64,000 nt of DNA from Isoetes taiwanensis (taxonomy: Eukaryota; Streptophyta; Lycopodiopsida; Isoetales; Isoetaceae): assembly GCA_021234155.1 (NCBI GenBank), contig JAJEKV010000002.1, positions 40,041,841 through 40,105,840 on the forward strand. Reading direction: 5' to 3'. The translations under genes were made by a program, and so were the position numbers. The notes below the pieces were generated by a model that saw only the letters and a program-made list of their open reading frames with translations, was not told where the DNA came from and made no database searches. Positions 1 to 64,000 of the stretch are shown piece by piece (the first letter of the stretch is position 1; every line of letters starts with the position of its first letter).

Positions 1-263
1 TTTTTTTCCCCATTCTTTATTCCAGTTTTTGCAATCTTTTAACTTCTGGCTGAAATTTTGCATAGATTGATGATCACCAAGAGGAGGTTTAGATTGGTAG
101 AATTGAGTGGTCTGCAATAAACTTTCCATTATTAAGTAAGCTGCAGTTTTGCTTGAAAGGGCGTTCGATTTGGGGCGAGACATAAGTCTGTATATTGTGT
201 CTAGGATTTGAGGGGAATGATCTGAAAGGAAATTCCTTTCATCCCCGGAAACTATACATTTAT

Positions 264-960
264 CTAGAAAGTTTTCATTGGGGTTTCATTGGTGTTGACA
301 ATATAGAATCTGTCCAGGGTACAGAAATTTGTATCTGTACCTTCTCTTTTGTTACTCCAAGTGAATCTAGAGTTGGAGAAGGGAATGCAGGCCAGATTGT
401 TGTTGTTGACAAGGTCATTCCTGGCAGTTTTCTCAGCTCTTGACGTGTTGATTTTATTCCCCAGCTTGAGTTCATAGTTTGGGGTATTATTCCAGTCACC
501 TGCTAGGATCCGGTCTTGGATATCATTATGGCCACATATCCAGGAGTTGATGTCTACCCAGATAGGACTCCTATCTATGGGGTCAGTTGTAGCATAGATG
601 TTAGTTAGACCAATTTTACATCCTAAGTGCTTTCCAGAAGTGACCAGGACTGTTGTAGATGTCATAGACATCTACTTCATTCCATATAGCAGTACCTCCT
701 TTAGTACCTTGAGCTGGAATAAAACTAGAAGAGGATTTGTCATTAATCTAGGTACCTAAGTTGGAAGATTCAAACAGAGAAGATGGTGCTCGTGGATCAG
801 GATAATATCTGCTTTATATTCTTTAATTTGAGAGATAAACTTTCTCATGGAATGGTGAGAAAAGTTTAGGATACAAGAGCACAAGGAAGGGCGAGGTTTA
901 GCAAGATTGACAAAGTCTGGTTATGGAGACTCTGGTATTGGCATAAGGGCCACTTCTAGG
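264..960 (-). pseudogene. LINE apurinic-type endonuclease domain fragment
   Basis: The longest open piece (671-264) carries motifs of the exonuclease-endonuclease-phosphatase fold of LINEs: GLTNIYA, then ILAGDWNN (the GDFN-type motif), then FTWSNKR followed by LDRFYI. Just upstream in another frame, around 860-770, IKEYKADIILIHEHHL resembles the N-terminal motif (usually PDIxxLQET). The domain is therefore present but frameshifted. In intact LINEs it nicks target DNA to prime reverse transcription. The match is by motif order, and several catalytic residues are changed, so this copy cannot be active. Confidence 0.6.
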
Positions 961-2289
961 TAGGTCTTTGTAATTTTTACCTTTACCTCTTGCTTTTTGA
1001 TTGGGTAAAGCTTGTGTTCTCTTTATCTGAGCTGTCATCGACAGTTAAAGAAAATAGAAGGAATTTTCTTTAACTCTTACCTGGACGCATTGCTTGACTT
1101 GTTGAGAGTGATTGTCCTCTAATTGCTCCAGTGGCTGAGTTGTTTTTAAGATATCTTCTATGGCAGTGACCTTGAATTTGACTTCTTCTAGGTTATCTTC
1201 AACTACAGCTATTATAGAAATAGAGTCCAATAAAGGGCAATATGTTTTCTCATTAGCCTCTTTAGGTGGCTCAGTTATTTGGTGAAGGTTTGCATCCAAG
1301 GAGGATGGAACGTCCTCTGAGTATGGCGGTGACTGAGGCCTGGAAGGGCTTGAATTTAATGGCAGGAGGGGGATATCATGATGGTGATCGAGAGTTTTTC
1401 TATAGCCAATCTTGTCTTCTTTGTGGTAGACTCTTTAGGCGGGGTCAAGTATTGTTATTGATCAGTTTAATGTTCTTGAATTCCTTGGAATGAACCCCTT
1501 TTCTTCAAAATTACTTGAGTCAATCCCATAGCCAGATTCTTTGGAGTACCATTCTCAATGATACAATCTGCGAGAATAGCATAATAATTCAAGTTGGGGA
1601 TTTTGTGCGCCTCAACTGACTTCCCAGTATATTTCTACACTATCTTCACTTTAGTCCCTATACATCTTCGTGGGTGGGTTGTCCTTTATTAAATTTTGCT
1701 ACATATTCATTTTTGCTGATGGAGACTTTCTTTAGAGTCTCCTTGCTGTAGAGTCCTTTTGAAAGGACCTTGATGTTGCCATATTTCTGAATTTCCTTTT
1801 CTTTTCTTTTTTCCTAGAGAGATTGCTGCATTATGCATTTGAGGTCTAAATATTCTTGTTTGATTTTTTCTCTTTAAATCTTTCCTTTAGCTTCTTCCGT
1901 TGATACCATTCACGTTGTATTTTGAGGAGAACTGAAGTTTTGCATCATTATTGTGTTGTTAAGATAGAGTTGAATTGCTCCCATGATTTGTTTCAAGGAC
2001 CAATCATCATCTGTGCATTACTTGTGTCTCGAGGGATGTATTTAGTTCTTCCATGTGGTCTCTTGTTGCAGAGTGAGAAAATTGGAGGAATACTGCTCCA
2101 GTTCATAAAGAAGGCACACAATGGGAGAGGCTTCAAACGGTTGAACTTGTAATTCCATTTTTGGAATTTTATTTGAAAACCCAGACGATTACGCCCTTGT
2201 TGAAGAATAGCGGTGGCAACAGCAGGAGAGCAAAATTCAATCATGGAGAAAGGGAAGTTGAGCCATTAGGCTGTAGAGACTTGGATATT

Positions 2290-2592
2290 TCAGTCAATTT
2301 GCAAGATTTGGGAAACTACTGCTTCAAACTTTATTCCCTCTTTCTCAGTCCAACCAATAACAATAATTTTATTTAGCCGAGAGAACTTAGTTTTAATAGA
2401 TTTAAAATTTAAATGGATACCTTGTGTTAGTTGTTGATTGGGAGGATACTCGAGTTTCTTATTTATGATCCGCTCAAGCCATTCATTATTGGAATAGAAT
2501 TGCAGAGCAGGCCGGGGGAAGTTAAGGTTTTCTTTGGTAGTGTGGTTGTCCCAGTCCAGAATTGCATTGATTTCAAAGGAGATGCGATGCAA
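2290..2592 (-). pseudogene. LINE ORF1-like (DUF4283-type) fragment
   Basis: A 100-residue open frame contains FPRPALQFYSNNEWLERI and a basic stretch, then KIIVIGWTEKEGIKFEAV. The spacing and hydrophobic pattern resemble the nucleic-acid-binding ORF1 domain found upstream of plant LINE endonucleases, and its position supports this. No zinc knuckle is visible. Similarity is weak and the assignment rests mainly on context. Confidence 0.35.
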
Positions 2593-3009
2593 GATCGTCC
2601 ATCATTTTACAGTCCAGTTGGTCGAAGTTGATTTGGGCTAATGGGTCCCTTGCTCCAGAAGAGTTTGTGGTAAACTCGATTGCGGAGGACGGAGCAGCAA
2701 CAGTTGCTATAGAGGATGGAGTAGCAGTAGTTGCTACAATGCTTAGAGCCTGATTGAGAAAGAACGAAATGGGTGAAGCATCTCGGGAGGTAGATTTGAG
2801 GGAATCCGTATTACGAGGAGATGGTTATGCGATAATGGAAGCCAGCAGAAGGAATGACAGACAGAATGAAACAGAAATGGAATTTCGGCATGAACAATAG
2901 GTGAAAAGACAGGGTGGGGAAAGTAACAAAATCCAAGAGATCTACTACAGTGACTTACTGTACCTTATATGTCAATGGGTGATGGCGATGGCGATGGCGC
3001 TAGGGTTGC

Positions 3010-3511
3010 GCCATAGAGCGACCGGAGCTGTCAATAATGATATCAATCATTGATCTCACCGGCACCATACAAAGCTTATAAATTTTTCCTCTCTCCATCT
3101 GTTCAGAAGTCACTTCCTTCAAACGATGATGGAAATGCAGCTTACTGACATCCTTCAAGCAATAGCTGACCATTCATTTGAAACAATGCAGACGGATACC
3201 CTTAAAAGCTTTACACATAATTACACCACTTGGTGATCTATGATCCGCCAGTTTTTCAAGCAAGATTTCACAAAGGTAGGTGTCACAAGTCTCATTCTAA
3301 AAGTGGCATGTATATACAAGTGATCTAGTTCACTATCACGTTCCTTGACCACAATACCAAAAATGCAATGGTCATCCAATAATTTGCAAGTATTCACGTA
3401 GATAGCTTCAAAAATATCTACACTGACAATCCTCACTATCACGCTCAAATAGTTGACAGTAGACTTCTCGGCCTCTGCAATTCTCTTACCAGCACGTCTC
3501 GGCTTTATCAT
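3010..3511 (-). pseudogene. Replitron-like HUH endonuclease fragment
   Basis: The open frame 3511-3221 contains a hydrophobic segment ending IFGIVVKERD, then SELDHLYIHATFRMR. HLYIH fits the metal-binding H-hydrophobic-H (HUH) motif of rolling-circle-type replicases. After a stop and a frame change, the strand continues at about 3170-3090 with SYCLKDVSKLHFHHRLKE. Its Y-x2-KD pattern fits the catalytic tyrosine motif of Replitron transposases, followed by an acidic/basic helix (VTSEQMERGKIYKL). Order and spacing (HUH, about 60 residues, Y-x2-KD) agree with that family as I remember it. At least one frameshift and one stop make this a relic. An H2A-like reading of the same segment was considered and dropped. 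Confidence 0.5.
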
Positions 3512-3554
3512 TAGCCTTCTTCTTCATCTTCTCTGCTCTACCTGTGGCCTCTCT

Positions 3555-3962
3555 CTATGGCCTCTCTTTTTGCTTCTCAATTCTGGTTCTTTTTCTCTGT
3601 GCTTTTTCCTCAGCCTTCTCTCTATTCTCCTTCTCTTTCAGTTCTTCCGTCTCTTTCCTTTTCCATTTTTTTAAATAGGACTTCCTCTCCTTAAGCAAAG
3701 AGTCATTCCTTGGATGACCTTTCTTCCTAGCTGACTTCAATATATCCAGGCAAGCATCAATAAGAATCAACAATCCCGAACTGGTAAGAGGGACCTCATA
3801 GAATCTAGGGCTTTGAAAGAGGCCATCACCATAGAAACCAAGTTGCTCTATGACTGCTCTTGCAGAGACAACTATACTGCTCTTTGGAGGGCGATCTTCT
3901 TCATCGACAAGACCAAAGTACCCAGGATTTCTAGCTAATTTATGAAGAAAAATTAGGATCAA
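3555..3962 (-). pseudogene. Charged coiled-coil ORF upstream of the HUH relic
   Basis: A 135-residue frame has an N-terminal half with a mixed hydrophobic pattern (RAVIEQLGFYGDGLF, LLILIDACLDILK). Its C-terminal half is a nearly uninterrupted Lys/Glu helix (KWKRKETEELKEKENREKAEEK). It ends at a stop 44 bp before the HUH frame, and the basic character continues across the gap. It may be the nuclear N-terminal part of the same transposase. I do not recognise the fold. Confidence 0.3.
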
Positions 3963-4834
3963 TTACCTAAGGAAGCAACGACTGAGGAAGTCGGCTCCAT
4001 CATCTCTGCAACTCGAAACTCCAAATGAATGAGCAGATCACATATGCTATGTAAGATTTTCCAATCCTCCTTGCTCAAAATTGGAGCCGACCAGACACAT
4101 CTAGCCTTCCAGAAAAACAGGGGACGCTACTATAAAATAGTCACGGGACCAGTGAATGACAAATTCCGGGGAACCCTTGCAGCCTACCTATTACCTGTTG
4201 AAATCAAGAATTTCCGATATAGAAAAAAAATCTCAGGAAGTTTTCTGGTATAAAGCCATGGAATTCTTCACAATTTTTGGTTGGAAACTAGTTTTACTTA
4301 ATGCTCCCTACTAGCTCAAATTATGTAGGAAATTCACCTTTTTTTGTACAGAGTTTGTTGCTCACTCCAGGGACATTCATGAAAAGAGAAGAACAAAATT
4401 CAATGGCAGGGAAAAATTTCAATACGCATTGCCTACTTTAGAATTTTTGCAAAGGACAAAAAGTAAGCTCACCCTGATAAAGCATTGGAAAACCTTAAAG
4501 ATTAGACCTGAGCTTTCCATATCAGAAAACATGTTTGTATAACATTGAGTTCATACTTATTAAAGCTAAAATGCACAAGCTAGCCATGTCCTCCATAAAG
4601 AAATTTTAGTGCTTGCATATAAACATGTGAGTTAGATTAGCTGGAGCTGGTTCACAATAAAAAATAGAGACCTTCATAAACCAGTTGACCTTAGCGGATA
4701 AAAGTATTTAAACTTCTCCAGTTTCTGAGCAGTTTGCTCTGCCATCTTTCATTCCTCTTCGGGATTAAACTTCAATTCGACTGGCATGCGAGGTGCATTT
4801 GGCCAGGTTAGGGAATTGGAAGAGGATAATCTTG

Positions 4835-5349
4835 TCACAGAAGGGGGATGTGAGAAGACGAAGGCATTACACTATCTTCAGTGTTCAGTCTACGAAGGTT
4901 AATCTTAAATGTAGAATTTTTCTTTGGAACCACATTCTCAGAAGTAGCGGCAACTGGACCCTTTATAGCCGGGGGCTTTGTAGAATTAATAATAACTGAT
5001 GGATCGACCAAGGAAACAAGCTCTACATTCTGGTTCTTGGTTGTAGATGGTTCCCCCAAAGTAGCTATAGACTTCATAATTCTTTTCTTTGCCACAGCTC
5101 TAAGCCAGTTAATGTCCATTATCGAGGGCATTTTCTCACCCTGCTTAGCTTTCAAAGCAGTGCTCAGAGGCTTCTTTCAACTGACAAACCTTTCTTGCAT
5201 GCAGAGAATCCTAAACGGATGTCTCTATTTCCATTTGTACTAGAAAGAGCAAGAGATTCATATGACGGTAGAATCCAGCCATACCCTTTGGCACGTGTTG
5301 GGACGTTTTTCCCCGTTGCGAGCTTGTTCATCTTGCTTGTGGACGTCAT
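4835..5349 (-). pseudogene. Unknown ORF pieces (two frames)
   Basis: The frames 5349-5164 and 5155-4835 adjoin each other with a frame change between them. The second has a plausible protein composition (MDINWLRAVAKKRIMKSI, then a Ser/Pro/Lys-rich tail). No family is recognised. They lie on the same strand between the HUH relic and the palindrome cluster at 5.8-5.95 kb, so they may belong to one decayed element. The 870 bp between 3962 and 4835 holds no frame I would call. Confidence 0.2.
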
Positions 5350-5400
5350 CGAAGGGTCATAGTTCCTCTATTTGAACACATATTCTAAGAATTGGAGTTG

Positions 5401-5724
5401 CTACATATCCTCGACACTGCAAATGATAGCATCATGGATGTTGTTCTTTGTGCCCTCCCACATGGCAACCACTATCCCGATCTGTTCAATGTCGTCTGCA
5501 ATTTTACCTGTCCGCTGAAACAAATTAAGATCCTTTCTGCAATCCCTATGAATGTGAGGAATTACATGTGCAATTTCAATGCACCACTTCATTTCATTTG
5601 AAGGAGTGAGTAACCTCATTGGTTCGACATCTGGACCCCAGAACAAATCTAGCGTAAAAAACAAAAGCAATGGGTGAGTAAATGGCGTTTTTCGAAGTAT
5701 TGGTCCCAAAGAACGCCACTGCAA
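5401..5724 (-). pseudogene. Unknown ORF, possible ORFx N-terminus relative
   Basis: The C-terminal 80 residues look coding. The segment KWCIEIAHV followed by CRKDLNLFQ and DDIEQIGIVV can be laid against the ORFx start of element B (RRWYSASAHV, FRKEIDIQAT, AYREVM). The agreement is a Trp, an AHV and the R-K-acidic-hydrophobic pattern. That is suggestive but short. Its position beside tandem palindromes resembles elements A and B. I would not rely on it without a profile search. Confidence 0.2.
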
Positions 5725-5774
5725 TCCTTAGGACCTAAGCACCAAAGGAAAACTCTGAAGCTCAAATGCTCCGA

Positions 5775-5955
5775 GATATCGCGGTCGCGATTCTTGGGAG
5801 AAGATAAACTGTGAAGGCACATATAGCAAACGAGCATGACCTTCATCCTACTACTTGACAGGTCGCGGACGCGATCCTGGTTAGGACAAACCATAGCACA
5901 AACAAATAAACATGACATTCACCCCACTACTCGGTAGGATCGCGGCCACGATCCT
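5775..5955. repeat. Three short palindromes in about 77 bp tandem units
   Basis: Palindromes sit at 5778-5791 (ATCGCGGTCGCGAT), 5859-5879 (CAGGTCGCG-GA-CGCGATCCTG) and 5936-5953 (GGATCGCGGCCACGATCC). The spacers between them are also related, each carrying a version of CATGACCTTCATCCTACTAC. They form a degenerate tandem repeat whose unit carries one CG-rich palindrome, like the palindrome fields of element A. Confidence 0.6.
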
Positions 5956-5978
5956 GCGGAAGACTAAGCAAACATAAA

Positions 5979-6182
5979 TTAACAAAGCATTTGCCAACTG
6001 TTAGTCAAAGTTACACCTTTTATGGCCTGAGCAGCATTGGGAGCTTTTGATGTCATTGCAGAGACAACTGGTCTTGGTTCATCTCCAGACACCACATGCC
6101 AAAGCCCTTTTGCAGGCGGCTTCGCATGAACTTTGATGAACTGATAGAATTTATTTGAATGAGACAACTCAATCCTTCCCAT
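5979..6182 (-). pseudogene. Ty1/copia gag-like fragment (tentative)
   Basis: The frame begins MGRIELSHSNKFYQF and continues KGLWHVVSGDEPRP. Copia gag proteins typically have a short hydrophobic start, a polar N-x-Y/F-x-W/F segment and then G/DLWxxV-x-G. The pattern fits loosely but the ORF is only 67 residues, and no PBS or zinc knuckle is visible nearby. Confidence 0.25.
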
Positions 6183-6434
6183 ATTCTTAGAGCTTTGTCA
6201 ATACCGAAGAACACATGGATCGTGGTACTTTGATACCATATTAACACTAAGAAAATTGACAGTGAAAAGCATTGTTTTCCATTCAAAGTAAGAGTACCAC
6301 TTACATCGAGTGTCGGTAGCGAGAATAGAAACTCTCAACCGGATTGCGTATTTGAAAAGGAGAGCTCCATCTTACCCTAACTGAAAGTAATGAAACCTTT
6401 ACGTAGGGACTCACAAGTATTTTTAACATTAGTC

Positions 6435-6612
6435 GTAAAGTTCAGGGGGAAGATATTTCGCCATATTTCAGGCCTAGATTACAACAGATAATCGCTTCCT
6501 CTCCTCCGATGTTGGCTTCATCTCCTCCGATGCTGGCTGATAACGGAGTAATCAACTTTTTGTGGCTACGATGACGCCACGTGGCAAGAAATATCTTCCC
6601 CCTGAACTTTAC
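6435..6612. mobile_element. MITE-like element with 24 bp terminal inverted repeats
   Basis: Positions 6435-6458 (GTAAAGTTCAGGGGGAAGAT then ATTT) are exactly inverted at 6589-6612. The 130 bp between holds two copies of a TCTCCTCCGATG-type motif and no ORF. This small non-autonomous DNA element layout lies directly downstream of the receptor kinase gene. No target-site duplication could be settled by eye. Confidence 0.6.
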
Positions 6613-6614
6613 GT

Positions 6615-6700
6615 GAGGAAATGTTCGCCCGCAGGCCCTTACGCGGGGTGCGGCGCCTGGTCCGCACCCCGCGTAAGGGCCTGCGGGCGAACATTTCCTC
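6615..6700. repeat. Perfect 39 bp inverted repeat with 8-nt loop
   Basis: The arm at 6615-6653 (starts GAGGAAATGTTCGCCCGCAG) is repeated in exact reverse complement at 6662-6700, separated by CGCCTGGT. The stem is GC-rich and has no mismatch, which points to recent origin or maintained pairing. It abuts the MITE-like repeat (6435-6612) and lies about 140 bp past the stop codon of the receptor kinase gene, possibly within its 3' transcript. Confidence 0.85.
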
Positions 6701-6839
6701 TACCATAAAGACCAATATCATCACTTAACATTTTGCTAGTGCCAGCAAATACAAATTTGACAATATGCAAGGTGAATAGCCCGGGCATACACTTGCTATT
6801 GGAAGTTTTATAAACAACGTAAATACAGCATTACTTAGG

Positions 6840-9344
6840 TTATCTTGGAACAAGCATGTCTAGCGAGTATTGGTCTTCTAAAGGAACCGAGGAGCCGGAG
6901 TTATGGCCGATTATTGTCGTCGGGAAAGGAAGGCATACGAGAGGAGGATCTTGGAGCTCCATCTTTCCTTGCAGCATCTGGACGAGCATCGCCATCGACG
7001 GCCTTCCATCCGGATTCTCTTGAATGCACCAACATCCCAATTTGATGAGTCTTTCTGCCTCCATTTTTTCAAAATTTCCTCCCAATTTAGGGTCAACAAT
7101 ATCCATCAAATTGCCGGACCTGGCCTTGCTTAACGCCCATGAAGGAAGATGCCATATGCCACCGGAATCATCAACAACCAGAGGATCTAGCACTTTTTGC
7201 CCGCTCACAATTTCAAGCAGCACAATGCCATAGCTGTATACGTCGCATTTCTTTGTAACTATGGAGTGAAGGGGCCATTCCGGCGCAAGATAACCAGGTG
7301 TTCCTCTAACTTGAGTTATTGCTGTGCTAATATCTTCATTTATAAGCTTTGCCATTCCGAAATCAGACACCTTCGCCTTAAAATTTTCGCTTAGAAGGAT
7401 ATTTTGTGGTTTTATGTCGAGATGAAGGATAGGATCAGAGCATCCTTCGTGCAAATAAGCAAGACCTTCTGCAGTGCCCATGGCTATGGCCATTCTTGTG
7501 CTCCATGGCAAAACCCTATTCGGATCATCATTTACAAAGAGCCATTTATCAAGTGATCCATTGGCCATTGATTCGTAGACAAGTAGTCTATTTGCCCCTT
7601 CCACACAGAATCCATAGAGTCTTACCAAATTCACATGGCTTATGCCTCCAAGTGTTTTTACTTCTGCCTCAAATTCTTTCAGCCCTTGCCTTGCCCCTTC
7701 CAACCTCTTCACTGCAACATTTCTTCCATCTTTTAACTTTCCGCTAAAAACAGCCCCAAAACCCCCTGCACCCAGTTTATGCCTGAACCCATCAGTTGCC
7801 GTTTCTAGTTCTTTAAAAGTGAATCTATGGATCAAACTAGGCATAGTGTTGAGAAAATCATCCTCTGCATTTCTCAAATAAAATCGAGCTATAAATCCAG
7901 CAAGAACAGACAATATAAGAAAACTAACTGCAGCTGCAATGGAAATGATTATGATCACTGTGTGAGAAATAGTATTTTGCTTGCTCTCTGTAGATAGTTG
8001 GACTTTGAGGTATGCAGAATAATTCTTTTGGGAATCTGAGGAGACCATCTTTAGGCTGGAAATATGGGTGGAAATATGATAGCATGCCCTCGCAGATAGA
8101 TTGAAAGAATCTTCATAGAATGCGGCCAGACAAGAACAATTTGTGAGACAGGAAGATACACAGTCTTCCTTGTTTGGCCAATTGAGAGAAGCTGTATACT
8201 TGTTAGAGAAGTAAGTAACGTCAGATACATTAAAAAACCTTTGATTTCTGATGCTAATTGCGTCACAGGCCACTGTTGTTGTAGGTTGGCATCCTTTTGT
8301 TGTAGAATTAGACAAAAAGTCATTTGCAATAGAAGGATCAGGAGAAGACTGCACTGGGCAGCTGCATTGGCCTGCTTTGGAGCATACTCCATACGATCCA
8401 CAAAAGTTAGGCAAACTGCAAGCGTCGTTCTGTGAAAAAATTTCATAATCTTTGTTCAAAGCTTTGCCATTCCAAAGATAATGCCTCAGGTTTCCATCTG
8501 AATCTAGCCTGAGCAATCTGACCTTGGGGATAGATCCAAACAAAGGAATATAGAACTTAATCCCATGAGGTCTGCAAGCTCCATTTCTTTCCAAAAAAAC
8601 AAAATCAGTCCCATTTGTAAGATTATAAGTCATGGTGGTAAGAGTACTATTATCACATTGCTGCACTGCTTTACTATAATCTGAAGTCCCTTGAATGGTG
8701 AAAACCCAATAAGGCAGAGGAGGATCCACATCAGTTGAATAAAGCACCACTCCTGAAGGCTCCACAACCAGAGAATAAGGAGCTAAAGTGCTTGAATTTG
8801 ATGCTGTCATCTTCCTCCCCTGTTTTAACCTCTGCCCAGGTAACAAGGTATTAGTTGGGTGATCAAAACTCTGCCATAGAACTGCTTTGCTTGAATTATA
8901 GACCAATAAATTGCCAGATTCCGTCAATTCAAGAGCAGAGACAGTTCCTTTCACCGACCATACTACATTTGAGTCTGCATCTACTAGCTGGAGCTCAGAT
9001 CCATCAGCAGGCACTCTGAGAATGGATTGGGAGTTTTGGGAAATGGATAGGCCAACGTTCCAAACGTCTATGACAACTGAGGCGTTGAAAGGAAGGAGGC
9101 AGACTATCATTGTGTAAGTAGTGGAAAAATCGACTGAAAAAAGACCAAGTGCAAAGGTAGATTGAGAAGAAGTGATAGCTGTGGCATTGTCGGAGGTTAT
9201 GAATGGCCAAAATAGACCATTTGAAAATCGATACCATTGCACAATTGAAGCTCTCCATGAAGGTGAAAGAGGAATGAGGTTTGCCTCTATGCCTCCTCCT
9301 GCACTTAACAACAAGATCATTGCCATCGCCATACCAATAGCCAT
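6840..9344 (-). CDS. G-type (bulb) lectin S-receptor-like serine/threonine kinase
   Basis: This 834-residue intronless frame has all parts of a plasma-membrane lectin receptor kinase. A signal peptide (about 1-21) is followed by a bulb-lectin domain with TESGNLLVY and VLWQSFDHPTNTLLPGQ (about 50-190). Next come an EGF-like cysteine cluster (CSLPNFCGSYGVCSKAGQCSC, from residue 309), a PAN/apple-like segment with CVSSCLTNCSC (about 360-440), a transmembrane helix (about 461-487) and a protein kinase (about 515-790). The kinase has GAGGFG (525-530), the VAVK lysine (546), HLDIKPQN (641-648), DFG (661-663) and APEW. The residue before the catalytic Asp is Leu, so it is a non-RD kinase, as in the SD2-5 group. 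All key residues are present and the gene looks functional. Ligand and pathway are unknown; family members act in defence or development. The ATG follows a TATA-like box by about 35 bp and begins the signal peptide. Confidence 0.95.
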   Translation of the reverse strand: MAIGMAMAMILLLSAGGGIEANLIPLSPSWRASIVQWYRFSNGLFWPFITSDNATAITSSQSTFALGLFSVDFSTTYTMIVCLLPFNASVVIDVWNVGLSISQNSQSILRVPADGSELQLVDADSNVVWSVKGTVSALELTESGNLLVYNSSKAVLWQSFDHPTNTLLPGQRLKQGRKMTASNSSTLAPYSLVVEPSGVVLYSTDVDPPLPYWVFTIQGTSDYSKAVQQCDNSTLTTMTYNLTNGTDFVFLERNGACRPHGIKFYIPLFGSIPKVRLLRLDSDGNLRHYLWNGKALNKDYEIFSQNDACSLPNFCGSYGVCSKAGQCSCPVQSSPDPSIANDFLSNSTTKGCQPTTTVACDAISIRNQRFFNVSDVTYFSNKYTASLNWPNKEDCVSSCLTNCSCLAAFYEDSFNLSARACYHISTHISSLKMVSSDSQKNYSAYLKVQLSTESKQNTISHTVIIIISIAAAVSFLILSVLAGFIARFYLRNAEDDFLNTMPSLIHRFTFKELETATDGFRHKLGAGGFGAVFSGKLKDGRNVAVKRLEGARQGLKEFEAEVKTLGGISHVNLVRLYGFCVEGANRLLVYESMANGSLDKWLFVNDDPNRVLPWSTRMAIAMGTAEGLAYLHEGCSDPILHLDIKPQNILLSENFKAKVSDFGMAKLINEDISTAITQVRGTPGYLAPEWPLHSIVTKKCDVYSYGIVLLEIVSGQKVLDPLVVDDSGGIWHLPSWALSKARSGNLMDIVDPKLGGNFEKMEAERLIKLGCWCIQENPDGRPSMAMLVQMLQGKMELQDPPLVCLPFPTTIIGHNSGSSVPLEDQYSLDMLVPR

Positions 9345-9376
9345 CTCGCTTTCCGATTAGCCCTCAGTTCTGCTTT

Positions 9377-9392
9377 CATTTTTATACAACTC
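9377..9392 (-). promoter_or_regulatory. TATA-like box of the receptor kinase gene
   Basis: On the minus strand GTTGTATAAAAATG lies about 35-45 bp before the start codon at 9344. This is the only obvious core promoter motif and would give a very short 5' leader. Confidence 0.45.
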
Positions 9393-9399
9393 ATTTTTC

Positions 9400-11200
9400 A
9401 AACGTTGGACTTGACTTGAGCTTTTTTCGTCGTGTTGTCGCATTTTTTCTCGCTGTTGCAGTTAGGAAGGTTCACTTGGTCTTGCATTATGTACTATGGC
9501 GGCAGTCACAGTCGTCATCGAGTGGTTTTTGGACCAGGCTTCGAAATCCCCAAATAGCTCTAACAAGATAATTTGGCGGTAAATGTCCTGCTGCACCGGA
9601 TTTAAGATATAAACAAATGATTATCTGCCAGATTTCGAAGGAAACCCCCCACAATTAAACTCGAATCGAGAAATATCGTGATTGACCGTAAATTAGGCTA
9701 ACTAATAAAACTAACCCTCTGGGCCTGTCAAAGGGCCCTCCGCCGACAGGCCCAGAAAATGGCCCTCCGGGCCATTCACCTAACCTGAAGGTTGGTTGGG
9801 CTGCATTCATCCGTCGATTTGTGCCACGTGGATGGCAGGGATTGCTTTGTTGCAGAATACAACGTAAAGCCGAGAAAAAAACAGAATGTCGTCCAAGATT
9901 TCAGAATGTGGACCAACAAACGCTGCAGGCAACATCCACAAATATAATGTTTGCCACGTGGCAGCATTACACTGGCGGATAAGGCTGAATGCACGTCCTT
10001 TACTTTCGATGCCTGGGCCCTCCCATGGATAACTGCGTAAATATTAAGGGTGGCCACATGTCAGTTTTCATCTTGAAACTGAAGGAGTTTCAGCCGAAAA
10101 ATGGAGGCGGAGGCCTCCGATTGATGTCGGAGGCCAGTTTTTAATGTTCCAATCCGGCAGAGGAACACCCAAAATTTTTAGTCATGATCGTCTGTTTTCC
10201 TCTCTTTTGCAGCTGTTCCTGCCGCTCTTCCCCTCTCTCGTATCCCCTCTCGTATCAGATTCATATACGGAGGGGAGGGCCGTGAAGATTGCATGTGGCC
10301 ACCCCTATTGACCACCGTCATGGTTCAAAAAAACGTTGTCCCCAAAAAATGCTTTGTATTTTTTTGTGGTCTAAACGTGACACCTAATAAATCGTAGATA
10401 TGCCAATGAATATGCTGCAAATATTCAACAGTTCAATCATGGATGTGGCCAAGATATACGATGCTATCGATCACCAAGCATGATGTATAGTTTAGGTGTA
10501 ATTACGTCTTAGAGCTAACATTTTTATATAATATCATTTCATGTTGTAATTTACACGTAATTATGAAATAATTGCACAACCATACATTACATACATTATA
10601 TATTACAAAGATAGCCACAGGCATATCCGTGGTATATTCGTGTCTTTGACATGTTATAGCTACGCCAAAAAAAAAATTACACGGCTTTTTTGTGGACAAC
10701 GGATTTTTTGCCATTTAAGGGTGGCTATAACATGCCCAGATCCGACATTTACTGCGATCGATTACAAGGGTGCAAAAATTATAGCTACTACAACTTAATA
10801 GATGTCCATGTACTATTGCTTGACAAGAATAAAAAAAGCATCTTTATTATCTAGAACCTTCCGAAGTACTGCCATTGACCACCGACATATCATAATCAAG
10901 TCCTACCATATTTAGACCATTGGATTAAAAAATAGTCCCTATCATATCATTCTCCTCCTTTTATTTAGACCCCTTTTATCCAAGTCGGATATGAAATTCA
11001 TGGTATATAAAAGGCCAAAGTTTATTGGAATAGCTTAATCTTTGAAATGGTGTGCTTGAAAATGTTATGGGATTAGTCAAGAAATTGCTTACACCAAACT
11101 ATGTAGGAGTCTTATTAAATTGTGAAGTAGAGATATAATGACTACGTTTTGTTGAATGCCGGTAAAGCACATAGTGTCTGCTTCCTACGTGACACTTCAA
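9400..11200. other. Intergenic region with hairpins, no gene
   Basis: No frame with coding character is seen. Structures include an 11 bp inverted repeat at about 9719-9756 (CTGGGCCTGTC ... GACAGGCCCAG), a GGAGGCCTCC palindrome near 10106, and the MITE-like element at 10048-10304. The rest is AT-rich spacer. Confidence 0.5.
10048..10304. mobile_element. MITE-like element, 13 bp terminal inverted repeats
   Basis: GGGTGGCCACATG at 10048-10060 is exactly inverted at 10292-10304. The 257 bp unit has no ORF. A related partial motif (AAGGGTGGCTATAACATG) recurs near 10718, suggesting further decayed copies. No clear target duplication was identified. Confidence 0.5.
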
Positions 11201-11202
11201 TA

Positions 11203-11350
11203 TCTATCTTGTTAATCCGACATTTTTTCGTTTGATAGAAAACATTTTTGGATTTTTTTTTTAAGTTCATTTTCTAAGGTTTTAATGCGTTTGGCCACTA
11301 GAAAAATTCTTGACTTTCTAAAAGTCAGGAAACATTTTTTGGTATTTCTG
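11203..11350 (+). repeat. Copy of a Helitron 5' terminal region
   Basis: Starting after an A at 11202, TCTATCTTGTTAATC and the following 130 bp match the 5' end of the Helitron at 20,255. Shared blocks include TTTTTGGATTTTTTTTTTAAG, TTTTCTAAGGTTTT and the GTCAGGAAACATTTTTT-type end. It is probably the left end of a second related Helitron. No matching 3' hairpin followed by CTAG was found before 13 kb. Confidence 0.4.
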
Positions 11351-13200
11351 AATCCCCACAGTTAAGGGGAAATTTGTAGGGAGAGGATGAGTTTGGGCAT
11401 CTTGGGGTGCAGATTCTAGATAGCTAAGCATCTAATTGTTATAGCTTTTGATTCTTTTTTCGTTGGTGGAAAATGTTTTAGTAAATTTTTCAAGTAATCA
11501 TGGACTAAGAATTTTGGCCTATCCAGTGCCAAAACGTTTCTATCGGAAAACTCATTCTATCGTCCTCATCAAACAAGTTGTTGTCGCACAATGGTTTGCC
11601 CTTGTGAATTTGTTATTTACATAGAAGGACGTGGTAATGGTGTTGAAGCACATTGAATGGAAACATTAGAGGTTTTTTGGGATCACTTATTGTCCCAAAC
11701 TCGATGCCATGGTGGAAATCGCACGGCCAATCAAAATGCGAGCGCGTACTGGGTTTTCTTCATCCATGCCTGCCTTCCCATGCCAGGTGTCATCAACGTA
11801 CAAGTTCGGCATTTTCCTTACCTACCTGCCCTGGAGGTTCGGTGGGCGGGAAGCAATAATTACAAATTATTCCCGCCCTGAATTACTGCCCAAATTATGG
11901 GGTATCCCACCTCCCGAAGCCGCCCGGATTTTCGCGCCTCTCACTTCCAGTTTGCTCGTATGCTTCAATCCATTCTAGTTCTTTGATTTCATGAAATTGG
12001 GGTTGTTTTGGTTCTAATTAGCTTGCCGGTTCCTTTCAGATGGCGATTAACTCTGTTACAATTGAGAATGATTTCGGCTGCTTTAATATAGGCTGCCACT
12101 CAGAAGTCCTCACCGGGTGATCAAAGGCAGAAGAAATGTGATTTCATCTCATGGGAAGGCAATTATTGTCGGATTTGAGGTTAGAGGGGAAGTATATATC
12201 CAGGTGAGGCACCTATACACATCCACAGACATGGGAAAAGAAAAAATAAGAGGTCGACGCAATTTTCCTGAGCTACATGCTAATTGTGAGTTTCAATCTG
12301 TCTTTCACTATTTTTTTTATGAAATCAACTAATTGGGTTTTTGGTATCTCAGGGCTATGTATTTCGGACGTTTGGACCTGCAGTCATCGAGCTCCATAAC
12401 AAACATCTTCCATGCTTTCCATTATGATATTGGATCATTACTGTTTGAAGGTCAAACGGAAGTGCAGCTGCGGAAAAGAGGGATTTGATTCCTAAGATAT
12501 GAATATTACCCTCGGAAAAGCAAGATTGTGGACTTATCATTGCCTCCAATATCATAGCTTAGCTCCTGCCCAATGGATTCCAGTTTTGTATTTCTTGCCA
12601 AGATGAAATTGTCACAGGAAAGTTTCACTGCTTTGAAGGAAAAAGGTGGAGTATGTAGACATGTGAAGGTAAATGTAGCCATCGATATGTTTATTGCGTC
12701 GTTCAAAGATGTCGAGAATGTCAAGAAGACATAAAAAATGTTTGCCGTAAATGATTGTCAATAGTTCTGGATAACATTTTATGTGAAGATTGGTCGTCCC
12801 GGCTGCATGAAGGAGTTGAGAAGGTAGATTGCAGGATATCGAAGGAAAGCGTTCGAATCAGGTATTGTATTCGAAAGCAAACAATGTACATTACCTTCAA
12901 GTATAGAAGATGGAGGGAAGTAAAAGAAGGAAGTAGACGGACATGGGTTCTAGTGTAACAAGATGATGCTGATGGTACCCACTCTGCGGTCATTGACATT
13001 TCCATCTTAAAAGGTGGTCAATTGTTTAAAATCTTAAAAGTCGAAGAAGCATAGTCCTTATTTGATGTAAGAATTATTTTAGAATCAGAACGTGACTTAA
13101 ACTTCTTCCATTTTTTGGTGGATGGTGTCAAAGTAGGAAAGCGTAGGGAAGAGTTCTATACCACAAAGCTTTGTATGCCTTCTGTTATACTTTCTCTAAG
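11350..13200. other. Intergenic region, no recognisable gene
   Basis: Only short open frames are present (for example 11,653-11,978 and 12,755-12,958 plus, 12,721-13,005 minus). None shows a domain, repeated coding pattern or consistent splice structure. It may hold decayed captured sequence belonging to the Helitron end at 11,203. Confidence 0.4.
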
Positions 13201-13227
13201 TGAAAATAGTTAACAAATAAAATAACA

Positions 13228-13262
13228 GTGGTGTTACTGGGTTCAAATCCCAGTGTTGTCTG
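13228..13262 (+). other. tRNA-like T-arm fragment
   Basis: CTGGGTTCAAATCCCAG forms a 5 bp stem with a 7-nt TTCAAAT loop, a typical T arm and internal B-box. I could not fold an acceptor or anticodon arm around it, so it is a tRNA-derived remnant rather than a tRNA gene. Confidence 0.4.
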
Positions 13263-13290
13263 CCAAGAACTTGGATCCTTATACAAATTC

Positions 13291-13373
13291 AGCATCGTGG
13301 CCACAGTGCGAAAGATGCCGAAGTTTGTGTAGTCTTGTATTGTAGTTTCATACCATGGCCACGGTGCGATAAA
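13291..13373. repeat. Two copies of the GCACCGTGGCCACGGTGC palindrome
   Basis: Imperfect copies are at 13291-13312 (GCATCGTGGCCACAGTGCGA) and 13351-13371 (ACCATGGCCACGGTGCGAT). They are the leftmost members of the palindrome family that marks element A. Confidence 0.65.
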
Positions 13374-13837
13374 CCACCATATGAAAAACAAACAAGGCAA
13401 TCCATTTAACATTCTAAAACAAATAGATAGAATTATTCTACCCAAATACAACTATATAAAATCAGACTATTACAGTCAACTATTCAGATTCATCATCATC
13501 GTAAGGTGCTCCAGAGATCCTTTCTATTATGAACAACCCACTCTCTCGATTCTATATAAGGTGGATCACAATATCGAAGGGATCAGGATAATTGCGTGAA
13601 GGATTCATAGCAACAACGGTCAGCCAGTCTCAAGGACAACACGAAGCAGATGGCACGTATAGAGATCCCTATGATTCATACTGCACGTAATCTCATGAGC
13701 AAGCTCCATCCAGCTACAAAGAAAAGGCACAGGCCGAGACTATGCCCTCACCACTTGATGCATGTCTATTTATACCCATCATAATTATGATAGTATATAT
13801 GAACAATTATTGCCAGCATTATTGAGTATTTTCTATA

Positions 13838-13868
13838 TACTATCATATCATATCATATCATATCATAA
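13838..13868. repeat. ATATC pentanucleotide microsatellite
   Basis: About five consecutive TATCA/ATATC units lie just before the 270 bp tandem array. Confidence 0.8.
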
Positions 13869-13886
13869 CATATATATGTTCTTATG

Positions 13887-14690
13887 TTTGTAACGCTCAA
13901 TCCGGCCGTTGATCCAAGATCCTACGGCTCACGTGGCTTTGGGGCATATCGTACGGCCCAGATGGCTTGGGAGTTTGTTTGTACCTTATATGTAAGTTTG
14001 TTTGTAGCTTATATGTAAGCGATCCTACGGTCCAGGTTGATTTGATCCTGATCGTCGGTCCGAGATCCTACGGCTCACGTTGCTTTGGGACACATCCTAC
14101 GGTGCACATGGCTTTGGGAATTATATGTAATCGATCCTACGGTGAAGATTGATTATGTTTGTAACGCTCAATCCGGGCCGTTGATCCGAGATCCTACGAC
14201 TCACGTGGCTTTGGGGCATATCGTACGGCCCAGATGGCTTGGGAGTTTGTTTGTAGCTTATATGTAAGCGATCCTACGGTCCAAGTTGATTTGATCCTAA
14301 TCGTCGGTCCGAGATCCTACGGCTCACGTTGCTTTGGGACACATCCTACGGTGCACATGGCTTTGGGAATTATATGTAATCGATCCTACGGTCCAGGTTG
14401 ATTTGATCCTGGTCGTCGATCCAGGATCTTACGGCTCACATGGCTTGGCACATATCCTACGGTGCACATGGCTTTGGGATCTTATGGCTTATGTTGCATG
14501 AGATCTCGACCCTTGATTGGGTCCAAGATCCTACGGCCCAAGTTGAATGCTCATGCCTTAGGAAAATGCACATGACTTTGGGAATTATATGTAATAGTTC
14601 TTATGGCTTATGTTGCATGAGATCTCGACCCTTGATCGGGTCCAAGATCCTACGGCCCAAGTTGAATGCTCATGCCTTAGGAAAAAGCTT
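13887..14690. repeat. Tandem array (about 270 bp and about 117 bp units) built on GATCCTACGG
   Basis: The unit beginning TTTGTAACGCTCAATCCGGC at 13,887 recurs at 14,157, giving a period near 270 bp, followed by a partial third copy. Inside each unit the 10-mer GATCCTACGG recurs every 25-45 bp. The last part (14,476-14,690) holds two copies of a 117 bp unit containing GAGATCTCGACCCTTGAT. No coding frame persists across copies. Confidence 0.8.
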
Positions 14691-14699
14691 TTAAAATTT

Positions 14700-14775
14700 T
14701 TATGTTGTATGGAGGATTCGAACCCTAGCCATTAACCCTCCAACCCCCCATTCTAACCACTAGACCAAGCATTTA
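14700..14775 (-). other. tRNA-like sequence (tRNA-derived repeat)
   Basis: On the minus strand, TGGTCTAGTGGTTAGAA (D-arm and A-box type) is followed 35 bp later by GGGTTCGAATCCTCC (T-arm and B-box type). The two boxes have tRNA-like spacing, but the acceptor stems do not pair well. A SINE-type remnant or tRNA pseudogene is more likely than a working tRNA. Confidence 0.5.
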
Positions 14776-14859
14776 ATTCCATGAATACTTTATGTTTCAA
14801 ATATACTTAAGGGTAATGTTTCCATTAAGATAAAATAGACTATAACATTCTAGCTAGTT

Positions 14860-15560
14860 CAAGAAGGTTCTAATATGTTCTGGAAGGCTCTAGAAAGTTC
14901 TAGAATCTTCTAGAAAGTTCTAGAACATAAGAGAATCTAGGGGGATCTAAGAAAATTCTTCCAGAAAGTTCCAAGTTGTTCTAATAAGTTTTAGAATGTT
15001 CTAGAATGTAGGGGAATCTACAGGAATGTAAGGAAATCTAGGGAAATACTTCCAGAAAGTTCTAGAATATATTGAAAGTCTTAGAATGTTTCAGAAAGTC
15101 TTAGAATGTTCTAAAAAGTTCTAGAATGTAAAGGAATTCAGAAGAATCTAATAGAATGTAAGAAAATCTTATAAAATGTAAGAGAATCTAGGAAATATTT
15201 ACAAGCCTAAGGAAATCTCTTAAAATTTGGGGGATCTAAAGGAATCTTCATAAAATCTAAGGGAATCTAAGAAAATGTTGATGAAATCTTAGAGTATCTA
15301 AGGGAATCTTTGTAGAATCTCTTTGAATCTCATGTAATGTAAGGGAACCTAGGGCAATATCATAAAATCTAAATGAATCTAAAAGAATCTAAGGGGATCT
15401 TCATAGAATCTTGGAGAATCTAGGGAAATCTAATGGAATCTAGAGGGAATCTTATAAAATTTAGAGAAATGCTCACGAACCCTCTAAGAGAACCTTGGTA
15501 GAATCTTAGAGAATCTATGAATTTAGAGTATTCTCAAGAGATTCTTTTACAAGAACTTGC
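14860..15560. repeat. Degenerate short-period tract rich in TCTAGAA and GAATCTA
   Basis: For about 700 bp the sequence repeats variants of GTTCTAGAA and then AGAATCTAGGGGAATCT with a period of roughly 12-20 bp. It is a decayed minisatellite with no coding frame. TTCTAGAA resembles heat-shock element half-sites, but simple repetition explains it. Confidence 0.7.
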
Positions 15561-15628
15561 ACGTAGAAACATGCTAAAACTCGAACATGCACCGTAGGAC
15601 GCATTAAATTTCTTGTATGTATATATTG

Positions 15629-16230
15629 GCGCAGCTATTTTACTTAGCTTAGTATAATATATGTATTGGTTAACTTAATTGGTCAATTAGTTTCCACTGG
15701 TTGCTGTTGCCAATAGGTTTGCTTCCATTGTTGTTTGCGTTTGTCTATCGTTTATCCTCGAAAAATATCGCACCGTGGCCACGGTGCGAAACCCTCTTTG
15801 TTTCTGTAGGCGTATTAGATTTTTTCGCACTGTGGGGACGGCGCGATATATGCCATTGTATGTACACATTGGTGCAACTATTATACTTAGCTTAGTATAA
15901 TATGTGTATTGGTTAAGAACTTAATTGGTCAATTAGTTTCCACTGGTTGCAGTTGCCAATAGTTTTGGCTCCATTGTTGTTTCCTTTGTCTATCTTTTAT
16001 CCTCGAAAAATATCGCACCGTGGCCACGGTGCTAAACCCTCTTTGTTTCTGTAGGCGTATTAGATTTTTTCGCACCGTGGGACGGCGCGATATATGCCAC
16101 TGTATGTATACATTGGTGCAGCTATTATACTTAACTTAGTATAATATGTATATTGGTTAAGAACTTAATTGGTCAATTAGTTTCCACTGGTTGCAGTTGC
16201 CAATAGTTTTGCTTCCATTGTTGTTTGCTA
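15629..16230. repeat. Tandem 240 bp repeats, each carrying two palindromes
   Basis: The unit starting TTGGCGCAGCTATTTTACTT (15,629) recurs at 15,868 and, truncated, at 16,110. Each full unit has the palindrome CGCACCGTGGCCACGGTGCG (perfect 20-mer at 15,769-15,788; near-copy at 16,014-16,033) followed about 55 bp later by a second decayed copy (15,824-15,847; 16,068-16,092). A fourth partial unit is at 16,670-16,790 beside the ORFx gene. This ties the array to element A. Confidence 0.85.
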
Positions 16231-16440
16231 CATATTCTAAACGAGGTGCACCCTGGACTACCACAGTCGTCGGATCTGTCAATCCGACGGCCCAGACTGT
16301 ATGTTGGAGCCCCTGGACACCTCTCGTTTCGATTATGCTCAATTATGATTGGGGACGCCTATGATTTTAAGATGTCGAATACGAGTTTGCCTAAGGTTTT
16401 GATGGTATATCGAGCCTCTATACGGTTTCGCTTAAGCTTT

Positions 16441-16535
16441 TAGAATATGAAATACGGGGATTCGAACCTCTACCAAAATAACTCAATGTCCTAATCAGTC
16501 TACTTTAACCAATCTAACCAGTGAGCTAATGTGAC
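16441..16535 (-). other. tRNA-like sequence (tRNA-derived repeat)
   Basis: On the minus strand TTAGCTCACTGGTTAGA (A-box like) is followed by GAGGTTCGAATCCCCG (B-box like) at greater than normal spacing. It resembles the remnant at 14.7 kb in kind, though the sequences differ. It is probably a tRNA pseudogene or SINE piece inserted next to element A. Confidence 0.45.
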
Positions 16536-16669
16536 TATTTTTTATCTTAAATCTATGTTTTTTTTTATAATAACCCATTGAATTGTTTTAGGGATATGGT
16601 CTATGATTTCAAGAATTATATCTATATCAAATCCCCCTGGAACCCCTTGTTATTTTGCTACATATTTGC

Positions 16670-16790
16670 CTTTGTCTATCGTTTATCCTCGAAAAATATT
16701 GCACCGTGGCCACAGTGCGAAACTTTCTTTGTTTCTGTAGGTGTATTACATGTTTTCGCACCGTGGCCAAGGCGCGATATCTGCCACTTT
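16670..16790. repeat. Palindrome pair immediately upstream of ORFx (element A)
   Basis: GCACCGTGGCCACAGTGC at about 16,701-16,718 and CGCACCGTGGCCAAGGCGCG at 16,758-16,777 repeat the arrangement of the 240 bp units. They end about 110 bp before the ATG of ORFx. Confidence 0.75.
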
Positions 16791-16890
16791 TGGACACTTG
16801 AAATTGGTATTTCGCCCTATGACCTCGTAGTCACTTCGACAAAGGCGATCACAGTTTTTATTGCTTTAAACGAGGCGATACAATTCCGCA

Positions 16891-18389
16891 ATGGCAAGCG
16901 CCAGGTCAAAGAAGGTGTGGGGACGGTTTCAGGCATGGTATGATGAGATCGTTAGGAAGGAAACTGAGCATAGCCTATCACACCCAAAAGAGTTTGCTCA
17001 GCAACTTGGAAACCCTCTGGACACTACTGTAGTATATAATAACTTTTGCCTGATGGTGGATATAATATCTGAGGCGAATAAACACAGTGACGTTTATGGG
17101 CAGTACATTCAAAGCTTCATGACGGTGGTAGATGCTGAGAGTGTGAAGTCCTTTCTGAAGCTGTTTTCCAAAGGTGATCATGATAAGCTTCGAAGGTCGT
17201 TCAAGAGGCTACCTTCCAATTTATGTGAGATGGGAAGGATAATTTATATCCAATCGATATCATGTTTGCTACTTACATGATCTATTCGGTGCCACAAACA
17301 GATAGTGAGCAACCACAAGTGAGGGCTATTGCAGAATATTATTCACCTGTCGAGGAGCTTTTGATGCAGATAAAGAGAAGGAACTGGTGGAAAAACTAGA
17401 TGAGGACGATGATGAAGAGCAGGAAGATGAAGCCGCGCACGAAGATAAACTTGACAGATGGGAAATCACGGGAACACTGCCAATTAACGTGGGAGGGAAG
17501 GACTACCTGCTTCTCCACGATATATCTTCGGTCACTCGTTTGAGGGAAGACGAGGTCCTTGGACAGATCTATGTTTTTGTTGTAGGTTTAGACGACTTCA
17601 TCGACTTCGAGCCGGAGGTGCCAAGGGAGCTGAACGAAGCTTTAACTTATGTTGGAACTTCAGTAGCTCTGAAAATTGCATTTGATAGAGTCTTGGAGAT
17701 GTCAGAAATGGGCTTGAACGAAGTCTCAGAACTAAAGGTCGAGGGGAGTTGTTCAGGAGTTAAGGATACCGAAAAACTTGAATCAAAAGGGGAATCAAGC
17801 TCCTTCAGGTCTTCTATCAAGATTGCTACAAAAAAGGTTATTGAATCTGACGAAGTGGAGGTATGCTAGCTATAAAGTATCTATTAAGTTTGGTAGTCGG
17901 TTAAGTTGCAAATGAACTTTGCTTGCGTAGGAAGTTTTTGTTGACGATTATTGCGCCAGACATGATAGAGTCACCCTTGGCCAAGATGGAAGTATTGCAC
18001 ACTATATGGGCTACCTTCATAAGGGGGAAATTGTTGTGTTCCATTCCAAGTACAGCCCATTCGGACATGAGGAGGTTTTGAAACTGAAGGCCCTCTCGTT
18101 AATTGGTAGTCACCACCTGTTAGCTGCCAATTTTGATCGAGTGGTGGCTGTTAGGAGAGATATCGCCACCCATGTTTTTGGTGGGTTTAGTATGTATTCC
18201 GTCATTGCCAATAGAGCTGCATTGGCCTTGTCGGGGGTGGATAAAGCTACAATTCGACTGACTTGGGAAGAGAGGGAGCCACAGATTCCTCGTCTTATGT
18301 ACCTGTTGGATGCTGGTTTGCAGGAGTCCGACCTGGAAGAAGTTGATATTTTTGGTGATCTTCATATCTCTAAGAAAATGAAGTTGTAA
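16891..18389 (+). pseudogene. ORFx of element A: transposon protein of unknown family
   Basis: This is the same protein family as the frame at 58.6-60.2 kb. The centre reads INVGGKDYLLLHDI...LDDFIDFE here and IIVEGQEYLLLSDI...LDDFIDRE there. The C-terminal half shares VDDYCARH / VDEYAGRH and GEIVVFHSKYSPFG / GRIAVIHRKFSPRG. The start MASARSKKVWGRFQAW matches RRWYSAS in position. A 70 bp GT-AG intron fits at 17,861-17,930, joining DEVE to EVFVDDYCARH; the donor is GTATGC and the acceptor GCGTAG. Two frame changes (about 17,235 and 17,345) break the first exon, so this is a decayed copy. An acidic segment (KLDEDDDEEQEDE) separates two conserved blocks. No known domain is recognised. Palindromes lie on both sides. 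Confidence 0.6.
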
Positions 18390-18497
18390 CCAAGTTCAAT
18401 TAATGCAAAGACACTTCTTATATATCGTTATCATATTATTTGCAACATTCTCTTTAGTTTCAGTTTATTTTATTTTCACAGTTATGTTTTACTTCAT

Positions 18498-18630
18498 CAT
18501 CGCCACGGTGCGAAATATTAGTCATCAATGCTTGTATATGACAAATATTCGCACCGTGGCTATGGTGCGAACTGCTTCCATTTCCTTGTCTCTTGATTGC
18601 TTGTTTCGCATGATAGCAACGGTTTGTAAT
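18498..18630. repeat. Palindromes between ORFx and the H3-like gene (element A)
   Basis: There is a half copy (GCCACGGTGCGAAATA) near 18,503, a full imperfect copy (TTCGCACCGTGGCTATGGTGCGAA) at 18,547-18,570, and a very decayed one near 18,605. They fill the spacer between the ORFx stop (18,389) and the next ATG (18,732). TATATAGACA near 18,680 is a possible TATA box for that next gene. Confidence 0.65.
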
Positions 18631-18731
18631 AAATTTCTTTGTTCGGTGTATTTTCTTAAAACCTTGTTTTTAAGACATTATATAGACACTTATCAGCCTT
18701 CTCCACTCATTTCTCGCATTACAGTTCAGAG

Positions 18732-19182
18732 ATGGAGGCGAAGAGTAGTGCTACCACAAGATCTAACGTTGTCAGCAACCAAACTCATCAAAACAAGGCG
18801 CTGCCTGGGCGCCAACAAAATGATAACAATTCTGAGGCCAGTGCCAGTAACTATGCCAGTGCATCAGGTAACCAGCACAGAGCAGAATCTTTCGAGCAGG
18901 GTGTTGTTCAATAGGGAGGTCTGGAAGAAGTAGTTCAGAATGTTGCCAAATATACAGAGACACGTCGTTCGAGCCAAGGTGTGTATATCTTTTTTCCTCA
19001 GGCAATTTAGTCGGTGAAGGTCTTTTCGTGCAGGCAGCGGTTTGTCATTTTGTGCCTGTGCTCAATGATTGCATCGTCGTTTCTGTTGACGTTGTAATTG
19101 AACCAGAGACCCAGTTGCCTTTTCCTTCGATAGGAGCTGACAACTTGAACGGGGCACTCGAGTCCTTCGTAATCCCCCCCTT
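18732..19182 (+). pseudogene. H3-like protein of element A, N-terminal part (split by LINE)
   Basis: The ATG at 18,732 opens a Ser/Asn/Gln-rich disordered start (MEAKSSATTRSN). One TAG (18,912) interrupts it, and the frame then continues LEEVVQNVAKYTETRRSSQ. A one-base slip in a T-run near 18,990 links to NLVGEGLFVQAAVCHFVPVL and a Pro/Glu-rich stretch ending GALESFVIPP. There the LINE poly(A) tail begins (minus strand). The remainder lies beyond the LINE at 27,059-27,715. The start lacks the ARTKQ tail seen in element B. The link to the distal half is inferred from strand, frame character and the clean LINE junction. Confidence 0.45.
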
Positions 19183-20254
19183 TTTTTTAGAGGATGAGGT
19201 TTTTTCCATTAATTAATGAAAAAAGATACAATAGTGTTCATTGCCAATGCTAAGACATGACAATAGAACTGAAAATTGCAGTGAGTAATACATATATAAA
19301 ACTTGAATTAAAATCAAGTATAGCTGCTAACTGTGTGAGAATCTTGCTGCCATATGAAACTATAGTAATAGATTAACAAGACCTCCAGAGTATGATCTTT
19401 GCAAAGTAACCTGCTGAAGTCCACAAAAGTTAGGATAGATAGGCAAAAAGTAGGAACGGGAAATGTGCAAGGAAGAGAAGCTAGAGATTAAGGAGTTAGG
19501 AAATTAAAACTGATAGGAGTCAATGAAAGGGAAAAGAGCTGGATAATGAGGCTGAAGTATCAGAATGTGATTATTTTCCCAATTAAGTTCCTGAATTAGT
19601 GTGTCAGAGTTTGTAGTTGCCATGAGTAGGATAAGTGAGCCATAAGCATCAGCCATTCCTCTGTGGTAATAATAGCAACCCCTATAGAACTCGAACTGCA
19701 GATCAGTCATGTTGCTGCTAAATCTTTCCAGAAACCACCATAACTGATGCATCAGATAAGTGCCCCTACAAAATTCCATAGTCCAATCTATTTCTCTTTC
19801 AGGAATGTCCAATATATCAACATCTGTTTTGCCCCTGACTAACCCTGTCCAAAGACCCTCTGAATATTCAATGTCCTGATCAATCAACTGTTCTACATAA
19901 ATCTGAACCTCGGCTAGAAGATCAGCTCTGAGATTGTTCATATAATCTGATAGATAAAATATTTTTTATTCATCATGACAATGTAATCTAAATAAATTAT
20001 AAGGACCATTATGCACCCCTAAATTATTCCATCTTTCATCACAGTGATTCACTTTAGTATTTTTGTTATAAGTAGCAGACAGTTCTAGGTCATAAATGAT
20101 ATGCAATTTAATCCAGGTACAAGAAACTGAATGCTGGCCATACAAACATCTATTTCTATGTTTCCAGATATTCCACAATGCAATAAAGGATAAGGAATTT
20201 ATAAATGCATCATCATTTAAAAGGAAATTCAACAAAGAGGTAGGCTTAGAGATA
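19180..20254 (-). mobile_element. LINE, 3' part (continues at 24,949 beyond the nested Helitron)
   Basis: On the minus strand, the frame after the Helitron gap reads NISKPTSLLNFLLNDDAF and ALWNIWKHRNRCLYG, the Trp-rich segment that follows the zinc-binding region of plant LINE reverse transcriptases. It continues into a 145-residue C-terminal region (19,941-19,504) of unknown function. The element ends in an A-run (T-run on the plus strand at about 19,184-19,191), the 3' tail expected of LINE insertion. The tail touches the broken H3-like gene of element A. Confidence 0.7.
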
Positions 20255-20599
20255 TCTCTTGTTTAAATTTGGTTTTTCCGGTGTGGAGAAAACCTTTTTG
20301 GATTTTTTTTTTAAGTCATTTTTCTAAGGTTTTGGGGCTTCTTAGATGCCGGAAAATTTTCCGATCATCCAAAAATCAGGAAACATTTTTTTTTTTCTAA
20401 AAACGAATTTTATTTTCGTCATATGATTCTGAGAGGGGATTTTTGCCCTTTCAATCGATTTTCCCCTTTCAAATTCCGGCATGCATGCCACGATATGCAT
20501 GCAAAGATTGCATCAGCAACCCGATCCAGGTGTGAAGGCGGCAAGCGAATTGAGTGCTTATGGTGGAATAGGAATCTGCTGTGATCGCATCGATCTAAA

Positions 20600-23500
20600 T
20601 GATGTAGCTTGGCTGCATGTTTGTTGCTCCGTCTAAGTGTTGATCTCTGGCTGATTGATTACTTGATTTAAGATTAAACTGTTTTTACTTTCTATTTTGC
20701 AGGTCGTTACAAGCTGCTCCCATTCTTGAAAGCATTTTCATAGACTTAACCTATTGATCTATTTCTGATGAATTTATGGAAGCACAACGAATCTAGAAAT
20801 GTTTGGTTATTTCATCTGCTCCTCGGTTCTAAGTGGCCCAGGAATAATTACAGAGGTTGGGCCATGATTATTTGACTATATGAAAACAATGCCGACCCCA
20901 TCCTTCCGTGTTGTTGGCACACAGAGAAGGTCAAGTAAAGAGACTTTCCCATTATGTAGAAGTTGGCTGTGCAGTTTTGTCAGAGGGAATGCAGGGAAAA
21001 AGTGTCAGAATGCAAGTAAATTGTCACTGATGCAGGTCGTGGTTCCTTACTTCCAATTTTCAAGTGCATTAAATTTGTATACTATATGAATTTGGTTTCT
21101 AGCAGAGATGAAATATGGATGATTATAGATGTAGTTGAAGTTGACCCAGGTAATTTCCAGCCAACAACATTAGTTTATGCTATTAAAGAAGCTGAATAAA
21201 TAACAGACAAATTGTTGTCTCTGTTCAGAATGCCTTTTCAAAATTTGTACATGCAGGGCTCAAACAAAATCATGGCAGCTATGGAATTAGGAGATAGAGA
21301 GATTGTTGGACAGGTAAGTCTTTGCCCCTGCCGCTCTGTTTTGAGATGTCTGGAAGTGAATGCATGTACAGTAGTAAGTTCAGTCCATTTATTTTCTACC
21401 TGGCTTTGGTCTTTGGTCTTTGTTGCATCTCTTTGCATGATTTAGTAAGTTTAGTAGATTCCATTTATCTCCTACTTAGCTTTCCTCTCTGTCACACTTC
21501 TTTACAGGTCTTGCTCTCACTTTTGGATCGCCATCAAACTTGCAGATGAAATCTTGAGATGTCAACGTACGGTGATTGATTTTGCATGCTCTTTTATTTT
21601 TTGTTCATTCATTATGGTTTATGACCAAGTGCATGATATTAGTTCTCTTTGTTATTCCGATGGCTGTAGAAATTATTTTGTTTGTCCTTTCGATCTTTAG
21701 GGTTCTTTATTTTACCTTTGTGCATGCACAATCCACACTCTAGGTGCCTTTTCAAGATCTGTGCATGTATGGCTCTTACAAAATCATGGAGTTGGGAGAT
21801 AGAGAGGTTGTTGGACATGATAGTATTTACATATCATATACTGCTATATGTCAAAATGTTATGTCTCCTTGGATCATGCCTGTTCCCATCACATCAATAA
21901 TATTTTGCTCTGCCTCTGAACCCTTTTGCTCTACATAATTGTATGGTTGTTTTGCTTTAGAGAATGTTAACTAGCTGATTAAACTAGCAATGAGAAGCAT
22001 CAAACTTGCAGCAGGTTGGGCCATGATTATTTGGCAGGAGTCGTGGTTCCTTACTTCCAATTTTCAAGTGCACTACATTCGTATAAGAGATGAAATATTG
22101 ATAATTATACATGTGGTTGAAGTTGAGCCAGGTAATTTCCAACCGGATGCTTGGGGTGTAGAAGATAAACATTAGTTTATGCTATTAAAGAAGTATAGGC
22201 TACATAAATAACATACAATTTGTTATTTTTGTTCTTTGCTCTAAACAAGAATAGCAAGCATAAGGAATTGCTTTTTAAATGATGTGAGGCTGAGCAGTAG
22301 GATTTGCGATCTTAATATTGAATATGCTGAATTTATTAAAGTTCTACTTTTGTGCAGATAATCCTTTGTGACTGCATCAGATGTCACCGTTATGGCATAA
22401 CAAGAATAAAAAATTCATGCATAAAAAGGGTATGACATATTATATATTTTTTGTTATTTTGTTGTCAGCAGGTGCAAAAGAAATATGCATGCAAAATGTT
22501 TATGTTCACTCAGGAAAGTCTATGCCTTTCTCTTTGGATCATGCCTATTCCCATCACATCAATAATATTTTGCTCTCCCTCTGAACCCCTTTGCTCATAG
22601 TCATCCTGGCAACGGTTTTTTCCCAGGTGGTTTTTAATCCGGGTCAGGATGGTTGTGTTCTAGCTCACGTTGTGCTTTGGTTTAAGGGCTTCGGCCCATG
22701 TTCTTGTTTGGACTTCGGTCCAGGACTTCGGTCCCTTATGTACTTGGTCCCATAACCCGATTGGGTTCCGTGGACGTTAAAAATTTTTCCTTCCTTCCTT
22801 CTACATAATTGTATGGTTGTTTTGCTTTAGAGAATGTTAACTAGCTGATTAAACTAGCATTGAAAAGCATCAAACTTGCAGGGGCTATACAATGATAAAA
22901 ATATACAAGCCGAATGCTGAATCTGGCTTCCACTGAAAGCAGCATGTTTTACTTTGAGATCGTATACATTTCTCCACAAGATAATCTTTGTGCATGTGCA
23001 GCATGCACATTAGACCAAAAGTACATATGATTGTAGTCTGAATATCTTTAAATTTATAAAAGACCTGCAGATTTACAAGGTATCATGACCATGGGTTGTG
23101 CTTAGACAGCGTAATTATTATGTAGAATAACATTGTCAATTCCCAGTCTGATTACAAAAGTTAATAAGGTCCACCACGCTGTTAATCTTTGCAGCGACAC
23201 GCATTCAAGTGGACACTATTTTACATAGAAATATCGAGTAACAATCTGTTATCTAATCCCCCAAATTGTGGAGGGTTCTGTTCAGTAGTAAAAAATAACT
23301 GTTCAGGTACAAATCTTTTCTTTCACTTGGTTTATTCGAGAAACAAATTTTCTTCAATATCAGCTCTTTTTTCTATGTAACCATGTGCATGATGAAAAGG
23401 ATACTCCAATGTCTTTGCAGATTTTAGGGGCTGGCTTCCTTTTCAAAGCTAAAGAAATGCACCAATGCATCCCAGTAGGAGCAATTATGTAGAGCAATGA

Positions 23501-23700
23501 TATCTAGGGGTAGCATGGTCTTACTAGGTTGATGTTCGTATATGGGAAGTGAATTTTGAATGTCGTCCATTGTTTCTTTGCTTGACACGATGGTGAGATC
23601 AATATTGTATGACCTTGGACCAATATGTGCCACCCATGGAATTATCTTGAGAGGTGTTGGCTGAAGCACGCAATCCTCTCTTGCAAAGAAAAAGAGGTAG
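20600..23700 (+). pseudogene. Duplicated gene fragments inside the Helitron
   Basis: Segments repeat within the element. GTCGTGGTTCCTTACTTCCA at about 21,035 recurs at 22,042, each followed by a frame with VVEV(D/E)PGNFQP. A second fragment (MPFQNLYMQGSNKIMAAMELGDREI at 21,230) recurs as MPFQDLCMYGSYKIMELGDREV at 21,744. A third block (ATCACATCAATAATATTTTG) is at 21,888 and 22,554. Exon-like pieces end in CAG|GTAAG-type donors and start after TGCAG, as expected of captured host exons. The source gene is not recognised. Confidence 0.5.
22597..22800 (+). mobile_element. LINE 3' end with (TTCC)n tail, boundaries set by an empty site
   Basis: The duplicated block around 21,928 reads CTTTTGCTC|TACATAATTG without interruption. 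Its second copy has about 204 bp inserted at the same point (CTTTGCTC, then ATAGTCATCC... to ...CTTCCTTCCTT, then CTACATAATTG). The insert shares GGTTTTTAATCCGGGTC and a TTCC-repeat tail with the LINE at 31.9-33.6 kb, so it is a strongly 5'-truncated copy of that family. Confidence 0.8.
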
Positions 23701-24318
23701 TTTATTCATAACTGTAGCCCCAAGCTTCTGTATGAAGCAAATCCATTAGTTTAAATAGCACATGGTTTTGGAATCCCCACAGCTTTATAGCAACATTGTG
23801 TATGTTAATGGTAGGTGAATAAAAGTCATCATAGACATGTTACACATGCACTATTTGTGAACCTAAGGAAATGCTCTAGCGTTGAAACATAGAATCAATT
23901 TGATGTGTAAACATGAAACACATATATTAGTTTTATCAAAGGTATGTCATATGCTTTTGCAACGAAAATGCATTTTCTCACGTCATATGCTTTTGCCAAG
24001 AGTATCTTAGTATTTTAACTTTTATTAATAATATGTTTTTTCCAAGTATTATGGGTTAGGTTTGTGAGGTTAAATCCCAGCCGTGGATCTGGAGCATATC
24101 CTGGATACAATGCCAGATCAGTGGCCAGCATCTTTTTGGAGAAGAAATGGCTTGCCATTTCCTAAGGTCTCCATAAAAAATGGCTTGCCATTTAGACCAT
24201 GCATATCCCATCACGCTGAGACCATGCGAACCGCGCCGAGCAATCGGATGGGATCCATCAGCGGGAGCCCGGTCTTCTTCTTGACCCTATTAAACAACCT
24301 AAACCGGTAATAGAAGCT

Positions 24319-24900
24319 TTGCCTCACCGCAAGAAGCTTTGCAATCCTCACCGCATGAAGCTTTGCCTACTCTCACGGTCGCCCCTGCCTCCTACTCTCC
24401 CGCCTTTTGCCCATATACGCATTCTTTCTCTCTCATTTGCTTTCGCTTTCTTCATTTGCTCGAAAACTAAGAAATCACAAATTTGGGATAAGAAACCCTA
24501 AAATTGGGACAAGAAACCCAAATCTTAGATCAAGGCGTCAGGCGGGTTTCCACGTTTACCGCTCGGGCCACGAAGGCGAGATCGGCTGCATTACAGCTAA
24601 GTAGGTATTCTACCGAGATCCAACGCGGCATTAAAGGCTATGATCCATTGGCGTTGAGCCGCGACCCACCACGGTGAGATCCCCTATAACAAGGTCCCAT
24701 GTGGCCCTAGAAACCATGGCTGCCACCTTTCCATGTATATGCCGAAGGTAATGCACTTCCTCTCATTTGTAAGATTAGAATATCTCATTTTATTATCCTA
24801 TTATCTACCCCTATATTTATACAACTCAAAGTAAGATAATCATCCAAACGCAACAAGAGGCAACATCATTTACAAGTGTAAAGAATTAAGTTTAATTTCT
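24319..24900. other. Helitron 3' part without gene
   Basis: Contains a GAAGCTTTGCNNTCACCGC-type short repeat (24,313-24,365) and AT-rich sequence leading to the terminal hairpin. No coding frame is supported. Confidence 0.4.
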
Positions 24901-24948
24901 ACAATAGAACCGTATTTATGCCCGGCAACGCCGGGCATCCGTTACTAG

Positions 24949-27055
24949 TTGAAATAATGTTCAAACCAGTTCCAAAAGGAGTAGAGCTTAATAAAAATAT
25001 GGTTCATATCCTCAATGTTGTTACAAAACAGGGGGCATTGAGAATCAATAGGAGCAACATTTCTGGCTTGATGTTTAGCAATTGAAACTAGATTAGGGAC
25101 ACTACCATTAGCAAGGAGCCAGATGAAATATTCAAACTTAGGAGTTAAATAAGAATTCCAAACATTATTGAATAGCTTAAACTCAATATCATCCGAAATA
25201 TTCCAGAAAGTCTTGGCCTTAGAAGCATTGCATGGTCTACTCAAGAATTTATATATTATGGAAACTTTGTATGCCCCTTTGTTATTAAGAGTCCAATCGT
25301 GCACAGAGTTTGGATTGGCCTCTAAATTATTGATCTTTTGCATTATGTGCCTGAATAATTTTCTATCAGAAAAGGTACCTCTTATTCTTTGCTTAAAGGC
25401 AGTCCAAGTGATCCATCTATTATTAACTCTGAGGTCACCTAAATTCAGAAAATTAAATTCACTCCGTTTTTTATAAATCCTTGGATGAATAGTAGCCAAA
25501 GAAGTTGAGCTGTTACTGGATAAAAGAGGGTTCCAAAATATACTTGTTCTGTGGTGACAGTTTTGAAGATCAATATGCTTGAAGGCTCTATGAGAGAAAT
25601 TCCAAGCAGAGATAATATTTCTCATAAGAGGAGGAGTGTTGGCACCAACCTGCAGATTAAAGAAAGCAGATGAAGGGAGATGATGCATTACAGAGGGATG
25701 CCCTTTAATATAACTGCAAGAAAGCCAATGCTTGATAAAGATGGAAGCAGGATTACTGGCTTGATATAGAGACCTCCAAACATATTTACCAGCCAGAGCA
25801 TACCCCTGTAGAAGAAGATTCTTACATCCAAGGCCACCCTGATTTTTGCTTCTGGATATTGATTTCCAATTAACTATATGGTGCTTCCCCCAAATGAAAT
25901 TCCTGATGATCCTTTCTAATTGTTGGTAGATGGACTTTGGAGCAAGAAGGGCAGATGAGAAATAAATATGAGAGCTTGCAATCGCAGTATTGGAAATAAT
26001 AGATCTACCAGCCAGAGATAAGCAACTGCCATAATTAGACAATTTCTTTTTAATTCGAGAGATGATAGGAGACCAAAGGCCTTTTATACCTGGATGGATA
26101 GAGGCATGCCTAGCAATTTGGTATATAATCAGTAGAAATATCACCAATAATAACACATTTGTCCCTGTTTAAATGAACTCCAGAAGCAGCATCGAAAGAA
26201 TCAATGATCTTGAAAAAGAACTCTATATTTTGAGAATCATTTTTGAGAAAAGTGAAAGTATCATCTGCATACTGAGAAACTGAGAGAGAGGAATTGTCAG
26301 GGAGAGTGAGACCATGCAGAGCATTAGAATTTTGATGAAAATGAATAGCACATATTAGCATTTCAGTAACTACAAGAAATAAGTATGGAGCTAGAGGACA
26401 CCCTTGTCTCACACCTCTGGCTAAAGAGAAGAATTTGGTAGGAGAACCATTAATGAGAACAGCAGATTCAGATCTTTGATTAAGCTCAATGATTAGCTTA
26501 ATAAGTTTATCAGAGAAACCAAGTTTAGTGAGAGCAAATTCCAGAAAATCCCACCTAACAGTATCAAAGGCTTTGGAGAAATCTAATTTAAGCAAAATAC
26601 AATTTTGCTTTGTCAAATTATTCCAGTGGAGGCCCTTTATGGCAGCAATATAGTTGTCAAAAATGTATCTGTTTGGTGGAAAAGCAGATTGGCTTGAGCT
26701 AATAACTTTCTGAAGATGACTTTTAATTCTGTTGGCAATTAGCTTAGCACAGATTTTGTAGGAGGTGTTGGTTAAGGAAATTGGCCTCCAATCATTAAAG
26801 ATAGCTGGATTATGCACTTTAGGAATCATAGTAATAAACCCAGAGCAAATAGAAGGATGTAAGTGATTAAGATTCCAATAACCATAGATCATCTGCATTA
26901 AATCCACTTTAAGAACTTCCCAGAATTTAATATAAAATTATGTAGGAAGGCCATCAGGCCCAGGGCTTTTATTTCTCCCAAGGTTGATGGCATCGTTAAC
27001 TCCAACAATAAGCACTTTGGATGCCTTAGTTAACGAGATAGATTTCATAACCAGG
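24949..27055 (-). mobile_element. LINE, reverse transcriptase part
   Basis: On the minus strand the first frame (26,907-26,110) is a LINE reverse transcriptase: NDWRPISLTN, LLKLDFSKAFDTVRWDFLE, GVRQGCPLAPYLF and the catalytic SQYADDT. Upstream, to 27,055, GRNKSPGPDGLP continues the domain with one stop. The second frame (26,156-24,949) carries the thumb and connection region and a zf-RVT-like end (CPLFCNNIEDMNHIFIKLYSFWNWFEHYFN region). It then meets the Helitron and resumes at 20,254. Frameshifts and stops make it inactive. The 5' end is truncated at about 27,055, next to the H3 fold. Confidence 0.85.
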
Positions 27056-27058
27056 CCC

Positions 27059-27715
27059 AATCAAAATGTGCAGGTGCTTGGTGCATTAGAAGGAGCAGGA
27101 ACTCAGTCAAAAATTGGGGATCATCAGGATATTCCGATTCAAGATATTCTTGTTTAGGCTATTCCGATTCAGGAAATTCCTGTTCAGGCTATTCCTATTC
27201 GGGATATTTCTATTCAGGATATTCCTATTCCAGATGCTGTTCTTAACATGTCCTGGATCCTCCGAATCAGACTAACGTTGAGGTGGGTAAAAGAAAATCA
27301 CGCGCGCCTAAGCAGGTGCAGAAGAAACAGGTGTTGTGTAAAGGCCCTTCGAAGCTCAACAAGAAGGGCGAACCGTTTAAGCCAAAGTACAGATGGATTC
27401 GTGAGATCCGGCACTTCCAGAATCACGTGAAGTGGGTACTTCCAAAGCTCACTATGGCGAGAATCTGTAGGGAGGAGATTCAGAACAGGTACGCGAAAAT
27501 GAAGGAGGATAGGAGGAGGTACCATGGTTCTGGCAGAGCTTTTCCAATGCCAGAAGAGGTTAATCGATTTACTGCAAATGCCCTTGATGCTCTGCCGCGG
27601 CTGAGAATCACATGGTCGAGTTTTTTGATGTGTGAAGTGTGCCGTGCATGAAAAGAGGGTGATGATCATGCAGAGGGATGTTGCTTTAACGAAATATTTT
27701 CGAGGCATGTAAAGT
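27059..27715 (+). pseudogene. H3-like protein of element A: linker and histone H3 fold
   Basis: After the LINE, a linker contains a repeated IPIQDI / IPVQAI hexapeptide, then basic KRKSRAPKQVQKK. The H3 fold follows: YRWIREIRHFQNHVKWVLPK (alpha-N and start of alpha-1; canonical H3 has REIR-YQ-STELLI-KLPF), ARICREEIQNRY, an enlarged loop of about 18 extra residues (KMKEDRRRYHGSGRAF), and ANALDAL. Two one-base frame slips lead to AAENHMVEFFDV (H3: EAAEAYLVGLFED) and VHEKRVMIMQRDVALTKYF (H3: IHAKRVTIMPKDIQLARRI). The fold is complete but frameshifted at about 27,597 and 27,640, with a further break near 27,245 and a TAG in the repeat. Palindromes follow the stop. Confidence 0.7.
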
Positions 27716-27835
27716 GTTGGTTTTTTTCTTAATAAAAAACTTTTAGTTGCATTATGTTTGTATATTATTTGATTTGGTTATATGTATTCTGTATCTGTAT
27801 CGACCTAGAAATTGTAGGTATAAACTTATGTTTAG

Positions 27836-28170
27836 AAATTACGGTGCGAATATTAGCTATCCTATAATTAAACGACAACTTGTTTCGCATAAATGACAAC
27901 TTGTTTCGCACCGTGGCCACGGTGCGTAACAGGTTGTCGTTTAGTTATAGGATAACTAATAATCCTATAACTAAACAACAACCTGTTACGCACCGTTGCC
28001 ACGGTGTGAAATAAATCCTATAACTAAACGACAACCTGTTACGCACCATGGCCACGGTGCGAAATAAGTTGTTAATTAATTATAGAATAAATAATATTCG
28101 CGCCGTGGCCACGGTGCGAATTATTGACTAGTCATTACTGAATGCCAATATAATTCGCATCGTGCCCACG
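27836..28170. repeat. Cluster of five palindromes in a larger cruciform-like array
   Basis: A perfect CGCACCGTGGCCACGGTGCG lies at 27,907-27,926, with near copies at 27,989-28,008, 28,042-28,061, 28,099-28,118 and 28,151. The spacers are themselves inverted: CTATCCTATAATTAAACGAC before the first palindrome mirrors GTCGTTTAGTTATAGGATAA after it. Stems of about 60 bp are possible. The cluster starts about 120 bp after the H3-like frame. Confidence 0.85.
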
Positions 28171-28312
28171 CTACCAAGATAGCATCCTACACACATTAGA
28201 GTTGTATATTATGCTCAACATTGTTATATTATTAATATGGATTTGCTCATACATTCGAAACCCCAGAAGTATATCTTCTACCTTGTCTGATCCTTGTGGA
28301 TCTCCACTCCCT

Positions 28313-28711
28313 TTAATTTTGTGCTGCACTAGATCTACACCATATCTGCTTTCTTTTTTCCTGCTGAGCTTTTCTCCTCAATATTATAGCCAAAGTCATG
28401 TCTTGTTTTGCCTTATCTTTTTTCTTTAGCTTGCAGATAATCCTTCTGTAGAACCATTGACACATCTGTTGCAATGAATTACCACACGAACCTCGATTTT
28501 GGGTGAACCTAAAAAAAACATTCTTGGCTTGTTTATGTGACTTCTCTATTCCCTGCGTATTCCATAATTCCAAGCTCCCGTACTGTTTGGCAAACCACAA
28601 GTCATGGGCGTGAAGTATATGAATGTAATGTGTAACATTGCATTCTCCCCATGCTTGTATGATCTTTTCTATTTCTATATTCAAGAGTCGAAGCTGCTCT
28701 TGCCGTTTCAA
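28313..28711 (-). pseudogene. Unknown ORF, transposase-like C-terminal fragment (tentative)
   Basis: This 132-residue frame contains THYIHILHAHDLWFAKQYGS, then LELWNTQGIEKSHKQAKNVF and RFTQNRG, ending in a Lys-rich tail. The G-x-L-x2-W/F-x2-QG-x-E-x2-H pattern resembles the end of KDZ-type transposases, where the Glu is catalytic. I recall this only in outline. No upstream part of such a transposase is visible, so it is a fragment. Confidence 0.3.
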
Positions 28712-28739
28712 TACTTTTGCAGCTTAGATTAGGTGGAAG

Positions 28740-31700
28740 GTAGAGTTTCCTTGCAGTGTTAGAGTCCATATAGCAACAGGTTGGATCTTCAAGGATTTGA
28801 AGCCCTTTCTAAACAGGTAAAATGATTTCTACAGATGCCTCTTAGTGGGGTTCCATATCGTCTGGTGATTTTACATATTTTGCCCATTCATTAAAGATAA
28901 ACATCTATTTTTAAATTTTTCCCATTGGCAAGGGACTGCCAATCTTGCATGATATGAAGTTGTCATCTCTTTTTTGTGTTTATAGGTGCAGCAAAGGGGC
29001 TTCTTGCCAGAGAGTTATAAAGTGGAGATGATTGAGACAAATGGCGAAGCAGTCGTAGTGGTTTTTGGTTGAGACAAATCTGAGCACTTGGTTGCAACGA
29101 AATTGGAAAATATCAAAAGAAAAAAGGTCCAGGTATAAGCCTTTCCCGTATGTCTACAAAGTAAAGTTTTCTAATCACTGATTTTTTAAGCAAGTATTGC
29201 GCTCCATTAGGATTGTTTAGAATGGAAGATTCGAGAATCTGCCACTCTACCACATGGAAAGCCAACATTGCATTGCATTTGTGCAATACTTTTGGTAGAA
29301 ATTGCATACTTTGATTGTCTTTATTTTAGGGCCATTTTCATATCAAATTAAATGTAAGTTCTTCTTCTGTAAAGCCTGTCATTAAGCAAAGAAATATAAG
29401 AGGGTCTATTCTATAAGAGGGTCTATGTTGCTTCGCAGATGACAACAGAGTTTCATCTTCTTAAAATTTCTTAGATTAGATATTCATTCCATGCTGTTGT
29501 TTAGGATTCTGAGATTCGGGAGTCTGCCATTGAGGATTTTTCTGCTTTCAGTTTCCTCGCTATTGCTTTTGAGTTTGATCAAATTGGAGATCTTTTTTTG
29601 TTTCTCCTTTACTTTCTTCCATCGCTGTTCTACAGGCAGTGAGAACAAAAGCGTGACGTCTAATAATACTAAAGGTGGATCTATGCGTGAAGTCAAGCCA
29701 TCTAAATACCCAATTTGTGTGTGAGTTTGTTCACCATTTTATAGCTATATCTGTTACATTAAGTTTGTTCATCTTCTGGGTATAGTGAAGATTTGCAAAA
29801 TTGAGCCCTTTCATGCTTTTTATTGTGTTTTTTCCTATTTCGGTTTGAAGCACTATGTTGTATTGTGAGTCTATTTGCCAGTCAAATCTGTAAATCCTTT
29901 TGCCAGTTTTAGGACTAGCTTGAGCCCCAATCAGACTGCAAGTGCATTTTGTGACTTATTATGATATCCATCTTGAATAGATGATGGGCTCTGTTGTGGA
30001 TCTTATGCCTGCAGTTTTGCATCCTCAAGATCTTGCAATCATTTTCCAGAAGAAAAAATAAGAAACAACTTTTAAATTGTTTGCCGCTTTTCAAAAATTG
30101 CATCTGTTCATTAAAGGTAAAGAAACTCGTATTTCTTTGATGCTAAGCTTCTATTCTTTGATACATTTGTTGAATGCATTCTTTCCTTGATGCGTGCTCT
30201 ATCCATTCGATATACAAAGTTATTTGCATATAATAGATGTCATAGATGTCATTTTTCCAAGTTATACTAGTAGATGATTGTTGATAGCCTTATAGCGCTT
30301 GCTTTTCTCAATTCATGCAAGAGATAAATATGTGAAAGATATGGCTGGCATGTCAAACATTGTATATCATCCCAAAGTTTGTAGAGTGTTGCTATTGAGG
30401 TCCTCATTAGGGCTGCAAGTTAAGTATGTTTAATGTTGAAGCCTCCTTGCTTTTCCCTTGGTAAGACATATTTCATATGTAAAGTGTAAAGTGAGGACAT
30501 CTCTCTACATGGTTTTTCTTAATTGTAGCTAGTGCATTAAGCTAAAATGCAGAAGGCAGGAGTTATGAGAATGAGTCACAGACCTGCAAACAACATTGGC
30601 CTTGTTCTTTTCAAGAAAGACGTACTTTTCTGGATTAGCTATCCCACTTCTTTTTTGCCACCAAAACAAGGTGCACGTAGGAAACACATTTGTATGTTTT
30701 GCAAGACATTTGAAAATACATTGTAGGTTGCATTAATGTTGGACAAGCCAAGGTGAGAAAAGAAAGAAAAATGAAAGCTTGGCTTACTCAATATGCATAG
30801 TCATCTAAACTCTATAGGGGATCTCCGAGGACTACATGGAATTGTAGGGCATGGTGGCAAGCAAACAGAAGGACACAAGGGCATTAATGCATCAAGAGAG
30901 GAGGTAAAAATGTTGGAGCCATGTTCATTCCTGTCACATAAGCACAATGCAAATTTTTTTAATAGAGCATACAAGTATTTTTTTTTCCTGTTTGCTTCCG
31001 TTGTTAACTATATAGATTGCATCACAACAGGTCTAAGATATATCTTTGCACGGAACGCGCTCATGCCTGACTTTTGTTTATGTGCCCAAAGATCCCCTTC
31101 AGCAAGAGAAACTGTTAAATAATACTGCAGCATAACATGCATAGTTATATAATATATCCACTATAGATGTTTCTTCATTTATTATTGAATGTTCCTTTAT
31201 GCTTGAATATCAACGTTTCAGTATGCTGTCATGCATGGCAGAATGGAATTATGTTCTAGCTAGGGGGTGATAAAATATATGTAAGCACTAGAATATTTGA
31301 TTTAGGTTGTGAATTTCAGTAAAGCAGTTGAATGATGTTTATAAGTTCTGTGTATGAGATGATGAATGGTAAAGGAGTTGTTATATGTGGTATGATAAAT
31401 GTCCGTCCTTTAAGAAATAAATTAAGTACCATAAAAAGACAAACATTTGCTAAAATGAGGCAACTTTTGACCTCCGTTACTAGATCCTCTCCTCTTAGAT
31501 GTTATTAGAAGAGGGTATGAAGGCATATAATAGATGCTCTTCTCTTTGCCTTAACATTTTCCTAGGATGTTCATCTTACATATCATGACAATTTAGGTTA
31601 TCTTTATATCGTGACAATTTAAGTTATTTTTTTGGACCTAGAGCTACGTTTTCCTACTCATTTTTCGCAAGATTATTATATTTTTTATAAAAAACAATAT

Positions 31701-31880
31701 GTAATTAGTCAACTCCTACGTAATAAGCCAAACATAACACATCTACTTACTAAAGGACTTCAACATAGATAATATGTACACAGATAATATCAAAGAAGCA
31801 TCACATTGCCATGACATTGCTATAACACGATGCACAATTCTATCAAGCGTGGCAACGCCGGCACAGATTTTTTAGCATAA
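28740..31880 (+). pseudogene. Gene fragments with intact splice sites (captured exons?)
   Basis: Exon-like pieces lie on the plus strand. One is QGFEALSKQ, ending at about 28,816 with donor CAG|GTAAAATG. The next begins after TTTATAG at 28,985 and reads VQQRGFLPESYKVEMIETNG then EAVVVVFG*, in the same phase. Another (29,637-29,720) starts after CTACAG and reads GSENKSVTSNNTKGGSMREV and PSKYPIC, with donor GT|GTGAGT. The product is not recognised. The stretch ends near Helitron-like 3' termini, so transposon capture is likely. From 29.8 to 31.8 kb I see no further gene. Confidence 0.35.
31848..31876 (+). repeat. Degenerate Helitron 3' end
   Basis: GCGTGGCAACGCCGGCACAG followed by ATTTTTTAG resembles the hairpin-plus-CTAG terminus at 24,948, with damaged pairing and TTAG in place of CTAG. 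Confidence 0.3.
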
Positions 31881-31904
31881 GTTTTGTTTTATGTTTTAAG
31901 CATT

Positions 31905-33636
31905 GTTTTCTCCGACCCCGATATTCGACCATTGATCACATCTTCACACTCAGGGCCCTGGTCGAGGACAGCAGGAACCGTCGCGAGGACCTGTACTGCT
32001 GTTTTGTGGACTTTGCAAAAGCTTTCGACAAAGTACCCCGGGAAAAGTTGTGGGCGAGATTGTCCCTATGGATCTGCAGAACGCAGTGTACAGACTGTAC
32101 GAGAGCTGCACAGGCCGCATGCAACCGGAAGGACAGTCATTTGCCAACAGCATTGGAGTTAGGCAAGGTTGTCCTCTCTCACCCACACTCTTTGGACTTT
32201 ACATTGACCAGTTGGAAGCCTGGCTTGCTGCCAATGGGGGGGACGGTATACAGCTCTTGCACCAGGTCATCCGGCAGCTCATCTATGTGGATGATGTGGA
32301 CCTTTTGGCCCATACACCAGAGGGCATGCAGGCACACCTAGATGCCCTGGACACATTCTGCCAGGCGACAGATATGCGTGTCAACCTGGCCAAGACTAAG
32401 GTGGTCCTCATATCCTCCTCACGTCATCCAGCACCTCCGGCGCTCACTTATCAGGGGCAGATGGTAGAGCTCACACCTAGCTACAAGTACCTGGGGGTGG
32501 AATTTCCGTCCTCAATGTATTGGGATGCATCCATTCGCCTTCGGGTGACCGCAGGTTGGAAGGCGCTGTACGCAATGCAAAACAATAGTCACAAGGCAGA
32601 GCTGTATGACTGGGGCCACCAGTCACATTTGTTCCGGGCACTGGTGGAGCCAGTTCTTTTGTATGGGGTTGAGGTGTGGGGCCCAGTGGTATCTTTGGTG
32701 ACTTGGAACGACTTAGAGCAGGTCCAGAAGGCATTTTTGACGCAGGCACGTGGCGTCAAGCCCTCAGGTCCATATCAGATCTTGTTGCAGGAGAGGATTC
32801 ATGCCCCTGCAGCATGCGGCCCTCGATAGACACATTGTTTATTTCCAGAAGGTGGCCAGCATGGGCGACACTCGGCTCCTGCACTTGGCGTGTTGTGGCG
32901 ATGAGTCCGCAATGACTCAGGGCTTGTTGGAAGGACAAGAGAGCCCAGTGGCTGGCGTGCTGGAACGTAGACGCACATAGGTGCGTCCAGGTGCACACAG
33001 ACATCGGCCGGGATAGGCTGAGGGGGTACTTGGACTCTTGTTTCCTGGGGAAGCTCTGGGACCATCATGCTCTGGAACAGGTAAGATGGCACACTACAAA
33101 TAGCACATAAACCCCACCCTGGTTCGAGGCCCACAGCTCTACCTGCGTTCTAAGTTGCCCATGAAGAAGCGCAGGATCATCGCGTCCATTCGAACAGGGG
33201 CCCACCCTTCGGCTTGAGACGGGTCGGTGGGTTGGAGAGCCGCGCCAGGACAGGCTTTGTCAGTATTGCCCGCTGGGGGTTGTTGAGGATGAAAGCCATG
33301 CCTTCCAGAGCTGTTCAGCCTATAGTCAGATTCGGGCTCGCTACGTTCTCTTGGTGCGACCTGGTCTGCCCCTGCACGAGCTACTCAGTACGCCGTCAGT
33401 TCGATCCCTTGGCTCCTACCTCCAGGAGGTTCTGGATCTGCGGACTCACCTCTGCCCCGGGCGCCTACCTGAGGTGCCAGGAATTCATGTGTATATGTAT
33501 ATTTGTACAGCTACCAGCAGGCTTGTTGCTGCGACGGTTTTTCCCTCGTAAAGGGGGGTTTTTTAATCCGGGTCGCAATGGGCTTGCTGCACCCGTGTAA
33601 TTTGGGTCCCATTCCTTCCTTCCTTCCTTCCTTCTA
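31905..33636 (+). mobile_element. LINE, 5'-truncated, with (TTCC)n tail
   Basis: The reverse transcriptase frame includes YCCFVDFAKAFDKVPREKLW, GVRQGCPLSPTLFGLYIDQL and IYVDDVDLLAHT (catalytic YVDD), then KTKVVLISSS and SYKYLGVEF. The frame changes near 32,050 and again near 32,790, so it is a pseudogene. The 3' end has GGGTTTTTTAATCCGGGTC and a (TTCC)n tail at 33,612-33,635, the signature of this family here. Confidence 0.85.
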
Positions 33637-33797
33637 CTGAAATACATAAACTAATGCATTGATGATACTGTTATTAGACAATTTTAATAACAAAAGTAAT
33701 TAGAAATTGCAAATAATGTCCATTCTTAACATGTGATGTTGTTGAAAGTTGCACATATGGATGTTAAAGGCCGAGTAAAAACACATGCCAGAATGTT

Positions 33798-33858
33798 AGC
33801 CCGGCAATGCTAGCTACACGTTTACTAGTATTAATGCCAGCTACACGTTTACTAGTAT
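33798..33858 (+). repeat. Tandemly duplicated Helitron 3' end
   Basis: GCCCGGCAATGC then TAGCTACACGTTTACTAG|T ends at 33,828. The last 27 bp (GCYAGCTACACGTTTACTAG) repeat once more, ending at about 33,855 with T following. The sequence resembles the Helitron terminus at 24,948 with a broken right hairpin arm. Confidence 0.45.
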
Positions 33859-34196
33859 TAACTAGGATTCACTCCAAGGTTGCGATGGGAATGTTCAATC
33901 TGCAAAGAATAATTCATGTTTGTACCTCCAAAGAAATATTTTTGCAAAGATGCTCTAATGCCTTCTGTTAATTAGATCAATCAATTGCAGTTTTAAATGC
34001 AACAGTTAGGCGATAGGATAGAGCAACTGCCCTATTCCGTTGCCACAATTTATAACGTCTATTGTACCTTCCAAACTATCCTTTGGTATTTACATTGCCT
34101 ACAAGAACAAGAAATCCAAGTAGTTCATATTTGTACGAACTACTATCATTTCTATACGCAAACTACTATCATTTCTATAAGCGAGACATCATACAT

Positions 34197-35425
34197 TAGA
34201 AGGAAGGAAGGAAGGAAGTATATTTTAACGTCCACGGAGGCACACTGGCCTATGAGACGGCACAATACAATATATCAGATAGTATCCAAACACAAAAGAA
34301 AACCACAAAAGCCCTATATAATGTGTCTCTATCACTGGGACGAAAAAACCCCCATGTGGGAGGAAAAACCCTTGTAGTAGGCGTTCAAATTCCCTATCTG
34401 GGCGCTCAAATTCCCTGTGCTGTGAGGGACTCTCTGACGGTGGAGACTTGCAGAATGTAGGACGCAAGACGTGCAACCATTGGCGAAGCCAGCAACTGAT
34501 GAATTGCTATCTCAGAGCATCTGAGATCGGCATGAGCTGCTCGGATGTGTGCATATGCCGGACACTCCTGTAGAGCATGGTCATCTTCTACTATCTACAT
34601 GTGGCAACACTGGCATAGTCTCTCATGCCGGGGGATTCTCTGCCCTCCATCCATACCCCAGCGGCCTGTCTCAATTCTGAGATCCTGTCCTCATTGCAGC
34701 TATGGCTCTCCGTTTCTTAGTAGAGATGTGTGCCTTCAAATATCGGTGTGGGCCATGTTCCAGCGACGGATTAACCTGGGCTTCGCAAGAGTGAGCACAT
34801 CCCAGAGAGAGGCAGCAAAGCGCTCATTCAAATGCAGCTCCTGTTCCCCGATATCCGGCATAGCCATAATTTGTTGATAGTCTATGGACCATCTTGCGAA
34901 CCATCCCTTACAATGCTCCTGCCACACTCTCTTCAGTCGTTGTGGCCCTTGTGCCAATAACAGAGCCCGGGGAGGGAGATGTTGTGCATCCATTCTGTCA
35001 ACCTTATGGAAATACGCAAGGTGCCTGCGCATAGCAGAATGCTGCAGGGGCCAAAAACCCGTCTCATACAGTAAAATCGGATAAGGCATCGTGTCCCTGA
35101 CGCCTAGGCTATATGTCAAGAAGGCCTTCTGTACCCTCTCTAGCTTATCCCAGGTGTCCTTGCTAATCGCTAGACTCCAGACCTCTACCCCATATAGCAA
35201 TACTAGTTCAACGAATGCTCTGAACAGGTGTGTTTTGTGTGCCCAATCGTAAAGATCTATTCTGTAACAGCTATTCTGCATTGCATACAGGGCTTTCCAT
35301 CCCGCGCTGACCCTTCTTTCTACACAGTCATCCCATAGCATGTTAGCAGAAAAATTGATTCCCAGATACTTAAAGGTCCTTACAACATCCATCTTTTGTC
35401 TTCTGTAATAGAAGTCTGGGTGCAT
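34197..35425 (-). mobile_element. LINE, 5'-truncated, inverted relative to the 31.9 kb copy
   Basis: On the minus strand the 229-residue frame (35,425-34,736) matches the C-terminal half of the LINE RT at 31.9 kb: AGWKALYAMQN, YDWAHKTHLFRAF, LLYGVEVW, LERVQKAFLT. It continues beyond the point where that copy is broken. The tail is (TTCC)n, seen as GGAA repeats at 34,197-34,218. The two copies face tail to tail around 33.64-34.2 kb. Confidence 0.8.
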
Positions 35426-35832
35426 AAAACGTTACATTTGCTTCATGTGTTTACTTTTCAAATGTTGTGAATGATTTGTTAAATTGGACCACCTAAATGA
35501 CATTAATGGAATATTTCAGGTACAATTAAACTCCGTACCTACCAACTATGATTTCGATGTTACATAGTTTTACGTTGTCTAATCTGTATTCATATTATTT
35601 ATATCGAGGCCGCTTAATTGTAGATCGCCATTTATCTCCAATGAAGATTATGCATGCTACAATAATCTAAAAAGCCAAATTCACACAAAACCTTTATAGC
35701 CTAGCAACGTTGAGCTTGGTTTTCTACTGGATAAGAATGTTCATAAAACATCGATCAATACATAAACAACATATATGTTCGTGTATGATGCTATAGTGGT
35801 TGGTTCATCATTTACAGTTTTTTCCAATTTAT

Positions 35833-35860
35833 GCCCAGCGACGCTGGGCACCTTAACTAG
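35833..35860 (+). repeat. Helitron 3' end
   Basis: A perfect hairpin GCCCAGCGACGCTGGGC (35,833-35,849) is followed by ACCTTAACTAG and then T. This fits the 3' terminus rule and matches the layout of the Helitron at 24,948. Its 5' end was not located; it should be an A|TC junction upstream. Confidence 0.6.
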
Positions 35861-35869
35861 TAGATTCTT

Positions 35870-36745
35870 AAAATCAATTCATATAGAGAATGCCTCTGCA
35901 AGTGACAATAATCTTACCTCCCATCCTTCGCGTACAATATTCTGAGCCAAAAAAGCCTGCAGTCAGATTTGACCCCACGTTTCTATACTATCTACACCAT
36001 ATTGAATCTAATTTATTTTATGTATCTATGCGATATTGCCCTTGTGATACCTTGAAATGTGTAGTGCTGCCTACAGTTCTTAGTCATCTAAGGACGACCA
36101 TGATGCATCTATGTGGAACACGCCTTGCACAATGGACTGTTGCATTATCCCTACATGGTATCACATTAAAAAGGGATTTAAGGTGAGATTCCTATTTGCC
36201 TCCTCATATTTCCGCTATATCAAAGCTTCCACAACCCCTTGGATGACTAAAATTGCCTCCAAGAAACTCGAAGAAAACAGCATGCTTCACTAGGGAGTAG
36301 GAGACCAAACAAAACAGCCCTAACAAACCACAACCATGGAATTTGGGATTAGCTCCCATCTAGCATCATGTTCACTATGGAATATCTTAGAATATGCCAA
36401 ACCTCAAGGTGAATTTTCTCAAATATTTCTCATCTAAAGATTATCAAGGGGCGTCTGTAGCCAATCAGATATGGCAATAGCGTACAGGCAATCTTATCTG
36501 GGCATGTTGACACGTCTACCGTTTAAGGCCATCTGAAACAAATGAGAAAAAACCACGTTAGCATTAAGGTACCTTCGGAAACCTGATGTGGCGTCTTCAG
36601 CAAAGAGAATGATCTTTGCCGGAGGTAGGAGAAGTTCTCAATTTTAGCTCCTGCTGTTTTAGCTCCTGATTTATGTTGGGAATGGGCGGTTTCTGAACCT
36701 GGAACAGAATTTTAGAATTGATCTAGGGCAACTTTAAATCTTCTC
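35870..36745. other. Intergenic region and probable promoter of the pTAC16-like gene
   Basis: No coding frame is supported. Short open frames at 35,890-36,293 have no recognisable motif. The last part should hold the promoter and 5' leader of the plus-strand gene starting at 36,746, but no clear TATA box was found. Confidence 0.35.
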
Positions 36746-38871
36746 ATGGCACCCATTGCAAGAGTGCTGCAGCATTGTCCAATAACTCTAACTGGAATTT
36801 CCACTATCAAGGAGGATAATTGCTCTTGTTCTACTGGTTTTGAATATGGCCACAGGGCATTGTTGGCTAAAGGGATAAATTACGATTCCAACTTTACGCA
36901 TTCTCATAGGAGTTTATTGCTGTACAGGGCATCGAGTGGATTGCCAGCAAAAGTTGGGACACAGGTGTTCAAAGGAAGAAAGAATGACTTCGGAGAGCTT
37001 TTCAAATTTGGAAGCAGAAAGACAAAAGGAGATGAGTCTGAAGGACAAGGCTCTGGAACACAACTTACCAAGTTCACAGATAGAAGCCCTCTTGTGTTGA
37101 AGAAGGAGCCAACAGGTCTTGAGGCGTTATCACTGGGGCGACTTAGGCGCACTGACCCAAAGACTGTGTTTGTAGCAGGTGCAACAGGACAGATAGGAGC
37201 CAGAATTATTCAGCAACTCCTGAGAAATGGATTCAGTGTCCGAGGAGGGGTGCGTGATCTCGTCTTCGCCCAACAGCTTGCAGAATTTGCAACACAATAT
37301 GGGGTCAGTACTTTCCCCTGTCTGCTTGAAGATTCAGTGCAGTATTGTTTAATAATGATAATTAGGCTTGAAGAGCATGAGCAATAAGACTGTAGAGACA
37401 GAAGAAAACTAGTCTACAGGGGGAAGAGATGTCTTCCTCCAAGTTAATTTGTTAAGAGCATTGATTACAACACAATCTGTGCTGGCAATGCAGGTAATAA
37501 GCAGAGATGAGGCACGCCGGCTAAATGCAGTTGAATTTGATCCTAAGAGTGTGGAATCAATTGCCAAAGCGATAGCAAATGCTGGTAAAGTAGTAATCAC
37601 CATTGGTCCCACAGAGGATGGACCAAGAGGCAAGGTTACTGTTGGCGATGCCCTGCGCATGATGAAGGCAGCAAGCTTGGCCAATGTTGGCCACTTTGTT
37701 GTGGTAGCTGAGGCAGGAACTGGTGCGGAAAACAATGGTCCCTTAGCAGGGATCTCATCTTTCTTCAGCAATTTATTCAGCCGAGCAACCGATGGTTCAA
37801 TTGAGACACTTTTGGAAAACATTGTTGAAACAGATCTTAGATATACTTTTATTAAGACAAATCCAACAGCTGGTGTGGATGACTATTCTCCTGAAAGCGA
37901 CAACATTGTTCTACTATCAGAGGGTACATCAAGTGAAGGTACTAGCAAGGTAAATCATGTTCAAATGGATACCTAACTTAGAAATTTTATTTGTTTTAAC
38001 CCTGAATACTTATGTCACAGGCAACAAAGGCTCAAATAGCGAAGGTTGTTGCTGGGGTATTTATAAATACATCCGTTTCAGAAAATAAGGTATCTATGTT
38101 CTTGCAATATAAGTCCACATGTCTCTGAGGAGATAATTTTATTTGCCTGGGTTTGCAGGTAATTGAAGTTGCAACTATGGATTCTGCTCCAGTTTGCTCC
38201 ATTGAGGAACTTCTAATGTAAGTGCCAATGTCATGAAGTTGAATAAAAATGTACATTTAATCAAGAATATGCAATCTAAGTCTTGGACCTGCTGTAGTGC
38301 AATACCAATTGATGGAAGAAGAACTGCATTAGCAGAGGTACGAGCAAAAGCTGAAGCCGAGGAGAGGGAGAGACAGATACGTGCACAGGCAGAGGTTGAA
38401 GCCAGGTTGGCTTTGGAAGAGGCTAAAAAGGCTGCTGTTCTTGCCAATGAGCTTGAGCAAGAGGCCAAAAGGCTGGCAGCAGAAGAGATGAAGGCAGCAG
38501 CAAAAGCACAAAAGGCAAAGGCCAAAGCCGAACAGGCAGCAGCATCTTTGGGAACTGTAAGCTCAAGAACAATTTCAAGCCTACAGGAGGATGAAGATTC
38601 ATCACAAAATGGTCTACTAGGACTCATCAACAAAACAATTTCAGGAAGGAAACCTTTGGGCACTACTGATGAGCCAGATAAGAAACCAAAAGTTATTAAG
38701 ATAGGAAATATTTTCCAGCCTCTATCTGGTCGAGTTCCAGCTGACCTGAGGAAGCAAAACCAGTCAACTGCAAAGACAAAAGTAGAGGAAGAACCTGTGG
38801 GGCAAAAAAAATCTAGCAATTTGTTTGGTGGCTTGTTTCAACAAGAAACAATATATGTGGATGAGGACTAG
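36746..38871 (+). CDS. PTAC16: pTAC16-like plastid nucleoid protein (five exons)
   Basis: Exons fit at 36,746-37,303, 37,494-37,949, 38,021-38,089, 38,159-38,217 and 38,298-38,871. All have GT-AG borders, and together they give a continuous 571-residue protein. The N-terminus is a likely chloroplast transit peptide. A Rossmann NAD(P)-binding motif (VFVAGATGQIGARI, glycines at 145-151) starts an atypical short-chain-dehydrogenase domain. An Ala/Glu/Lys-rich coiled coil follows (about 385-480). The C-terminus GGLFQQETIYVDED closely resembles the end of Arabidopsis pTAC16 as I recall it. That protein is associated with thylakoid membranes and the plastid nucleoid, and its enzymatic role is not established. 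The frame is intact and the gene looks functional. The downstream neighbour is far away and on the other strand. Confidence 0.85.
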
Positions 38872-39329
38872 GAGCTTTCAGCTTTTCCTCACTGCATCTG
38901 GGTATAGAATCTGCTATGCTCAATTCTCCTGTCTAATATTGTATTATATTATTGTATCAATAACCACCCCTTCTCTTTCACATTACGTGAATATCTTGGG
39001 GTCATGGCTATAGAATTGACAACAAAAGAACAAACAGATAAGTGGCTTTGCCAATTGTGACAATTATATGAGCATAGCACTCGCTAATGCATTAATATAG
39101 ATTGCGATATCCTGCTTTTAATCCAATACGACATGAGAAAGTTTGCTCATGCTACAAAGACATGGTATGGCTTCTCCTGAAACTTGCCCAAACAGAAAAA
39201 TAATCAGGAGGAAGAACAGGAGAGACTCATTTGGGTAACAGGAAAAAGCAGTGAGGTTACCTTGGGACATAAGCTCTATTATGGCCGCATTGATGCTTCA
39301 ATAGTGTAGAAATCATGGGGCAATATTAA

Positions 39330-39445
39330 AGGGTTACCCACCTTTGGGGTAACCTCTTATTGTCAAAAAAAAGCTGAGTTACCTGGATAAGGGTTACCCA
39401 CCTTTTGGGTAACCTCTTACTGTCAAGAAAAAGCTGAGTTATCTG
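39330..39445. repeat. Two tandem 60 bp units, each with a GGGTTACCC hairpin
   Basis: GGGTTACCCACCTTTGGGGT and AACCTCTTATTGTCAA...AAGCTGAGTTACCTGG occur twice in a row (39,331 and 39,388). In each, GGTTACCC...GGGTAACC can pair. No other structure is noted in 38.9-41.1 kb, which otherwise appears to be intergenic. Confidence 0.7.
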
Positions 39446-41104
39446 GGCAAAATGAAAAATTAATTTGTAACATTACATGCAGCCTTCCAAAATAGTTCTT
39501 TGTTGGTTTTAATTTGCCTTTGTTAATACTACTCCTAGGGCCAATCTGTAGTCACACTATTAGTTAATACGAGAAAGTTGTTTTTTAGGTGAAATGCTAA
39601 CAAAACGAAGTTCACGATGGGGAATGCAATTTCAAAGAACATAACCTGGAAAACATTCGTTGTGTTCTTGCAGATAGAGTGCAACATCCATCAGTGATAC
39701 CTCATTCCATTCTCCAGAAAATTGCATTGTGTAACGGGTATCGGCACTCCACTTAAAAAGTTCTTCCTCCTCAAGCATCATCTGTAAAAGCCCATGTCCT
39801 TTGAGGAGGCAATGGAATTCGTAGCATTACCTGCCATCGAGCATGACTTCGACATGGATGTGTCTGTGTAGATCTGAAATGATGATATGGGATGCGTAAG
39901 TTACTTTGCTTATTTTTTAGGTCGTGTCAATCTGAAGGAATATGATCTCTTTTAAGCAGCTAGCTATCCATCATATCTACCACGAAACTCACCACTTTTA
40001 ACCGAAAGACCAGAGTGTCCATTAGTTGCTAATTAAGCACTGAAAAGATCATTAAGTTTGAGCCACTACTAATCAGAAGCGCATCCAAAACTCACTACTG
40101 GTAATCAGAAGAGTGTCCATTAGTTTCTACATAAGGACTGAAAGATCATCAAGTTCGAGCTAACTAGGAACCAACACGGTTCTCAAGAGATGCCATGGAA
40201 GTAGGAGTAATGATAATAAAACAAATGAGATGACTCCAATCCTCTGACTGTAACTGATACTTTAGGCTCCCATGTTGCAAAATCTTATGTGCAAAATAGC
40301 ACACAAGGCTATAACTTCCTACGGTTGATCTTCCATAAAAAGCACGAGATGGATATTTCTCCATGATTTTAGGCTCCATTAAGGGATGTTTTTCTATGTG
40401 CATGAGAAGATGCTAAAGAAAAGCATGGCCCATCTTTATCGGAGAATGCATGGTGAGATCCATTTTCCAAACAGAAGGAAACTAGAGGCCATAGAACAGC
40501 AATAAGAATATTTATAGGTTCCTTAGCGTGTCAAAGCAAATTAATGAGTCTTTCAAAGAGAAACAAAGATTCAAACCAAAACAGAAGCTGATCTGATAAG
40601 ATCTTTAGCTTAGCTACTTATTCTCTGACATTTCCTTCCCTCGTTATACTGCACTTGCTGAATTTAATGCTAAATCCTTGCACCTTGAACTTTCGAATGC
40701 ACAATTCAGAGAAGACACCCCAAATTGCGCCAATGAATACCTCACCTTATTTGGGAGGTAATTACTTACATAACCCAGTGTTTCAAGAAATGCCATGCAA
40801 CTTAGTCCCTAAACAGTTAATTTTTAGGCAGCGAAGAAATATCAGATCTCGATGGCTTAAAAACCTATCAGAAAGAATCTAGTTTTACCCATCCCCTCCG
40901 CCGCGAGTCCGCCACCTAGCCTGGCGGCGCTGCATTGGTCATTGTATACAAGTTAGTTAAAGAGTGTGTGCGCAGTCCTGTAGCTCATGCTGCATTAATA
41001 CCATTCGTTTCTTATGTCAACAGCTTCCTTGGACAAAATTCATTTCCCTCACTCTATCTAAACAATTGTGCCATGGAAATCACCAAAATATGAAGCCCTA
41101 GTCA

Positions 41105-43360
41105 TCAATGGTAGTCGTCACAAGAACACAATCCGCCTACAAAATGATGCCTACGATAAGGATCTTTAATTATGATCTCACGCATTTCTAACCTTGAGAT
41201 GATCTTACTGGCATTGTGGCAGTCCGTACATACACGAAGATTCTTTGTTACACGTATGGTTGTGCCTGGAGGAGTGCTAACGAGCCCAAAAACTATTGCC
41301 AATTTTTCACAGTGTCCACACAAAGCATCTTCCTTATCTTTGTCTCGTCTTTCTTGCAGTACCAAGTTGAGTTTTGGCAGGAACCCTTCCTCCTTCATTC
41401 TCGTGGTTAACGACTTCAAGACAGCATAAATGGTTTCACTTTGCTGGTGATTTCTGTCTCCAACTACAAACTCATGCACATTCTTCTTAACTTCAATCCA
41501 GGCCTTTGCAGGTTTTTTCCATGCACCTCTCTGGTGTCTTAGATCTTCTAATTTTGCAGCATCCTTCCACATGCATGCATCAGTATAGATGCCTGACATG
41601 AGGACATAACCACTTGCATACTGAGGATCTGACTGGACAATTCTATCAAAGCATTCTTTTGCCAATTCCACATTGCCATATGTTCTGCAAGCAACAAGCA
41701 AAGATGCACAACCAATATCACTTGGTTGAATAGTTTGAAGTAAGCTCTCTGCCTCGTTCAAATACCCTGCACGGCCTAGCAGATCGACCATGCAGACATA
41801 ATGGCGAACATCTGGTATGACGCCATATTCTTCCCTCATAAGCTTGAAATATCCATACCCCTCATGCAGTGAACCTGCATGACTGCATGCAGCAAGAACT
41901 GCAATAAATGTGACTTCATTTGGCTTGATTCCTTCCTGGTGCATGCCCTGGAGACACTGTCCTACCAGTCTAAGATCACCACATTGTGCATAACCTCCAA
42001 TAATTGCACTCCAGATCACAACATCACGATTTGGCAGTTTCTCAAAGTTTTTGCATACATCTTCCAAGTTTCCGCATTTAATATACATATCAACAAGAGA
42101 ACTAGCTACAACAGCATCACTTTGGAGGCCACATTCAATAATTTCATTATGAATACAAATTCCCTTCTCAATTGCTCCAATGCTACCACATGCCTTTAAA
42201 ACACTTGAGAATGCAAATTTATCTGCCTTTAGACCCTCCTCCTGCATTCTTTCATAACATTTTAGTGCAAGAAGCCCTTCACCCTCCTGAGCAAATCCTT
42301 CAATAATTGTACCCCAGGTTACAACATTAGGAGATATGCCATCCCTCTTCAAATTCTCAAGACAATCTAAGGCAAGACAACCCTCGCCATGTTGGGCATA
42401 ACCTGCAATCATTGCATTCCAGGATACAACATCCCGATTTAGCAACCTGCTAAAGGCACTCTGTGCCTCATCTAAGCTCCCACCTTTGGCATACATGTCA
42501 ACAAGAGCAGTGCCCACAACCATGTCAGATTGGAGCCCACTCTCAAGAATTTGCTCATGGATGCATCTACCCTGTTCTATCATGCCCAAGCTACAACAGG
42601 CTCTCAAGATGCTCAAAAATATGACTTTGGTAGGTTTTCTACCCTCATGCTGCATATTCTTGAAACATTCTAGGGCAAGCAATCCTTTGTCACACTGGAC
42701 ATATCCGGCAATTATCGTGCCCCATGTGGTCGCATCTTTCTCCACACCCTCAAGCTCCATATTGTCGAAATATTCTTGGGCAAAGCTGGTTTGATCATGC
42801 ATTGCATATCCTGCTATCATTATGTTCCATGATATTACATCTCGACTGGGCAATCTGTCAAAAACTCTAAATGCTTCTTGCATATTTCCACATTTAACAT
42901 ACATGTCAATGAGTGCATTTCCGATGACAACATTCTGTTGGAGGCCACTTCCAATGAACTGTTCATGTATGAGCCGGCCTTGCTCAACATATCCTATGCA
43001 TGCTTTTGAAATACTGGAAAATGTAAATGCATCTGGCTTAATCCCATCATGATGCATTTGATTATACAGCTGAAGAGCCATCTCCCCCGTACCAAGCTTG
43101 GTATACCCCGAAATAATAGTATTCCATGTATAGTTGCTTGGTACTGTAACTCTGCAAAATGCTTGATTTGCATTGATCAAGCTTCCATCGGATGCAAACA
43201 GACGAATAAGGTGGTCAGACAAGACAGGAACCAAATCAAGCCCACTACGGTTCAGCAAAGATTCAATACGCATATCAAGTTCTAGGTCTTGTGACTTTGC
43301 ACATCCAAGTAGAAGCTGGTAAGCAAGGTCTCTTGATATGGGTACCCCTTGCTGCTCCAT
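41105..43360 (-). CDS. PPR-DYW protein of the DYW:KP type, candidate U-to-C RNA editing factor
   Basis: This 751-residue frame from the first ATG is an uninterrupted run of PLS-type pentatricopeptide repeats (many DVVSWNAMIAGYAQ and GLQSDxVVGxALVDMYxKxG units), then E/E+ motifs and a DYW deaminase-like domain. The PG box reads KKPAKAWIEV in place of KxPGxSWIEV, and the end reads LCSCDDYH. These are features I recall for the DYW:KP clade, which is linked to U-to-C editing in hornworts, lycophytes and ferns. Deaminase residues are present: HCEK (HxE) and CTDCH. PPR proteins of this type bind organelle RNA sequence-specifically. The frame stays open 5' of this ATG for about 30 codons without a Met, and no targeting peptide is seen, so a 5' exon is likely (see 43,493-43,660). 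Confidence 0.9.
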   Translation of the reverse strand: MEQQGVPISRDLAYQLLLGCAKSQDLELDMRIESLLNRSGLDLVPVLSDHLIRLFASDGSLINANQAFCRVTVPSNYTWNTIISGYTKLGTGEMALQLYNQMHHDGIKPDAFTFSSISKACIGYVEQGRLIHEQFIGSGLQQNVVIGNALIDMYVKCGNMQEAFRVFDRLPSRDVISWNIMIAGYAMHDQTSFAQEYFDNMELEGVEKDATTWGTIIAGYVQCDKGLLALECFKNMQHEGRKPTKVIFLSILRACCSLGMIEQGRCIHEQILESGLQSDMVVGTALVDMYAKGGSLDEAQSAFSRLLNRDVVSWNAMIAGYAQHGEGCLALDCLENLKRDGISPNVVTWGTIIEGFAQEGEGLLALKCYERMQEEGLKADKFAFSSVLKACGSIGAIEKGICIHNEIIECGLQSDAVVASSLVDMYIKCGNLEDVCKNFEKLPNRDVVIWSAIIGGYAQCGDLRLVGQCLQGMHQEGIKPNEVTFIAVLAACSHAGSLHEGYGYFKLMREEYGVIPDVRHYVCMVDLLGRAGYLNEAESLLQTIQPSDIGCASLLVACRTYGNVELAKECFDRIVQSDPQYASGYVLMSGIYTDACMWKDAAKLEDLRHQRGAWKKPAKAWIEVKKNVHEFVVGDRNHQQSETIYAVLKSLTTRMKEEGFLPKLNLVLQERRDKDKEDALCGHCEKLAIVFGLVSTPPGTTIRVTKNLRVCTDCHNASKIISRLEMREIIIKDPYRRHHFVGGLCSCDDYH

Positions 43361-43492
43361 GACCTCCACGGATTTGAATGTCTCATACAGCCTGATCAGG
43401 AATCTAGTTACTATGTGTTTTCCAATTCGAAATGTAAATAGTTATTTAAACCTAGCCAATGAAGGCCTATATTAAACCAATTTTGTTATTAC

Positions 43493-43660
43493 CTGGATGA
43501 GGATGAGGCTTCCTGAAGCAGGGATGTCTGAAGCCTGGTAGCAGCAACAGCCCGCAGCAGCATTTTGTTTTGATTTTGATTTCAATGATCGGAGCAATCG
43601 AATCAGACATGATTCATCAAAATCTAACCCAAAGAACAGACTTTGTAGAATATAACACAA
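43493..43660 (-). CDS. Possible first exon of the PPR gene
   Basis: On the minus strand a 56-codon stretch, rich in Ser, Lys, Arg and Ala (LLRSLKSKSKQNAAAG), ends ATCCAG|GTAATAAC, a good donor. It would supply the missing organelle-targeting N-terminus. A phase-compatible acceptor is GTGGAG|GTCATGGAG at 43,364, which lacks a strong pyrimidine tract, so the join is uncertain. Confidence 0.35.
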
Positions 43661-43849
43661 GAGGGACGTGTATTATGTTTGAAACTAGAAACTGGTTCCC
43701 GGCAGCATAAGAATAGGAATGGACTGTTAAATCACCTCAATAACGAAGTTGTATGAAAACAAAAATACTTTTTGCTACATTTGCCACATTTTCTCATTCA
43801 ATACATAATGTGTCCGGTGCATTTATGGGCTCCCGATTTGGGTTTGGAT

Positions 43850-44215
43850 TCCAGACAGGGTATTAGACTCGTGAATAAGGGTATTAACTTGTGGTTTCGA
43901 CGTGCACGGTTATTTCACAAGTTGAATACCCTTAATTTCGAGTTGATATTAGGCAAGTCGAATACCTCCAAGATGGGAAAACTCCTTTGCCGGAACTGCT
44001 ATCCCCAAAAAAAAAGGGGTATTAGACTCGTCTAAACTCACCTGCATTATACAAGTCGAATACCCAAGTGCATTATACAAGTCGAATACCCAAGGGGGTA
44101 TTAGGCTCGTTTAAACTAAGGTATGTATTGTGCACGTTGAATACCTCCTTTGGTTATCCCACAAGTCGAATACCCCCCTTTGGTTATCTCACAACTCAAA
44201 TACTCCCCTTACAGC
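43850..44215. repeat. Degenerate repeat of CAAGTCGAATACCC and GGGTATTAGACTCG
   Basis: CAAGTCGAATACC or a close variant occurs at least six times, interleaved with its near-inverse GGGTATTAGACTCG. The array has irregular spacing and no frame. From here to 45.1 kb there is no gene. Confidence 0.6.
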
Positions 44216-44439
44216 CTACCAGGCACTAGATATCTCACATCTGCATTCCATAAGTCATATTTTAGAGTTAAAAGACATCATTTGTATACAAATTCGTCAG
44301 AAAATTGATGCAAGTTTTTACATTGAGAATTAAAAAAAAAAAGTGAAGAAAAACAAGCAAATTATAATGATTGTTTGTAGGTAATGATGATTAATCTCTG
44401 TAATATTGTGATGTTTAAAAGAAACACATATCAAATAGT

Positions 44440-44525
44440 TAAGGGTCCAGAGATTTGAACCCTGGATATTCCATTTGCCTAGACATGCAACAGTTATACT
44501 TGTGCCCAAGGCATCTATACTTGAC
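44440..44525 (-). other. tRNA-like remnant
   Basis: On the minus strand CCAGGGTTCAAATCTCTGG forms a T-arm-like stem-loop with a B-box, 50 bp after GCCTTGGGCACAAG. A full cloverleaf does not form convincingly. Confidence 0.35.
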
Positions 44526-45844
44526 AAAATTAAACTAGTGAAAGATTGAATTCAGCATGTGTGTCAGTATTTGTTGAAGCGCAGCATACTCAATGTAAAA
44601 GCTGGAATTTATCAATGTTTCATATATAAAGACAGATCTAGTTTCCCATATGCTTGCAACATATTGCCTAAATATGAACAGATCAGAACTAAATATACTC
44701 AAATACAACCTCCTTAGACATCATAATAGCAGATAGAGTAACTTGGTCTGGCCCAACCTGGAACAACAACTCAACCCAGTCTTACAGTTAGAATGACAGT
44801 TAGTTCAGAGGCTAGTTAGAAAATGCTACTCATTTATTCACCTGAATAAGATGGCTTAAAAGTTCGCCATACCTACAAGGATAACAATGTCAAGGTTGAA
44901 GGGTTGTACCAGGTTGATTTTCTTTTCCAAAGACATTGCTGGCAACATAAGTATAAAGAGCTCTTCATTTATATGCCCACATTTCATTTAGATCTAGCAC
45001 ATACATGCTTTACAGAAAGGATCATATCCAACCCCACCTGGTGATATAAGGCGACGTTCCCATGTGGTCGCCTGACTTCGGAAAAAAAAAAAGTTGAAGT
45101 TCAGGTCACTCAGTACCCATGCGACCTGACTTTGCCACGTGGCAAAGTTTTTCCCGAAGGTAACTTTGAATTTTCAGAAAGGGCAGGGGATTTCTTGAGA
45201 GCTCCGGTCGACGCCTTGATTTGTCTCGTGCCGGTCAACACTTCCAGTTTACCGGAAATCTCCACAAGCAATACCGGAACATTTTCAAGCACTCCATCCC
45301 ATCATCATGTACTAGCATCGCCACCATGTCCGATTTTCATTTTCCTTTTAATTTTACTTTTGGTTTCTTGAATTGGGTTTATCGTCCTTATTTCAATCCT
45401 TTTCTTGGAGTTGAATTTGTTGGGGAAAGCGGATTTGCGCCCTACCTGTTGTCTGATCACTGAACAAATTGCAGGTTAGTGAATCAAAACCATCATACAA
45501 GCATCATTTTCGTCCTTCTCTATTTAGTTTGAATTGGTATGCAGGGACATCAGACATCATTTTCGCGTGCATCAGACATCAAACATGATAAAATGATAAA
45601 ATGAATTGGTGTGCATCAGACATCAGACATGATAAAATGATGACCTTAAAATCTGCTTCTGCTAATGAAATCTTTGAAACATAATCTGCTTCTGCTTTTG
45701 TTTGACATTGAAATAGTTTGAATAATTAATTGGTGTTTGTTAGGACATAAATAGAGTACTGCATTTGATATGGTAGTATCAAATTCCCATTTGATTTGCT
45801 CATGTCTTTTGCTTTTCAAATTAATGTCTTGATTGTGCAGCATC

Positions 45845-46750
45845 ATGGCATTACAAAGGATGTTAGTTTCATCTGAATTTGAGATGGGGATGTTAGTTTC
45901 ATCTGAATTTGAGATGGAGGAAGAGGTACAAGAGTCTGTGGGCACATCACAAAACAACATGTCTCATTTTCAAGTGCCACATAATGTTGTGTCTCGAAGT
46001 GTTAGTGCATCACAAAAAGGTGCACAAACTGTTGATGATAACAACAACAGGGATGACAGCAGTAGCAACAGAACTAAACGAGTGCATTCATCTGGTCATT
46101 GGTCGTTGGCTGAGATTTTAGTTCTTCAAGCTGCAAAGCGAGAGGACTATGAGCAACAAGCCATGGCGGGATTCAGGGAAAAGCATAAGAGGCAGCCTGA
46201 GCGTTGGAGTGATGTGGAAAACTATTGTTGGGCACATGGTGTGAAGCGATCTTCAAAAGCCTGCCAATCCAAATGGGATACGCTCATTGCTGATTTCAAA
46301 AAGGTGAAGGACTATGAGAAGGATATTCCAAGTGGTCACAATTCCTATTGGCAGATGTCAAACGCAGTTTTTTTGCATATGTCTCTTCTCTCGTGCATTT
46401 CAATCTCACTAACAATAACTTTGTGTAGATAATGATGTTGAATATACAATGGATGGTGAAGACGACCAGACGCCATCAAGTGCAGAAGTGTTCAGCAATG
46501 GTAAGAAACAATTACGTAAGCCAAAAATTAACGAAGGCTTGTTAAAAGCCTTGAACAAGGCTGAGGAGGCAAAAAGGAATGGGCTATGGAGGCTCGCAAA
46601 CTCACTTACGAGATGCACATGGACACACTAGAGCAGCGTGACCGAGCAATAGCTGTTCAAACAGTAGCAGCAAATGCTCTTCAAACGCTTGCAACACGGT
46701 TTATGTACTTGGCTCAAAAAATGACACCAGCAAGTAACTCAGGTTTGTAA
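45845..46750 (+). pseudogene. Trihelix (Myb/SANT-like) DNA-binding protein, gene or young pseudogene
   Basis: The coding part starts at ATG 45,845, five bases after an acceptor-like TTGTGCAG. A 5' leader exon with donor near 45,474 is likely. The trihelix domain is clear: GHWSLAEILVLQAAKREDYE, RWSDVENYCWAHGVKRSSKA, CQSKWDTLIADFKKVKDYEK and SYWQM. After a probable intron (about 46,361-46,431), the frame resumes NDVEYTMDGEDDQTPSSAEV, then a coiled C-terminus (KEWAMEARKLTYEMHMDTLE) to the TAA at 46,750, as in trihelix factors. Two problems exist. The GT donor (AACGCA|GTTTT) and the acceptor are out of phase by one base, and a one-base slip in an A5 tract near 46,571 is needed. A near-exact 28 bp tandem duplication lies at the start (MLVSSEFEM twice). 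PIF/Harbinger transposons also carry such domains, but no transposase is nearby. Confidence 0.55.
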
Positions 46751-46759
46751 TTGTTTACT

Positions 46760-48480
46760 TGGTGCAAATTCTGATACTATTGAATGTATAATGCTTGAGA
46801 ACTTTAACAGATGATAGAAGCAATGAAGGCATGAAGCAGATTTTAACTTCGAAGCATATCTTCAACTTTTGGACGTGTACTTCAAGTCAAGTCTCTTATC
46901 AGCTTACAAACTCTATACGTTTCAACTTGCAAACTCTCTATTAAATGCTGATGGCATATGGAGGCTAGAATCCGCATCATTATAATCTCCAGCCTTTTCT
47001 TCTAGAGTCCAGACAAGACAATTTTGAAATCTCTATTTGAATTCAAGATATTATTTGAATTCAAAAATTCTAATTCATCTACATTCTCAATGTTCAGTGT
47101 TTATTTGATGTTGCTGGAACTAGGAATTAGCATCCCATGTTCAGAAATATTTTGGATCAGTTTGTGTTGTATTATAGCAATTCTGTCATATGCAAAGCAG
47201 TATTACTGTTTGTCTTGGCAAATAGGCAAAGCTTGGAGATGATTCTGGACAAGTTAAGCACTGCTTTGGGTTCGTAGTGCAGGGTTTTTGTATAAACTCC
47301 AGCGGCTTTGCACAGAAGTATATTAGCCCATCAAAAGTTGCAAGATCCAGCAACTCTTCTTTCGGCAGGGTATGCAACAGTGCAATGTCTCTCCTTAGAG
47401 CAAAGCGCAATTTGATATTCAATGTCGGAATGAGCAGAAAAATCCAGGTTGAATTCGATGGTAAGAATAGAGAGAAAAATTGCAGTGGAAGCCAAGCAGA
47501 GATGGAATGGCAAATCTGGTGGTAAGGAGATTGGCTGTAGTGGCACCGTGACTATAAGTAGTCGCCCTACTTGTCTATCTGCGTTTTATTGCATGCACGC
47601 CATAGCTTTTCCATAAAAAGCTACGAAGAATGAAGAAGAGTATAAAATAAGGCATTTTCACAAATACTAAAATACAAAGGCATTCTCACAAATAAGTATA
47701 AATATAGGGGCATTTTTAAAAGTTTCCCTTAAAAAAATGATTGGAGACCGCTCCTTGCTTGGTTCTGGAAGTTCAACAATGTGGTCATAAGAATGACCTT
47801 AATGATGTTTTATAAGGGAATACAATTAGAGAAGGTCCAATGAGGCAGCATTGTTCTTGACATCCACCACTAGAATTCTAGCTCGGACTTACTAGAGAAG
47901 CTTGTATTGAAAAAGCCAAAGGAGAGGCACGATATTGTTGACATTCTTGTTTGAGCAAACTCTTATAAGAAGAAGAGGGCGATAAAGAAGGTATCACTCA
48001 ATTCCTTCGTGTGATTACAAGGGTCATGTAAAGGCTTTTAACAGAGGTGATGAAAACCTCTAAACTATATATCTCAATGTCATCATATTATTCAGCAAAA
48101 AAAAAAACTATAGGATAGACCACCTTATGCATGCATTGGTATGAAGGAGCCGCTAAATGTACTGTCTCAAGTTGCTAAATACTTGATAAACTCTTCTTGT
48201 ATGAGAAACTGCCTTTTTCTCTTTTCTTTTCTTTCCTCACTTCTCCTTCAGACTTAAGTCCTTGAGCTTTTTACTAACAACATATACATATAGTAACCTT
48301 AGTTTGGTTCTATTTTCCTAGGTTTGAGACAGAAATCAATGGCAATAACCTTCTAGAATCTGGAGTTGTAGAGGATATGCATGTAATTAGTTGGAGCATG
48401 TTGTTGAAGATGATAGGAATGGCAAAAAAGAATGGCACATGCTGGAAGATAAGGCGGCATGCAAGGGCGCTCGTGACGAT
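46760..48480. other. Intergenic, no gene
   Basis: Short frames only (for example 47,024-47,242 and 47,277-47,525 plus). No domain, repeat or splice pattern could be supported. Confidence 0.4.
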
Positions 48481-50395
48481 GGCGCTTAGGGCTGCCGGCG
48501 TTTTTCCTTGTAACTTGAGCATCTGAACTCCGTTTTCGATGATCTTTAGTTCGTTGGAAAGCTTGTTCCGAGAGCTCTCCATCAACATCAATTTTCTTAG
48601 GGTTTGCTATCAGAGTAGGGGCCGGATTTGGGTCTTTTTTATTTCGGCCACTTATAGTAGGGATGGGAAAGACAGATATGGTTCTAGCATCCAAGGCAGC
48701 GACAAAACGACGTGAGTCTATCACCAATTTGGTGATAGGTGATCCCCCAGTTGCTGCGCAAAAAGAGGTAAATAATTCAGTTGAAAGTTCTTTGCCTTCG
48801 ATGCTGGCTACTTCAGTGGTTCTTGAAGAAAGGGATTTTCCTCCCTTCCAAGGCGCTGCGAGTAAGGAAGCGGAAGTTAATGGGAACTTGCATCCACCAG
48901 GTACAGATTCCAGTCCTAATGTAGTTCTTCAGCCTCAGGCAAATAATAGTGCTTGGAAATCATCTGATTCGGTTACAAAAGTTTCATATCAAAGATTTAG
49001 CGATTGGCTTTGTAAGGATATATATAGTGCATCTAGAAAGGCAAGGGTAGCAGCTGCTTTACAGGTATTGTCTGAAGGAAGTAAGGATGAGTTGTCCGCA
49101 ATCTTGGACACATTAAAAGCCCGACAGATTCAACTACAACAACAATTGCCTCCAGATGACATATTTTACCAGTCTGATTGTCAGAATGTGGTTCAAGCTT
49201 CTGGTATTCCTGTGGTTGAGGTGGACCATCAAGCTCATATTAAGTGTGCTGAGAACTTATCTTCTTGTGCAGTTCTTGGGTATTTTACTGGTGGCTATTT
49301 AGATTTTTCACGGTTCCGTATTTGGTTGTCTCGGCTTTTGAGATGCCTTCAACTTCCTCCTTTCCAGTCCATCAAGTTGTTGGCAAAAAACTTTGTTCTC
49401 ATTATGTTTGAAAGTAGTGATGCAGTGGACTCTTTGGTATCAAGAGGGATTGATCCACTTGGTGGGGAATATATAATATACCAGTATTACTCTCCTGGCT
49501 TTACACCAGATACAGTTCGTACATTAAAGATGCCTTGCTGGTTCTCGTTACCTAATCTTCCTCCTGATCTAATGGCTCATCAATTTCTAGTTGTAATTGC
49601 AATGGGACTTGAGGTTCATATCTCACACTCCATCATGAATGGTCTAAGGATTTGTGTTTCTATGCCTGTGGACTCGCCTTTGCCAGATTGTGTAGTTGTG
49701 AAGAGCGGGCCTTGGTATAAGAAGTTGGATCTTAAGCTTCTGAATGGTCCAGAATTAGCCCGTTTGTTTCCTGATAAGGAGGCTTTTGCTAGCTTTCGTC
49801 GAGATACTCGTGCATCTCAGGCATCTGTTCAACATTCTTCTCAGGTTCAAGCTCCTACTGTTATTTCTTCATCTATTCATGATCAACCTTTGCCAGTTGT
49901 CTTGCATTCCTCGGCTATGGAAGATGCTCTACACACAGTTCCAATAGTGTCGTCCTTAACACCGTCAACTGCAGCTATAGTTCCTACCACTCTCCCCGTT
50001 GTTGCTTCTGCTTCTCATGTTTCTGAGGTTGTTATGGCTGATGGTCCTAATGTTCAATGCGCTAAAGAGTCATGGCAACAGGTCAATTGGAAGAAGGCAA
50101 TGAGGAAGAAGTCGGTTATGTCATCTCACGAGGCTATCCTGCCTCGTTCTATTCAATGGCATAATAATTTGATGTCTGTTGATGATCATCCCGATGTTAC
50201 AGAACATGTTGATTGTGATGAGGCCATTAAACGCCTCAAGGTGGCACAAGGAATATGATTATGTACTGTGTTTGGGTGGTTTTGCTTAGTGGACCATCTC
50301 GTCCTCTAGGTTTTGAGTCCCATGTCACAGGTCCCTTGTATGTATCTTGATATTCCTTGATAATAGATTGTCGTCCTTCAAAAAAAAAAAAAAAA
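48480..50395 (+). mobile_element. ORF1-only LINE derivative with A-tail
   Basis: A 5' leader (from about 48,480) is followed by a complete ORF1 (48,663-50,258), 120 bp of 3' sequence (TTGATATTCCTTGATAATAG) and an uninterrupted run of about 15 A at 50,380-50,394. No endonuclease or reverse transcriptase lies between the ORF and the tail. It has the layout of a retroposed unit coding only for the RNA-binding protein. Target-site duplications could not be identified by eye. Confidence 0.6.
48663..50258 (+). CDS. LINE ORF1-type protein (DUF4283-like), intact 531 codons
   Basis: Residues about 205-350 look like the nucleic-acid-binding domain of plant LINE ORF1/gag proteins: SRFRIWLSRLLRCLQLPPFQ, KLLAKNFVLIMFESSDAVDS, YQYYSPGFTPDTVRTLKMPC and WFSLPNLPPDLMAHQFLVVI. 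The N-terminus is Ser/Glu-rich and the C-terminal 150 residues are Ser/Val/Pro-rich, with a late WQQVNWKKAMRKKS segment. The CCHC knuckle usually found after this domain is absent. The frame is undamaged over 1.6 kb, in contrast to all other LINE pieces in the window, which suggests a recent or selected copy. Its role in a LINE would be to package the RNA. Confidence 0.6.
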   Translation: MGKTDMVLASKAATKRRESITNLVIGDPPVAAQKEVNNSVESSLPSMLATSVVLEERDFPPFQGAASKEAEVNGNLHPPGTDSSPNVVLQPQANNSAWKSSDSVTKVSYQRFSDWLCKDIYSASRKARVAAALQVLSEGSKDELSAILDTLKARQIQLQQQLPPDDIFYQSDCQNVVQASGIPVVEVDHQAHIKCAENLSSCAVLGYFTGGYLDFSRFRIWLSRLLRCLQLPPFQSIKLLAKNFVLIMFESSDAVDSLVSRGIDPLGGEYIIYQYYSPGFTPDTVRTLKMPCWFSLPNLPPDLMAHQFLVVIAMGLEVHISHSIMNGLRICVSMPVDSPLPDCVVVKSGPWYKKLDLKLLNGPELARLFPDKEAFASFRRDTRASQASVQHSSQVQAPTVISSSIHDQPLPVVLHSSAMEDALHTVPIVSSLTPSTAAIVPTTLPVVASASHVSEVVMADGPNVQCAKESWQQVNWKKAMRKKSVMSSHEAILPRSIQWHNNLMSVDDHPDVTEHVDCDEAIKRLKVAQGI

Positions 50396-50494
50396 GAGGT
50401 TGAGAATGATAACATCACACAACAAGAATATAGTACCACTATCCCATTTATTTGTAGGAAGCTGTTGATATCCAGTGTCAACGGAGTTCTTTCA

Positions 50495-51860
50495 TGTGGT
50501 GCCGATCGAATCGGAGATAAAGTATATATTTCTTTGTCCAAGAGGATTCGACTTTATCCAGACATGCTTACAAGTTTTTGATGTCGTCGATTCGCGTAGC
50601 GAATCGGCATTCTTGCTCAAGACGAGCATGCATGCATTGCATGCGTCGCATGCATGCATCGCATGCGTTTTGGGCCGTTCGTCAGGTTGGGCGTTTGCTA
50701 CTTATTGCAGAGTTCTTCATCGATGTTTCATCGGCGCTTCCTCTTCTCTCAGCAGTACCTTATTCTCTTTGATTTGTTTCCAGGCAGGGGAGGGACTTCT
50801 TCCTGCCTGGTTTGGCCAATTTGGCGTTGCTTTCCTGCTGTCCTTTTCGGCCTTTAGCCTTCATCCTGTGACCTTCGTCCTCGATCCTAGTTTGTTAAGG
50901 AAGTCCTTTGGTATTCGGGCGCTTTGTTGGTTTCATGCGAGTCGCAGTGCAAGAATGTCGTCGATTAGGTGTAGCGAATCGACATTCTTGCTCAAACGGC
51001 AACATGCATGCATCGTCGATGCATGCATCGCGATGCGTTTTGGGGGCGTTCGTCGGGTTGGGCGTTTGCTACTTATTGCAGAATTCTTCATCGACATTTC
51101 ATCGGCTTCCTCTTCTCTCGTGATACCTTATTCTCTTTGAACCCACCCCCTTCTTTGTTTACTATATTTTGTACAAGTTACATTTTATCATGTTTTCCAC
51201 CCGGTGGGTGATGCTTTTTTCCACCCACCGGGTGATGCTATTTTTGGTATGTTTTCGTTTGTTGTTGGTGATGTGCGTGCAGTGCTGGGTTGGCGGCGCC
51301 ATCCGTTTTGACTTCTCCATGCGCGGGTTTTTGGGAGCGATTCTATGCCTTACGTTTGTCTAAGCCCCTTGCCGAAGGCTTATCACTAGGGTTTTTCCTC
51401 GAAAACCCGAAAGGGCGGGGTTTTTTAATCCCGATGATAAGCTTTCGGCAGGTACATCAGCCACTCATCTATTAGCATTGTATTTGTTTTTGGGGTCCAA
51501 ATGTTATAATTGGATTTTCCCTTTATTTTTCGTGGGTAGTTCGCATGTGTGCGGCTATCCACTGTCCACCATTGTAGAAATCTGCTGAGATGAATGAGAA
51601 GCCTATCTAGGCGCTTTGTTGGTTTCATGCAAGTCGCAGTGCAAGAATGTAGCCATTTGATCCGTCCAGAACTTAGAGAGTATCAGGTGTACTCTAGGTA
51701 CATTTATTGGTGCCGATCGAACTGGAGATATATATATTTCTTTGTCCAAGAGGATTTGACTTTATCCAGACATGCTTACAAGTTTTTGATGTAGCCATTT
51801 GGTCCGTCCAGAACTTAGAGAGTATCAGGTGGACTCTAGGTACATTTCTTCGAGATGCAA
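50495..51860. repeat. Dispersed direct repeats with GCATGC-rich cores
   Basis: Three blocks recur. Block 1 is GTGCCGATCGAATCGGAGAT...ACATGCTTACAAGTTTTTGATGT (50,502 and 51,711). Block 2 is TTGGTTTCATGCGAGTCGCA and AAGAATGT (50,925 and 51,618). Block 3 is a 190 bp segment with GGGCGTTTGCTACTTATTGC (50,593-50,775 and 50,960-51,140) holding GCATGCATGCAT-type self-complementary sequence. A GTCCAGAACTTAGAGAGTAT unit is also doubled (51,661 and 51,806). No coding frame is shared by the copies. Confidence 0.7.
51193..51445. repeat. Two inverted repeats and a LINE-like 3' motif
   Basis: CCACCCGGTGGG and CCCACCGGGTG face each other around 51,199-51,236. At 51,366-51,445, CTTGCCGAAGGCTTATCA pairs with TGATAAGCTTTCGGCAGG across a loop containing GGGGTTTTTTAATCCCGATG. 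This motif resembles the 3' end of the LINE family at 33.55 kb (GGGGTTTTTTAATCCGGGTC), so this is probably another LINE end fragment. Confidence 0.55.
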
Positions 51861-51869
51861 TCATGAAAT

Positions 51870-52592
51870 CCTTTACTTTCATTCAATCCCAGACTGAGTT
51901 TATTGGATCCTCAATTAAACTTCGTAAGTGCAACTCGGAGTATGCTTATAATTACTGCTACAACTTGAATGCTTTTATTTGTAGCGCTATACTTGATATC
52001 TACTTATATGACATGATTATCTGATAAGAGAATTATTAATAAATTTGCAGGTTGTAAGTGAATTAGAACACTTTGTGGAGATTTTGCAATTGTTCCCAGC
52101 CAATGTGGGAGAATACTATATAGAAGGTCCTTGAATACACATCAAGAATAGACTAGTTGTACTAAATTTTTATAATTATGATGATGTGTGACTCTTATTG
52201 TAATACTATGGAAGTGGAGCTATGGTCACACGCACCTCCTTGGTTTCCTTGCTGACCTCTTTGGCACAGATCTGGGCCAGTCTGCCAACTCTAAACAGAG
52301 GCACAGATGCAAAGAACCCTAAAATATATTACTCGAGCCTTGCATGTTCAATTTGGAATAATATTCAACATTCATAGGTGACCATTGGAAAGTGCCACAA
52401 AAATCAAGGTCCAGAAAGGGCGCACTCTAGAAATACTATTTAGTACACCTCATCAAATACAACACCGAAATCATAGAAAAACCTTAGTAAAAATCGTACA
52501 AAAACATTAAACCTCCTGTTATTATGCTACATATGCTATATATTCTTCCTTTAGAGATGCTTTAGCATTTTCTACAAAATTGTCTGGGGCTC
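51870..52592. other. Intergenic, no gene
   Basis: AT-rich spacer between the repeat blocks and the LTR. No supported frame. Confidence 0.4.
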
Positions 52593-54107
52593 TGTGACAT
52601 CCCCTACTCATATACGGTGCACTCACCGTATACAAACAGGAGTTCATATCCCATACCAGCTCCATGCTAATATAGGGCCCTCCAAGTATCACTGCAACCT
52701 TGAGATGGTCCAGTGGGAAGAATGAAGGGGCCATTTACCCTGTCTTCCTCAGGGCCTACCTAGCTGCGGAAGTGCAACATACATGTCAGTAGTACATACA
52801 TCAATAAAACATGACCACCATGAGGGGTGGCTCACCTCATATCTGCATAGACAAAGATCAGTACATCACATAAGGGAGTTCTACCCTGGCTCAGACACAG
52901 GGTTGGACTGACAAGCTTGGGTCTCCAGAGGTCAAGCAGACCGAGTGCAATAACAGTGGAGTTGGCTGGCAAAGGAACATGGCAGTTGGGTAGTCCGCTC
53001 CATCCGCCCCTCCTGTGCACACTTTGCAGAGTAGGTTGAAAAGTGTTGGGACTGGACTGTAGTCCGCCGGATGCATAGCCAAAGGGGTTATTCCTGGGTT
53101 GCATCTCCCCAGTTCTGATGGGGCAGGTAGGGATTTCTCCCACCAGAAGCTAGCATGCTGACTCAAGGCGACTAGAGGGCCACTGCCCTTACTCGACTGA
53201 ACTCCATGGAAGGTGTACACCACCCCAAGAGTGTCGAACCCATGCAACAGCCCGCACGCAGTGGCAGTGCATTAGATCTAGTGCGCTGAAGTCCTCGATA
53301 GGCCTTACTACCAGAGGGACAGTTCATGAATCAGGACATGAGCTTCCTTGTAAGCCAGTCTGGTCCCTCCACCCACAACCAGGTTTGGTTCTTGTACACA
53401 GGCCGAATATTAGTAGCACACTAAAGGGACTAGCTAGGAGCATTAACTACTAGGCTTGTAGGCCTCTACCCCCCTTCCCAATACAATGAGTCCACAGAGA
53501 TCATCCATACATCCATATCATCAAAGAACTAAAGAATAATATCTAATCTACATCATAGAAGTTAGGTTCTTTAGTTAGGGCTCGCTATCTAGGGTTCTAT
53601 GTGGCTGCTATGGGTAATTCAATAGGCTAAACATGCTAATTCTATGCCCAGAAGGCGGATTAGGCTATTGAATTGACGAAATACCTGATCCGTGGCTTGC
53701 TCCTCCTGCTCAAAATGCGTCCATGTCGCTGTCTTGCCTGGAGATGCAGTCGGAAAGGAAATAATACGAGCTAGGGCGCTCAGGCAGATCTTGGAAGTCG
53801 GGATTGACTCTTGAAGCGCGCAAAAAGGAGCTCGGAAGGACTGTGGACGAAAAGGGAAAGTTAGGGTTTGGTTGCCTTACACAGGTTATCAGTTAGGGTT
53901 AGGGTTTCCATGACCCTTGGTATGCCTCTTAATGGTTAATGGTCTAAAGTGCACACATTAATAAGTGTGCACATTCTTGCAAGTTGCCCCTTAGGGCGCC
54001 ACTTGCTTGGCTACACGTCGGCGTACACGTCAATTGCGAAGGCGTGTACGCGTGACAGTGCAGTACGGTATACGTCTTGAGACTGTATATCGTACTGGAA
54101 CGTCACA
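52593..54107 (-). mobile_element. 3' LTR of the chromovirus (element B)
   Basis: Read on the minus strand the segment starts TGTGACGTTCC, directly after a polypurine tract, and ends GGGATGTCACA. The 11 bp ends are inverted with two mismatches, and the ends are TG...CA. A length of 1,515 bp is plausible for a Ty3/gypsy LTR. The 5' LTR lies outside the window, so the two LTRs cannot be compared. Internal short hairpins include ATACGGTGCACTCACCGTAT near the distal end. Confidence 0.65.
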
Positions 54108-54162
54108 TTCTCCCCACCTTAAAATGATGCTGTCCGCAGCATCGTGGTTCTCCCCACCTTGG
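54108..54162 (-). promoter_or_regulatory. Polypurine tract(s) next to the 3' LTR
   Basis: Minus strand AAGGTGGGGAGAA occurs immediately before the LTR start and again 40 bp upstream. The PPT primes plus-strand DNA synthesis, and the nearer copy is in the correct position. Confidence 0.6.
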
Positions 54163-54164
54163 GA

Positions 54165-54935
54165 TCTTCTTGTCCTGCAACAACTTGATGCATACAATTT
54201 ATTATTACTACACTTACACATTTATTAACATTATCTTAGGTAATACTTTAAAACATTATTATTTAATCAGTAAGTTTAAAACAATATTTGTATTTATTCA
54301 AGTTTATCAATTTCATTATGTTTTCTCGGTACTTTTCATTCCTTGCAACACATTCTAATTACAATTGTGTTGCAAGTCGTTGTAGCTCGACCCCTTTTGC
54401 CCTCCGGAGCGCTCTATTGGCCTGCAGGTCGATAATACTTTAGTACCATTTCAATAGTTAATAATATTATGGTTATAAGGAGACCACCCATCTAATTAAC
54501 TAAATAGATGCATGACTAATCTCCCGGCGTAGGAAGAGGATGCTTCTTCCATCGTGGCCGTGGAGACAGCGCCCTATAATGCCTACATGCCGCTCGTGCC
54601 TACACCTTTAGTTGCCTAAGCGTGGAGGATAGAGTCCTTCCCGTAGTTGGGGCGTGAAGGATGGGGTCCTCCCCGTAGGTATTGGCTAGAGGTGCTTCCC
54701 TATCCATGCATTCCTGAATGACCTCTTATCTCTCGAGGTCTTCTACTTCCGTGAGACGGAAGTAGACCTTTTAATCTACTTTAGAGCTAATCCAAGCAGA
54801 ACCACGGTCATGCCTACAATGACATTACACCACGTCCTAGAGATCACCATAGTGGTCTCATCATCGATAACAATGCATGCAACCCATACCTAGCATAGGT
54901 TGCATGCGTACATTAATTCTATTTAAGACTGAAAT
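54165..54935. other. 3' untranslated part of element B
   Basis: Lies between the end of the chromodomain frame and the PPT. No frame is supported. An imperfect repeat GATGGGGTCCTCCCCGTAG / GATAGAGTCCTTCCCGTAG is present near 54,630-54,680. Confidence 0.4.
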
Positions 54936-54937
54936 TA

Positions 54938-55690
54938 ATCTACACAACCATCGACATGCCTGCGTCGATTTCTTCGGAGATCCCATTGCTCCATGAATTC
55001 CGGGTACTGCCTTATAAGGTCCTGCTTAAGTACCCACGTTGCGTCTTCCACTGGCAAGTGTTTCCACTTGACCAAGTATTGGAGAATTCTGATCTCCTTG
55101 TTTCCTTGATTGCTTTATCAAGGATTAAGTCTGGGACTATCTCTAGCTGCTCTTCTGTCATTTCCAACAATGTTGGTGTGTCCAAGACTTCTTCTGGGTT
55201 TGGAGTATGCTTCTTCAACAGACTCACGTGGAAGACCTTATGAATTTTCAGGTGTGCTGGCAGGTCTAACTTGTAGGATTGATTACCTACTCTCTTGTCT
55301 ATTCTGAAAGGACCCGCCCACCTTGGAGCAAGCTTCTTGCAATTTCCGATGCAGAGCTTTGCTTGTTTCACTTTGATCTTGAGCCAAACATTGTCGCCAA
55401 CCTCAAACTCTCTGACTATTCGGTGCTTGTCGACGATGCTCTTTTGTCGACTCCTTGTTGCAAGAAGATATCCTCGAACCTCTTCCACCAGCTGCTGCAT
55501 GTCGGCCAACATTTGCTGCGAAACCTCTACTTTTGACACAGGATTGTGCCAAGTGTCTGGGGTTAGGCATTGGTAGCCGTAGTTGATCATGAACGACGAC
55601 ATTTGGGATGATTCCTGCTTGGTGCTATTATAAGCGAACTCCACCAAGTGAATAAACTCTTCCCCTGCTTGTTCCAGACATAGTTTCGTA
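54938..55690 (-). pseudogene. Integrase C-terminus and chromodomain (element B)
   Basis: The minus-strand frame from about 55,690 carries EFAYNSTKQESSQMSSFMIN, VGDNVWLKIK, KLAPRWAGPFRI and HVSLLKKH, the C-terminal part of Ty3/gypsy integrases. A one-base slip near 55,090 then leads to a chromodomain: ILQYLVKWKHLPVEDATWV followed by RQYPEF, ending about 54,938. Chromodomains of chromoviruses bind modified histone H3 and steer integration to heterochromatin. Here the three aromatic/hydrophobic strand residues and WKHLPVEDATW helix start are recognisable. Confidence 0.8.
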
Positions 55691-56648
55691 GCATATCTTC
55701 CAAAATTCTGTTGGTCCGTTCCATTTGCCCATCCGTCTGAGGATGATAGGCCGTGCTCATTGACAATTTCGTCTGAATTGTCGCAAAAAGATCTTGCCAA
55801 AAGGCACTCATGAACTTCGGGTCTCTGTCGGAGATGATCTCTCTCGGCATGCCATGGAGCCTGAAGATTTCTTTGGTAAAGAGCTTTGCTGTATCCATAG
55901 CTGTGTCTGTGGTCCTGCAAGGCACAAAATATGCCATCTTCGACAACTTGTCGACCACGACCATCAAGGCATCCTTCCCTCTTACTGTCCTTGGAAGCCC
56001 TGTTATGAAGTCCATGCTGATGACCTCCCACTTAGCGTTTGGCACCGCTAATAGTTCCAATGCTCCGGGAATTCGAAGCTGCTCTGCCTTTGTTTGTTGA
56101 CACAACTGGCACTCCTTGATGTAGCGAGCTATCTGCTTCTTCATGCCTGGCCAGTAATAACTGTTTCGGATTTTGAAGTATGTCTTCATGGATCCCGCAT
56201 GGCCAGCTATTGGGCTGTTGTGGGTGTCGTGAAGAATCAACTTCCTCACTCCTGATGACTCCGGCACGCACAACTTATTCTTGTGGTATAAGAGGTTACC
56301 TTCCTTCTTGAAATTCTTGAAGGTCTCCCTCTCCTTGTCTATTCTTGCTTCTTTGCACAAGCTCGCCCATACTTCCTTGAAATCTGCATCTGTTGGCAAG
56401 GTTTCTTCAATCTTCCTTCCGAAATCGCTGGTGAGCATGGAGATTGCATTGCAATGGACTCTTGTTGTCAGGGGGTGCCTTGAAAGTGCATCTGCTACCA
56501 CATTGAGCTTCTCCGACTTATAGACTATGTCGAAGTCGTATTCTTCGAGGAACTCCATCCACCTTCTTTGCCTCAGGTTGAGGTGTGGTTGCGTGAATAT
56601 GTATTGGAGACTCTGATGGTCTGTGTCAAGTCGGAACTTTCTTCCCAA
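55587..56648 (-). pseudogene. Integrase core (element B pol)
   Basis: Starts in RNase H (KFRLDTDHQSLQYI, LRQRRWMEFLEEYDF). The integrase zinc finger follows (HDTHNSPIAGHAGSMKTYFK ... CQLCQQ, HHCC). The DDE core follows: VISMDFITGL (D), REIISDRDPKFMSAF (D), and AYHPQTDGQMERTNRILEDM (E). All three acidic residues are present. The frame shifts near 55,650 into the C-terminal part. Confidence 0.9.
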
Positions 56649-57649
56649 CAGGTAGTGCCTCTAAATCCGTAGTGCCCTGACAACTGCAAGCAGCTCTTGA
56701 TCATGGGTCGGGTAGCGTGTTTCGGCGTCGTTCATCTTTCGTGAATCATATGCTATCACTCACTCCTCCTGCATCAATACTGCGCCTGTAGCAATTTTAC
56801 TTGCATCCGTTGCTACCAGCTTGTCCTTCTCGGGGTCTGCAAGGTTAGGATGGGTGCGGTTGTCAAAGCTTCCTTCAACAAATCGAATCCCGCTTGGGCT
56901 TTCTTCCGCCAGTGCTCCGCCCAATCTTTCACCTTTTTCGCCTTTGTCAAATCTGTTAGCGGGGCTGCTATCTTTGCAAAGTTCTTCACGAACTTCCTAT
57001 AGTACCCTGCTAGGCCGATAAAGCTTCTGACCTCATGGATGTTCTTTGGCGCCGGCCATTGTATCACTGCTTCGATCTTGGCAGGGTCTGTTGAAATTCC
57101 CTCCGCTGAGATCACATGCCCCAGGTAGTCCACTCTCTCCGTTGCGAAGTGACACTTTGACAACTTCGCGTACAACTGGTGCCTTCTCAGCTTTTCCAGC
57201 ACTTTTCTTAGGTGTTGTACATGTTCTTCTAGGGATTTACTGTATACTAGGATATCGTCAAAGAATACTATGACGAATGCGTCTAGGAACTCCCTGAAGA
57301 TGTCGTTCATGAGTCTCATGAACGTTGCTGGGGCGTTTGACAATCCAAACGGCATCAGGGTGAACTCGTAATGCCCATATCGGGTTCTGATTGCAGTCTT
57401 GTGGACGTCCTCTTCCTTGATCCTCATCTGATGGTACCCTGACCTCAGGTCTATCTTGGAGAATACCTTTGCACCTTGAAGTTGATCCATCAGGTCGTCT
57501 GATCTTGGGAGAGCATACTTGTTCTTGATGGTGTGCTTGTTTAGCTGCCTGTAATCTATGCACATCCTCAAGCTACCATCCTCAAGCTCTAGGGCTGTAG
57601 CTGCCCGATGCTTGGCCCTTGTCTTTGTAGTATTGCTGCTTCGGCCCAC
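56649..57649 (-). pseudogene. Reverse transcriptase and RNase H start (element B pol)
   Basis: The RT frame reads [53 protein letters not shown] and the catalytic FFDDILVYS, then the connection ([17 protein letters not shown]). A frame slip near 56,835 and two stops in RNase H (after LMQEE near 56,764 and within ALRI*RHYL near 56,660, each where Trp is expected) disable it. The N-terminal RT motifs, the protease and the gag zinc knuckle are missing: gag sequence runs directly into EDGSLRMC at about 57,590, an internal deletion. Confidence 0.9.
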
Positions 57650-58565
57650 TGTTTGGAGGCCCAGATCCTTGCAGGCTGACGGCCTTTGATTCTGCCTCTG
57701 AGACTGTTCGAGGGTTGATTGCCCTCACCAGCTTCCTTATTTCGTCATTCAGCCCTTCAATGTATCCTTCGACTGCATGCCGTTCACTTTGCTTTGGCAC
57801 ATACAGCCTCAGCCTCATGAATTCTTCCGTGTATTTCTGCACGGACTTATTCCCTTGCTCCAGCCTATAGAACTGTTGCATCATGTGGCATTTGTTCTCT
57901 CTTGGCACATAGTGTCGCTTAAATGCCTTTGAAAATTTCTGAAAGCTACAGCTGTCTCGGCTTAGCTTGTGCGACTTGGCATACCCTTTCCACCATATGC
58001 GAGCTGCCCCCTTGAGGTTTGCTGTGGCCACCTTGCCCTTGTCCTTGTCTTTCATTCCGTAGGCATTGCCATATTCATTCATTTCGTCTAGCCATGCCTC
58101 TGCCTCCATACCTGACCTATTGTCGCCCGAGAACTGCTCGAGCTTCCTTGCCTTCCACCTGAATGCGAAATCTACCTTCTTTTGATAATCCGAGGCCCCT
58201 GCTGCCCTGAGCCTGCCCTCTCTGTGGTCTTCCACTTCTTCTTCCTCGGAGTCGGAGTCCGATTTTGAGCTGGTGTCAGAGGTGTCTGTGCTAGGAGACC
58301 TCCTTCTCTTGCTCCTCTTCTTATCTTTCCCCGACTTTCGAGGTGGTGTTTGCGGCCCTTGAGCGTTGTTATCCTGCCCGACTGATGCTTGTGCTGCCAG
58401 TAGGGCTTTAATTTGTTGAAGTTTCGACTTCATCTGTGACACTTCTTCTTCTGGGGTTAGAGAGCCATATTCCTCGAACAGGATCCTTGCAATGGGTTGC
58501 CTGTCCGGGGTCTGTTCATCTCTATTGGCTCTCCTGTCTTGTTCGACTGTTTTTTGATCTCTAGC
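57582..58565 (-). pseudogene. Gag (element B)
   Basis: The retrotransposon gag domain is visible: FAFRWKARKLEQFSGDNRSG, MEAEAWLDEMNEYGNAY, AARIWWKGYAKSHKLSRDSC, FKRHYVPRENKCHMMQQFYR, LEQGNKSVQKYTEEFMRL and YIEGLNDEIRKLV. The N-terminus has Ser/Glu-rich and KDKKRSKRRR stretches. The frame is open upstream of the first good Met (58,442) to about 58,560, where ATATGCAG|CTAGAGATC looks like a splice acceptor. The C-terminal CCHC knuckle is deleted. Confidence 0.85.
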
Positions 58566-58643
58566 TGCATATCAACAAAACATTTAAAAATACCAACAAA
58601 ATATATTCATATATGTAATAGCTTAATTACAACACTACCGGGA

Positions 58644-60162
58644 TTAAGAATCTAATTTATTCTTGAAATCGTCGGTAGGGTGGGTTATCCTGAAGAATTT
58701 CTTAACTTGGGCTGTTCCTACCGAACGTCCCAAGTTCCTGAGGATATTTGTTGATGACCCGCGCTGCAAGGCTATCACCAACTCCTCTACCCTGCGATCG
58801 GAAATATAGGCCGCGGTCACTGCCAGTCTTCCCTGCCGTTGGTAGGGAACGGCGAAGTCAAAGATGTCAAGCGCCATCGTTCTCTTGACTAAGATGGCAT
58901 AGTCGGTGTTTGAAACCAGCCGAGCATGCCTGCCAAAGCCTGTGAGTGCGATGAGCATGAACACTCCTTCTTCGCCCCTTGGGCTGAATTTGCGGTGAAT
59001 TACCGCTATTCTCCCGTTCAGCAGCAGGGGAAGATAGTATCTCAGCAACTTGTCGTTGTGCGGCGTTGTTGATGCGTCCTCCCCTCGGGCTCCGGCTCTA
59101 TGTCTCCCTGCATACTCATCGACGTCGATTTCTGTGATTTCTTCATAGTCCCTGACCGTCGATGTGACTCGCCGCAGGTCGATCTCGCCTCTTCTTTGAA
59201 CACCTGTGGGGGGTGGTGTCGAAGAGCTTGGCATCAGAATGTTCGTGGTCTTGCCACGGATCCCCATCCGTTTTTGGATGGCATAAAACTCTTCTTCTGA
59301 TGGCAGGTCCCGAGCTTCCATCATTTGGCGGATGCTGCTATACGCCTGAATGTCCGAAGTCGACTCCCCTGTGTAGGTGTCGGCTTCTCTGACCTGGATT
59401 GGGAAGTTGGAAGCCTCCCTATCGATGAAGTCATCCAGATCTTGCTGCTGCCGCAGAAGATACAGCAACTCGTCAAGTCGGTACTCCCTTTCTCTGCATT
59501 CCGGGAGGTTCTGGATGTCGCTCAGGAGTAAGTACTCCTGTCCTTCGACGATGATGGGGGCTAGGCTTGTGATACCTAGCCCGAGCGGGGGAGCGATTCT
59601 CAGGGTCTGCCAATCCTGCTCGAAAATTGGCAGTTCCTATTCTGCTAGCTTGCGCTCTTCTTCCGGGTCGAGCTCGAAGTAGTCTTCTTTGTCAGAGTCG
59701 ACTTCTTCATCCTCTGCTCTTCCTTCCTGTTCCACTTGGTACTGCAGTCGTAGTTGACCCTCTGCTGAAGAGGCTAAGGGGTCTACTTCCATGGGGGAAA
59801 TCGAGGTTTCACCCATGAGATTCTGGGCCCGGTGGGAAAGAAAAATGGCTAAGGCAGCGGTGTATGAAAAATACTTGTTTCTATTGGCTGTCAGGACCAT
59901 GTAATCTGGCAACCTCTGGGCTTTATTGGTCAGATATTTGGCAATGTTCGGGACATCACCTAAAGCTGCATGGGGGAAGCTGTATTAGGGACGGTCCTAC
60001 CCTAGCTTGGAATTCAGTCATAACTTCCCTGTAAGCTGGGGTTGCTTGCAATGTGGCTTGGATATCTATCTCTTTTCGGAAAATCTGAAAAATTGCATTG
60101 ATGTCCGCCTCTGCTACATGTGCACTGGCGCTGTACCATCGCCTAAATTCAGTAGTTGCCAT
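58644..60162 (-). pseudogene. ORFx of element B: unknown protein with its own TATA box
   Basis: The ATG at 60,162 opens MATTEFRRWYSASAHV. After a frame change near 59,975, one frame runs from about 59,990 to 58,644 with a single UAG (59,637-59,639). It reads NKYFSYTAALAIFLSHRAQN, an acidic stretch (EEVDSDKEDYFELDPEEE), APIIVEGQEYLLLSDIQ and QDLDDFIDRE, then a long hydrophilic centre. Last comes a compact block (YYLPLLLNGRIAVIHRKFSP, VFMLIALTGFGRHARLVSNT, VTAAYISDRRVEELVIAL). The order and motifs match element A ORFx over its whole length. No known domain is recognised. The hydrophobic-beta plus helical C-terminal block is the best conserved part and probably the functional domain. Confidence 0.65.
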
Positions 60163-60267
60163 GGAGCTTGAGTGAGTTGGGATGTCAAACAGTTGCTGAA
60201 GCGCCTAAGGAAGTTGGAAAATCGCCTAAGTGTCAGGAGCAGATCTGTAGGATGCTAAGTTGAGGGC

Positions 60268-60278
60268 CTATTTATAGA
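60268..60278 (-). promoter_or_regulatory. TATA-like box of ORFx (element B)
   Basis: TCTATAAATAG on the minus strand, 106 bp before the ORFx ATG. The same 11-mer precedes the H3-tail ORF at nearly the same distance. Confidence 0.5.
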
Positions 60279-60473
60279 CAAGGGAAAAAAAAACCTAATT
60301 TTTGGATAGGTTGAAACAATCTTGGTGATGGGTGATTCTTTCCTATCTTGAGGTCAAAATTGAGATTTGGAAGCTACTTTGAGGTTTTGTGTATGACTAG
60401 GATGGTCTAATGAACCTATTGCAACAAACTAGAGGTCAATTGGGTGTTGGATAAAAGAGAAATTGCTAGAAGG

Positions 60474-60540
60474 TCTCACACGTTGCGCCTGGGGCTCGAC
60501 CTAAAATTTAGGTTTGGCTTCTGGCGCGACGTGTGAGACA
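60474..60540. repeat. Hairpin 1 of element B (32 bp imperfect arms)
   Basis: TCTCACACGTTGCGCC ... ACCTAAA faces TTTAGGT ... GGCGCGACGTGTGAGA. About 25 of 32 positions pair. The apex ACCTAAAATTTAGGT is itself palindromic. Confidence 0.85.
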
Positions 60541-60675
60541 TTGGGCCTATCTTGGTCAAAACTTGTCCAATCTGGGAGAACTAAGGGTCTACTCATGCTA
60601 GTCTCATCGAGTGGGTAGGATGGACCCCTTACTTGGTTGATTTGAAGCTGTTTTGGTCTAGTTTAGCTATGAAGG

Positions 60676-60740
60676 TCTCACACGTTGCGCCTGGGCCTCG
60701 ACCTAAAATTTAGGTTTGGCCTCTGGCGCGACGTGTGAGA
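60676..60740. repeat. Hairpin 2 of element B
   Basis: Close copy of hairpin 1 in the same orientation, 200 bp away, with CTGGGCCTCG replacing CTGGGGCTCG. Both lie between the H3-fold ORF and ORFx. Confidence 0.85.
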
Positions 60741-60884
60741 CATTCCTCACTACTTGCTCTAATTATGTCCAATTTTACTAAAACAAAGAGCAGTTCTTCC
60801 TAATTCGACCTAACTAACATGAATTATGCACTTATAACTCAAACAAAACACTTTGTATTAAACAAAATTTTATCATTTACAAAA

Positions 60885-61414
60885 TTAGTAAGGCTCTCCT
60901 TTGATATGACTGGCCAAGTGCATATCTTTCCTCATTAAGGTTACTCTTTTTGCGTGTACCGTGCATGCTGTTGCGACTTCAAAATGCTGCACGAGTTTCT
61001 GCTCCGCTGCTTCTTGTAGGGCTAGCAGCATCTCACCTGTTACCCTCATCTCGGTGCTATATTCTTGGACAACTTCTTTTACTAGTCTGGCGAAGGGAGC
61101 ACGGGGGATAAGGAAGCCGAAACTCCTCTGGAAGTGCCGGATCTCCCTTATTGCTCGATTCAGCTTCGACTGGGCTTTCCTCTTCGGCGGCTTCTTTGGA
61201 GGTTTGGGCTTCTCTGACGGTGGCTTTAGGGTCTGCTTCTTCGATGGCCGTCCACCTTCGACAATTCTGACCCTATTCTCCTGGCAATAGGAGTTATAGG
61301 CCTCCCATTTCTTCATGAACTCAGTGTGCTCCTTCAGCTTCCTCTGGTGGACCCTGATAGGTCTATCACGTATGATTCCTGGGCAGGTCGCAATGCTTTC
61401 TTTCTATCCCAAGT
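60885..61414 (-). pseudogene. Histone H3-fold protein (element B)
   Basis: The Met-initiated frame (61,316-60,885, 143 residues) has a basic Pro/Lys linker (SEKPKPPKKPPKRKAQSK) and then a full H3 core: AIREIRHFQRSFGFLIPRA (alpha-N), PFARLVKEVVQEY (alpha-1), GEMLLALQEAAEQKLVQHFE (alpha-2), TACTVHAKRVTLMRKDMHLA and SHIKGE (alpha-3 and C-terminus). Canonical H3 has REIR, PFQRLVREI, ALQEASEAYLVGLFED and [24 protein letters not shown], so this is unmistakably H3 and complete to the end. The frame stays open upstream to 61,414 and overlaps the H3-tail frame. Joining them needs a -1 shift between 61,414 and 61,336. That could be an indel or programmed slippage; the overlap starts at an AAAGAAA run. 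Confidence 0.85.
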
Positions 61415-62134
61415 CGGGTAAGGCGGGGGCGCCTGCACCTGCTGTGGCTGCTCTTGGTCTTGTGCTCCCTGCTCGTCACCTGGGGGCTTGGAAGAACTTC
61501 CTTCTTGATGATGAGGGTTGTAATCCTCATCATCCGATTCATCCGAGGAGGATGGGGGCTGGTCTGCTGGTCGTTCTTGAATGACAACCTTTGTTAAAGG
61601 AGTCTTCTTTAGTCTTCTCTTGGGCTGCTCCACGCCTTTGCCCTTGAGCTTCTTCTTCAATTCGGCCTCCTTTACTTCCTTTTCCTCCCTCTTCCTCTTT
61701 TTCTCCGTCTTTTTCTTCTCTCGGTGCCTTAACTTGACTTCATGCATCCTGATCCAGGCCTCGAGCTGTTCTTCTTCTGTTGGCTTTGGATTTGGCTCCC
61801 TCTGTTCTTCTGCCTCCTTGGCTTCTCGCTCCCGTTCTGCTCTCTTCTCGTCTTGTATTTCTCGCTCTATCTGTTCATACACCTCTTGAGTTTCTTCATC
61901 CATTGAGGCCGGAGATGTAATGTCTTCTTCCTCGTCCAGCTGCTGGTTGACGATGCCAATCAGCTCGGATGTATCTTGCTGCTGCTCCTCTGGGATGCTC
62001 TCCTCGCTTGAAGATGGTCGTCCTCCTCTCGCAATGAGTCTCTCCCGAAGCATCTGCTGTATAAGGCTAGCGTCCTGGGCACTGGGGGTTTTGCCTAGTC
62101 GGGGTTTCCTGGCAATCTGTTTGGTTCTGGCCAT
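61334..62134 (-). pseudogene. H3-tail-like protein with long charged linker (element B)
   Basis: Starts MARTKQIARKPRLGKTP. Histone H3 starts ARTKQTARKSTGGKAP after the Met, so K4 and K9 and their flanks (ARTKQ, ARK) are kept while T6 and S10 differ. About 200 residues of acidic and then Lys/Glu coiled sequence follow (ERAEREREAKEAEEQ-like, KKTEKKRKREEKEVKEAELK), then SSDESDDEDYN and a Pro/Gln-rich part (PQQVQAPPPYP) to the stop at 61,334. In the overlapping -1 frame the H3 fold follows at once, so the original product was probably one giant H3 of about 430 residues, three times normal. The frame itself is intact for 266 codons. Confidence 0.75.
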
Positions 62135-62248
62135 ATTTTACTTCACGTCAAACGAAGTTATGGCGCCCAAAAATTGCCTCGAAGGGGGAGGGGGGAGGGG
62201 GGGAGCTATCTCCTAGACGTGAAGTCTGCAAATGAGAGGGGTTTGGGT

Positions 62249-62259
62249 CTATTTATAGA
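62249..62259 (-). promoter_or_regulatory. TATA-like box of the H3-tail ORF (element B)
   Basis: TCTATAAATAG on the minus strand, 115 bp before the ATG at 62,134. Identical to the box in front of ORFx. Confidence 0.5.
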
Positions 62260-62358
62260 TGGTCAATTTTTAGGTCAATTACCAAGTTGCTCATTTTCAT
62301 GAGTCAAGGCACATATTGACTTAAAACATGTACTTATTTCAGAGTTTTCTAAGTCCTG

Positions 62359-62421
62359 GTCTCACACGTTGCACTGGAGCCCCGAGCTAATAATTAGATC
62401 GAGCCTCCGGTGCATTGTGTA
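62359..62421. repeat. Hairpin 3 of element B
   Basis: TCTCACACGTTGCACTGGAG and CCCCGAGCTAATAA face TTAGATCGAGCCTCCGGTGC and ATTGTGTA. It is a diverged member of the hairpin family, about 100 bp upstream of the H3-tail TATA box. A fourth left arm (TGTCTCACACGATG at 62,567-62,580) is cut by the copia LTR. Confidence 0.7.
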
Positions 62422-62581
62422 CATTGTTCATTTTTTACTAAACTTTATGATTTCTAGACATATTCTTCGGGGTATAACATACAAATCTAGCTAGTTCTTA
62501 GCTTAAAACTCGATCTGGCATGTTAACTTGTTAAGATTCATCAAGTATTAAGGTGATTTTGAGCTGATGTCTCACACGATG

Positions 62582-63024
62582 TGTTAGAAAATGTGGTATC
62601 ATCACATGTGTGGAATTCAAGCTGTACATTTAGAGTACATTGATATACATTAGATACATTGATGTACATTAGAGTACATTGGAAGTACATATGTACATCT
62701 CTGGCCTTTGGCCTTCTGTTTCCGGCTGTTGGCCCTTCAGTGCCATACAGAACATTAATGTATAAATAGTGGAACTCTGTGCAATGGAGAACACGAGGGA
62801 CAGAGATCAAGGTCGAGATCGACTGGTAATGAAGAATTCATCTTGATAGTTTCCTTTCTGTATTGATATTGTTGAGCTCGAGTATGAGTTAACGGTTTAA
62901 ACATGTCATTGAACTTATTCGCTCATACAATAACTAGTGGTTGTGTATCTAGTGGTTGATCATTTTATCTTGATCATTGATTGAATACTTGCAAGTGTTG
63001 ATATAGTGATACATAAAATTAACA
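62582..63024 (+). mobile_element. 5' LTR of a Ty1/copia retrotransposon
   Basis: Begins TGTTAGAAAATGTGG and ends AATTAACA (TG...CA, 443 bp), followed two bases later by the primer binding site. It contains a GTACATT-rich microsatellite (62,625-62,700) and a TATA-like TATAAATAGTGG at 62,760. The LTR is inserted within the arm of a hairpin of element B, so it is younger than B. Confidence 0.85.
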
Positions 63025-63026
63025 TT

Positions 63027-63038
63027 TGGTATCAGAGC
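63027..63038 (+). promoter_or_regulatory. Primer binding site for initiator tRNA-Met
   Basis: TGGTATCAGAGC is the standard plant PBS complementary to the 3' end of tRNA-iMet, directly after the LTR. Confidence 0.9.
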
Positions 63039-63061
63039 CACCTTGCAGTTGACATTAAATC

Positions 63062-64000
63062 ATGTCAAGCCGTTTTGGAGCAAGTCTACTGAGTACAGTA
63101 GAGGTGTATAAAGGAGGACCTGGGTTTCAGGTGTGGAAGGATGCTATCAAGCATATTTTGGAGGTAGAAGAGTTATGGGATCTTGTTGATCCACTAGGAG
63201 CAGGAGTAGCACGACCGGTGCGAAAATGTTACACCGGCAAGGTCAAGTAATTTGGTTCCCCAAACACTCGAAGTTTTCTTTGCGGTACGGGATCTCGCAG
63301 TACAACCTCCTGGAGGAACTTACGGGTACAAAGAGCAGTGGTGGAGGTAGATCCGGTCATGCAAGACAAATGGAGGCACAAGGCATTATCACTGTAAGGT
63401 TAGTGCCACTATAAGATTGAAGCTTCGAGAAATAAAAATGCCAAAGAGATGTGGATTTTCTTGCTCAAACATTATGAAGAGAAAAGCTCACCATAAATTG
63501 ACCTATTAGAGAATGAGTTAAGGAAGCTAAAATTGAAGGAAGAAAATGATGTTTCAGACTTCTTTAACAATTTTGATAATATTGTAGCAGACCTAAGTGG
63601 TGCAGGGGTAAATCTAACTGAAAGATATCAAGTGTTAGCTATTGCTAGATCTGTTAGTGAAAATGAGCAACTTGCAATGTTCATAAGAAACATGGCTAAA
63701 AATAGGGAGGAAGCAGAAAATATCATAAGGACTGAGGCAGAACAAAAGAAAATGCTAAAGGGTGACGATGATGAGGCTGCAGAAATTCTCTTTGCTGGAA
63801 AAAGGAACAAAGAAACATGTTTTTACTGTCATGAACCTGGTCACTATAAGAATGCATGCCCAAAATTGAAAAAAGAATTCCATTGCTTCAATTGTGGAGG
63901 AAAGGGGCATTCAGCAGCCAAATGTCCAACTCCAAAAGATTATGGAAGAGGGAAAAGTGGCCCTAGCAGAAGGGGAGGCAGAAATCCAAGCACAAATCAA
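63062..64000 (+). pseudogene. Ty1/copia gag, continues past the window end
   Basis: Starts MSSRFGASLLSTVEVYKGGP, with FQVWKDAIKHILEVEELWDL (copia gag N-terminus). One or more frame breaks follow (63,240-63,420), then NAKEMWIFLLKHYEEKSSP, a TAA where a Gln codon is expected (near 63,494), and an open frame to the end: LENELRKLKLKEENDVSDFF, and two CCHC zinc knuckles (CFYCHEPGHYKNAC and CFNCGGKGHSAAKC). Protease, integrase and RT lie beyond the window. The copy is inactive in gag. Confidence 0.85.

Follow-up and report, generated by a model that had tools for sequence, protein, structure and literature searches.

Fungal hAT elements are known to carry H3-like genes, H3L in Pyrenophora and a further one in Pseudocercospora (PMC3538342, PMC6710886), and the gene of the Pyrenophora element is described as lying beside an ORF of unknown function. 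Single H3 genes, some of them with lengthened tails, have also been reported from the genomes of DNA viruses, outside host chromosomes (PMC9145170). In plants, Ty3/gypsy elements can carry forward 5' ORFs before the polyprotein, such as eORF-5'F and ORF0 of Retrosat2, which are mostly of unknown kind (PMC6317226, PMC3485330); the domains named for these extra ORFs are the plant mobile domain, Transposase_28 and Athila ORF-1, with no histone among those named. LTR retrotransposons of bdelloid rotifers have likewise captured extra ORFs, among them ORF3s of the DEDDy and GDSL types, and the word histone is absent from the main text of that report (PMC5408684), as it is from the main text of a 2026 review on how plant elements capture genes (PMC13317346). 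Retroelements are reported to read chromatin through their chromodomains (PMC12477314), and ferns are reported to contain chromodomain gypsy elements (PMC2864245).

The locus described here lies in a 64-kb stretch of DNA, which was analysed as a whole and is called the window (Table 1); its DYW-PPR and lectin-kinase genes suggest a land plant as the probable host. It contains an H3-like gene (H3A) beside a gene of a second protein family (gene 2A), as in the Pyrenophora element. Unlike the fungal cases, which are DNA transposons, this H3-like gene appears in a plant retroelement context and joins a very long tail to a CENH3-like fold, and no hAT transposase or dimerisation domain was found in the nine ORFs scanned at locus A. 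In their place before the polyprotein H3A and gene 2A resemble the 5' ORFs of plant gypsy elements, and as probable additional ORFs of an LTR element they resemble those of the rotifers. Searches of the open-licence PubMed Central literature, as judged from titles and abstract beginnings, listed no histone gene in a plant element or an LTR element. Our preferred explanation, put at a little under an even chance, is that H3A encodes a CENH3-like histone with an accessory role in a large plant retroelement, placed with gene 2A in front of gag.

Table 1 Features of locus A (H3A, gene 2A and the Ty3/gypsy copy) and locus B (H3B and gene 2B); coordinates are positions in the window
Feature	Coordinates	Strand	Description
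H3A N-terminal frame	61334..62134	-	266 aa, starts MARTKQIARKPRLG; tail tip MARTKQIARK, then low-complexity acidic and basic tail
H3A C-terminal frame	60885..61403	-	Tail end and complete H3 histone fold; ATG form 60885-61316
H3B, decayed H3-like fold	27247..27709	+	Loop 1 about 20 aa longer; CENH3-like EVNRFTANALDAL
Gene 2A	58644..60162	-	Broken member of a family of about 500 aa; frame loss near 59960, stop near 59638
Gene 2B	16891..18389	+	Diverged gene 2 relative; GT-AG intron, at least 2 frame losses
gag frame	57585..58571	-	PF03732 E=7e-18, PF19259 E=1e-16 (ORF 57582-58442)
Reverse transcriptase frame	56816..57724	-	PF00078 E=2e-38 (ORF 56813-57649)
RNase H / integrase frames, broken	55015..56660	-	PF17921 E=4e-20, PF00665 E=2e-10, PF24626 E=4e-21
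Chromodomain	54938..55114	-	PF00385 E=2.9e-9; frame differs from integrase end
Candidate 3' LTR	52593..54107	-	TGTGAC...GTCACA behind purine-rich stretch, by eye
TATA-like TATAAATAG before H3A	62249..62257	-	Motif search
TATA-like TATAAATAG before gene 2A	60268..60276	-	Motif search
Imperfect palindrome upstream of H3A TATA	62359..62420		Folding z -4.35
Palindrome upstream of gene 2A	60473..60539		Folding z -7.11
Palindrome between H3A and gene 2A	60675..60741		Folding z -8.07; 202 bp from the 60473..60539 palindrome
Palindromes CGCACCGTGGCCACGGTGCG (up to 3 mismatches) around gene 2B	13291..18569		7 of 11 sites in window
Palindromes CGCACCGTGGCCACGGTGCG directly behind H3B	27907..28118		4 of 11 sites in window

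The two minus-strand frames of H3A had been placed correctly in the initial annotation, which had also recognised the H3 tail signature at the start of the first frame and a complete H3 fold in the second. The fold was borne out by PF00125, which matched residues 26-138 of the 143 in the C-terminal frame (E=4e-26, 92.1 bits against a Pfam cut-off of 26.4), and by solved H3 chains in the PDB, which matched at an E of about 6e-24 over 125 residues. The core domain thus lies above the Pfam cut-off and shows the H3-type course from alpha-N to alpha-3 by which a histone H3 fold is recognised. A profile built from 120 protein matches and H3A itself (121 rows) gave the H3A frame 169.7 bits, a self-score that includes its own row, compared with a best of 7.6 bits among 45805 frames from 20 resampled windows. 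Of the five helices in the predicted structure, which was calculated from a 24-row alignment and has a mean pLDDT of 71 and a pTM of 0.34, the first (17-46) falls in the tail and the other four (79-92, 102-113, 116-152 and 157-166) belong to the fold; the model is consistent with a histone fold at moderate confidence. The N-terminal frame had no Pfam match at E<=1 and no match at E<=0.001 among 1715 candidates in the protein search, and its charge profile consists of acidic and basic low-complexity stretches. With 266 codons it is longer than the largest stop-free stretch (246 codons) in 2000 Markov-resampled versions of the region.

The two frames are one frame step apart and overlap at 61334-61403, and the frame change lies inside that overlap. 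Joined, they would encode about 415 residues, of which about 325 form the tail, with the alpha-N helix starting at about residue 329; the coordinates thus give a product shorter than the roughly 430 residues proposed earlier and a spacing of about 320 residues, instead of a linker of about 250, between the tail tip and the alpha-N helix. At the tip, the reported replacement of S10 by Pro holds, and T6 is changed as well, to Ile. One frame change interrupts the copy as it stands, and judging from the reading frames the full protein could not be made unless an intron or a frameshift is used. A programmed -1 frameshift was rejected, since no in-frame X-XXY-YYZ heptamer occurs near the junction. 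The intron test says little at this site because 91 GT-AG pairs would fit. A simple indel, of the type also seen in gene 2A and pol, is considered likelier than an intron.

The length of the tail was compared with the 120 best of the 467 proteins that the fold query matched at E<=0.001. In the 114 of these 120 in which the helix could be placed, the median tail length was 51 residues and the maximum 125, in a search that had an upper limit on protein length. The H3A tail is about eight times longer than that of canonical H3. It has been reported, however, that cenH3 tails can reach 170 and more than 520 residues, the latter in Dictyostelium (PMC9145170). Tail length alone is therefore not unique to H3A: the giant tail of the initial annotation has a longer described counterpart, and some long-tailed cenH3 proteins resemble H3A in this respect.

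The class of H3 to which the fold belongs was assessed with the same best 120 of 467 matches, which were assigned to classes by their loop-1 motif. Fold identity was at most 57%, and the top four matches were two plant CENH3-class and two RWQ-class proteins. Mean identity by class was 0.549 for plant CENH3 (CENH3/HTR12; 55%, up to 57%, n=15), 0.541 for RWQ (n=47), 0.521 for canonical H3 (52%, n=34) and 0.503 for the remaining matches, termed other (n=24). The fold carries all six CENH3 signature patterns tried and shares with plant CENH3 residues of the LIPxAPF, RVTLM, M[RQ]KD and RxTxE types. Among the best 120 matches, RVTLM is present in 12 of the 15 plant CENH3-class proteins, 16/47 RWQ, 3/24 other and 0/34 canonical ones, and M[RQ]KD in 11/15, 1/47, 1/24 and 1/34, respectively. 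RxTxE, found in 12/15 plant CENH3-class proteins and 0/105 of the remaining matches, overlaps the class-defining motif and is partly circular, and LIP and APF are also frequent in the other class (14/24 and 15/24). RPGTVAL before alpha-N, RFQS and MPKD, which mark canonical H3, are lacking in H3A. On the other hand, the tail tip pattern ARTKQxARK is shared by 10/34 canonical and 7/24 other proteins of the best 120 and by none of the 47 RWQ or 15 plant CENH3-class ones. Loop 1, which by the CENH3 criterion should be longer, has the canonical length in the alignment and lacks one residue relative to the aligned plant CENH3 matches; H3A further differs from plant CENH3 in its tail of about 325 residues and in its C-terminus, GEPY, where several matches end in the RPW/QPW type. 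With canonical H3 it also shares most core residues. In a comparison with 23 relatives, 23 of 28 invariant columns are conserved in H3A (5/28 lost), as are 10 of 16 nearly invariant ones (6/16 lost); most of the core is thus kept, in contrast to the region preceding alpha-N.

The trees were consistent with the signatures in part. H3A grouped with plant CENH3-class rows at 95/94 in a tree of 57 of the 121 rows, in which one (Papaver) of the 16 plant CENH3-class rows had been moved in by hand, and at 99/94 in a 49-row tree. The AU test kept the alternatives with canonical H3 (p=0.27) and with the RWQ class (p=0.087), and in a tree calculated without the loop-1 columns H3A shifted to two canonical-class rows at 96/87. 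Its terminal branch is long (1.5). Since the AU test, the loop-1-free tree, the loop length and the tail tip speak against a firm CENH3 assignment, H3A is named here by its fold, which appears CENH3-like, and its tail tip, which appears canonical-like, and not by descent, which the tree does not settle. In the preferred explanation the protein would derive from a plant H3, most likely a centromeric one; capture of a canonical H3 is weakened by the CENH3 signatures and the tree. The view of H3A as an H3 mimic thus fits its tail tip, while the fold is that of a CENH3-like protein.

H3A has a decayed relative in the window, H3B, which is located 33 kb away. Neither H3B nor the partner gene 2A had been noted in the initial annotation. 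It was recovered by tblastn of the locus A proteins against the 64-kb window (E=2e-5 and 0.008). Its two pieces scored 33.2 and 24.0 bits with our H3 profile, against 7.6 bits for the best control, and these scores lean slightly on H3A because H3A is among the 121 rows; with PF00125 the match (E=0.014) stayed under the Pfam cut-off. The CENH3-like stretch of H3B listed in Table 1 is close to EVNRWTAEAL of some plant CENH3-class matches.

Gene 2A also has relatives. A 330-aa piece of it matches P0121 at 50% identity over 95% (E=2.9e-91), an unbroken protein of 501 aa from a 2007-nt contig with the tag lgn, which was the sole relative at E<=0.001 among 3139 candidates in the protein search. On this sequence comparison, gene 2 is a real protein family with an unbroken member elsewhere. 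It had no Pfam match at E<=10, no NCBIfam match above the cut-off and no PHROGs match at E<=1, its best PDB match (E=0.55) was not credible, and no likeness to gag was found; the AlphaFold model was unusable (mean pLDDT 39.7). In the window, the tblastn with the locus A proteins also recovered gene 2B (36-37% identity; E=8.6e-12 and 2e-7). Some 9 kb, which include a LINE, separate it from H3B. Gene 2B contains a 70-nt GT-AG intron of phase 0 (17861-17930) that is absent from gene 2A and P0121, as would be expected if the line of gene 2A had passed through spliced RNA.

Both genes therefore occur at two far-diverged loci, with 33-43 kb between the relatives, and in different order: H3 precedes gene 2 at locus A and gene 2 precedes H3 at locus B. 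This recurrence argues that H3 and gene 2 form a lasting unit. Each locus also has its own palindrome family, and because of this and the far-diverged recurrence the association looks old. The locus B palindromes number 11 sites, confined within the window to 13.3-18.6 and 27.9-28.1 kb, and none appeared in 100 shuffles; four stretches folded with z values of -7.24, -2.14, -7.74 and -3.65, the two of them behind H3B being one strong (-7.24) and one weak (-2.14). The TATA-like motif found before both locus A genes has four sites in the window, where 0.95 are expected, and this number was reached in 1 of 100 shuffles. Upstream of H3A lies a copia element with its 5' LTR at about 62578-63024 and a perfect tRNA-Met primer site at 63027. 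By eye, this LTR is inserted in an apparent fourth palindrome.

The H3 gene could have been copied from the host, together with gene 2, and carried by the element without use, as hAT elements carry histone H3 in fungi (PMC3538342, PMC6710886). Such passenger capture agrees with this precedent and with the broken state of the H3A copy. It is at odds with the TATA-like box of H3A itself, with the association of H3 and gene 2 at two far-diverged loci, and with an almost open 415-codon frame after long divergence. In a rough simulation of neutral drift to 57% fold identity, a stop-free frame of 415 codons was left in 0 of 400 runs, with a median of 9 stops and a minimum of 3. Selection, whether in the host or in the element, would therefore have acted on the H3A lineage over a large part of its divergence, and it may predate capture, in a host gene. 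Mere carriage is regarded as decidedly unlikely.

A second possibility is that the genes are decayed host duplicates, i.e., a fast-evolving host H3 or CENH3 variant and an unrelated host gene that came to lie near transposons by chance. Hosts can have long cenH3 tails (PMC9145170), and ordinary host genes, a lectin kinase and a DYW-PPR gene, are present in the window. Third-position GC, however, is 0.37-0.38 in the two host genes measured and 0.55-0.58 in H3A, 0.43-0.62 in the gene 2A pieces and 0.51-0.61 in gag, RT and integrase; gene 2B (0.45-0.49) and one gene 2A piece (0.43) fall between the element and host values, and a DUF4283 ORF (0.32), the LINE (0.30) and copia (0.28) are lower. Further points against host duplicates are that no intron was seen in H3A or gene 2A, that protein searches with the tail and gene 2A gave no named plant protein, and that two far-diverged H3-like and two gene 2 loci, each with its own palindromes, lie within 64 kb. 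Decayed host duplicates are likewise regarded as decidedly unlikely.

Behind gene 2A, the gag, RT, integrase and chromodomain regions follow each other on one strand in the order of a Ty3/gypsy chromovirus, with H3A in front on the same strand; the neighbouring chromodomain of the initial annotation was thus confirmed (Table 1). The gag frame is open upstream of its first ATG and has no ATG at its start, and a T-rich stretch ending in GCAG before it was noted by eye as a candidate splice acceptor. Self-BLAST gave no partner for the candidate 3' LTR in the 64-kb window, no primer site of the tRNA-Met type, the sole type tried, was found on the strand of the element, and no protease was matched in the ORFs scanned. 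By these features the copy is truncated or defective and decayed, and the element probably extends past the copia insertion and the end of the window. Outside 52-64 kb, the best match to the gag, RT, integrase, chromodomain and H3A tail queries was an RT-like trace of 28 residues at 10.7 kb (E=0.003), with E values of 0.4-0.8 for all others, and locus B has no gag, integrase or chromodomain relative at E<=0.1.

The best solved match of the chromodomain is 2dy8, 'Chromo domain protein 1' (E=1.7e-5), which we take to be yeast Chd1. When the cage positions were assigned from those presumed for HP1, Trp alone was kept of the three aromatic positions, in our own alignment, where the first site comes from another frame. 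The three aromatic cage residues of a type I chromodomain, a reader of H3K9me, were thus not found together. Integrase chromodomains in general are reported to recognise H3K9 methylation (PMC12477314), and plant type II chromodomains without such residues are described as having no identified partner (PMC6317226). The role of methylated-H3 reader given to this domain earlier therefore agrees with the general view and is doubtful for this copy.

The stop of gene 2A (58644) and the start of the open gag frame (58571) are about 70 bp apart on the same strand, with no LTR between. The partner gene 2, this near-join with gag, the third-position GC resembling that of gag-pol and the recurrence of both genes make an element-borne H3A, as proposed in the initial annotation, likelier. 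As no 5' LTR lies in the window, membership of H3A and gene 2A in the Ty3/gypsy element is put here as no more than likely. Among extra ORFs, taken as at least 250 codons between the 5' LTR and gag, the 266-codon frame of H3A and the gene 2 family of about 500 codons fit in length and strand, with the 5' LTR presumed to lie beyond the window.

Alternatively, H3 and gene 2 could form a separate element or an endogenous virus marked by the intergenic palindromes, and the chromovirus would be just a neighbour, one that landed next to or inside it and whose 5' end was lost. Locus B, with both genes and a palindrome family and no clear gag-pol, is in line with this, as are the intron of gene 2B, the TATA-like box and upstream palindromes that each gene has at locus A, and the existence of viruses with single H3s and lengthened tails (PMC9145170). 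Against it, a lost LTR would fit at the join of gene 2A and gag only if it had been deleted exactly, and the nine ORFs scanned at locus A held no transposase or viral hallmark besides gag-pol. Scans of viral contigs with H3A, the tail, gene 2A and P0121, which can detect close relatives only, gave pattern matches and no confirmed relative, and a giant-virus origin was set aside on this result. A separate element is accordingly considered somewhat unlikely.

In the preferred reading, H3A and gene 2A would be two accessory genes before gag in a large, now broken chromodomain Ty3/gypsy element, whose 5' LTR would lie beyond the nested copia insertion, outside the window. An intact copy would transcribe H3A from its own TATA promoter, and the protein could pair with host H4 to give variant nucleosomes, which might be placed on the DNA of the element or at its insertion site. 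The long tail could recruit or bypass host chromatin factors, so that a tolerated, possibly centromere-like, insertion site would be favoured. The gene 2 product, a companion protein from a family without known relatives, may serve H3A as a chaperone, structural or targeting partner.

A bolder version of this reading, which we regard as unlikely, is that a plant retroelement lineage has its own giant-tailed, centromeric-type H3 and a dedicated partner, and builds CENH3-like or decoy chromatin on its own DNA or landing site. A group of studies is said to deal with integration through CENH3 chromatin in Arabidopsis. If the bolder version is true, a selfish element would have a private centromere and chromatin toolkit and would have persisted long enough to split into far-diverged versions within one genome. 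An element that supplies its own CENH3-like nucleosome part would, if true, make the co-evolution of elements and centromeres directly testable.

A short ORF lies behind gene 2B (the diverged relative, at locus B, of the partner gene of H3A, the long-tailed H3-like gene) and is preceded by a palindrome and a TATA-like stretch. It is possibly the start of the decayed H3-like fold H3B, severed by the insertion of a LINE, which separates gene 2B from the preserved end of H3B. The 145-aa ORF could be an additional gene of the B unit; it matched no Pfam family at E ≤ 0.01 and no NCBIfam model at E ≤ 1. Several of the repeats contain the locus B palindromes, and the isolated RT-like trace shared 46% identity over 28 residues (E = 0.003) with the A element, a decayed chromodomain Ty3/gypsy gag-pol.

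Features near the two loci
Feature	Position	Strand	Remark
RT-like trace (PRSD...LQG)	10714-10797	+	isolated
Tandem and segmental repeats	13882-16788	+	75-93% alike
Short ORF MEAKSSATTRSN...	18732-18914	+	behind gene 2B
145-aa ORF	19504-19941	-	convergent to gene 2B
LINE-type reverse transcriptase	24945-26907	-	PF00078 in 26110-26907
Start of A-element gag frame with the T-rich stretch before it	58571-58600	-	
Ty1/copia element	62578-63991	+	runs past window end

Upstream of H3A, the copia element carries an LTR (about 62578-63024, delimited by eye), a perfect tRNA-Met primer site (63027-63038) and a gag with zinc knuckles starting at 63533; its insertion site looks like a palindrome copy.

The gag frame of the A element has no ATG at its opening, and a T-rich ...GATATGCAG stands immediately before it. 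Judged by eye, this stretch is a possible splice acceptor, which suggests that the gag mRNA may be spliced.
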